Source of the DNA: an uncultured Succiniclasticum sp.
GTDB taxonomy: Bacteria; Bacillota; Negativicutes; Acidaminococcales; Acidaminococcaceae
Assembly: GCA_905233365.1 (NCBI GenBank)
Contig: CAJODT010000013.1
Coordinates: forward strand, 1 to 39,407
Direction of reading: 5' to 3'
Length of the DNA: 39,407 bases
Positions 1 to 39,407 of this stretch are shown one piece after another. Under the pieces are notes generated by a model. The model had not been told where the DNA came from, did not search any database, and worked only from the letters and a program-made list of their open reading frames with translations. A program made the translations under genes and the position numbers. Numbering within the stretch: the first letter of the stretch is position 1; each line of letters starts with the position of its first letter.

Positions 1-81
1 GGATATGGAAACGCATTATATTCACTATACAGTGTGTATTCTGCTTGCATATGTAGTAAAAGCGGTTCAGGAGGCAAGTGT

Positions 82-1083
82 ATGAGGAGACAGAAAATCA
101 TAATCTGTGATACGGATTCGGCATATGTCCGGGCGTTGTCAACATATTTTATCTCGGCATTGCGGGATACGGAGATTGCAACATACAGTTCGGTGGAACG
201 ATTCTGTGTAGACGACGGTAATTACGATGTGGCGTTGCTTGGCAGAGAGTTCATTGAGGCAATGGATGGGACGACGGCAATGCATGACCGGTTCGGACAG
301 GTTTTCATGCTGACAGGTGACATCAATGAGAGCAACAGCACCGGAGAATACGGCATTGTCTACAAATTTCAGAAGATGCAGCTTTTTATGGAAAATGTGA
401 GGCAGATCCGCCGGGATCCACAGACAGCGCTGAATCATGCGGGCAAACAATGGACAGGAATTTATTCTCCGATGAGACATGAGCTGCAGCTGGTCTTTGC
501 ATTGGCATATTGCAAACAAAAGCAGGAGGCGGCACCGGAGAAGAGTGTATTGTTCTTGGATTTGGAAGAGAACTCTTTGTTTTCGGAGCTGACCGGAAGA
601 GACCATGCCAAGAATGTGACGGATTATCTGTATCTATTGGAAAGTGACGGGATATCTGAGGAGGAACTGACAGACTGCCTGATGTACTATGAGGGCTTTG
701 CCTGTCTGCCACCGGTCAAGTATTTTCAGGAGCTGGTGGCCATAGGGGCATTGCGCTGGGAGAAATTTTTTGATTCGATTGCCAAGCTGGCATTTGATCA
801 GGTGGTCGTGTTGTTTGACGGGGCATTTCGGGGAACTGAAGAGCTGTTTGCGAGACTGCAGGATCTGCTGCTTCTGATGCGGGATGGAGATTTTTACCGG
901 AAATATGACCGTCAGATCCAGTATTTTATCAAGGAAAACCGAAGCCCGGTGGTGATAAGAGAAACGATGCTGCCGCTGAGCGGGGCAAATCTGTCTGATG
1001 GTACATATCAGCTGGAACAGCTTTTGGAGGGGAATTTGTCGCAGTATGTGAAACAGGCAATTATGGAAGAAACCAATGCCTGA
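82..1083 (+). CDS. TadZ/CpaE-like Flp pilus assembly protein (degenerate P-loop)
   Basis: Probably a TadZ/CpaE-type protein that localises the Tad (Flp) pilus machinery. The first 115 or so residues look like a receiver-type fold (IIICDTDSAYVRAL start). The rest resembles a MinD/ParA-like domain: GIYSP near residue 139 and VLFLDLEEN near 173 match the positions of the P-loop strand and of the second strand. Where GGxGKT is expected the sequence reads GIYSPMRHELQLVFALA, so ATP binding is probably lost, as in other TadZ pseudo-ATPases. ATG at 82 is chosen because AGGAGG lies 8 bases upstream; an earlier in-frame start at 34 has no such site. The end overlaps the next gene (CpaF-like) by 8 bases, the usual Tad arrangement. 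The gene seems to belong to a different genome from the sequence after 1460. Family assignment is moderate. Confidence 0.6.
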   Translation: MRRQKIIICDTDSAYVRALSTYFISALRDTEIATYSSVERFCVDDGNYDVALLGREFIEAMDGTTAMHDRFGQVFMLTGDINESNSTGEYGIVYKFQKMQLFMENVRQIRRDPQTALNHAGKQWTGIYSPMRHELQLVFALAYCKQKQEAAPEKSVLFLDLEENSLFSELTGRDHAKNVTDYLYLLESDGISEEELTDCLMYYEGFACLPPVKYFQELVAIGALRWEKFFDSIAKLAFDQVVVLFDGAFRGTEELFARLQDLLLLMRDGDFYRKYDRQIQYFIKENRSPVVIRETMLPLSGANLSDGTYQLEQLLEGNLSQYVKQAIMEETNA

Positions 1084-1460
1084 ATTAAGCGAAGAAATCC
1101 GTCGGAAGGTTCTCGAGGAAGTCGATCTGTCGAGGGATGTTTCAGATGAAGAAATCCTGCGTTTGATCCGGCAGGAGGTCATGGATCTGGGGGCATCGCA
1201 TGCGCTGTCACTGGAAGAGCGATTCCCTTCGCAAGCTGGATGTACTGGAGGATTTGTTGGCGGACGATGATGTGACAGAAATCATGGTCAATGGAGCCGA
1301 TGCGATTTTTGTCGAAAAGCATGGAAAAATCGAGCGGTCAGACAGGAGATTTTCCTCCGATGAAAAGCTGTACGATGTCATACAGCAGATTGTTGCGGCA
1401 AACAACCGTATTGTCAATGAGATGACGCCGATTGTCGATTGCCGGCTGGCGGATGGATCC
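1076..1460 (+). pseudogene. CpaF/TadA-type secretion ATPase, 5' fragment with internal deletion and frameshift
   Basis: N-terminal part of a CpaF/VirB11-family ATPase that would power Flp pilus assembly. Frame 1 (1076 to about 1220) gives PELSEEIRRKVLEEVD...LSLEER. The reading then continues one frame over as DSLRKLDVLEDLLADDDVTEIMVNG...IVNEMTPIVDCRLADGS, a classic CpaF segment. In homologues about ten residues separate LSLEER from the RRLDVLQEL-type stretch; here they are missing, so a deletion of roughly 28 bases (not a multiple of three) lies near 1217-1225. At 1460, just where RVNVV should follow DGS, the sequence turns into antisense gatA. Walker A and the rest of the ATPase are absent. 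The start overlaps the TadZ-like gene. The family call is good; whether the lesions are biological is doubtful. Confidence 0.7.
1440..1460. other. Chimeric junction between Tad pilus locus and gatA
   Basis: These 21 bases encode CRLADGS of CpaF on the plus strand and GGSIRQPA of GatA on the minus strand, both at the correct place in their families. Left of 1440 only CpaF makes sense; right of 1460 only GatA does. Two unrelated genes are therefore joined head-on through a short shared word, with neither completed. Confidence 0.75.
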
Positions 1461-1988
1461 GCCGGTATCGGAACCCAGGGACCAGATGGCTTCCCCTGCC
1501 GCAATGGCCGCCGCGCTGCCGCCGGAGGAACCGCCGGGCACGCAGTCCAGATTCCAGGCGTTGTGGGTGTTTTTAAAGTAAGAAGTTTCCGTGGTGGAAC
1601 CCATGGCGAATTCGTCCATGTTGGTCTTGCCAAGGAAAATGGTTTCATCTTTCCGAAGATTGGCGATGACATGAGCATCATACACCGGGATGAAATTGTC
1701 CAGAATGTGGGACGAGCAGGTAGTGCGCAGGCCTTTGGTGCTGATGTTGTCTTTGATGGCGCCCGGAATACCGGCCAGGGGTTTAACAGTTTCCCCGGCG
1801 GCGATCATGGCGTCCACCTTGGCAGCCTGGGCCAGCGCGTTTTCTTTGTCCAGCGTCACGTAGGCGCAGATCTTGTCTTCCACTTCATCGATGCGGTCGT
1901 ACACCGCATTGGTCAGCTCAACGGAGCTGAGCTGTTTATTCTGCAGTTGTTCATGCAGCTCATGAACGGTGCTTTCATATAACTTCAC
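1440..1988 (-). pseudogene. gatA: Asp-tRNA(Asn)/Glu-tRNA(Gln) amidotransferase subunit A, truncated
   Basis: GatA is the amidase subunit of GatCAB, which makes Gln-tRNA(Gln) or Asn-tRNA(Asn) by transamidation. The first 183 residues of an expected 480-490 are present. All three catalytic triad positions are included: Lys79 (GAIKDNIS), the cis-Ser in PGGSSGGSAAA (about 154-155) and the nucleophile Ser178 in GSDTGGSIRQPA. The reading breaks off directly after RQPA, where it runs into antisense cpaF. The start is GTG at 1988 with AAGGAGG 9 bases upstream. It follows gatC by 14 bases, as in an ordinary gatC-gatA operon; gatB would be expected downstream but is lost with the junction. An essential gene cut here argues for an assembly break rather than a real deletion. 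Confidence 0.9.
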
Positions 1989-2002
1989 AGTCCTTGCCCT
2001 CC

Positions 2003-2290
2003 TTACTCGATCACACGCGGAACCTTGAATCCGTCATTATGTACCGCCGGCGCGTTCTTCAGCGCGTCTTCGTGGGCCACGCCTTCCTGAGGCACGTCTT
2101 CCCGCAGTACATTGTACAGGGGCAGAATGCTGAAGGTAGGCTCGATACCGGTAGTATCTACCTTTTGCAAAATATCCGCGTAGTTCAGAATCTGGTTGAA
2201 CTGTTCCGTGAATTTGGGCATTTCCGATTCGGAAATTTCCAGCCGGGAAAGAGTCGCGATGTATTTTACATCTTTTTCCGTAACTTTCAT
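2003..2290 (-). CDS. gatC: Aspartyl/glutamyl-tRNA amidotransferase subunit C
   Basis: Small subunit that stabilises GatA in the GatCAB transamidosome. The 95-residue length is normal. Typical features are the N-terminal VKYIATLSRLEISESE helix and the later YADILQKVDTTGIEPTFS segment, followed by LREDVPQEG. ATG at 2290 has GGATGGTG upstream. It is the first gene of a gatC-gatA operon on the minus strand, with an extended -10 promoter at 2339-2347. Confidence 0.95.
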   Translation of the reverse strand: MKVTEKDVKYIATLSRLEISESEMPKFTEQFNQILNYADILQKVDTTGIEPTFSILPLYNVLREDVPQEGVAHEDALKNAPAVHNDGFKVPRVIE

Positions 2291-2338
2291 GTTTTCACCA
2301 TCCTAAATTATCATTAAGCTTAAAAAAACGTACATAAT

Positions 2339-2347
2339 ATTATATCA
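2339..2347 (-). promoter_or_regulatory. Extended -10 promoter for gatCA
   Basis: On the minus strand TGATATAAT gives a perfect TATAAT with the TG extension, about 50 bases before the gatC start. No convincing -35 is seen, which fits an extended -10 promoter. Prediction from sequence only. Confidence 0.5.
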
Positions 2348-2382
2348 CAATTTATACATATGAGAAAAGATTATCAGGAATT

Positions 2383-4704
<2,322 letters not shown>

Positions 4705-4802
4705 TTACCCGCTTTATATAATTTACTGATATGGCAGTTCATTGCCATGTCGTATATTTAATTGATTTCCACATACGATTTATTAAATCAATATTGCTTA
4801 AT

Positions 4803-4853
4803 CGCGGCGGAAAAGAACCCGCAAAATGTTCGCGTTTGCTCAATGCTTTTCCG
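4803..4853. repeat. Degenerate copy of the palindromic GGCGGAAAAG repeat family
   Basis: Opens with CGCGGCGGAAAAGAACCCGC and closes with CTTTTCCG, forming an imperfect inverted repeat. It matches the outer arm of the better copies at 13705, 15454 and 25491 but has drifted. It lies in the gap between ligA and the higA antitoxin. The rest of 4699-4965 shows no gene; a weak AAGCGT/ACGCTT hairpin is present near 4890. Confidence 0.5.
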
Positions 4854-4965
4854 TTAGTGACTTTTTCAAAAAAAGAACTTTTACTCAAGCGTATCTACGC
4901 TTACTCCAACACTTCCTTGCCTCCTAAAAAAACACCGTTGTGAAATACCGCAACGCGATTACAAA

Positions 4966-5262
4966 TTATTTTACCGTTGCTTTTAACGGAACAATAGCAA
5001 GCGTTTTGTCCATAGCTGCCAGCAATTTCAACAGCGTACTGACTTGCGGACTGTTTTCGCCCTTTTCGATACGTGCAATAACCGGTTGTTTTACTCCGCT
5101 CAACTTTTCCAAATCACGTTGGGAAATATTTTTTTCTTTTCGTGTTTCAATCATTGCAGCAATCAACGCTGCCTGCAAATCACTTTTCGCAATTTCTTCC
5201 GGCGTAAAATGTTCTTTATCATAGTATTCGTCCCAGACGCGGAAGCCTTTAATCGTTGTCAT
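4966..5262 (-). CDS. HigA-type XRE antitoxin
   Basis: A 98-residue helix-turn-helix protein, the likely antitoxin and autorepressor of the adjacent RelE/HigB-like toxin. The HTH is at about 55-80 (ISQRDLEKLSGVKQPVIARIEKG), preceded by a short N-terminal region, KGFRVWDEYYDKEHFTPEEI. ATG at 5262 is chosen because GGTGG stands 9 bases upstream and because it overlaps the end of the restored toxin frame by 14 bases, the normal coupling of toxin-first higBA operons. The toxin carries a frameshift, so the antitoxin may now be an orphan. Confidence 0.85.
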   Translation of the reverse strand: MTTIKGFRVWDEYYDKEHFTPEEIAKSDLQAALIAAMIETRKEKNISQRDLEKLSGVKQPVIARIEKGENSPQVSTLLKLLAAMDKTLAIVPLKATVK

Positions 5263-5618
5263 TTTTGTTCCACCTTTCTTTGAAATCCGCAAATTCCTTT
5301 TTCGCTTTTTCTATTTCTCTCCTTGGCGTTTTCTGCCCTTCTTTTCTAAAGCAGTGCAGCAAAACAAAAATACCGTTATACCATCCTGCAAAAAGCACCC
5401 TGTCTTTGTTGGGCCGCAATTCCCAAATATCACCATCTAAGTGTTTGCAAAGATTTGTTGTCAGGGGCAGTCCTTGTAATGTCAGTGCTTTTTATATAGG
5501 TTCTGATTTTTGTTTTTCTGATCCTTGCATCTTTTGTGTTTTGTTGCTCCAATGATTCTATGTATTCGTTAACCGGTTCGTTTCCATGTACATCTTTATA
5601 AAAAATGATTTTATACAT
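5249..5618 (-). pseudogene. RelE/HigB-family toxin, frameshifted in a poly-A run
   Basis: Would encode a type II mRNA-cleaving toxin of about 122 residues. The N-terminal frame reads MYKIIFYKDVHGNEPVNEYI to RTYIK and then goes out of frame. The next frame continues as ALTLQGLPLTTNLCKHLDGDIWELRPNKDRVLFAGW and FVLLHCFRKEGQKTPRREIEKAKKEF, which is the conserved HigB core and C terminus. The shift falls in a run of five A (coding strand) near 5491: four A would restore one continuous reading ending at 5249. It precedes and overlaps the antitoxin gene. Slippage, sequencing error or true inactivation cannot be told apart here. Confidence 0.8.
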
Positions 5619-5957
5619 GCTTCAAAGTCCCTTCCGTTTAATGATAACATTTTTGTTATCGCAAGTCAATCCTCTTTTCTTTCTATAAATTATGGAAAAG
5701 TTTCTTATTTCGGGTCTGTACAGACATTCAACAGACGCGTGAACGTTGTTCATATATACATGAAGAATGGAACGCATGGCGACACGCTTTCAAAATGCAA
5801 ATTTATTTTATTTCAAAAATTTGTTCTTATGCTTTGATTTTGATTTTCTTTTATTTCTTTTGTAATAATGATTTTTAATTATGTACTTTTTAAAACTTTT
5901 GTTCGCTTTATATTGTAGCACATGTTTATAAAAAAGAAAAGCAAACAAAAAGAAAAA
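5619..5957. other. AT-rich gap without a recognisable gene
   Basis: Lies between the toxin start and the pcrA terminator. Short open frames here are low-complexity Lys/Phe-rich and lack ribosome sites. No repeat or RNA gene was seen. The promoter for the toxin-antitoxin pair must lie in the left part. Confidence 0.4.
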
Positions 5958-5984
5958 CCTGATGCGTTTTTTATGCGCATCAGG
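5958..5984 (-). terminator. Rho-independent terminator of pcrA
   Basis: CCTGATGCG and CGCATCAGG form a 9-bp stem; on the minus strand it is followed by TTTTTCTTTTTG. It sits 14 bases after the pcrA stop codon. A closely similar hairpin ends nrdDG at 22397. Confidence 0.8.
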
Positions 5985-5998
5985 GTGATTAGTATGAA

Positions 5999-8341
5999 TC
6001 ACAACTTCTTCAGCATGGCATACTTTGTCAGCAGACTACGGATGCCCGCACCCGCAAAAGCCACTTTCACTTCCTGTCCGTCCGGGGAATTTTTCACGCT
6101 GACAATTGTTCCTTCGCCCCATTTTTTATGGCTGACCCGGTCGCCGATGGCAAAATCTGTTGCAACCCCTTCCGGTCTTTCCGGCACAAAGTCCGTATGG
6201 ATTTTACTGAACAGGCCGCTGGTCTTTTTGCTTTCTTCTTTGAACCGTTCACTGAGGGATGCGCTCACCCGGCTGTCCGGAACGGTGCGCTTGCTCCGGC
6301 CGCTGCCGATGATGGCGCCGCCTTCCTCGTCATATGAATAGCTATTGCGATTATAACCAGACTGTCCGTATCCTCCCCGGCTCTTATATCCTTCCGTGTT
6401 GCGGAACCCGAAACCTGTCAGCGAAGGACGCTGGTACTCATGCACCAGCTTGTCCGGAATCTCCTCCAGAAAACGGGACGGTTCCGAATAATCCGTGCGT
6501 CCGTAAATCGTACGTGTCTTTGCGCCGGTCAGGTACAAAAGCTGTTTGGCACGGGTGATGCCCACATAACACAGACGCCGCTCCTCTTCCATCTCCTCAT
6601 CATCCATCCAGCTGCGGGCATGGGGAAACAGTCCTTCTTCCATCCCCGCCAGGAACACCACAGGAAACTCCAGTCCTTTGGCGGAATGCAGCGTCATCAG
6701 GGTAAACTTATCGTTATCCAGCTGGGCGTCGTCGATATCGGAGACCAGCGCCACATGTTCCAGGAATCGGGCCAGCGTTTTCTCTTCCCCTTCATCTTTC
6801 AGGAAATCCTGGGCCACGCTGATCAGCTCTTTCAGGTTTTCCGCCCGGCTCTCGGACTGTGGCGTACGTTCCGCAAGCAGTTCTTCCAGATAACCCGTCT
6901 TGTTCATCACGTCATCAATGAGCTGTTCCACCGGAACCGTGTCCGCCTCTGCCATTAAATCAAAGAGGATACCGCTCATCTCTTCCAGTTTGGCAATGAA
7001 ACGGGGACTTAATCCCGGTACCGCCGCCGCATTGGTAATTACTTCAAACAAAGATATTCCCTGAGCATTGGCGTAATCCTGCAATTTATTGACTGTCGTC
7101 TGTCCGATTCCCCGTTTCGGCACGTTGATGATACGTAGCAGACTCAATGTATCATACGGATTATACAGCAGTTTTAGATAGGCCATCACATCCCGGATCT
7201 CTTTCCGGTCGTAGAATTTGACCCCACCCACCATACTGTAGCTGATTCCGCTCTTGATCAGCATTTCTTCAAAAACGCGGGACTGGGTGTTGACACGGTA
7301 CAGCACCGCCATGTCGCCATAGGTAAAACGGCCGCTGCGGATCAGCATTTGGGCCTGCTCCACCACAAACCGGGCTTCGTCACGTTCATCCGTCGCATTG
7401 TAATAGGTAATGGCAGCTCCCACCGGATTTTTCGTCCAAAGTTTTTTCGGCTTGCGGCCTGTATTGTTTTCGATTACCGCATTGGCCGCGTCCAGGATGA
7501 CGGTAGTAGAACGGTAATTCTGCTCCAGCTTCAGCAGTTTCGCTTTGGGATAATCCTTTTCAAAATCCAATATGTTGCGGATGTCCGCGCCCCGCCAGCC
7601 GTAGATGCTCTGGTCCGCGTCGCCTACCACGCACAGGTTCCCCTCATCTCCCGCCAGATAGCGGGTCAGCAGGTACTGGGTCCGGTTGGTGTCCTGATAC
7701 TCGTCGATCATGATATAGCTGAAACGCTGCTGGTATTTTTCCCGAACTTCCGGAAACTCCGCCAGGATCTTCACCGTCAGCATCAGCAGGTCGTCAAAAT
7801 CCATGGCGTTATTGGTCAGCAGGCGTTTTTCATATTGTACGTAAACTTCCGCCGCCTTCTGTTCAAAAAAATCTCCTGCCAGCCTGGCAAAAGCAGCCGC
7901 GCTCTGCATCTGGTTCTTGGCATTGGAGATAGCGTTCTGCAACGCAGCAGGCGGAAACCGTTTTTCATCCAGGTTCATGTCCTTCAGGATAGATTTCAGC
8001 AAATTCTTCTGGTCCGCCGCATCGTAAATCGCGAAATTGCTCTTGTGGGTTCCCAGCACTTCGATCTCCCGGCGCAGAAAACGGGCGCAGAAAGCATGGA
8101 AGGTGTACAGCCAGACATCCTTCGCCGCAGGGCCAACCATGTCGTCCACCCGGGAACGCATTTCTTTGGCAGCTTTATTGGTAAAGGTGATCGCCAGAAT
8201 TTTATAGGGCGGCACGCCCAGTTCCAAGAGGTGCGCGATACGGCAGGTGCCGCTGCCGGCCCCGGCCAGAATCAGCATGGGTCCGTTTATATGTTCTACC
8301 GCAGCCTGCTGCTGCGGGTTCAGATTCGTAAGAGAGTCCAT
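5999..8341 (-). CDS. pcrA: PcrA/UvrD-family DNA helicase lacking the Walker A lysine
   Basis: Superfamily 1A 3'-5' helicase for replication, rolling-circle plasmids and repair. Motifs Ia (AITFTNKAAKEM), II (IMIDEYQDTN), III (VVGDADQSIYGWRGAD), IV (LEQNYRST) and VI (VGITRAK) are present, and the end carries a Tudor-like domain (IGDRVSHKKWGEGTIVSV). The exception is motif I: residues 27-33 read GAGSGTC where the family has GAGSGKTRVLTC. Five residues, including the ATP-binding Lys-Thr, are missing in frame at about 8248. Such a protein should not hydrolyse ATP, yet the rest is perfectly conserved. ATG at 8341 is used (GGAGG 4 bases upstream); an upstream in-frame start at 8410 adds 23 unconserved residues. 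The deletion may be an assembly or base-call fault. Confidence 0.92.
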   Translation of the reverse strand: MDSLTNLNPQQQAAVEHINGPMLILAGAGSGTCRIAHLLELGVPPYKILAITFTNKAAKEMRSRVDDMVGPAAKDVWLYTFHAFCARFLRREIEVLGTHKSNFAIYDAADQKNLLKSILKDMNLDEKRFPPAALQNAISNAKNQMQSAAAFARLAGDFFEQKAAEVYVQYEKRLLTNNAMDFDDLLMLTVKILAEFPEVREKYQQRFSYIMIDEYQDTNRTQYLLTRYLAGDEGNLCVVGDADQSIYGWRGADIRNILDFEKDYPKAKLLKLEQNYRSTTVILDAANAVIENNTGRKPKKLWTKNPVGAAITYYNATDERDEARFVVEQAQMLIRSGRFTYGDMAVLYRVNTQSRVFEEMLIKSGISYSMVGGVKFYDRKEIRDVMAYLKLLYNPYDTLSLLRIINVPKRGIGQTTVNKLQDYANAQGISLFEVITNAAAVPGLSPRFIAKLEEMSGILFDLMAEADTVPVEQLIDDVMNKTGYLEELLAERTPQSESRAENLKELISVAQDFLKDEGEEKTLARFLEHVALVSDIDDAQLDNDKFTLMTLHSAKGLEFPVVFLAGMEEGLFPHARSWMDDEEMEEERRLCYVGITRAKQLLYLTGAKTRTIYGRTDYSEPSRFLEEIPDKLVHEYQRPSLTGFGFRNTEGYKSRGGYGQSGYNRNSYSYDEEGGAIIGSGRSKRTVPDSRVSASLSERFKEESKKTSGLFSKIHTDFVPERPEGVATDFAIGDRVSHKKWGEGTIVSVKNSPDGQEVKVAFAGAGIRSLLTKYAMLKKL

Positions 8342-8572
8342 CGGTCCTCCAATATATTTATGTGAATTACCACCGTTATGTTCAGAAAAGCACCGGTTCA
8401 TTGTCAACACATTTACCAGTACCTCTGCAGATAACTTTAGTCAATCTGTTAACTTAATAAATCCAAATTTACTTAATTATTTAGTGATTGTTTACTATTG
8501 CACATATAACATTGCCTTATTATTTTACCACAAACTGACGATAAACAGAATATCAAAAGAAACAGACAAAAA

Positions 8573-8602
8573 GACGCTGACAACTTGAAGTCATCAGCGC
8601 CT
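8573..8602 (-). terminator. Rho-independent terminator after the symporter gene
   Basis: On the minus strand GGCGCTGATGAC and GTTGTCAGCGTC pair around a short loop and are followed by TTTTTG. It lies about 58 bases beyond the stop of the Na+/alanine symporter gene. Confidence 0.75.
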
Positions 8603-8659
8603 CAAAACGTTATTTCATTTCAATATTTATTATCCCGTTGACGAAAATGCAACTCTGCC

Positions 8660-10081
8660 TTAATCCTTCGCAGCTTTCTCCGCTTCTTCTGCTTCCAGAA
8701 TCGGCTGGAACCGTTCTACTTCGGCCTTCAGCACGTCAGCCAGCATGATCATGCAGATCAAGTTGGGGATCGCCATCAGGGCGTTGAAAATATCGGCCAG
8801 GTTCCACACCAGTTCCAGAGTCTGGGTCGCGCCTACATAGGCGGTTAGGGAGAACAGCACGCGGTAGATGATGTTTAATTTATGGTCGCCTACCAGATAT
8901 TCGAATGCTTTTTCACCGTGATATTCCCAGCCGAGAATCGTGGAGTACGCAAACAGCAGGATGCCGATGGAAACGATGTAGCTGCCGGCCGGCCCTACAA
9001 ATTTTTCAAAGGCCGCGATGGTCAGGGCAATGCCTTTTAAGGGAGTGCCGTCAGGAGCCGTGGTTCCCAGCACGCCGGAGGAAGCGATGACCAGACCGGT
9101 AATGGAGCAGACGACGATGGTATCAAAGAACGTGCCGGTCATGTTGATGTAACCCTGACGGACCGGATCGTCCGTATGAGCTGCTGCTGCGGTGATAGCC
9201 GCGGAACCCATACCGGCTTCGTTAGAGAAGCAGCCGCGAGCTACGCCGAAGCGAACCGCGTTCATGACGCTGACGGTAATCGTACCCAGTACGCCGCCGC
9301 CTACAGCCTCGGGACTAAAAGCCATTACAAAAATCTGATACAGACCGTTGGGAATCGCAGAGAGATTACCTAAAATACCGGCCAGACCGGCGATTACGTA
9401 CAGCACCGCCATGGTGGGAACCAGCACGGAAGAAACCTTCGCAATAGTCTGGATACCGCCTAAAATGATAACCAGGGACAGGATCGTCAGGCCGATACCG
9501 GTTACCGCGATAGGAATGGAGAAAGTCTGTTCCAGTGCGGAGGAGATGGAGTTCGCCTGGGTCAGGTTGCCGATACCGAAGGATGCCAGCACCGTGAACA
9601 GGGCAAACAGGAAACCGAGTGTCTTGCCCAGAGATTTGTTTTTCAGCCCGTTCTTCATGGTGAACATAGGACCGCCGGCCATTTCGCCTTTGGCGTTCAC
9701 TTCACGGTATTTAACCGCCAGCATACATTCCGCAAACTTGCTGGTGAGACCGAAGCAGGCGGAGATCCACATCCAGACCAGAGCGCCCGGGCCGCCGGAG
9801 AACATGGCCGTAGCCACGCCGACGATATTACCGGTACCGATGGTCGCGGCCAATGCCGTCATCAGGGTTGAGAACGGAGAAACGTCGCCGTGCCCGCGTT
9901 TCGTAGTACGGGCCTCTTTGCCCAGCACGCTCTTCAAAGCGTAGGGCAGATTCCGCCAGGTGCGGAAATTTAACTTAAAGGTCAGGTACACGCCGGTACC
10001 TACCAGCAGGACCAGCATCGCCGGGCCCCACACGAAGCTGTCTATTGCGTCTACTGTTGCATTGATTGCTTTCCAATCCAT
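8660..10081 (-). CDS. Sodium:alanine/glycine symporter (AGCS family)
   Basis: Inner-membrane Na+-coupled uptake protein for small amino acids; 473 residues is the normal AGCS length. Family signatures include TGVYLTFKLNFRTWRNL, the GTGNIVGVATA sequence, GGPMFTMKNGL and the RFGVARGCFSNEAGMGSA motif. About ten hydrophobic segments are visible. The ribosome site is AAGGAAGAAGGA just ahead of ATG 10081. The long leader (about 440 bases) carries a tandem glycine riboswitch and a terminator, so expression responds to glycine. This context points to glycine, possibly with alanine, as the substrate. It appears monocistronic, ending at the hairpin at 8573. Confidence 0.95.
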   Translation of the reverse strand: MDWKAINATVDAIDSFVWGPAMLVLLVGTGVYLTFKLNFRTWRNLPYALKSVLGKEARTTKRGHGDVSPFSTLMTALAATIGTGNIVGVATAMFSGGPGALVWMWISACFGLTSKFAECMLAVKYREVNAKGEMAGGPMFTMKNGLKNKSLGKTLGFLFALFTVLASFGIGNLTQANSISSALEQTFSIPIAVTGIGLTILSLVIILGGIQTIAKVSSVLVPTMAVLYVIAGLAGILGNLSAIPNGLYQIFVMAFSPEAVGGGVLGTITVSVMNAVRFGVARGCFSNEAGMGSAAITAAAAHTDDPVRQGYINMTGTFFDTIVVCSITGLVIASSGVLGTTAPDGTPLKGIALTIAAFEKFVGPAGSYIVSIGILLFAYSTILGWEYHGEKAFEYLVGDHKLNIIYRVLFSLTAYVGATQTLELVWNLADIFNALMAIPNLICMIMLADVLKAEVERFQPILEAEEAEKAAKD

Positions 10082-10234
10082 AAAATATTCCTTCTTCCTT
10101 TTTATAATTTCCGGAATCGCTTCCGGTCTTTGCCATATCTGGCACCGCGCTGTTAGCGCGGTTGCTGCATTACTGCTTTACATCACCCCTGCTTCTGAAT
10201 TCCCTCACTTGGGCCTTCCTGTTTTGAAACCTGC

Positions 10235-10278
10235 AATTAAAAAACCGGCCCGAGAAGTTCATCCCCTGTAGGCCGGTT
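10235..10278 (-). terminator. Riboswitch expression-platform terminator
   Basis: On the minus strand AACCGGCC pairs with GGCCGGTT and runs into TTTTTTAATT. It lies between the glycine aptamers and the symporter start, the expected place for transcription control by the riboswitch. Further small hairpins (such as ACCGCGC/GCGCGGT at 10144-10162) fill the rest of the leader. Confidence 0.8.
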
Positions 10279-10334
10279 AACTATCACACTATGAAATACA
10301 TATATGCCACGTTACTGCGCAAACGGGATTACCG

Positions 10335-10516
10335 CCTGCTCCGACCCTGTCCTTTTGCCTGAGAGATTAAGGCTTGCGCCCCTGCCCCTTCGGCTCTCAA
10401 TTGAATGAGCATCTCCAGAGTTGTGTCCCCATGCGGTTTCGTGTTCACCAGAACGCCTGAGAGTGCTACTCCTTCGGCATGCCTTGCCTTTTGGCCCGGC
10501 ATTCTTCCGCATGTTT
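10335..10516 (-). ncRNA. Tandem glycine riboswitch
   Basis: Two consecutive glycine aptamers read on the minus strand. Each shows the conserved core: GCCGAAGGAGTAGCACTCTC then AGGC in the first (about 10432-10516), and GAGCCGAAGGGGCAGG with AATCTCTCAGGCAAAAGGAC in the second (about 10335-10431). The tandem architecture is typical of cooperative glycine sensing. It precedes a terminator hairpin and the AGCS symporter gene. Open frames overlapping this region are not genes. Confidence 0.95.
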
Positions 10517-10564
10517 CATCCACCCGATTTTTAATTTTACAGTTTCATTCTTTATGTTGCACTA

Positions 10565-10593
10565 ATTGTAAACAATTACAGTAAAAAAATCAA
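10565..10593 (-). promoter_or_regulatory. Sigma-70-type promoter for riboswitch and symporter
   Basis: Minus strand TTGATT (-35) and TACAAT (-10) separated by 17 bases, about 45 bases before the first aptamer. Spacing and position fit transcription starting just ahead of the riboswitch. Confidence 0.6.
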
Positions 10594-10637
10594 TAGTCTT
10601 AACGTATGTATACATGTATACAATGCAAAAAGACATC

Positions 10638-11498
10638 TTACCACGACAATATTTCCGCACCGGTATCCGTCACCAGCACCGTATATTCCCACTGGGCGGA
10701 AAGGCTGCCGTCCTCCGTGTAGACTGTCCATTCATCCTCTTCGTCAATATAAATCTTTTTCCTGCCGGTATTGATCATGGGCTCAATGGTGAAGATCATA
10801 CCGGGCACCAGCAGCATGCCGGTTCCCTTTTTCCCCACATGGGCTACGAAGGGGTCTTCATGGAATTCAACGCCCACACCGTGACCGCCGAATTCTTCTA
10901 CCACGCTGTAGCCATGCTTATGCGCCAGCTGGGAAACCGCCGCTCCCACATCGCCCAGATGTCCCCAGGGCTTCACCGCCGCCACGCCCCGCTTTAAGCA
11001 TTCTTTCGTAATTGCTACCAAATCTTTTGCTTTCTTATCCACACGCCCAATCTCAAACATGCGGGAGGCGTCACCGTAATAATTATTCAGAATCGTAGAA
11101 GCATCAATGTTCACGATGTCCCCGGAACGAAGCACCACTTTTTCCGAAGGAATACCGTGACACACCACATCGTTTATGGAAGTGCACACGCTTTTGGGAA
11201 AACCGCAAAAATTCAACGGCGCCGGAATGCCTCCATGGGCCACCGTGAAATCATACACGATCCGGTCGATTTCTTCCGTGGTCATTCCTTTTCTGATATG
11301 TTTCGAAACCTCATCCAATACAGCGGTGTTTAATTTGCACGCTTCCCGGATCCCGGCAATCTGTTCCGGCGTCTTGATCATCTGGCGGGTGGGCACTTCC
11401 TCCCCTGCCAGCTGATGCATCCGGATCTCATCTTCTATATCCTTGTGGCAATCTTCATAGGGCTTGCCGCTGCCGCACCAGCATAATGTTTCGCTCAT
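10638..11498 (-). CDS. map: Methionine aminopeptidase type I with N-terminal SEC-C motif
   Basis: Removes the initiator methionine from nascent proteins. Residues 6-18 form a SEC-C zinc motif (CWCGSGKPYEDCH), a known extension in Firmicute enzymes. The metal ligands are visible: Asp in VNIDAST, Asp in YGDASRMF, His in GGHGVG, Glu in FTIEPM and Glu in AQWEYTVLV. Length 286 suits the SEC-C form. ATG at 11498 has GGAGG 7 bases upstream; the ORF can be extended four residues but without a ribosome site. It stands alone on the minus strand, divergent from the DedA gene. Confidence 0.96.
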   Translation of the reverse strand: MSETLCWCGSGKPYEDCHKDIEDEIRMHQLAGEEVPTRQMIKTPEQIAGIREACKLNTAVLDEVSKHIRKGMTTEEIDRIVYDFTVAHGGIPAPLNFCGFPKSVCTSINDVVCHGIPSEKVVLRSGDIVNIDASTILNNYYGDASRMFEIGRVDKKAKDLVAITKECLKRGVAAVKPWGHLGDVGAAVSQLAHKHGYSVVEEFGGHGVGVEFHEDPFVAHVGKKGTGMLLVPGMIFTIEPMINTGRKKIYIDEEDEWTVYTEDGSLSAQWEYTVLVTDTGAEILSW

Positions 11499-11664
11499 CG
11501 TAACCTCCAAAATTTTTACGTTCGTTTTCTTTTTTTATTGCTTTCACAAAACCTAAAGGCCTGAAACTAAACAGAGTTCACTTTCATAAATAATAAATAA
11601 TTATATCATTCTTTGTAAAAATATGATACAATACATGGGCGTCAGACAAAAATATATTTAAAAA

Positions 11665-11681
11665 GCGGGCAAATTGCCCGC
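11665..11681. other. GC-rich hairpin in the map/dedA intergenic region
   Basis: GCGGGC and GCCCGC flank AAATT. Only on the minus strand is it followed by a T-run (TTTTTAAATAT), so it would stop minus-strand transcription, yet no minus gene ends just before it. It may block antisense reading into map or form part of the dedA leader. The remainder of 11499-11755 holds no gene. Confidence 0.4.
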
Positions 11682-11755
11682 CTGTCTGTACGATCAACAT
11701 GTTTTTTATTTTTTTTATCATTTACAATAATGAGTAACGGAGGTTTTTCTTTTCC

Positions 11756-12406
11756 ATGGACATCAGCCAGATTCCTTATTACTTCAGCGAATACGTCATG
11801 CATTTTGACAAATACATTCCCGCGGTGATGGCCGCGTACGGCTCCCTGATCTATTTCATCCTGTTCATGATCATCTTCTGTGAAACGGGTTTAGTCGTAA
11901 CGCCCTTCCTGCCGGGAGATTCCCTGCTCTTTGCCTGCGGCGCACTTTCCGCAACAGCCAACAGCCTGCATTTTGGCACATTGTTTATCATCTGCCTTGT
12001 AGCGGCGATTTTAGGAGACACCTGCAATTACTGGATAGGGGAAAAATTCGGACAGAAACTGCTGGAAAGCCACAACCGCCTGATCAAACCGGAACACGTA
12101 GAAAAAGCGCAGAAATTTTACGAAAAGCACGGCCCCAAAGCCATCTTTCTCTGCCGCTTCGTTCCCATCGTCCGCACCTTCGCTCCCTTTGTGGCAGGCA
12201 TCGGCTCCATGCACTACAGCACCTTTATCAAATACAACGTCGCCGGCGGCCTGACCTGGGTTACCCTCTTCACCGGGGCCGGTTACTTCTTCGGTAACAT
12301 TCCCTTCGTCAAGGAAAACTTCTCCCACGTAGCATTAGGCATCATCATCGTGTCGGTACTGCCCATCGTGTATGAATTTGCCAAAGCAAAAATGGGAAAA
12401 GAATAA
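11756..12406 (+). CDS. DedA-family membrane protein
   Basis: Polytopic inner-membrane protein of the DedA/SNARE-associated family (216 residues), which includes undecaprenyl-phosphate and phospholipid flippases. Family motifs are FCETGLVVTPFLPGDSLLFACGAL (about 41-64), LGDTCNYWIGEKFG and FLCRFVPIVRTFAPFVAGIGSM, the arginine-containing re-entrant segments conserved in the family. About five hydrophobic stretches are seen. ATG at 11756 is somewhat far (about 12 bases) from CGGAGG. The stop is two bases from the convergent stop of the alanyl-tRNA editing gene, with no terminator between them. The exact lipid substrate cannot be read from sequence. Confidence 0.92.
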   Translation: MDISQIPYYFSEYVMHFDKYIPAVMAAYGSLIYFILFMIIFCETGLVVTPFLPGDSLLFACGALSATANSLHFGTLFIICLVAAILGDTCNYWIGEKFGQKLLESHNRLIKPEHVEKAQKFYEKHGPKAIFLCRFVPIVRTFAPFVAGIGSMHYSTFIKYNVAGGLTWVTLFTGAGYFFGNIPFVKENFSHVALGIIIVSVLPIVYEFAKAKMGKE

Positions 12407-12408
12407 AA

Positions 12409-13599
12409 TTACAATTCAGCAATCAACTGTTCCGCTTTCTCTTTCCAGTCAGCCGCATAGGGTGCCCCGCCCTGTGCGGATTCTTTTTTGCCGCCGCCTC
12501 TGCCGCCGAAAATATCATTCGCTTTGGCAATAATAGCCTTGCAGTCGCCTGCCGCGCCTTCACCCAGGCCAAACATGTAGTTGACCCGGTCCCCGCTGTG
12601 ATAAATTACAACAGCAATCACATTGGGAACATCCGTCAGCTTTCCGAACAACGTCTTGGCGTCTTTCGGCTCGTACCCGTCCTTCACCGCCGCCGCGATT
12701 TTGCAGCCGGCGGAATTGACCGGGGCTTCTTCCAGAATTTTGATGATTTCCGTTTCCTGAATCTGTTTTATGGCAGCCCGCAGCTTTTCCTTCAGTTCCG
12801 CAATTTCGTCTTCCAGCCGTTCAATAGCCTCGCAGACTTTTTCTTCCTTCGTGCTCAGCATGTTCCCGGCTTCCTGGATGTACCGCATCTTCTTCCGGGC
12901 ATCCTCCAGGGCCCAGCGGCCGCAGAGGAATTCCACCCTCGTACCGCCCTTGTGCTTTTCGATTTTCGTAATCTTGACCAGTCCCACCACGCCGGTTGAC
13001 GTGGGGTGCGTCCCACAGCAGGTGCAGATGTCACCGTCCTGCACCGCCACCACCCGCAAAATGCCGGTCAGCTTTTCATTTTTCTTCCGCATGGGAAGCT
13101 TGTTCACTTCTGTATGGGGCAGATAGGAAACCGTTACCGGGCGGTCCTCCCAGATATGCCGGTTGGCCAGATCCTCCGCCTGAAAAGCTTCCTCCAGCGT
13201 AACCTCTTTATCCAGATCAATTGTTACAAAGCGCTCGTTCATGTGGAAGCCCACATTGTTCGCGCCAAACAGTTTGAAGAACGCATAGGAAAGGATGTGC
13301 TCCCCGCAATGCTGCTGCATGTGATCCAGCCGGTCGGTCCAGTTCACCTGCACCGTAACCTTACTGCCCACAGGAAATTCCGCCGCGCACTCGTGGATTA
13401 TTTTTTCCTTCGTTTCCCGCACATGTTTTACCGCGGCGTCGTTGATTGTGCCCGTATCGCTGAGCTGTCCGCCCCCTTCCGGGAACAGCACCGTCCTGTC
13501 CAGCACAACCGCAAAACCCTGGGGCGCCTGTTCGCACTCCAGCACCGTCGCTTCGCAGGTTTTTAAGTTTGAATCTCTCTCAAATAATTTTTCAGTCAT
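12409..13599 (-). CDS. Alanyl-tRNA editing protein (AlaX-L type) with DHHA1 domain
   Basis: Free-standing homologue of the AlaRS editing domain that hydrolyses mischarged Ser- or Gly-tRNA(Ala). The N-terminal part has the VLFPEGGGQLSDTG motif. Zinc ligands are in HMQQHCGEHILS (about 93-104) and in CTCCGTHP (about 194-201). A coiled coil (KVCEAIERLEDEIAELKEKLRAAIKQI) leads to a C-terminal DHHA1 domain ending in GGRGGGKKESAQGGAP, the glycine-rich loop known from AlaRS. 396 residues fits the long AlaX class. ATG at 13599 is preferred as the first start followed by conserved sequence; the ribosome site is weak, and the frame is open 18 codons further upstream. Confidence 0.93.
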   Translation of the reverse strand: MTEKLFERDSNLKTCEATVLECEQAPQGFAVVLDRTVLFPEGGGQLSDTGTINDAAVKHVRETKEKIIHECAAEFPVGSKVTVQVNWTDRLDHMQQHCGEHILSYAFFKLFGANNVGFHMNERFVTIDLDKEVTLEEAFQAEDLANRHIWEDRPVTVSYLPHTEVNKLPMRKKNEKLTGILRVVAVQDGDICTCCGTHPTSTGVVGLVKITKIEKHKGGTRVEFLCGRWALEDARKKMRYIQEAGNMLSTKEEKVCEAIERLEDEIAELKEKLRAAIKQIQETEIIKILEEAPVNSAGCKIAAAVKDGYEPKDAKTLFGKLTDVPNVIAVVIYHSGDRVNYMFGLGEGAAGDCKAIIAKANDIFGGRGGGKKESAQGGAPYAADWKEKAEQLIAEL

Positions 13600-13704
13600 G
13601 ATGCCCACGTCTTTCTGAATTAACTTTCTTGAGCAAAAAAGCAGCCGATACACTGTACCGACTGCCCTGTCGTGAATTTATTATAGCATAGAAAAAGGAA
13701 TTAG

Positions 13705-13808
13705 GCAAAAACATTGCGGCGGAAAAGACTGCGCAAAAACGTTCACTAAGTTTTGCTGCAGTTCTTTCCCGCCGTTGGTTTTTTTGCACTTAAATTACAG
13801 CACTGCTA
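13705..13808. repeat. 104-bp direct repeat, left copy (palindromic element)
   Basis: Almost identical (102 of 104) to 15454-15557, same orientation. Its core is an imperfect palindrome: GGCGGAAAAGACTGCGCAAAA pairs in shape with TTTTGCTGCAGTTCTTTCCC then GCC, around a loop of about 13 bases. About 30 bases past the palindrome (to ACAGCACTGCTA) are also conserved. Together with the right copy it brackets the DUF4143 ATPase gene. Confidence 0.9.
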
Positions 13809-14080
13809 AAGGCTCATTTTTTCAGCACTATCACCGTGGGTGGTGGAGGCGGAGGCGGGGCACTAAAAAACGCCTGCGCCTTTTCAGGCATAAGCGTCTG
13901 TTCCGGAGCGTTGCTTTTATACCAAGTTCGTCAGAACAAAGTAAAAACGCAGCTGCCCCCTGAGGGACAGGGAGGTTTTACAAGTGAGCGAAAATATAAA
14001 TTTCAGCTATATCTATTGCTATGGTTATGCTTCCTATGCTATACTGTAGCTGAAAAAAATGCGGATTGACGCAAAAATTT
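13809..14080. other. Gap without a recognisable gene
   Basis: Includes a Gly-codon-like GGT/GGC-rich stretch near 13837-13860 and a GCCTG/CAGGC hairpin near 13873. Open frames have no ribosome site or conserved sequence. The promoter of the ATPase gene should lie toward its right end (TATACT near 14039 is one candidate -10). Confidence 0.35.
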
Positions 14081-14096
14081 CACGGAGGTTTTGGCG

Positions 14097-15398
14097 ATGC
14101 AATTTGAAAGAACACAGTATCTGGATCAGCTGATCCGTAAAAAGGATAACGGTCGCATTAAGATCATTACCGGTCTTCGCCGGTGCGGAAAGTCGTATCT
14201 GCTGTTCAATCTTTACCGCCAGTATCTGCTGAGCTCCGGCATCTCAGCAGATCAGATTGTGGAGCTCGCCCTGGATGAGATTGATAACGCAAAATACCGT
14301 AACCCCTTCGAACTGAACAAAGTCGTAAAAGAACGGATGCCGGACAAAAGCAAGCGCTATTATGTGTTCATTGATGAAATTCAGTTTGTTACTGAAATCC
14401 AAAACCCCTACGTGGATGACCCAAAGGAGAAGCTGACCTTCATTGATGTTGTGCTGGGATTGATGAAAATCCCGAATGCCGATATTTACGTAACAGGAAG
14501 CAATTCTACGATGCTATCGTCTGACATTCTGACCCAATTCCGGGACCGTGGGGACGAAATCCGTGTTAACCCGCTTTCCTTCGCGGAAGTGTATGAACGT
14601 TATCAGGGCGATAAGCGGAATGCGTGGCGCGACTATTACACCTATGGCGGAATGCCCCTGGTCTGGTCTATGGAAACTCACGAAGAAAGAAGCCGGTACC
14701 TGCAGGACCTCTTCAGCCGGACCTATATAAAGGATGTACTGGAACGGCATCAAGTGAAGAATGACGCTGAAGTCCTGGAGCTGCTCTTGAATGTACTGGC
14801 ATCTGGAATCGGATCGCTGACCAATCCCAGCAGGCTGTCAAACACCTTTGCAAGCGAAATACATATCCGGGTCGCGCCGGATACCATCGACACCTACATC
14901 GGGTATTTCCAGGACGCATTTTTGCTCCAAAAAGCGGAGCGGTACGATGTAAAGGGACGAAAGTACATCAAAACTCCTGTCAAGTATTATTATTCAGATC
15001 CCGGCCTGCGTAACGCACGGCTTAATTTCAGGCAGCTGGAAGAGACGCACCTGATGGAAAATGTTCTGTATAATGACCTGGTCCGCAGAGGCTTCAATGT
15101 GGATGTTGGCGTTGTGGAACAGAATACAAAAGACGATTCCGGGAGAAACATCCGTAAACAGCTGGAAGTAGATTTTGTGATAAACAGAGGCGATGAGCGG
15201 TACTATATACAATCCGCCTTATCCGTTGCCGACCCGGACAAAAGAACACAGGAAATTGCTTCCCTGATCAGAATCCCCGATTCTTTCCGGAAGATTGTAG
15301 TTGTAAAAGATTATATGAAGCCCTGGAAAGATGAGAACGGCATCCAGTATATCGGAATTGAGGATTTCCTTCTGGATGAGGGTCTTATCCGCGGATAA
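14097..15398 (+). CDS. AAA_14/DUF4143 family ATPase
   Basis: A 433-residue ATPase of a family widely scattered in bacteria and often repeated in accessory regions; its cellular role is unknown. Walker A is GLRRCGKSYL (about 27-36), Walker B YVFIDEIQ (about 88-95), sensor-like YVTGSNSTMLSS near 127. The DUF4143 half follows (RTYIKDVLERHQ, RLSNTF, YFQDAFLL, KYYYSDPGLRNA) and ends in a PD-(D/E)xK-like stretch, QLEVDFVINRGDERYYIQ. ATG at 14097 has GGAGG 8 bases upstream. The gene is the only one between two 104-bp direct repeats and is probably a mobile or recombinable cassette. Confidence 0.9.
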   Translation: MQFERTQYLDQLIRKKDNGRIKIITGLRRCGKSYLLFNLYRQYLLSSGISADQIVELALDEIDNAKYRNPFELNKVVKERMPDKSKRYYVFIDEIQFVTEIQNPYVDDPKEKLTFIDVVLGLMKIPNADIYVTGSNSTMLSSDILTQFRDRGDEIRVNPLSFAEVYERYQGDKRNAWRDYYTYGGMPLVWSMETHEERSRYLQDLFSRTYIKDVLERHQVKNDAEVLELLLNVLASGIGSLTNPSRLSNTFASEIHIRVAPDTIDTYIGYFQDAFLLQKAERYDVKGRKYIKTPVKYYYSDPGLRNARLNFRQLEETHLMENVLYNDLVRRGFNVDVGVVEQNTKDDSGRNIRKQLEVDFVINRGDERYYIQSALSVADPDKRTQEIASLIRIPDSFRKIVVVKDYMKPWKDENGIQYIGIEDFLLDEGLIRG

Positions 15399-15453
15399 TT
15401 CGTTGTTTTAACAGAGGCGTGAAATATAAAAAAGCACGGCCTGCCTATGTTGC

Positions 15454-15557
15454 GCAAAAACATTGCGGCGGAAAAGACTGCGCAAAAACGTTCACTATGT
15501 TTTGCTGCAGTTCTTTCCCGCCGTTGGTTTTTTTGCACTAAAATTACAGCACTGCTA
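15454..15557. repeat. 104-bp direct repeat, right copy (palindromic element)
   Basis: Second copy of the repeat at 13705, offset by 1749 bases, with two substitutions. It begins 55 bases after the ATPase stop codon; on transcription it would form the same long hairpin and may act as terminator. Confidence 0.9.
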
Positions 15558-15571
15558 CTTCAAGATTATCC

Positions 15572-15727
15572 TCAGAACATATACGCCACGCTGATGTTGC
15601 CGCCGAAGCCGCGATGCTTGCCCGCGTACCCGTACAGGCTGATGTCCGCCTGCCACGGGTTCGTTTTTGTGGCGTTCATGCGCATGCCGATCTCGGCCCA
15701 GCCGCTGCCGCCCTTGATGCTGCGCTC
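15572..15727 (-). pseudogene. Autotransporter beta-barrel C-terminal remnant
   Basis: Minus-strand translation gives about 50 residues: ERSIKGGSGWAEIGMRMNATKT, NPWQADISLYGYAGKHRGFG, then GNISVAYMF and a stop at 15572. Alternating aromatic/hydrophobic strands and a terminal Phe are the signature of the last strands of an outer-membrane autotransporter barrel. The rest of the gene is absent: upstream the sequence becomes the end of the YvrJ gene, whose stop codon overlaps the fragment. It shows that the host has an outer membrane and that this locus was rearranged. Confidence 0.75.
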
Positions 15728-15893
15728 ATTTTTTTGCAACGTCGCCGCGCATGGCGGCGATGTTGCAGCTCAGCTCCCCGATCACTTCCGTCAGGCCTGC
15801 CAGTTTGTTTTCCATACGCACCAGCAGGAACCAGCTCAGGACAACAGGGAAACCGAAATCTTTAATAAAGCTGAATACTTCCGTGGTCTCCAT
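15726..15893 (-). CDS. YvrJ-family small membrane protein
   Basis: A 55-residue protein with one hydrophobic segment (FGFPVVLSWFLLVRMENKLAGL) and a short charged tail, matching the YvrJ family (unknown function; sometimes called holin-like because of size). ATG at 15893 follows GGGGGTCGCG; a GTG at 15914 in the same frame would overlap the upstream DUF2922 stop. It closes an amidase-DUF1659-DUF2922-YvrJ series. The stop codon overlaps the autotransporter remnant. Confidence 0.75.
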   Translation of the reverse strand: METTEVFSFIKDFGFPVVLSWFLLVRMENKLAGLTEVIGELSCNIAAMRGDVAKK

Positions 15894-15910
15894 GTCGCGA
15901 CCCCCGTTCA

Positions 15911-16108
15911 TCACTCAATGGTGTTGGTGGTGGTTGTACGCATGCGGCCTTCCACAGCTTCCACGATGTCGCCGCCGTCCACAATCACGTTCATGGCGGC
16001 ATCAATTTCCGCTTTGGTTACGGTGGCTTTGGGTTCCTCAATGTTGAGGGTTACCTTTTTGCCCGCTGCGTTCTTGAACACCAATTCCAGATCGGTATCA
16101 GATTTCAT
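15911..16108 (-). CDS. DUF2922 family protein
   Basis: 65 residues (KSDTDLELVFKNAAGKKVTL, later EEPKATVTKAEIDAAMNVIV), a good match to the DUF2922 pattern; function unknown. ATG at 16108 has AAGGAGG 9 bases upstream; a frame start at 16129 is less likely. It is followed by the YvrJ gene and preceded by the DUF1659 gene, an association repeatedly seen in Firmicutes. Its gap from DUF1659 (16109-16273) holds a GGCGGACGC/GCGCCCGCC hairpin (about 16229-16256) that is T-rich only on the plus strand. Confidence 0.8.
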   Translation of the reverse strand: MKSDTDLELVFKNAAGKKVTLNIEEPKATVTKAEIDAAMNVIVDGGDIVEAVEGRMRTTTTNTIE

Positions 16109-16273
16109 AGTCTTTTTCCTCCTTCTCATTAATTATCAAAATTTTTTCAGGCGATTTCTCTGAAATCGGAGCGTATTGGTCAAACCGTCTTTTATGCTAA
16201 GACATGCACCGCTCACTGCCTTTTAACATGGCGGACGCGTAATCTTATGCGCCCGCCCTTTTCTTTTCCCCGG

Positions 16274-16498
16274 TTATTCTTCAATCAGGGATGCGCGTTC
16301 CGTTACGGAAAGTCCGGTAATTTCGTTATCGAACAGGCCGCCCAGGGCTTTGCCTACCGCGATCAGTTTCGCCGGTTCCACGTCCGGTTTCACATTGGAA
16401 TAGACGTAGCTCTTGGTTACGGAGTTGCCTTCCGCATCCTGGCCGCGCAGGATGGAAACGTTCAGGGTACGTTTGGTTACGTTCATAACTGCTGCCAT
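16274..16498 (-). CDS. DUF1659 family protein
   Basis: 74 residues (AAVMNVTKRTLNVSILRGQD, KSYVYSNVKPDVEPAKLIAV, GKALGGLF), matching DUF1659, a small family of unknown function almost always found next to DUF2922 and YvrJ. The ribosome site is a perfect GGAGGTGA 7 bases before ATG 16498, suggesting strong translation. The 218-base gap to the amidase (16499-16716) carries GAGCGGTT/AACCGCTC arms and other hairpins but no gene. Confidence 0.82.
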   Translation of the reverse strand: MAAVMNVTKRTLNVSILRGQDAEGNSVTKSYVYSNVKPDVEPAKLIAVGKALGGLFDNEITGLSVTERASLIEE

Positions 16499-16716
16499 TT
16501 TGTTTCACCTCCTCTCTCTGTTTATTTTGCGGAGCGGTTCCGCCATGTACCGCGCTGCCGCGCGATCTGTCGCACAACCGCTCCCGGTGCGGGGCTTACT
16601 GCGCCATCGGCTCACATCTGCAGGCCATACGATTCTGCCGCATGCCGTATTGCACGCCCGCTTATCTGAACTGCGCCTACTCAGAAAAATACCTTTCGCC
16701 GCAGGTCAAACCATCG

Positions 16717-17352
16717 CTACACCGCTTTCTTCTGCATTTCCTTCAAATAGTACTTTGCCTTGCCGCGGAGTAGGTCCCCGCCCTGTTCCAGCTCGCCGTA
16801 CAGATTGGTCTTCGGCAGGAACCACAAGTCCCAGCGCATGTCCGGGTCGCCGTCGCCGGGTCCGTAGGCGTCTTCAAAGGCAGCCTCGCAGTGGGTCTGC
16901 ACCGTTTCATATTCAATGGGCAGGTGCAGTTCGTCGCAAAGAATTGCCACCACCTTTGCCATCACCTCGATCTGGATCTCTGTAGGCGGTTCCGGCCCGA
17001 AGTCGATCACCGCGCAGTCTGTCTGCGGGCAATGGGAAATTTCATGGGCCCGGTACACGGAATGCCCCTGACAGTCGCTGGGCAGCCAGCAGTTGGCGTC
17101 CACGCCGCAGCATAAGGCGATGCCGATAGCGCTGTGGTTCCGCAGCCAGGTATGCGGCTTGTATTCCACCAGATTCTTACAATGCACATACACAGTCCCA
17201 TCCCGGTCGATACAAAGGTGGTAGTCGTCGTAGGCCTGGCCGTAATGTCCGGCGGTCCAGTGCAGGTAAATATTTTTGATACCGTTTCTGACTTCCCGGG
17301 CCAGGGCCCTCAGTTCTTCTTCGTTGATTGAAGCAGGGTGTTTTACGAGCAT
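16717..17352 (-). CDS. N-acetylmuramoyl-L-alanine amidase (amidase_2/PGRP type)
   Basis: Zinc amidase that cuts the amide bond between muramic acid and the stem peptide. Zinc-ligand His31 is in IYLHWTAG, the KPHTWLRNHSAIGIALCCG segment matches the substrate groove, a second His is in VQTHCEAAFEDAYG, and GDPDMRWDLWF corresponds to the DPG-containing ligand loop. 211 residues without signal peptide or wall-binding repeats is phage-endolysin-like. ATG at 17352 is chosen with AAGGAG 9 bases upstream, although two ATGs lie just before it. It heads the minus-strand group with DUF1659, DUF2922 and YvrJ. Confidence 0.87.
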   Translation of the reverse strand: MLVKHPASINEEELRALAREVRNGIKNIYLHWTAGHYGQAYDDYHLCIDRDGTVYVHCKNLVEYKPHTWLRNHSAIGIALCCGVDANCWLPSDCQGHSVYRAHEISHCPQTDCAVIDFGPEPPTEIQIEVMAKVVAILCDELHLPIEYETVQTHCEAAFEDAYGPGDGDPDMRWDLWFLPKTNLYGELEQGGDLLRGKAKYYLKEMQKKAV

Positions 17353-17543
17353 ATTCATCATCTCCTTTTCGTTTTTTAGGTTCGTAATTTGTCCCCCACT
17401 TACCTAATCGTTTTACCCCCCAAAAATGCAACCAACTTTTTTTAAAATTTTTAAAATTTTTTTCAGGCAGGCGTTTCGCGTGTTACTTTCATTAAGCAAA
17501 ACCCCTTCCTTCTCCAATGCAATATAACAAAATGAAGCAGACA

Positions 17544-17587
17544 TAAAAACGCGCCGCAGCGGTTCCACCACGGAACTGCTGCGGCGC
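17544..17587 (-). terminator. Strong rho-independent terminator of the XRE gene
   Basis: GCGCCGCAGCGGTTCC and GGAACTGCTGCGGCGC form a near-perfect 16-bp stem with a 5-base loop at 17551-17587. On the minus strand it ends in GTTTTTATG. It lies 55 bases past the XRE stop codon. Confidence 0.85.
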
Positions 17588-17641
17588 TGTCATGCGTGTC
17601 GCTAAAGTAATTACATGTTTCGTCTTTTGTTTTATTTCATC

Positions 17642-18001
17642 TTATACAGGCTGTGCTTCCACATCAGCCATCTCATTCTTTAATTGCAGCATACGGTTTT
17701 TCAGATACTCATATTCTGCTTTCAGCCTGCGTGGCTTACAGGCTTTTCCTTCGCCCTGCGCAACGGTCCACTGATCCGTATCCCATTCGATAACGTCCCT
17801 GTAGCCTTCGCTGAGCGATACGTTAAACAATTTCTCCATCTCACGGAGATTGGCCTTGGTCGGTTTTGCCTGATCGGTCTCCCATTTGTAAATGGTCTTC
17901 CTGGAAACCCCGATTTTCTGCCCCAGCTCATACTGCGACAATCTCAACCGGTTACGGTAGAGAAAAATCAGTTCACCGAGCGTGTAAAACTTTTTTCTAA
18001 T
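17642..18001 (-). CDS. XRE-family repressor with C-terminal helical tail; unusual start
   Basis: HTH protein, RLSQYELGQKIGVSRKTIYK, followed by WETDQAKPT and a charged helical C terminus (LKAEYEYLKNRMLQLKNEM). Probably the repressor of the accessory element. Coding sequence clearly continues upstream of the first conventional start (TTG 17947), since GELIFLYRNRLRLS belongs to the first HTH helix. No ATG, GTG or TTG lies in frame before a stop; an ATT at 18001 has AAGGAG 10 bases upstream and gives 119 residues. Either a rare ATT start or a small indel near the A-run at about 17991 is implied. A strong promoter lies at 18079, and the gene diverges from the sigma-like gene. Confidence 0.75.
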   Translation of the reverse strand: MRKKFYTLGELIFLYRNRLRLSQYELGQKIGVSRKTIYKWETDQAKPTKANLREMEKLFNVSLSEGYRDVIEWDTDQWTVAQGEGKACKPRRLKAEYEYLKNRMLQLKNEMADVEAQPV

Positions 18002-18035
18002 AAATCTACCACTCCTTGATATTCAGGTATAACTT

Positions 18036-18165
18036 TACTTGCCGAAACATGTAAATCAGTTCAGCATCACGAAAATAGATTATAGCACAATAAATTTTAT
18101 TTGCCAATATGTAACTAAAAATTATATAATAAAAATTTATACCTTTTTATTTACCAATCTGTATC
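18036..18165. promoter_or_regulatory. Repeated TTTRCCAATNTGTAWC boxes, candidate repressor operators
   Basis: TTTGCCAATATGTAAC at 18100-18115 and TTTACCAATCTGTATC at 18150-18165 are 50 bases apart. A looser version, TTGCCGAAACATGTAA, is near 18039-18054. They surround and overlap the XRE promoter. Assignment as operators is inference. Confidence 0.45.
18079..18107 (-). promoter_or_regulatory. Strong sigma-70 promoter of the XRE repressor
   Basis: Minus strand TTGGCA and TATAAT with a 17-base spacer and an upstream TG, near consensus. The -35 lies inside one of the repeated TTTGCCAATATGTAAC boxes, suggesting autoregulation. Confidence 0.75.
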
Positions 18166-18284
18166 GCTTTGTCCCGTATTTTGTTTTTAAAAAAATTTGC
18201 AGAGCTTGAAGGTCGCAAAAGTTCCCATAAATTTCCCGTAAGTTTCTCCTGTCAGTTTGAATATTTTTAGAAAATGTAACCTCT

Positions 18285-18328
18285 ATGGGAACTCTGTGAG
18301 AACTTGATGAGAACTCCATGGGAACTTG
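18285..18328 (+). repeat. Four tandem 11-bp repeats upstream of the sigma-like gene
   Basis: ATGGGAACT, GTGAGAACT, ATGAGAACT and ATGGGAACT start at 18285, 18296, 18307 and 18318, each followed by two variable bases: an exact 11-bp period. One inverted copy (AGTTCCCAT) is at 18220-18228. The array ends about 108 bases before the sigma-like start codon. One copy per helical turn suggests cooperative protein binding on one face of the DNA. Confidence 0.85.
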
Positions 18329-18435
18329 AATATTACTGGTTTTTCTGCTAATCTATAAAAGTCGTTTTGCGACAAAAGCCAAAAAGAGCAGACGTTGTTT
18401 TTTCAAAAAAGTCCGCTCGGGAAAGGACGTGAATC

Positions 18436-19224
18436 ATGAAACACAGGTGCCCTGAAGAACCGAACCTCTTTTGTTTCGCCGCGCTGGCGTACGCAGCGCA
18501 ACAATTGAGGGAAATGCGTACTGACGCAAAAGCGCCGGAAGAAACGCCGCCAAACAGATATGCCGCAGCGGTAAAGCCGATACAGGCGATACCGCTGAAA
18601 TCACCGCCCTGGAATGAATGGCTGCGCCTGGCGCGGCAGGGAGACGATAATGCCAAACTGCTTTTCTGCTCCCAGGCAGAACCATTTATTAAAAATTTCT
18701 GCAATGTCGCTATGTATACGGAACGGCTAGGAAAAGACGATGTCCGCGGTATAGCGGCTCTTGCCGTGGTGGAGTTCCTGATGGAATACGCTGACCCGCC
18801 GGAAGACAAAGAGATACCTTTTATGCTGAAACGGATCATACGCAACAAGCTCACCGACCAGCTGCGAAAGATGTCGGTGCGGGAGCAGTATAACTACCAG
18901 AAGCCCCAACGGGACTGCGACGATACGGAACCGGAGCAGGATGATGTGGCAGAGGTTCCTTCTGACAAGAAGGAAGAACCGGAAGCCAGAGCATTGCACA
19001 GGGAACTGGCCTGGGACACGGCCGTTGCGTTCCAGCATTTGAAGCCCCACGAGCAGCAGGTGCTTGACGCCGTGTTCTACCAGAAAAAAGCCTCGGCAGA
19101 CATTGCGAAAGAATGGCACTGCACCCGTCAGTACGTGGAAAAACTGCGGGACAAGGCCTTGCGCCAGTTGCGCAGGCTGCTGGGTGGAACCCGCGCCGCG
19201 TACCGTTATCCGGTTATGGGATAA
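18436..19224 (+). CDS. Sigma-70-like transcription factor of the accessory element
   Basis: A 262-residue protein with sigma-like regions 2 and 4. Region 2-like sequence is at about 70-150 (DNAKLLFCSQAEPFIKNFCN, then LGKDDVRGIAALAVVEFLME and FMLKRIIRNKLTDQLRK). An acidic linker follows. Region 4 is at about 205-250 (LKPHEQQVLDAVFYQKKASA, then DIAKEWHCTRQYVEKLRDKA). The first 60 residues are unconserved. The ribosome site is AAAGGA before ATG 18436. It opens the plus-strand replication module and is divergent from the XRE repressor, as an activator of element genes would be. The precise sigma subfamily is not recognised. Confidence 0.75.
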   Translation: MKHRCPEEPNLFCFAALAYAAQQLREMRTDAKAPEETPPNRYAAAVKPIQAIPLKSPPWNEWLRLARQGDDNAKLLFCSQAEPFIKNFCNVAMYTERLGKDDVRGIAALAVVEFLMEYADPPEDKEIPFMLKRIIRNKLTDQLRKMSVREQYNYQKPQRDCDDTEPEQDDVAEVPSDKKEEPEARALHRELAWDTAVAFQHLKPHEQQVLDAVFYQKKASADIAKEWHCTRQYVEKLRDKALRQLRRLLGGTRAAYRYPVMG

Positions 19225-19345
19225 CGCGTTACAAAATAATTAATCCGGTCCCGGTTACGCACAGTTACGCAACCGGGCCGGAACCAGATGTAAGCGATGT
19301 TGATTCGCAGGAAACTATTTTACAAAATAGAGGAGAATTTAATTA

Positions 19346-20482
19346 ATGGATATACAGACAGTAAATTATATTTTGAAATTAGTCAGAGAAGCACTGGAAC
19401 GGTTGACGAAATTGAACGGGACCGCCCAGGTGGACGGACTTCCGCCGTTTGACCTGCTGCCGCAAAAAACAGCGCTGGAACTGACCACCGCCCACAATTA
19501 CGATCTGGACGATGAAGCGCTCCGCCTGGCCTACCGGCGGATGAAGAACCGGGACCGGCAGCGCCGCTACCGCCAACGGCATCAACAGACCCGGAATAAT
19601 TATAAAACTGTTGCCGGTGACGTAAAATGCGTTATGGGTAACAAAAAAAGCGTTACATGTAACGCAGAAACCGTTACGCGTAACGCGGCAACGCCGGAAG
19701 CGTTACCCCTGGAAAATGGCGATGCCAGCCCCGCGCAAGACTGCGCAGACGCGGCTTCCGCCACAACAGAGGCGGAACAGGGAAACCTGTTTTGCGACGC
19801 AGACGTAACGGAAACCCGTAACGCTTCCGTAACGGGTTGTAACGCTTTTGCAAAAAAAGAAAAAGAAAACGAGAAAAGAAAGAGGCAAAGAAAAGAGATA
19901 AATAAAAAGCAAAAAAATAAAACCAATATCGCTGACGCGATGCCTAATAGCGCGCGCGCACGGGAAGAAAACGCGGCGGCAATGAAAAACCCCCGGGCCG
20001 ACGTAACCAATGACGCAACAAAAAACAGCGCCACAGGCAAGAGCACATTCGCCAACCCGGACGGCAGCTGCCTTCCCTTTGTGTCGCCGGAACCGAAAAA
20101 ATCCGAACTGATCCCCACCGACGAACTGTCGGAAGCCTGCCGCAACGTAGTGAGAGCCTGGAACAAGCTGCCCCTGCCGAAAAAGTTAAGCGGTTTGTTT
20201 CCTTCGCTCGTGAAGCGGCTGAACTATCTGCTGGAAAATTATGGCGAAGAAGCTGTACACAATGCGATCGCCAGTATTGCCAACAGTCCTTTCCTGTTAG
20301 GCAAATCCAGGAACAACCGGGGCTGGGTCATCAACTTCAGCTGGCTGGTAGAGCCGGAGAACCTGGAAAAGATTTTAAGCGGCCAGTATCAGGACGATGT
20401 GCCCGGCAGGCACTGCCTGTTCCAGCCCGGCGATGAGTTGCAGCCTATACCGGAAGGCTTTTACGGAACGGTGGTGTATTAA
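19346..20482 (+). CDS. Phage-type replication initiator (DnaD-like organiser)
   Basis: 378 residues. The N terminus is short and helical with a basic stretch (YRRMKNRDRQRRYRQRHQQTRNNY, about 63-86). The middle is low-complexity with repeated VTRNA/VTCNA words and a Lys/Glu-rich run (FAKKEKENEKRKRQRKEINK). The C-terminal 120 residues (ACRNVVRAWNKLPLPKKLSG, AIASIANSPFLLGKSRNNRG, then WVINFSWLVEPENLEKILSG) match the end of phage replisome-organiser proteins. The low-complexity part exists because the DNA there encodes palindromic iterons (19631-19844), so the gene probably carries its own origin, as lambda O does. The start has GAGGAG upstream. The helicase loader gene follows two bases after the stop. 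Confidence 0.8.
   Translation: MDIQTVNYILKLVREALERLTKLNGTAQVDGLPPFDLLPQKTALELTTAHNYDLDDEALRLAYRRMKNRDRQRRYRQRHQQTRNNYKTVAGDVKCVMGNKKSVTCNAETVTRNAATPEALPLENGDASPAQDCADAASATTEAEQGNLFCDADVTETRNASVTGCNAFAKKEKENEKRKRQRKEINKKQKNKTNIADAMPNSARAREENAAAMKNPRADVTNDATKNSATGKSTFANPDGSCLPFVSPEPKKSELIPTDELSEACRNVVRAWNKLPLPKKLSGLFPSLVKRLNYLLENYGEEAVHNAIASIANSPFLLGKSRNNRGWVINFSWLVEPENLEKILSGQYQDDVPGRHCLFQPGDELQPIPEGFYGTVVY
19631..19844. repeat. Iteron cluster inside the initiator gene, candidate replication origin
   Basis: Three palindromes with centres exactly 21 bases apart: GTTATGGGTAAC (19631-19642), CGTTACATGTAACG (19651-19664) and CGTTACGCGTAACG (19672-19685), the last two perfect. A half-site GTTAC follows at 19702. 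A second group of direct GTAACG sites begins at 19805, 19818, 19829 and 19839. More GTTACGC copies stand before the gene at 19254 and 19264, plus TAACGCGTTA at 19222-19231. The arrangement suits dimeric initiator binding. Confidence 0.8.
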
Positions 20483-20484
20483 GC

Positions 20485-21567
20485 GTGAGCGAAAACTTTA
20501 CAGAAACGGCAGCGGAAAATTCCGCTGCCAGAACGGCCTGCGACGGCGTAACGCCCGAAGAAGACCGGAAAGACCACGAACCCACAGCGGCAGGCGAAAT
20601 CATTACCGCCACGTCCCTTTTTGCCGGCGTGCAGGATTACAGCGTCACCATCGATGCGGAAGCGGAAACGGTGGAAAGCGAACGGGACGACATCCCCGGC
20701 ACGCCAAACTACAACTGGAAAAAGTTCGGCTATACCCGCATCACCGAAGAAACCTTCACCGGCGGCCCCCACCCCGGCGACTACGTAAAAGACGGAGTGC
20801 TGCACTGCGGATACTGCCACAAGCCAAAATATGTTTTGCACGAGCTGTTTGGCGAAATGAAGGCCTTCCCCATCGACTGCGACTGCATGAAGGAATGCCA
20901 GCAGCGCATCGCGGAACTGCGCCAGCGCCGGGAACAACTGATCAGGGCGGAAAACTGCCGCCGCCATGCGCTGGCCTATCCCCACATGCACAAATGGACC
21001 TTTGCCAACGACGACGGCGGCAGCCCTGCCATAACGGGCCACGCCAAAGAGTACGTGCGCAACTTTCCGGAAATGAAAGAAAAGGGCGCAGGACTTTTCC
21101 TGATGGGCGTCACCGGAACGGGCAAGTCTTTCACCGCCGCGCAGATCATCAACGCCCTGTGCGACCAGGGCTATTACTGCCTGATGGTCAGCTTCACCGA
21201 TATCGTGTTGCAGCTGCTGTCCATGAACCGGGAAAAACGGCTGTTGTACATTGACGAAATCTGTAACCACGACCTGGTGGTTTTCGACGGTTACGGCGCA
21301 GAACCCAGCACCTACTTTTCCGACCTGAACATACTGGAAATCGTAGAGATCTGTTACAACAGACAGGTGCCCATGATCGTGACCACCAACCTGTCGCAGG
21401 AACTGCTGAAAGAAGGAAACATCACCCGCCAGATCATCCTTTCCCGGATGCAGGAACGCTGCTACTGCCTGACCCTGGGCAATACCAAACGCCGGAACAG
21501 GCTGGCAACGGAACGCTGGGGCCGTTTCCGTCAATTGCTGGGCATAAAGGAGGAAAAAAATAAATGA
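20485..21567 (+). CDS. DnaC-like helicase loader ATPase with zinc-binding N-terminal region
   Basis: 360 residues. Walker A is GVTGTGKS (208-215) and Walker B LVVFDGYGAE (264-273), with Gly in place of the usual second acidic residue. The TTNLSQELL segment is sensor I, and SRMQERCYCLTLG is the arginine-finger region. Before the ATPase domain six cysteines (CGYC at 108-111, CDCMKEC at 132-138, C158) suggest a zinc site. The protein should deliver the host replicative helicase to the initiator-opened origin. GTG at 20485 starts two bases after the initiator stop, and the end overlaps the next gene by ATGA, so the three are one transcript. The first 65 residues are acidic and unconserved. Confidence 0.87.
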   Translation: MSENFTETAAENSAARTACDGVTPEEDRKDHEPTAAGEIITATSLFAGVQDYSVTIDAEAETVESERDDIPGTPNYNWKKFGYTRITEETFTGGPHPGDYVKDGVLHCGYCHKPKYVLHELFGEMKAFPIDCDCMKECQQRIAELRQRREQLIRAENCRRHALAYPHMHKWTFANDDGGSPAITGHAKEYVRNFPEMKEKGAGLFLMGVTGTGKSFTAAQIINALCDQGYYCLMVSFTDIVLQLLSMNREKRLLYIDEICNHDLVVFDGYGAEPSTYFSDLNILEIVEICYNRQVPMIVTTNLSQELLKEGNITRQIILSRMQERCYCLTLGNTKRRNRLATERWGRFRQLLGIKEEKNK

Positions 21568-21920
21568 CAGTAAAAGAAGCGATAGAGCGCGGCAAAGAAA
21601 TAGCCGCCGGTACATTTCTCAGAAGTTTAGAAGGGTGTGCGATCAAAATTTATGAAATTTTAGGCTATACCAACAGCAAATATATCGGGTACAGTAAAAT
21701 AGCTTATATCCGAAGCGATGAAAACAGGGGCGAAAAGCACATTTACTACCAGTACGTCTGCCACAAGCTGGTAAAATGCAGTTTTAAGCAGGCGCTGATT
21801 ACGCCGGATTACAAAAAATTTAAGATTTTCATCTACAGCATCGTGTATGAGCGCTACAACAGGGACGGCAGCTACACAAGATCAACAGGCACGCCGATGG
21901 TTACCCTGATTGAAAAATAA
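21564..21920 (+). CDS. Small unknown protein of the replication module
   Basis: 118 residues, translated from an ATGA overlap with the helicase loader gene, with AAAGGAGG upstream. No family recognised. It contains an aromatic-rich middle (YEILGYTNSKYIGYSKIAYI) and no membrane segment or enzyme motif. Its coupling to the loader suggests a role in element replication or its control, but nothing direct shows this. Confidence 0.7.
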   Translation: MTVKEAIERGKEIAAGTFLRSLEGCAIKIYEILGYTNSKYIGYSKIAYIRSDENRGEKHIYYQYVCHKLVKCSFKQALITPDYKKFKIFIYSIVYERYNRDGSYTRSTGTPMVTLIEK

Positions 21921-21923
21921 TTT

Positions 21924-21947
21924 TTGCGGCGCCGTTTGGCGCCGCAA
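21924..21947 (+). terminator. Hairpin ending the replication operon
   Basis: TTGCGGCGCC and GGCGCCGCAA pair around GTTT, directly after the stop codon at 21920. The following T-run is weak (GTTTCC), so efficiency is uncertain. Confidence 0.5.
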
Positions 21948-21997
21948 GTTTCCAGTGCATTTATTAAATTAATCTTACAGGAAAGGAGTCCGCAACC

Positions 21998-22396
21998 ATG
22001 TTGAAGCTATATGAAAATATCAGGGCAAGGCGCATCGCGTTACACATGACGCAGCAGGAGCTGGCAAAGAAATTAGGATATAAATCCACGTCTACCATTG
22101 CCAAAATAGAATCTGGCGAAAACGATATTCCCCAGGCAAAAGTTGCCGCTTTTGCCAGCGCACTGGATACGACGCCGTCTGCACTGATGGGAATTAACGT
22201 CGCAGCCGCAGCGCTTGCCGTGCCGGGCGATATGGCAATAGTCGCCATTACAAAAAATAAGCCGCTGCTGAAAGCACTCATCAAACGGCTGGACGGCCTC
22301 AGCGAAATGAGATTGAAGTACGTCGCTGATATCGTCAATACAGTGATTGACAGTTACGAAGCTGAGGAAGGCATTGCCCGCGGCAAACAAAAATAA
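21998..22396 (+). CDS. XRE-family transcriptional regulator (phage CI-like, without protease domain)
   Basis: 132 residues. The HTH is at 8-60 (IRARRIALHMTQQELAKKLG, YKSTSTIAKIESGENDIPQ), followed by SALDTTPSALMG, the usual end of a Cro/CI-type domain. A short C-terminal helical part follows (KPLLKALIKRLDGLSEMRLK). There is no LexA/CI peptidase domain. AAAGGAG lies 9 bases before ATG 21998. It may control the replication module upstream or act as an immunity regulator. The stop overlaps the start of the hairpin that terminates nrdG from the other strand. Confidence 0.85.
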   Translation: MLKLYENIRARRIALHMTQQELAKKLGYKSTSTIAKIESGENDIPQAKVAAFASALDTTPSALMGINVAAAALAVPGDMAIVAITKNKPLLKALIKRLDGLSEMRLKYVADIVNTVIDSYEAEEGIARGKQK

Positions 22397-22422
22397 CCTG
22401 ATGCGTTTTTTAACGCACCAGG
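22397..22422 (-). terminator. Terminator of nrdDG
   Basis: CCTGATGCG and CGCACCAGG form the stem; read on the minus strand it continues GTTATTTTTGTTTG. It lies 20 bases after the nrdG stop and just after the convergent XRE gene. Confidence 0.7.
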
Positions 22423-22441
22423 TCGTGGGCTATTGCTTCTT

Positions 22442-22996
22442 TTAATATTTCTTTTCCGGCTCAAAGAGACCTTCGTTGTCGTCCCACAGCACGATTTCAT
22501 CAGCGGCCAGCGATTTCTGTACGTCAATCACCCGCTGGTTGCTGCTGCCACGGAAGCGCAGCTTCAGATCTTTTTCTTCCAGATGGAATTCGCCGTCCAC
22601 CAGAATATCTATCAGATCCAGCAATTGTTTCGTAATTTCCCAGGGGCCTAACTTGCCCGCCAGGATATCTTTTTCGTAATCGTAACCGGTGTAGCACCAC
22701 ACGGTTTTGTGGGGATAAATTTCTTTAAACTTCTGTACCACACGCAGTACTTCCGGCTGGTTTTCCGGCTCGAAGGGCTCGCCGCCTAACAAAGACAGGC
22801 CTTCGATAAAATCGTGGTTGCAGGCACGCAGTATCGTGTCAAGCACTTCCCCGGTAAAGGGTTTGCCGTAATTGAAATCCCAGGTTTCCGGATTGAAACA
22901 GCCCCGGCAGTGATGACGGCAGCCGCTGACGAACAGGGACACCCGCACGCCGGGTCCGTTGGCAATATCATGGCGCTTCAGCGCAGCATATTTCAT
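22442..22996 (-). CDS. nrdG: Anaerobic ribonucleotide reductase activating enzyme
   Basis: Radical-SAM enzyme that generates the glycyl radical of NrdD. The cluster-binding motif CRHHCRGC (26-33) fits CxxxCxxC, and LSLLGGEPFEPEN supplies the SAM-binding GGE. Length 184 is slightly longer than many homologues. The start ATG 22996 lies 15 bases after the nrdD stop, forming a nrdD-nrdG operon on the minus strand. Confidence 0.96.
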   Translation of the reverse strand: MKYAALKRHDIANGPGVRVSLFVSGCRHHCRGCFNPETWDFNYGKPFTGEVLDTILRACNHDFIEGLSLLGGEPFEPENQPEVLRVVQKFKEIYPHKTVWCYTGYDYEKDILAGKLGPWEITKQLLDLIDILVDGEFHLEEKDLKLRFRGSSNQRVIDVQKSLAADEIVLWDDNEGLFEPEKKY

Positions 22997-23011
22997 AAAC
23001 TCTACACTTCC

Positions 23012-25138
23012 TTACAGATGCAGCACGCGGGCCTTAATTTCCTTCGTCTTGCCCACGTTCCAGAAATTCTCGCCCAGGTAACCGCAGGTACGGCGGGTCA
23101 CGTTCATCTTGGCATGATCCTTGTTATGGCACTGGGGGCATTCCCATTCGTTGTCGTCGTTGATCATGATTTCTCCGTCGTAGCCGCAGACCATGCAGTA
23201 ATCGGACTTGGTATTGAATTCCGCGTACTGGATGTGGTCGTAGATAAACTGCACGGCCGCTTCCATTGCTTTCGGGTTGCGCTGCATGTCCGGAATTTCC
23301 ACGTAGCTGATGGCGCCGCCGGAGGACAGCTTCTGGAATTCGCTTTCAAATTCAAATTTGGAGAAGGCATCGATATGCTCCCGCACGTCCACGTGGTAGG
23401 AGTTGGTATAGTAGCCCTTGTCGGTAATATCCTTGATGGTGCCGAAGCGTTCCTTGTCGATGCGGGCAAAGCGGTAGCACAGGGATTCCGCCGGGGTGCC
23501 GTACAGAGCGAAACCGATATTAGTCTCCGCTCTCCAGCGGTTGCAGGTCGCCCGCAGATGTTTCATCACCCGCAGGGCAAAATCTTTTCCTTCCGGCGTG
23601 GTGTGGCTGCAGCCTTTCACGGCTTTGGTCATTTCGTACAGGCCGATGTAGCCCAGGGAAATGGAAGAGTACCCTCCATACAGATATTTGTCGATGACTT
23701 CGCCTTTGCCCAGGCGGGCGATGGCGCCGTACTGCCAGTGGATGGGGCTCACGTCGGAGTGAATTCCCTTCAGGGCGTTGTGGCGGCACATGATGGCTTC
23801 GAAGCACAGGGCCAGGCGCTCATCCAGCAGCTTCCAGAATTTATCTTCATCGCCCTCGGAAAGGATGCCGATTTGGGGCAGGTTGATGGAAACCACGCCC
23901 TGGTTGAAACGGCCTTCAAATTTATAATTGCCGTTCTCGTCCTTCCAGGGAGCCAGGAAGCTGCGGCAGCCCATGGGGCTGAACACGTTGCCTTCGTAGT
24001 TTTCCCGCATCTTCTTCGCGGAAATATAATCCGGGTACATCCGCTTGGCACTGCATTTTACTGCCAAATGGGTCAGGTAATCGTACTTGCCGCCCCGCAG
24101 GCAGTTGTTTTCGTCCAGCACATACACCAGCTTCGGGAACGCCGGCGTCACATACACGCCTTTTTCGTTTTTGATACCCTGCAGGCGCTGCCGGAGGATT
24201 TCTTCAATGATCATAGCATTTTCTGCAATATAGGGATCGTCTTCCCGCAGGTACAGGAACAGGGTCACGAAGGGGGACTGGCCGTTAGTGGTCATCAGAG
24301 TGTTTATCTGGTACTGGATGGTCTGGACGCCGGCTTTCAATTCTTCACGGAGCCGCTCGTCCACAATGGCTTCAACCATCTTCTGGTCTGCATTCCCGCC
24401 CAATGTCTCTCTGGTATGTTCCATAAATTTTTCCCGGCTGCGGCGCAGGTATTTGCCCAGATGCCGCACATCCACGGACTGGCCGCCGTACTGGCAGGAA
24501 GCTACGGACGCGATGATCTGGGTCATCACGTTACAGGCTACCTGGAAGCTCTTGGGAGATTCAATCATCTTGCCGTTCATCACGGTGCCATTGTCCAGCA
24601 TGTCGCCGATGTTGATCAGGCAGCAGTTAAAGATGGGCTGGATAAAATAATCCATATCATGGAAATGAATCGCGGCTTCGTCATGGGCTTTGGCAATTTT
24701 TTCCGGCAGGATCACGCGGCGGGTCAGGTCTTTAGACACCTCGCCGGCAATCAGGTCGCGCTGAGTGGAGGCCATAATGGCATTCTTGTTGCTGTTTTCT
24801 TCCATAACATCTTTGTTGCTGTTACGGATCAGGGTCAGGATGGATTCGTCCGTGGTATTGGCTTTGCGCACCAGCGCCCGGCGGTAACGGTAAATGATGT
24901 AGGCTTTCGCCAGATCAAACTTGCCGGCTTCCTGCAGCTGGCGTTCCACAATATCCTGAATATCCTCTACCAACAGGCGGGGGCGGTTCTTACCGTGTAC
25001 ATACTCCGCAATCTCTTTGATCTTGCTCTCTGAAATACGGCACCCTTCATCCACTGCCGCATTGGCCTTTTCAATGGCTACTACAATTTTCTGCGGATCA
25101 AAATCAACCGTCGTCCCGTCACGCTTAATTACTTTCAT
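23012..25138 (-). CDS. nrdD: Anaerobic ribonucleoside-triphosphate reductase
   Basis: Class III reductase making dNTPs without oxygen. An N-terminal ATP-cone (MKVIKRDGTTVDFDPQKIVV) gives allosteric control. The core has NTLMTTNGQSPFVTLFLYL, CNVMTQIIASVASCQYGGQS and NIGFALYGTPAESLCYRFA. Four cysteines near the C terminus (CMVCGYDG, CPQCHN) bind zinc. The glycyl-radical site is in TRRTCGYLGENFWN (Gly about 686). Length 708 is usual. ATG 25138 follows GGGAGGG. The upstream region carries NrdR boxes and DnaA boxes. A long open frame on the opposite strand is only a shadow. Confidence 0.97.
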   Translation of the reverse strand: MKVIKRDGTTVDFDPQKIVVAIEKANAAVDEGCRISESKIKEIAEYVHGKNRPRLLVEDIQDIVERQLQEAGKFDLAKAYIIYRYRRALVRKANTTDESILTLIRNSNKDVMEENSNKNAIMASTQRDLIAGEVSKDLTRRVILPEKIAKAHDEAAIHFHDMDYFIQPIFNCCLINIGDMLDNGTVMNGKMIESPKSFQVACNVMTQIIASVASCQYGGQSVDVRHLGKYLRRSREKFMEHTRETLGGNADQKMVEAIVDERLREELKAGVQTIQYQINTLMTTNGQSPFVTLFLYLREDDPYIAENAMIIEEILRQRLQGIKNEKGVYVTPAFPKLVYVLDENNCLRGGKYDYLTHLAVKCSAKRMYPDYISAKKMRENYEGNVFSPMGCRSFLAPWKDENGNYKFEGRFNQGVVSINLPQIGILSEGDEDKFWKLLDERLALCFEAIMCRHNALKGIHSDVSPIHWQYGAIARLGKGEVIDKYLYGGYSSISLGYIGLYEMTKAVKGCSHTTPEGKDFALRVMKHLRATCNRWRAETNIGFALYGTPAESLCYRFARIDKERFGTIKDITDKGYYTNSYHVDVREHIDAFSKFEFESEFQKLSSGGAISYVEIPDMQRNPKAMEAAVQFIYDHIQYAEFNTKSDYCMVCGYDGEIMINDDNEWECPQCHNKDHAKMNVTRRTCGYLGENFWNVGKTKEIKARVLHL

Positions 25139-25232
25139 GCCAAAACCCTCCCAATGTTTTTGTTTTCGCGTTCTATTTTCCCCTATTTTAATCTTAATGA
25201 ATAGCGACTCACAGCGCCTGCCACACGGCAGT

Positions 25233-25382
25233 CACTATATCTTGTACCATACAGAATTTGCCCGTCACATAAAAAGGCACAAACAAATTCATTATAATTT
25301 TAGCATGTTCTTTTTCTCTTGTAAACTATATCTTGTGATTTCTGATAAAAATTTTCTTTTTTATTGTCAATATCTTGTGGTT
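25233..25382. promoter_or_regulatory. Three NrdR-box-like operators upstream of nrdD
   Basis: CACTATATCTTGTA (25233-25246), AACTATATCTTGTGAT (25324-25339) and TCAATATCTTGTGGT (25367-25381) resemble the NrdR box ACACTATATATAGTGT. The second and third are 42 bases apart, four helical turns, as known for paired NrdR boxes. They would repress nrdDG when nucleotides are plentiful. The nrdR gene itself is not in the window. Confidence 0.7.
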
Positions 25383-25396
25383 TGTAAACAGCTACC

Positions 25397-25457
25397 TGTG
25401 AATAACGTGTGGATAAATTTATTTTTTTGTGGATAAAGTAAGTCTTCTTGTGTATAA
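25397..25457 (+). promoter_or_regulatory. Cluster of four DnaA boxes
   Basis: TGTGAATAA (25397), TGTGGATAA (25408), TGTGGATAA (25428) and TGTGTATAA (25449), all in the same orientation; two are perfect complements of TTATCCACA. Starts are 11, 20 and 21 bases apart, close to whole helical turns. They lie upstream of nrdD beyond the NrdR boxes. Confidence 0.7.
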
Positions 25458-25490
25458 GCAGAAGCCTGGCATTTTTTTACAATTGTAAAA

Positions 25491-25670
25491 GCAGCGGCGG
25501 AAAAGAACTGCAGCAAAACATAGTGAGCGTTTGCGTAATTTTATGAGACGAAATGAGCCGTCCGCGTCGAGACTGTTTGAGGAGCGAAGCTCCGAGTTTC
25601 GAAGACGCAGGCGAATGAGTCCATAAAATAGCAAACGGGAACGTTTTTGCGCAGTCTTTTCCGCCGCTGC
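25491..25670. repeat. 180-bp palindromic MITE-like element, fullest copy
   Basis: The ends are perfect 15-base inverted repeats, GCAGCGGCGGAAAAG, extended by AAAA/TTTT outside. The arms continue as an imperfect inverted repeat for about 50 bases (to TTTTATG/CATAAAA) around an 80-base centre with its own short hairpins (GGAGCGAAGCTCC). The outer arms match the 104-bp repeats at 13705 and 15454 and the worn copy at 4803. No open frame is plausible, so any movement would need an enzyme elsewhere. It also lies just past the end of the ECF operon and could terminate it. Confidence 0.8.
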
Positions 25671-25688
25671 TTTTTTATTATGAATGTT

Positions 25689-26363
25689 CTAAGCCATCAA
25701 AAACTTTTTCCAAAACGGATACGTACTCAACACCACCACAATAACCAGCACGATAAAATCCACCATTGTCAACGGTTCCTTGGGCATATTCTTATACGTG
25801 TTGGCACCAAAACCCCGCAGCTCCATGGAAAGGGCCAGGGTTTCCGATTTGGCCACGGCCCGCATGACCAACGGACGGATTACAACCACATAGGACAGCA
25901 GGCGTTTCAACGCATTTCCCCGGTTGGAATAGCCCCGGCAGGACTGTGCGTCCAGCGTGATGGAGCTGTCTTCCAGAAAGTTTGGAACAAAACGCAGGGC
26001 CGCCGTCAGCATGAAAGCATATTCCACCGGCAGATGGAAACGATCCACCAGCGCTTTGGCAATGCTCTGGATGCGCGTGGTCGCCAGCATGCACAAAAAG
26101 GCAAGAGTCATGACCAGCATACGCAGGCCGCCGAAGAGGGAAACGTCCAGCGGCGAACCGAACAGCAGCTGCAACAGGATCATCATGCCGGTAAACACGG
26201 CTAACCCGCCGATAGCCGCCAGCATGGTCTTGCTGCGCTTGAAATATAACAGAAGTACCAGCTGTAATACTAAAATCGTTCCCACCGCCTGCAACGGCAG
26301 AATAAATACCCAGGCCGTAACCGCCAGCGTAACAATGATCCAGGTAAAGGCGTTCAGTTTCAT
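25689..26363 (-). CDS. ECF transporter T component (EcfT)
   Basis: Transmembrane coupling subunit of an energy-coupling factor transporter, 224 residues with about five hydrophobic segments. The coupling-helix signatures AQSCRGYSNRG and LSMELRGFGAN contain the two Ala-Arg-Gly-like (xRG) motifs that contact the ATPases. It starts with a 4-base overlap with the upstream ATPase gene and is last in the S-A'-A-T operon. Confidence 0.9.
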   Translation of the reverse strand: MKLNAFTWIIVTLAVTAWVFILPLQAVGTILVLQLVLLLYFKRSKTMLAAIGGLAVFTGMMILLQLLFGSPLDVSLFGGLRMLVMTLAFLCMLATTRIQSIAKALVDRFHLPVEYAFMLTAALRFVPNFLEDSSITLDAQSCRGYSNRGNALKRLLSYVVVIRPLVMRAVAKSETLALSMELRGFGANTYKNMPKEPLTMVDFIVLVIVVVLSTYPFWKKFLMA

Positions 26364-27166
26364 AAGGCAGCGCCTCCTTTCCGGATCGCGTCGCAGAAAT
26401 TTTCACAGGTTGCAGCGGAAACACCCAGACGGGAAGACAGCTCAGAAACGACAGGACGGCGCAGGCCCCAGCGTTCCACCGGCTGATTGCCTTCGAATAA
26501 TTCCTCCGGCGTACCGCTGAATACCAGATGACCATCTGTCAGAACAATGGCCCGGCGGGCATACTTGCGTACAACATTCATGTCATGGGTGATCAGAATA
26601 ATGGTCGTTCCTTTTTCTTCGTTCAGTGCTTTCAGATATTCCATCATGGCAGCCTGTTCCGCCGCGTCCTGCCCGTTGGTGATCTCATCCAAAATCAGCA
26701 TGCGGGGATTCAGGGCCAGAGCTGCCGCCACCCCCAGCCGCCGTTTCTGCCCGAAGGAAAGGATGCGGGGATATTTTGCCTCCAGCTCTTTCAGGCCCAT
26801 GGCCTCCAGTGCCGCCTTCACATTGGTTTTGATATTTGCTTCCGGCAGTTTTTTGACACGGGGGCCGTAAGCCACTTCTTCATACACCGTATCCGCAAGA
26901 ATCTGCAGATCCGGGTTCTGGAACACATAGCCGACTTTGTCCGCCAAATCGGCAGGCTCATAATTGATAATGTCTTCCCCGTCCACAAGGATCTGTCCGC
27001 TGCGGGGATGGTCCAGCGCCATGAACAGGCGGGACAGTGTCGTTTTGCCGCTGCCGTTGTGACCCAGCAGGGCTACAAATTCCCCGTCTTCGATTTTGCA
27101 GTTGATATCGAACAGCACCGGAATACCGCGGCGATAGGCAAAGTTGATCTCTTTTGCTTCAATCAT
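26360..27166 (-). CDS. ECF transporter ATPase (A subunit)
   Basis: ABC ATPase of 268 residues. Walker A is GHNGSGKTT (about 35-43), with the Q-loop at YVFQNPDLQI. The signature is LSFGQKRRLG rather than LSGGQ, and Walker B is RMLILDEITNGQD, where Ile replaces the usual Pro. His in ILITHDM is the switch. The C-terminal extension (RLGVSAATCENFCDAI) is typical of ECF ATPases. It overlaps both neighbours by 4 bases. Deviations of this kind occur in asymmetric ECF ATPase pairs. Confidence 0.92.
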   Translation of the reverse strand: MIEAKEINFAYRRGIPVLFDINCKIEDGEFVALLGHNGSGKTTLSRLFMALDHPRSGQILVDGEDIINYEPADLADKVGYVFQNPDLQILADTVYEEVAYGPRVKKLPEANIKTNVKAALEAMGLKELEAKYPRILSFGQKRRLGVAAALALNPRMLILDEITNGQDAAEQAAMMEYLKALNEEKGTTIILITHDMNVVRKYARRAIVLTDGHLVFSGTPEELFEGNQPVERWGLRRPVVSELSSRLGVSAATCENFCDAIRKGGAAL

Positions 27167-28026
27167 GCCCTCACCCCTCTTCCAAAACCTTTAGACTGCA
27201 ATTCTTTCACTGCTTCGTCGGCAGATCTCCATAAGCTAAACTGCTGCATCGTTTTCTTTTCCAGATTACATTTGACCTGCCACAGATCCGGCAGCAACGG
27301 GCGCAACTCTTCATCTTCATAAATTTGGGACGCTACGTCTTCGCAGCGGCCCTGGGCTGCAATCTCACCATTTTTCACGGCAATCAGATCCGTCATGTAC
27401 GGAAGCACAAACTCCAGCCGGTGCTCCACCACAATAAATGTGGTCCCATGTTCTTTGTGGATTTTATCCAGCAATTTATATAAGCTTTCGCCCCCGTCCG
27501 GGTCCATGGCGCTGACCGGTTCGTCCAGCACGATGATCTCCGGATGCACCGCCAGCAGGGAAGCCAGCGCCAGACGCTGCCGCTGCCCGCCGGACAGCTC
27601 GTCCAGCTGGTAGCTTTCCCGGCCCGGCAGACCTACGTCTTCCAGTGCCTGGCGAGTCCGCTCTTCTGCTTCCTCCGGCGGAAAACCGTGGTTCAACAGA
27701 CTGAAGGCCACTTCTTCCCCTGCCGTCAGGGAAACCAGCTGGCTTTCGTAGTCCTCCAGCATCAACCCCACTTTCATGGCCAGGTCAGAAACTTTTTTGC
27801 CCTGCGTCGTTTCGCCCAGCACTTTGATCTCACCGGCATAATCCCCGCCGGAATAAAAAGGGATGATGCCCGTTATGGCTTTGCACAGTGTGGTTTTGCC
27901 TGCGCCGCTGGGACCGATGATGACGGTAAAAGAGCCTTTTTCAATTTCCAGATTCACATTCTTCAGCACCAGATCGGAACGAAGATATTTAAAATAAAAA
28001 TCAGAAACAGAGACTACGGAACTCAT
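27163..28026 (-). CDS. ECF transporter ATPase (A' subunit)
   Basis: Second ABC ATPase, 287 residues. Walker A is GPSGAGKTT, the signature ELSGGQRQRLALAS and Walker B IIVLDEPVSAMD, with IVVEHRLEF as the switch region. Its motifs are canonical, unlike the partner, so the pair is asymmetric. 4-base overlaps with the S-component gene before it and the A gene after it show tight translational coupling. Confidence 0.93.
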   Translation of the reverse strand: MSSVVSVSDFYFKYLRSDLVLKNVNLEIEKGSFTVIIGPSGAGKTTLCKAITGIIPFYSGGDYAGEIKVLGETTQGKKVSDLAMKVGLMLEDYESQLVSLTAGEEVAFSLLNHGFPPEEAEERTRQALEDVGLPGRESYQLDELSGGQRQRLALASLLAVHPEIIVLDEPVSAMDPDGGESLYKLLDKIHKEHGTTFIVVEHRLEFVLPYMTDLIAVKNGEIAAQGRCEDVASQIYEDEELRPLLPDLWQVKCNLEKKTMQQFSLWRSADEAVKELQSKGFGRGVRA

Positions 28027-28628
28027 TTCTCTTCGCCCCCTTCCTGCGCATAAAACAGCTTCTTCACAGGACGGAACAGACCGAAGGTAATCAGGCCGTT
28101 AATTACGCCGACCACCGCCACTACCGGCAGCATGGCAAAGATCCAGACCTTCAGCGGCAGTCCCAGCACAGTACGCAGAATAAACGTAAACACGCCGCCG
28201 GACACGAAGGTGGAAACAAAACCGGTGATAAACGGAGTAAGCCGCCAGTCGCCCATATGGCAGGCCACAAAGGCTTTAACCAGCAGGCAGCAGGTGGTGG
28301 CCCCGCTCAGCTCGCTGGCAATGTTGCCCAGGGGAAACGCCGACTTCGATGAAGGGATCAGCGTCAGCCCCGCCACAAAGCCGATACCGATAGCCCGTTT
28401 CAGAGGCGGCCGGGTCAGGTTGATGACGATGGCATACATGGCGATGGTCCAGTTGGGGGTAACGCCGCCCACATTAGGGCTCACCGTATGTAAAATGATA
28501 CCGATAGCAAACAGCATGGCTGTGATCGCCACCCAGCGATAGCCCTCCTGGTTTGCATCTACGTGGGTAAGGGTTGGTACCGGTTTTAATTCCTTTTCCG
28601 GTTCAGGAACGTTCATTGTCTCTTCCAT
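28023..28628 (-). CDS. ECF transporter substrate-binding S component
   Basis: 201 residues with about six hydrophobic segments after a 30-residue hydrophilic N terminus. Features such as ILHTVSPNVGGVTPNWTIAM and GFVAGLTLIPSSKSAFPLGN loosely recall the TrpP-like S components, so tryptophan or a related compound is possible; the substrate cannot be fixed from sequence. No riboswitch is seen in the short upstream gap (28629-28823). It starts at ATG 28628 with GGAGAG upstream and leads the operon with its own ATPases and T subunit. Confidence 0.82.
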   Translation of the reverse strand: MEETMNVPEPEKELKPVPTLTHVDANQEGYRWVAITAMLFAIGIILHTVSPNVGGVTPNWTIAMYAIVINLTRPPLKRAIGIGFVAGLTLIPSSKSAFPLGNIASELSGATTCCLLVKAFVACHMGDWRLTPFITGFVSTFVSGGVFTFILRTVLGLPLKVWIFAMLPVVAVVGVINGLITFGLFRPVKKLFYAQEGGEEK

Positions 28629-28823
28629 AAAAAACTCTCCATTCTTTCCACTATGCTGATAGAATAAACAGCAAACATGGTTACATTATATATCACAACT
28701 GCAATGAAGTCTATCTCTAAATTATTTGGAAAAGTAATTTTTTTGTAGTATAATTTAAAAAATGTTACGGCATTGACCAAACCCGTTAAGGAAACACTGA
28801 TTAAAGATAAAGGAGCCTGCATT

Positions 28824-29729
28824 TTGTATAATCTGTTTCGCGATATCGTAGTCCTCAGCCTGACGTTTATAGTAAACTTTATAATCGTTTCTACCTTCTG
28901 GGGGCTGGTGGAAATGTTCAGCCCCATCCGCTGGCAGTGGTTGCAAAAGGGAATGGCTTATTTTAACATTCCCTTTACAGAAACAAATATTATCATTGTC
29001 TTATCTGCCTTGACTCTGTTGATTCCTTGCCTGCTGTACCGGACCTGGATCATGCAGCGTTATCTGTGCTGGTCTCTGAATTGCCAGACCCCCACAGGCG
29101 CCGCCGGTGAACAGCTGAAACAGGCCATGTCCATTGTCTGCCGGAAGGCCGGGCTGGATATGGACGATTACAATTTATATATCTGTAATTCAAATGATTT
29201 GAATGCCTTTGCCGTTGGCAGCAACAACATTGCAGTCACGCTCCCTCTGCTGACCAACTTGCAGACAAGCGAGGTTGCCGGCATCCTGGCCCATGAAATG
29301 GGACATATCCAGAACCGGGACACCAACACCACATTACTGACCAGCACAATGGGTTCTTTCGGGAATCTGGTCATACGTATTTACAGTTACATCACCGTGG
29401 TACTGCAAATCATCAGCTTCATTCCCATCATCGGCTGGCTCACCGCCATCATTTCCTGGTTCTTCGTCATCCAGATCTGGGTGTTCCAGCTCGTGATGCA
29501 ACTGCCACTGCACCTCATCACTTTGTTCAGTTCCCGGGAGGATGAATACGAAGCAGACCAGTATGCCTGCGAGATAGGCCTTGGCGTCGAATTATACAAC
29601 GGACTTGACTGTATCACCCAGGGCGAAGCCCAGAAAGGTTTTGCCGCACGTATCTTATCCAGTCATCCCGCTACCAAACAACGATTGGAACGTATTGAGA
29701 AATATGTGAATGCGAATTATATTGCGTAA
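28824..29729 (+). CDS. M48-family membrane metalloprotease (HtpX-like)
   Basis: Zinc protease in the inner membrane, probably for quality control of membrane proteins. The active site is LAHEMGHIQNRD, and the third zinc ligand is Glu in EDEYEADQYACE. Two hydrophobic segments precede it and two lie between the active site and the third ligand (TVVLQIISFIPIIGWLTAII). The start is taken as TTG 28824 with AAAGGAG 8 bases upstream (301 residues); the frame is open to 28773 but without a ribosome site. Divergent from the ECF operon. Confidence 0.88.
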   Translation: MYNLFRDIVVLSLTFIVNFIIVSTFWGLVEMFSPIRWQWLQKGMAYFNIPFTETNIIIVLSALTLLIPCLLYRTWIMQRYLCWSLNCQTPTGAAGEQLKQAMSIVCRKAGLDMDDYNLYICNSNDLNAFAVGSNNIAVTLPLLTNLQTSEVAGILAHEMGHIQNRDTNTTLLTSTMGSFGNLVIRIYSYITVVLQIISFIPIIGWLTAIISWFFVIQIWVFQLVMQLPLHLITLFSSREDEYEADQYACEIGLGVELYNGLDCITQGEAQKGFAARILSSHPATKQRLERIEKYVNANYIA

Positions 29730-29756
29730 CAACGTTTAGTTTCACTGATAAAAACG

Positions 29757-29797
29757 AAAAGCGAACGTAACCCTTTCCGGAGTTCACGTTCGCTTTT
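29757..29797. terminator. Bidirectional terminator between M48 protease and trxB
   Basis: AAAAGCGAACGT and ACGTTCGCTTTTTT form a 12-bp stem with A-runs on the left and T-runs on the right, so it works for both convergent genes. Confidence 0.85.
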
Positions 29798-29819
29798 TTA
29801 TTTTTCTTTACACAAAAGC

Positions 29820-30698
29820 TTAAAGACTTCTCACATATTTTGCTGCCGCAAGTCCGGCCACCGCTCCTTCATAAGCAGCTTTCACTACCTGCAGCAAGCC
29901 GCCAGTGCAGTCGCCGGCCGCATAGAGTCCCGGCACATTGGTAGCCATCTCCCGGTCCACCACGACACGGTTATTTTCCGTGCCGGCGCCGATCTTGCGG
30001 GCCAGATCCACACTGCCTGCCGTGCCCAGCGCAACAAACAATCCCTGAACAGAAATCAGGCCGCCGTCTTCCGTTTTCAGACCGCTGACACGTTCCATTC
30101 CGTTGGCGTTTTCTGCTTCCACCGCGGTCACTTTTTCTTTATGTACTTCAATCGTATCCGGTATTGCCACTGTCGGTTCTTTTCCGTTGGTGAACAGCAT
30201 AACCCTGCTGGCATGGGGCAGTAAAATTTCCGCTTCATGCAGGGCGTACTCCCCTTCACCCAGAACCGCCACGGCTTTTTCCCGATAAAAGAAGGCGTCG
30301 CAGATAGCACAGTAACTTACGCCCTTGCCTTCCAGTTCCTTCAGACCGGGAATTTTAGGCGCCAGCCGGGTGCTCCCTGCGGTCAGCACCACCGCTTTCG
30401 CTTCACAGGAACGGTTCGGCGTCTGCACCACAAGACCGGTAAAGTCATCGTTCATGGCAATGCCGACCACTTCATCTTCCATAAATTCCACGCCAAGCCG
30501 TTTCGCCCCGGCAATGCCGTTGGCTTCCAGCTCCGCGCCTGTCACAGGCTCGGCCAGACCGTAATAGTTTTCAATTTTCTCCGCTTTAGCCAGCGCCCCG
30601 CTGCCACGGCTGATCACCGTCACATCTGCGCCGGCGCGTTTTGCGTACAAAGCAGCGGAAATACCAGCAGGGCCGCTGCCGATAATAATAATATCCAT
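29820..30698 (-). CDS. Thioredoxin-reductase-like flavoprotein lacking NADPH-binding motifs
   Basis: 292 residues. The FAD motif is GSGPAG (7-12), the redox pair is C130-A-I-C133 in SYCAICDAFFYR, and YAAGDCTGG near the end completes FAD binding. In NADPH-dependent enzymes the second nucleotide domain has GxGxxA and HRRxxxR; here the first is GEGEYA (147-152) and the second is replaced by RVMLFTNGKEP (165-175). Loss of both resembles ferredoxin-dependent flavin thioredoxin reductases described in Clostridium and the related DFTR group. It is last in an operon with thioredoxin, a cysteine-less thioredoxin, an MFS protein and an L,D-transpeptidase. The donor is inferred, not shown. Confidence 0.85.
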   Translation of the reverse strand: MDIIIIGSGPAGISAALYAKRAGADVTVISRGSGALAKAEKIENYYGLAEPVTGAELEANGIAGAKRLGVEFMEDEVVGIAMNDDFTGLVVQTPNRSCEAKAVVLTAGSTRLAPKIPGLKELEGKGVSYCAICDAFFYREKAVAVLGEGEYALHEAEILLPHASRVMLFTNGKEPTVAIPDTIEVHKEKVTAVEAENANGMERVSGLKTEDGGLISVQGLFVALGTAGSVDLARKIGAGTENNRVVVDREMATNVPGLYAAGDCTGGLLQVVKAAYEGAVAGLAAAKYVRSL

Positions 30699-30786
30699 AC
30701 TTTGTTTTCTCCTCTGCCGTATCCATTTGAATGCTATGGCAGGCTGTCAAACATTAAAACATTATGCTTAATACGTCTGTACAAAA

Positions 30787-31095
30787 TTATGCAAACAGCT
30801 TCAGCACATTTTCCTTCGGCTGGTAGCCCACCGCTGTACCGATCAGCTGACCGTCCTTAAACGCCGCCAGGGTCGGGATACTCATAACATTAAACAGCTG
30901 CGCCAGTTCCGGATTTTCATCAATGTCAACTTTGCAGACTTTCAATTCCGGATGTTCTTCCGCAATCTTTTCTACTACAGGAGCCATCATACGGCAGGGA
31001 CCGCACCATGTTGCCCAGAAATCTACCAGCACCGGTTTATCCGCTTTCAACACTTCGTCTTTGAAATTTTCTTTGTTAAGTACTGTAACTGCCAT
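30787..31095 (-). CDS. trxA: Thioredoxin
   Basis: 102-residue thioredoxin with the active site WATWCGPCRM and cis-Pro in MSIPTL, reducing disulfides in cytosolic proteins. ATG at 31095 is chosen with AGAGGT upstream; the frame extends 18 codons further without support. It lies 78 bases after a cysteine-less paralogue and 88 bases before the reductase gene, so the electron chain is encoded together. Confidence 0.95.
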   Translation of the reverse strand: MAVTVLNKENFKDEVLKADKPVLVDFWATWCGPCRMMAPVVEKIAEEHPELKVCKVDIDENPELAQLFNVMSIPTLAAFKDGQLIGTAVGYQPKENVLKLFA

Positions 31096-31173
31096 TTTTA
31101 ATACCTCTTTTCTTTCCACTGACAATATATTTTTGGTTTTTGAAAACATATTAAAATTAAAGTATCCAACAAA

Positions 31174-31497
31174 TCATTGCACCAGGCTTAGTAAAACATT
31201 TTCCAATCGCAATCCGGTCGCCCGTTTAATCTTTTTTCCATTCTTAAAGGCAATCGTCGTCGGGATTATCATAATACCGAACTGCCCCGCAAAGGCATCG
31301 TATTCTTCCACGTCCAGCTTGCAAACCTTAATTTCAGGATGCTTGTCCGCAATAGAATCCAGCGCCGGATGCTGCATCCGGCTGGCCTGGTCCCAGGGCG
31401 CAAAAAAAGATACCAGAACCGGTCTATCACTTTCCAGCACTTCCGCCTGAAAATTTTCCGGTGTTACCAGCACAATATTTTCTTTCACACGTTCCAT
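31174..31497 (-). CDS. Thioredoxin-fold protein without catalytic cysteines
   Basis: 107 residues, clearly related to thioredoxin over its whole length (DRPVLVSFFAPWDQASRMQHPALDSI, KVCKLDVEEYDAFAGQFGIM, then IIPTTIAFKNG). The cis-Pro and fold residues are kept, but the WCGPC site reads PWDQASR, so no thiol redox activity is expected at that place. It starts 25 bases after the MFS gene stop (GAGGATCTC precedes ATG) and stands just before trxA. A chaperone-like, decoy or regulatory partner role is possible. Confidence 0.88.
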   Translation of the reverse strand: MERVKENIVLVTPENFQAEVLESDRPVLVSFFAPWDQASRMQHPALDSIADKHPEIKVCKLDVEEYDAFAGQFGIMIIPTTIAFKNGKKIKRATGLRLENVLLSLVQ

Positions 31498-31522
31498 AGT
31501 GAGATCCTCTTTTATTATTTAT

Positions 31523-32686
31523 TCACTCCTTCTCCGGTTCGGGAAGGAAAAAGGAGGCAATCAGGCCGATCAGACCGGCAATCCAGAAAATCTGCAAAGC
31601 CGGAACCAGACCCCAGCGGTCTGCCGCCCCGCCTACCAGCGGAGCAAAAATACCGCCCAGCGTCGTGGTCAGCCCCAGCGTGACGCCGGAAGCAAAGCCC
31701 GCATTTTTGGCGAGATAGGTCTGCCCCAGTACAACGATCGGGCTATACGGCATAAAGATTGAGATTGCCGCCGGAAGCAGCAAGGCCGTTGCCACCCAGA
31801 TATCTGTCGTATGTGTCAGCAACAGGTAGGTTGGCACCATGCAAAGAAAGGCTGCCCGGATGATCTTAACATATCCGAAACGGTCGGCCAGCAAGCCGCC
31901 GCCAAACGTAATGCACGCCCCTATGGTAAACAGAATCGATAAGGCCGTAGTTCCCTGGGTCGCAGACGCATGCAGCACCGTCATCCAGTAAATCGGGATA
32001 AATGTATTACTTAACGTAAAACCAATGGAACGGGCAAAGATGGGCAGTGAAAGAATACCAAAGGCCTTCCAGTCATTTTCACTGACTTTTACAGCTTTCT
32101 TTTCTGTTTCCTGTTTATTAAACAGGGAAACCTGCTGCAATACATATGGCATCCTTGTCCAAAGGGCAATAGCCAGAACAGCATTTACTATGCCAAAAAT
32201 CAACAGGGAATGTATGCCCAGTTTGTAAGCACAAATCCCTGCCACGATTGGTCCTACTGCAAACCCGGCATTTCCACCCACCGAAAAAGTGCCCAGTGCC
32301 TGGCCTTTCGCTTTCGCTGCGATACGATTCACCATCAACGCCGCTTCCGGATGGAACACCGCGCTGCCCACACCGCTCAGCATGGCTGCCGCAAAAATCG
32401 CGGAAAAGGATGTGCAGAAACCCATAAGCGCTACAGATATCCCGCAGAACAAGGTCCCCAACGGTATAAACCAGGGGCGGGATATGCGGTCGGAATAATA
32501 TCCGAACAACGGCTGTAGTACAGAAGCTACCAGCACGTTTGCAAAAATCAGCGTGCCTGCCGCCTGATAGGATAAATCATAATTCCGGATAAAATACGGC
32601 AGCAGGGCCGGAATCGCGCCCTGGCACCAGTCCACGGAAAGATGTCCCAACGAAAACAGATACACTGCGGGATCTATCTTTTTCAA
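31523..32686 (-). CDS. MFS exporter of the fosmidomycin-resistance (Fsr) family
   Basis: 387 residues, 12 predicted membrane segments. GVGSAVFHPEAALMVNRIA is the characteristic Fsr signature; YYSDRISRPWFIP matches the MFS loop 2-3 motif. Probably exports a small acidic or phosphonate-like compound or drug; the true substrate is unknown. The start is TTG 32686, six bases after the L,D-transpeptidase stop, whose final codons double as ribosome site, so the two are translationally coupled. Confidence 0.85.
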   Translation of the reverse strand: MKKIDPAVYLFSLGHLSVDWCQGAIPALLPYFIRNYDLSYQAAGTLIFANVLVASVLQPLFGYYSDRISRPWFIPLGTLFCGISVALMGFCTSFSAIFAAAMLSGVGSAVFHPEAALMVNRIAAKAKGQALGTFSVGGNAGFAVGPIVAGICAYKLGIHSLLIFGIVNAVLAIALWTRMPYVLQQVSLFNKQETEKKAVKVSENDWKAFGILSLPIFARSIGFTLSNTFIPIYWMTVLHASATQGTTALSILFTIGACITFGGGLLADRFGYVKIIRAAFLCMVPTYLLLTHTTDIWVATALLLPAAISIFMPYSPIVVLGQTYLAKNAGFASGVTLGLTTTLGGIFAPLVGGAADRWGLVPALQIFWIAGLIGLIASFFLPEPEKE

Positions 32687-32692
32687 CTCACA

Positions 32693-33421
32693 TCACTCTT
32701 CAATCACAACTTTTGTGCCTACCCGCACATACTGTTTCAGCTCTTCTACATTCTGGTTCTGCAGACGGATGCAGCCTTCCGAATCACGGGCCCGCATCAG
32801 CTCAGGCTTGTGGGTTCCGTGAATACCGATGCCGCCCCAGGCTCCCTTGCTCATTTCATCCGTATTAATACTAATGAACCAGGGACCGTAAGCGCCTTTG
32901 ATTTCCCCTTTGCCATCGCCGAAGTCGTGGGTCCAGCCGGAGGAATCGCAAATCTCATCTACATAGAACGTCCCCGTAGGCGTCTTCATATCGCCCCGTT
33001 TTGTTTTCTGCCCCGGATTTTTCCCCAGCGTACAATCGTAGGATTTAATCACAGTGTTCTTATTGTCCAACAGATACAAAGTAAAAGCGCTCTTCTTAAT
33101 ATGTACAGAATACTTTTTCTGATCCGCATTCTGTTTAATTATTGCCTTTTCTTTATTTGCTTTTTCTTCCGCTTCCTTCTTTGCCTTCTCAGCGGCTTCC
33201 TTCGTCTTCTTTTCCGCTTCTGCTTTTGCTTTTTTCTCAGCCTCTTCCTTTGCTTTCTTTTCCGCCGCAATCTGTTCCGACGTTTTTTGCTGATTTGTTA
33301 TTTTTGTATTATCTTTCGGTTTATCTTCTTCCTTACAACCTGCTATAGCCAAAGACGAAAACAGTATCAAAAATGCCATCAGCACTACCGTAATTTTTGC
33401 CAGCTTACGATTATTTTTCAT
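32693..33421 (-). CDS. L,D-transpeptidase (YkuD) lipoprotein, active-site residues intact
   Basis: 242 residues. A signal peptide with lipobox LAIAGC places it as a lipoprotein. A Lys/Glu/Ala-rich helical spacer (about residues 45-105) leads to a YkuD domain (KYSVHIKKSAFTLYLLDNKN to the end). The catalytic pattern is IGIHGTHKP with SEGCIRL, Cys217 being the nucleophile. It probably makes 3-3 cross-links or attaches proteins to peptidoglycan in the periplasm. ATG 33421 is used because a signal peptide follows; the ORF extends 17 codons further. It heads the operon with the MFS and thioredoxin genes. Confidence 0.92.
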   Translation of the reverse strand: MKNNRKLAKITVVLMAFLILFSSLAIAGCKEEDKPKDNTKITNQQKTSEQIAAEKKAKEEAEKKAKAEAEKKTKEAAEKAKKEAEEKANKEKAIIKQNADQKKYSVHIKKSAFTLYLLDNKNTVIKSYDCTLGKNPGQKTKRGDMKTPTGTFYVDEICDSSGWTHDFGDGKGEIKGAYGPWFISINTDEMSKGAWGGIGIHGTHKPELMRARDSEGCIRLQNQNVEELKQYVRVGTKVVIEE

Positions 33422-33578
33422 ATTATTCCTGCTTTCCGGGCACCCCGTATATTGTACAGTTACCCTAAACATAATTTAACTTTGTTAACCAAATCATTTC
33501 CTTTGTATGAATCTGTCGCTAACTGCCACAAACCGGTTCCGAATTATAAATTTTCCGTCATGCATCAATGATAAAAAG

Positions 33579-33620
33579 AAAGAGTTATTCCGCAAGCGCT
33601 TCTTTGAGGAATAACTCTTT
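33579..33620 (-). terminator. Terminator of the second YkuD gene
   Basis: AAAGAGTTATTCC and GGAATAACTCTTT form a perfect 13-bp stem; on the minus strand it is followed by CTTTTTA. It separates the two YkuD genes into different transcripts. Confidence 0.88.
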
Positions 33621-33629
33621 GACTGCTTA

Positions 33630-34334
33630 TCACTCTTTAATCGTAACAACCGTACCGACCTTCACAAACTTTTTGATCTCTTCGATATCGCTGTTCCGCA
33701 CCCGTACGCTGCCTGCCGAAGAGGCTCTGCCCAGACCCTCCGGTTTATTCGTACCGGAAATACCGATGCCGTTCCATTCGCCCTTGCTCAGTTCACGGGT
33801 ATCCAGGGTGATGAACCAGGGGCCGTACGCGCCCTTCCCATCTTCATCAGAAATCCAGTCGGAAGAAGGATTGATGGATTCAACCTTAAAGGTTCCCTCC
33901 GGTGTCCTTGCATCTCCTGTTTTTGTCTTCTGCCCCGGGTTACGACCTACCGCGCAGTTATATTCCTTAATCGGAGTCCCGTTGTCCAACAGTGTGATCC
34001 GGTATGCGCTTTTTGTTACAACCAGGCTGTAGGTGTGGCTCGTTACAGGTTGTGCCAAAACCTTGGCCTCTTCCACCTTTTGTTTTTGCACTTCCGCCTT
34101 TTTGGCAATCTCTTCCTTTCCCTTCTGCTCAACTTTTTCCGTTTCAGTCAGTTCAGGCTGGGCGTTATCCGCAAAGAAAGGCGCCGCGCTCAGGTGATTA
34201 TAAGTACCGCTGACGATTACGATCAAAAGACCTGCTGTTACTACTTTGCCCAGCGTGCTCCGGCGCATCCAGCGCATTACGATTGCAAGATAGGCTAACA
34301 TATATACAAAAATACTAGGCTTTGATTTTTTCAT
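33630..34334 (-). CDS. L,D-transpeptidase-like (YkuD) protein with both catalytic residues replaced
   Basis: 234 residues with one N-terminal membrane anchor (about 27-45, GKVVTAGLLIVIVSGTY) and a Lys/Glu-rich spacer. The YkuD domain is very close to the neighbouring gene's, sharing GRNPGQKTKTGDARTPEGTF and GAYGPWFITLDTRELSKGEW. The active site reads IGISGTNKP and SAGSVRV: the conserved His and the nucleophile Cys have both become Ser (Ser209). It cannot work by the normal cysteine mechanism. ATG 34334 has AAAGGTG upstream. It is transcribed just before the active paralogue but ends at its own terminator. A non-catalytic peptidoglycan-binding role is possible. Confidence 0.88.
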   Translation of the reverse strand: MKKSKPSIFVYMLAYLAIVMRWMRRSTLGKVVTAGLLIVIVSGTYNHLSAAPFFADNAQPELTETEKVEQKGKEEIAKKAEVQKQKVEEAKVLAQPVTSHTYSLVVTKSAYRITLLDNGTPIKEYNCAVGRNPGQKTKTGDARTPEGTFKVESINPSSDWISDEDGKGAYGPWFITLDTRELSKGEWNGIGISGTNKPEGLGRASSAGSVRVRNSDIEEIKKFVKVGTVVTIKE

Positions 34335-34452
34335 CAAATCACACCTTTACTGTCAAAAATAAAACAAACCACTATTACTCGTTTATTATATCACAAAATT
34401 ACAATATGTAGTATAGTTAATTTCCAGATTTAACAAAAAAAACACATTGATA

Positions 34453-34560
34453 TTACCAGCCAAAGAATGCAATGATTGCCAGCAGAACGATTACAAATGC
34501 AAGCAACTTCATGTTGTCTTCTTTTGTACAGGAAATAAAGGTCTTAAACTTCTTACCCAT
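34453..34560 (-). CDS. 35-residue single-pass membrane peptide
   Basis: Short frame MGKKFKTFISCTKEDN followed by the hydrophobic segment MKLLAFVIVLLAIIAFFGW and a stop. The ribosome-site region GGAAAGGACGG lies 6 bases before ATG 34560. Positive N terminus and one helix fit a small inner-membrane protein. No family recognised. It lies between the membrane protein at 34702 and the second YkuD gene, in a stretch otherwise without genes. Support is codon pattern, ribosome site and membrane helix only. Confidence 0.5.
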   Translation of the reverse strand: MGKKFKTFISCTKEDNMKLLAFVIVLLAIIAFFGW

Positions 34561-34701
34561 TATGCCCGTCCTTTCCGGCATCGCCGAAGCATATTTCATC
34601 CAAATAATGCTATTACACTATACGAGCTGTGATAAGCCACTGTTTTCAGCGCAAATTTTGTCATATAGATTATAGTAAAAATCCATGAAAAAGTCAATTT
34701 C

Positions 34702-35040
34702 CTAATTGAATACCAGTATCATTAACGGAATCGTTCCCAGCGTAGTAAGCAGATACAAAATCAGGTTCAGCAGAAAATGCCGAAGCCTGTGTTCCTCCGC
34801 CTTCAGCTTGCGGAAAAAACAATAAAGGGAGCCGCAAAGATACAGAATAAAACAGACGAGGCCAATGAGGAACAGGGGCAGGACAAATTCCATCACGCTC
34901 ATATGTCCCTGGCGCACAATGCCGTCCACCTCGTGTGATTCGCTCATATATGTTACAAATGCCAGAGCGCCGCCAACAGAAAATACCAGTGTCAATATTC
35001 CGCTTATCCATGACAGGAGATAATATTTCCAGAGTTTCAT
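34702..35040 (-). CDS. Small membrane protein of unknown function
   Basis: 112 residues with three hydrophobic segments (LLSWISGILTLVFSVGGALAF, EFVLPLFLIGLVCFILYLCG and FLLNLILYLLTTLGTIPLMI), a short polar loop, and no recognised family. ATG 35040 is chosen because GGAGG lies 8 bases upstream; an earlier ATG at 35055 has none. Divergent from the GH3 gene. Confidence 0.75.
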   Translation of the reverse strand: MKLWKYYLLSWISGILTLVFSVGGALAFVTYMSESHEVDGIVRQGHMSVMEFVLPLFLIGLVCFILYLCGSLYCFFRKLKAEEHRLRHFLLNLILYLLTTLGTIPLMILVFN

Positions 35041-35147
35041 AGCACATACCTCCATATCAATTTTTTCTATATCATACCATTTTTAACAAGTTCCGTGCAA
35101 TATAATGTGTTATAATAATGACTACTATAATAAAATACGGAGAATAG

Positions 35148-36359
35148 ATGCATACCATGAAAAAACAATTTACACTTTGTGCAACACTGTTATTTATATT
35201 ATTCCTGTTTTTTGGTTGCAGCGCCGCGGAAAAAGGACACTCTCAGGCAGTTGCCCCGCAGCCTGCTGCTGAGACCTGGGCTACGGAAAAAGGTATCCGG
35301 GAACTGGCAGACACTATCACCGGCAAAATGAGCCTGGAAGAAAAAATCGGTCAGATGATGTTTGTGGGCATTCACGGGACGACCCTTACGGAAAACACAA
35401 AAAAAACGCTGGCAGAGATGCACGTGGGCGGTGTCATTTTATTTGACCGGAACATGGAAAACAGGGAACAGGTAAAAGAGTTAAACACTTCTTTGAAGGC
35501 TCTGACACTGAATACATGCAGCCTTCCCCTTTTCCTTTCGATAGATCAGGAAGGCGGCCTGGTGACCCGGATGAAACAGCACGCCTATACGGCGCCACCC
35601 GCCTCGGAAATCGGCGCAACAGGCAAGCCGGAAGAAGCTTACAAGCACGCGAATGAAACCGGGAAAGATATACGCGAACTGGGCTTTAATCTTGACTTTG
35701 CCCCGGTATTGGACATCAGCAGCCGTATGCACGGGCGCTGCTACGGGACTACACCCCGGCAGGTCACGGTATTCGGAGAGCAGGCCTGCCGCGGATTAAA
35801 AGACAGCGGCGTACTGTTTACCATTAAACATTTCCCCGGTATGGGACGCAGCGAAACCGATCCACACACGGAAAAATCTGTTGTCAACGTGCCGCAGCAA
35901 ACCATCTTACAGGAAGACCTGCAACCCTTCCGCCACATCATCGATCAGTACCCCCACTACCAGTTCATGGTGATGGCCGGCCATATCCGCTATCCTGCGT
36001 TTGATTCAAAGCCTGCCAGCCTTTCACCTGTCATCCTGAAACAAATGCTGCGGAGCCAGCTGGGTTATCAGGGAATCGTCATCACCGACGACTTGGACAT
36101 GGGCGCTGTCAGCGAAGGATACAAGCCTGAAGAAATCGGCATCGTTGCCATTCAGGCCGGAACGGATATCCTGTTAAGCTGTCACGATCCGGCAGTACAG
36201 CAGCGTATTTATCGCAGCACGCTACAGGCCGTAAAGGACGGAAAACTTTCCCAGGCAGATATTGACTCATCCGTCCGCCGCATCGTGTATTGCAAATTGA
36301 AAAATTTAGTGGACACGGCGCAGAGGGAGAAATTGTATAAGCAGGTTGTTGGAAAATAA
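35148..36359 (+). CDS. Glycoside hydrolase family 3 beta-N-acetylhexosaminidase lipoprotein (NagZ-like)
   Basis: 403 residues. The signal peptide with lipobox LFFGCS makes it a lipoprotein in the periplasm or on the membrane. GH3 features are EKIGQMMFVGIHG, GGVILFDRN, LSIDQEGGLVTRM (about 129-141), KHFPGMGRSETDPHTE with the His of the Asp/Ser-His dyad, and VITDDLDMGAV carrying the nucleophile Asp. It likely removes GlcNAc from peptidoglycan fragments in cell-wall recycling. ATG 35148 follows GGAG; a second ATG nine bases on is also possible. Several TATAAT words occur at 35101-35131. Confidence 0.92.
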   Translation: MHTMKKQFTLCATLLFILFLFFGCSAAEKGHSQAVAPQPAAETWATEKGIRELADTITGKMSLEEKIGQMMFVGIHGTTLTENTKKTLAEMHVGGVILFDRNMENREQVKELNTSLKALTLNTCSLPLFLSIDQEGGLVTRMKQHAYTAPPASEIGATGKPEEAYKHANETGKDIRELGFNLDFAPVLDISSRMHGRCYGTTPRQVTVFGEQACRGLKDSGVLFTIKHFPGMGRSETDPHTEKSVVNVPQQTILQEDLQPFRHIIDQYPHYQFMVMAGHIRYPAFDSKPASLSPVILKQMLRSQLGYQGIVITDDLDMGAVSEGYKPEEIGIVAIQAGTDILLSCHDPAVQQRIYRSTLQAVKDGKLSQADIDSSVRRIVYCKLKNLVDTAQREKLYKQVVGK

Positions 36360-36385
36360 GGAAACAACATAAACTTAAAAGAATA

Positions 36386-36922
36386 TTACCGTCTTCGATT
36401 GACTAAAGCCCCTATATTCCCCCAGGAATCAGATATTTTTTCCCCATTACCTTGTTTTACGTAAACACTAATAATATTATTATCAATCATGCTGTAACCC
36501 CTGCTAAGAGCAATAGTCCATCCGAATTCCTGTTCCAATTTATCCGAGAAGCGTTTTAAAAAGTTTGGCAGGCTGTGCACTTCCCTGGAACATTCTATAA
36601 CAAAGTCCACATGTTTTGAAAACGTTGTATCAAATTCAATAGTTTTATGCGAGTAACCAATTATTTTCAAAGGCAAATCTTCATGAATACAGTCAAAAGT
36701 CAAACCAAAAGTCCTTATATCATCAATTATAAATGCATCGCTACGCCAATTACCAGGCCAAACCGCAACAAGTCGACCTTTATTGGCAGAGACTTTAGAA
36801 TAAGCCTCTTGAGCTGAAATATCTTTTTCTATTTGAAACACTTCTCCAGATAAGCCAATAAATAGATAGCATACCCTCTTATTTCTCCATTCAAACTCTG
36901 GGCATTTACTCACAAATCTCAT
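36386..36922 (-). CDS. Hypothetical protein near the AbiE module
   Basis: 178 residues, no family recognised. It is a soluble-looking mixed alpha/beta protein with Trp-rich spots (VAVWPGNWRSDAF) and a C-terminal part, NFLKRFSDKLEQEFGWTIAL. GAGGAGGTG lies 7 bases before ATG 36922. The sequence is more AT-rich than the surrounding core genes, like the AbiE genes 112 bases away on the same strand. Co-acquisition with AbiE is plausible; a function is not. Confidence 0.7.
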   Translation of the reverse strand: MRFVSKCPEFEWRNKRVCYLFIGLSGEVFQIEKDISAQEAYSKVSANKGRLVAVWPGNWRSDAFIIDDIRTFGLTFDCIHEDLPLKIIGYSHKTIEFDTTFSKHVDFVIECSREVHSLPNFLKRFSDKLEQEFGWTIALSRGYSMIDNNIISVYVKQGNGEKISDSWGNIGALVNRRR

Positions 36923-37034
36923 ACGAACTACACCTCCTCGTTTTTTTATATATATCTTACGCCTTTACAAAGAATTGTTTTTTCCGTTTTTTATTCTGAC
37001 TTCTTTACCTTCTCCAAAACTACCTTTACAAATC

Positions 37035-37943
37035 TTAAAAAATACATGACTCAGCAATTTCCTTAATTGCTCTTAATGCGGTTTCATAGGAAATCTGCTC
37101 TTCCAAGATTCGGCTTGTCAAATTATTGTAATCCGAATGATAAACATCTTCCTTGATGATTTGCTCCAAAAGATTTTGCACATCAACATCTGGCTGGGCC
37201 GATGGACAAAGGCTAGCATTCTTTGCTCGTATTTCCCTTACTTCTTTCACAAGATTTTTTAAGTTACCATCCAAAGGAACAGCCATCAGCAACTTATAGA
37301 TATCATAAATGTGTCTGGAATGCCTTCTCACATTACCCTTCATGTAATAATCACAAATCGCGAATACCTTATCAATCATAGTCCTGTCAATGTCCTGAAC
37401 CTTCATCTCAAAAGGTCCTAAATTAAATTCAGCTACCATCCCGGGAGCTTCATCACGAAGCATATCCCCGACATAACTGTGCACTGGCAAGATTACGGTT
37501 GGGAAGGACACCTCGGCAAAAGACGTTTCCAGAATTACCGAAGGCGGTACTACGTCTGTTGAAAAATCCATCACGGATTGATAAGCCAGAATATATTTAT
37601 TGTAGCTGCGCCTGCTTCTAGTCTCGCCAATATTAGGAATCAAAAGGCCAAGGTCGTTTGCAACCGCTTTTATTGCGTCCTTGACTTTCCCCATCTGTCC
37701 CTGTGATAGCTTAACATCAACAGTTACATCAATGTCTTCTGAAAACCGTTTAATAATTCTATGACACTTAGAAAGAGAAGTTCCTCCTTTAAAAACAATG
37801 TAAGGAAGTCTTTCTGACAAGCCTTTCAATATCATTGTTACATAATAGTCCTTTTCAATTACAGTAGTGGTAATCCCTGTCAAAACTCTTGTATGATTAA
37901 GTGCGTCTGTAAACGCATTCTTGTCATTATGCAGATAAACCAT
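37035..37943 (-). CDS. AbiEii/AbiGii-family nucleotidyltransferase toxin
   Basis: 302 residues. The nucleotidyltransferase core is VFKGGTSLSKCHRIIKRFSE followed by DIDVTVD (GS motif and acidic residues), with EMKVQDIDRTMIDKVFAICD downstream. AbiEii-type toxins block growth by modifying tRNA or other nucleotides and act in phage abortive infection. The start ATG 37943 has GAGGTGGGG 7 bases upstream and overlaps the antitoxin gene end by 17 bases; the open frame begins at 37961. AT-rich composition suggests transfer. Confidence 0.88.
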   Translation of the reverse strand: MVYLHNDKNAFTDALNHTRVLTGITTTVIEKDYYVTMILKGLSERLPYIVFKGGTSLSKCHRIIKRFSEDIDVTVDVKLSQGQMGKVKDAIKAVANDLGLLIPNIGETRSRRSYNKYILAYQSVMDFSTDVVPPSVILETSFAEVSFPTVILPVHSYVGDMLRDEAPGMVAEFNLGPFEMKVQDIDRTMIDKVFAICDYYMKGNVRRHSRHIYDIYKLLMAVPLDGNLKNLVKEVREIRAKNASLCPSAQPDVDVQNLLEQIIKEDVYHSDYNNLTSRILEEQISYETALRAIKEIAESCIF

Positions 37944-38568
37944 GTAACAACCCCACCTCATACATATTTTTGTAAATCCGTTCAGGATAGTACGGCAAGA
38001 ACGGCTTTAATGAATCAAATCGGATTCCCTTCCGTTTCATATAACCAACAAGCCTATCAGTCAACTCCTTGCCTTCCAGTTCTGATACATCTACAACTTC
38101 TTTCAATAGATTTAAAAATTGAAGAACTGCATAATTTTTACCGTCCACATTAACATAAGGTCTCCTGATAACTATGCGCATATTCGAAAGCAAAACCTCA
38201 CGGTAGTCCATAGTTGCCTTGTTCGTGTAAATCTCATACACAGAAGGAAGCTGTGTTGTCAGACCAATCTGGTTAGCAAATGCCAATCCGCCAATATAAC
38301 CACACGGTTCCTTCCCTTCCATAAGATATTTTTTTCGTAAAACATCTTCCAAGGATAATCCCGAACCAAATCCGAAAATCGATTTTCTTGGAATAAAATA
38401 AATACCTGTATCAAAACGTTTTATCTGGCCTTCTTCGGTTAACTTTTTTAGTTGTTGGCGGACTGATACATCCTTCATGCCAGGAACATTTATTTTAGAT
38501 AAAAGAATGGGTTCGTTTTCCTTAAAATTTGTTTTTAAATAATTATAAACATCATCAACCTGTGCCAT
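37927..38568 (-). CDS. AbiEi-family antitoxin / transcriptional repressor
   Basis: 213 residues. The N-terminal winged-helix part (SVRQQLKKLTEEGQIKRFDT, then GIYFIPRKS) is followed by the AbiEi C-terminal domain (GYIGGLAFANQIGLTTQLPS and IVIRRPYVN). It is encoded immediately upstream of and overlapping the AbiEii toxin, the standard order of this type IV system, where the antitoxin represses the operon and counteracts the toxin without binding it. ATG 38568 follows AGGGAAG. Confidence 0.85.
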   Translation of the reverse strand: MAQVDDVYNYLKTNFKENEPILLSKINVPGMKDVSVRQQLKKLTEEGQIKRFDTGIYFIPRKSIFGFGSGLSLEDVLRKKYLMEGKEPCGYIGGLAFANQIGLTTQLPSVYEIYTNKATMDYREVLLSNMRIVIRRPYVNVDGKNYAVLQFLNLLKEVVDVSELEGKELTDRLVGYMKRKGIRFDSLKPFLPYYPERIYKNMYEVGLLHGLSA

Positions 38569-38760
38569 AATCTTCCCTCTTTTTCTACTTTTTTATAGAT
38601 GATATCTTTATATTTGTTATTTTACTCTATTTTTTTTTTTAGCGCAAGTCTAATTTATATAATGATTAGAATTATTTGTATTCAAGCCGTATTCAACCTA
38701 TCTTCAAAGGATCAATTAATAGTAATTTTCCCGTTTAAGAATAACCGTATAATAAAAAAC
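38569..38760. other. AT-rich gap upstream of AbiE
   Basis: Holds the presumed AbiE promoter region and poly-T tracts. No gene with a ribosome site was found on either strand; the open frame at 38599 is low complexity. Confidence 0.4.
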
Positions 38761-38778
38761 GCAGCAGGAAGTCGCTGC
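38761..38778 (-). terminator. Second hairpin downstream of the tRNA gene
   Basis: GCAGC and GCTGC with a short loop; on the minus strand TTTTTTATT follows. A short-stem backup to the stronger hairpin at 38839. Confidence 0.45.
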
Positions 38779-38838
38779 TACGGATTATAAATAAAAACCA
38801 AATGGATTGTATAACTTATTCCAAAAGGAAAATAAAAA

Positions 38839-38867
38839 ACCATGCAAGTGTGAGGACCTGCATGGTT
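38839..38867 (-). terminator. Terminator of tRNA-Ala
   Basis: AACCATGCA and TGCATGGTT form a 9-bp stem, followed on the minus strand by TTTTATTTT. It lies 12 bases beyond the tRNA CCA end. Confidence 0.8.
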
Positions 38868-38879
38868 AATGGATTCTTG

Positions 38880-38955
<76 letters not shown>

Positions 38956-39043
38956 AAAAGCTTTACAAGCGATATTATACGGAAAAAAACACCCTTTGTC
39001 AATAGCTTTCTTTTAATGCATGAATGCTTCTAATTTCAATTAT

Positions 39044-39072
39044 CCCTGACCCCTTGAATGCCATTCAAGCGC
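39044..39072 (-). repeat. Partial duplicate of the tRNA-Ala anticodon arm
   Basis: 29 bases match the middle of tRNA-Ala (38902-38930 region) with one mismatch, covering the anticodon stem-loop and variable region. It lies about 90 bases upstream of the tRNA 5' end. It cannot fold as a tRNA. It could be a decayed tandem tRNA, or an attachment-site scar. Confidence 0.75.
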
Positions 39073-39083
39073 CCATCATCAAT

Positions 39084-39407
39084 CTACCAAGCCAGGGGTT
39101 TCATCCTGTGGTACAACGTTTCGTACTTTGTCCCGGCAATATCTTTCCATTCCGGATCAACAAAGCGCTGATCCGATGTTTTAACTTTTTTGTTTTTCTT
39201 GTCTGCCTGGTAGGCACGGATAATCTTATACTTACCGGTTCCGTAGTCTAAAACTGCCGCTTCATAAAAATACGAATGGGCGGCGCCCTTCTGGTTGGGA
39301 ATAAAAGTTACGAACCAAATGCCGATCTGTTTATCGCCTTCATGATACACTTCCATGTGATTGTAAAAATCCTGTACCTCTACTGAATTTTCCGTTCTCG
39401 TCTGCAC
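39084..39407 (-). CDS. Unknown protein, C-terminal part (runs off the window)
   Basis: The last 107 residues are visible; the start lies beyond the right edge. The sequence is rich in Tyr, Lys and charged residues (GIWFVTFIPNQKGAAHSYFY, RAYQADKKNKKVKTSDQRFV), suggesting a beta-rich secreted or surface protein, and ends in HRMKPLAW. No family recognised. Its stop lies 12 bases from the tRNA fragment. Confidence 0.6.
   Translation of the reverse strand: MQTRTENSVEVQDFYNHMEVYHEGDKQIGIWFVTFIPNQKGAAHSYFYEAAVLDYGTGKYKIIRAYQADKKNKKVKTSDQRFVDPEWKDIAGTKYETLYHRMKPLAW

Follow-up and report, generated by a model that had tools for sequence, protein, structure and literature searches.

Replication origins located inside the gene of their own initiator are of a known kind, represented by phage lambda O, SPP1 gene 38, the lactococcal phages r1t and Tuc2009, and plasmid pSK41. 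In lambda, the iterons lie within O and consist of imperfect inverted repeats of 19 bp (PMC7466680). The initiators of TP901-1 and Tuc2009 bind repeats inside their own genes, and the r1t and Tuc2009 origins have been established experimentally (PMC8965321). SPP1 oriL lies within gene 38 and comprises direct repeats and an AT-rich unwinding element (PMC6316719). In pSK41, the Rep boxes are central in rep and encode the linker between the N-terminal DNA-binding and C-terminal domains, and both ends of the protein are structurally DnaD-like (PMC5703833).

We analyzed a 39,407-nucleotide stretch of contig CAJODT010000013.1 from an uncultured Succiniclasticum sp. (the window), for which an original prediction had proposed a replication origin hidden in the initiator coding sequence. 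Like this locus, lambda ori has inverted-repeat iterons and an AT-rich tract midway through the initiator gene (O), with a helicase loader gene next to it; unlike this locus, its iterons are 18-19 bp long, are spaced at 20, 24, and 23 bp, use another word, and are not accompanied by a 10/11-bp direct-repeat set. The phased palindromes had been considered distinct in kind from those of lambda, which was an overstatement, since lambda iterons are also inverted repeats, 20-24 bp apart. The lactococcal P335 phages (r1t ORF11, Tuc2009 Rep, TP901-1 REP) share with the window the direct repeats inside the initiator gene. Our re-analysis found four GGAACC words in r1t and four CAACCA words in Tuc2009, exactly 11 bp apart and in the linker, so that helical spacing is already present in these established origins; in contrast to the window, they use these other words and have neither palindromes nor a 21-bp set. 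SPP1 oriL, as described in the literature, resembles the window in having repeats and an AT-rich element in the initiator gene. The RepA_N origin of pSK41 likewise has its sites in the linker-coding middle of the gene, but its protein contains the RepA_N winged-helix domain, whereas no winged helix is recognized in the window protein. What looks new is the type of site, its strict phasing, and its recurrence in unrelated initiators, and earlier published GTAAC iterons are possible.

Results

Initiator gene and its neighborhood

The central gene (Table 1) encodes an initiator, as had been proposed: its product matches PHROG profiles for a DnaD-like helicase loader (phrog_10469, E 3e-16), a replication initiation protein (phrog_19658), and an O-like protein (phrog_345), and a DnaC-like gene adjoins it. 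The protein had no match in Pfam or NCBIfam, its PDB profile matches looked spurious and were set aside, and window proteins used as single queries against viral contigs returned no matches. The N-terminus of the window family is short, with one helix followed by a long Arg-rich helix, and a winged helix is not recognized by Pfam or AlphaFold; the Phage_rep_org_N winged helix (PF09681) had no Pfam match in the window protein or its relative L008 and was matched in the relative L009, which sits in the same kind of cassette. The AlphaFold model is poor as a whole (mean pLDDT 46), with a local pLDDT of ~80 in the basic helix, and the iteron-bearing linker is predicted to be disordered. The RxRxxR motif is invariant across the window initiator family, and we propose that the basic helix may be the DNA-reading element.

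Table 1. Features of the initiator locus (window coordinates).
Feature	Position	Strand	Basis
Sigma-70-like gene, upstream partner with conserved synteny	18436-19224	+	Sigma70_r4; TIGR02937
Initiator gene, 378 aa, C-terminal DnaD-like helicase-loader domain aa 172-350	19346-20482	+	PHROG profiles
Long basic helix, aa 56-90, RRMKNRDRQRRYRQRHQQ, proposed DNA-reading element	19511-19615	+	AlphaFold, RxRxxR conservation, co-occurrence with GTNAC arrays
Palindrome 1, GTTATGGGTAAC, imperfect in outer arm	19631-19642	+	Sequence
Palindrome 2, GTTACATGTAAC, encodes V-T-C-N	19652-19663	+	Sequence
Palindrome 3, GTTACGCGTAAC, encodes V-T-R-N	19673-19684	+	Sequence
CGTTAC half-site, single	19701-19706	-	
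GTAACG direct repeat, frame 0, V-T	19805-19810	+	
GTAACG direct repeat, frame 1, R-N-A	19818-19823	+	
GTAACG direct repeat, frame 0, V-T	19829-19834	+	
GTAACG direct repeat, frame 1, C-N-A	19839-19844	+	
A-rich purine tract, candidate DNA unwinding element, encodes KKEKENEKRKRQRK	19846-19930	+	76% AT, 81% purine
DnaC/DnaI-like helicase loader gene	20485-21567	+	phrog_50 (E 1e-31); PRK08116 (E 7e-51, below its cut-off); IstB_IS21

The initiator belongs to a cassette (15729-21567) with YvrJ, DUF2922, DUF1659, amidase, and HTH genes on the minus strand and the sigma-like, initiator, and DnaC-like genes on the plus strand. It recurs as a unit in G008 (locus L236) and G001 (L237), and in G005 (L240) with no HTH match detected; where compared (window and G008), the flanks differ. 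Among the neighbors tested, which cover part of the contig ORFs (amidase, YvrJ, DUF2922, DUF1659, HTH, sigma-like, nrdG, and nrdD), there was no integrase, terminase, or capsid gene. Judged by its gene content, the cassette is possibly an orphan replication-plus-lysis module, and the lack of such genes among these neighbors means that it could be a replication-defective remnant.

Several other repeats were observed nearby. Four GRGAACT repeats, ~11-12 bp apart, lie just upstream of the sigma-like gene (~18290-18345), and L236 carries a GAACAGTT/AACTGTTC set at the corresponding place. Copies of a dispersed repeat family (13705-13790, 15430-15540, 25487-25532, and 25639-25667; ~11 genome matches) flank the cassette and nrdDG in inverted orientation. 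Four tandem DnaA-box-like TTATNCACA sites are located at 25397-25457, upstream of nrdD. At 19213-19268, in the last part of the sigma-like gene and immediately past it, upstream of the initiator gene, GTTATGGGATAAC occurs together with three noncoding GTTAC words (19228, 19254, and 19264), a set absent from L236.

Organization of the iteron sites

Both sets of repeats were found where they had been predicted. The three GTTAYNNRTAAC palindromes have a center-to-center spacing of exactly 21 bp; they are the only such sites in the window, and the whole 2.34-Mb genome contains 12. The GTAACG direct repeats forming the second set are spaced at 13, 11, and 10 bp. The array comprises 10 GTWAC words in 230 bp, compared with a maximum of 4 and a mean of 0.47 elsewhere in the contig, and is located ~290-500 bp into the coding sequence, in the region encoding the linker, where it yields the odd peptide words VTCNA and VTRNA noted earlier, as well as VTETRNA and VTGCNA. 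No TTWTNCACA was found from 11043 to 25397, so the array does not have the DnaA-box cluster of a host oriC. A search of Rfam gave no match.

The A-rich tract directly adjoins the iterons, which, together with their linker position and the helicase loader gene that follows, bears out the proposed origin-like layout. Its unwinding energy is at about the 3rd percentile of the window, with the segment 18074-18153 lower still, and it would be the melting site. Across homologs, arginine codons in this tract are AGR rather than CGN (P 6e-7). As a search query, the tract returned unrelated matches.

Selection at the DNA level

When the window gene was shuffled synonymously 20,000 times with protein and codon usage held fixed, none of the shuffles (0/20,000) contained three palindromes or nine GTAACG words, and synonymous shuffling of five close family members gave P values of 0.001-0.003 each. 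Pair spacings of 10, 11, 21, 42, and 63 bp are over-represented relative to the synonymous null, with 21 pairs observed and 4.0 expected at 21 bp. The codons of the VT dipeptide follow site geometry: in two gene sets, its valine is encoded by GTT in the palindromes (VTxN) and by GTA in the direct repeats (VTxxN) (P 0.003 and 0.001). In addition, the codon preceding asparagine in these words is nGT in 27/27 cases vs 31/281 elsewhere (P 6e-23). The valine-codon switch with site geometry and the nGT codon before asparagine are DNA-level effects. Helical phasing at alternating 10 and 11 bp causes the same DNA word to be read in frames 0 and 1, and this two-frame reading produces the VTxN and VTxxN peptide words. 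The view that DNA function shapes the protein is therefore borne out by both the shuffles and codon choice.

Homologs and paralogs

The same-genus relatives derive from rumen and gut Acidaminococcaceae bins. Four of them (L006, L007, L008, and L011) retain the array at ~50-55% protein identity, so that the periodicity expected in diverged homologs was recovered. L007 contains a VTGNADT/ITGNATT heptad run with GTAAC half-sites in 21-bp register over ~190 bp, and the other three contain direct repeats whose spacing alternates between 10 and 11 bp. In the paralogs L014, L016, L019, L022, and L025 the word is GTGAC, and in L013 it is GTCCC, both at 9+12 = 21-bp spacing; VTxN is replaced there by RD/CD or VP peptides, and the repeated words are kept. 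Judged from these sequences, the word changes in the paralogs and the design is retained. A third group (L015, L021, L023, L031, and L026) carries GTAACG every 12 bp, of which L015, L021, and L023 reach weak or no significance when the words are counted over the whole gene against the synonymous null.

The original prediction regarded homologs having the same peptide without the DNA repeats as evidence against it. L009, L010, and L012, which have the same C-terminal domain as the window protein but neither the Arg-rich helix nor the array, lack the DNA words and the peptide words alike. Their lack of an array nevertheless counts against the origin reading, at least L009 having the same kind of cassette. 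A noncoding TGACGT/ACGTCA array is present upstream of the sigma gene in two of the cassettes of these three proteins (L240, 6634-6785; L243, reverse complement, 4935-5081), whose initiators have no internal GTNAC words. It is phased at 21 bp in G005, and the G007 copy, with spacings of 18, 20, 52, and 51, is out of phase; we therefore rejected it as a 21-bp-phased set and treat it as a probable regulatory array. It may conceivably substitute for the missing GTNAC array.

Distribution among initiators

GTNAC arrays, defined as at least 4 words in 200 bp, were present in 23 of the 85 non-redundant initiator genes vs 1 of 374 control ORFs; the initiator set was assembled by homology, and its members are phylogenetically non-independent. 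With a helix motif defined after some members had been seen, 18 of these genes have both array and motif, 5 only the array, 19 only the motif, and 43 neither (Fisher P 1.4e-4), and at least 4 of the 5 array-only genes have, by eye, a near match to the motif. The two co-occur whether or not the protein has a winged helix. This association between the Arg-rich RxRxxR helix and the GTNAC array, drawn from sequence comparison, is a lead and not proof. No GTNAC array was found in the initiators of Epsilon15, SPN1S, BUCT711, phiPSA1, and Carin1, and that of Xanthomonas phage SAC has a weak set of three.

In other families of this class, Phage_rep_org_N proteins carry the same words. The Veillonella sp. 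VA142 initiator gene (L111/L282) resembles that of the window in containing palindromes at exactly 21 bp (four GTTACTAGTAAC copies, with VTSN peptide words), but its product has a Phage_rep_org_N winged-helix N-terminus and is otherwise unrelated. When IMG/VR was searched for GTTACnnGTAAC palindrome pairs without restriction on spacing, nine loci had the 21-bp distance, and eight of these lie within long ORFs whose products contain VTxN words. PHROG replication profiles match six of the eight proteins, in some cases weakly (L189, E 0.0016); the protein L215 is a near-identical sister of one so matched, and L177 has no such match. As an origin-specific marker, the 21-bp GTTACnnGTAAC pair failed in bacterial genomes, where ~4 of 26 loci are initiators and many others are minisatellites (e.g., in Prevotellaceae and Tannerellaceae bins) or paired-operator-like. 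The paired GTTACCGGTAAC sites among them resemble what we take to be GntR-type operators. Since the bacterial pairs are mostly minisatellites or operator-like, the pattern, as far as these scans show, serves as an origin marker only in phage settings.

Discussion

We consider it highly probable that a small phage-derived module has its replication origin here, inside the gene of its own initiator, and that this origin is opened via helically phased GTAAC half-sites. The initiator would bind the half-sites along the same side of the double helix, as palindromic pairs every 21 bp and then as direct repeats every 10-11 bp; the DNA, wrapped and strained by the bound protein, would open at the adjoining A-rich tract, and the DnaD-like C-terminal domain together with the DnaC-like neighbor protein would load the helicase of the host. 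The gene may tolerate such sites because the region encodes a linker predicted to be disordered.

The array could instead consist of autoregulatory operators for the initiator or for the neighboring HTH or sigma regulator, given that HTH genes and a sigma-like gene adjoin and that extra GTTAC words lie upstream of the initiator gene. We regard this as unlikely, since the array is far from the gene start, the upstream words are not retained in L236, and a mid-gene linker position with a following A-rich tract matches proven origins. Much less probable still is selection on the VTxNA peptide repeats for protein function with the DNA pattern as a secondary effect. Relatives do show the peptide words again, and the whole-gene count test gives weak or no significance for the 12-bp class (L015, L021, and L023); nevertheless, codon choice in the close family tracks the DNA word, which is used in two frames, the paralogs exchange the peptides and retain repeated GTGAC or GTCCC, and a disordered linker, as modeled, also argues against a peptide function. 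Equally improbable is a functionless tandem duplication or minisatellite expansion. Most bacterial 21-bp GTTACnnGTAAC pairs are minisatellites, but here the bases between units differ, the units vary in orientation and frame, and their retention extends to ~50-55% protein identity.

With the locus read as an initiator-gene origin, its sites may also bear on initiators more widely. We put forward, tentatively and as rather a minority expectation, that GTnnC half-sites are read, across a wide range of phage initiators, by an Arg-rich helix (RxRxxRxR) located behind N-terminal domains that are otherwise unrelated. If this is true, databases already hold a catalog of matched helices and DNA sites (GTAAC, GTGAC, GTCCC, GTTTC, and others), since the cognate sites of every such initiator lie within the sequence that encodes it. 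Apart from that conjecture, the layout of the locus offers a sequence-only route to phage origins and to the pairing of an initiator with its binding word, initiator and sites sharing one gene. It also accounts for the common low-complexity words VTxNA, VTxCNA, and HCNxxVTxCN in phage replication proteins, as a side effect of the helical phasing of the DNA sites.
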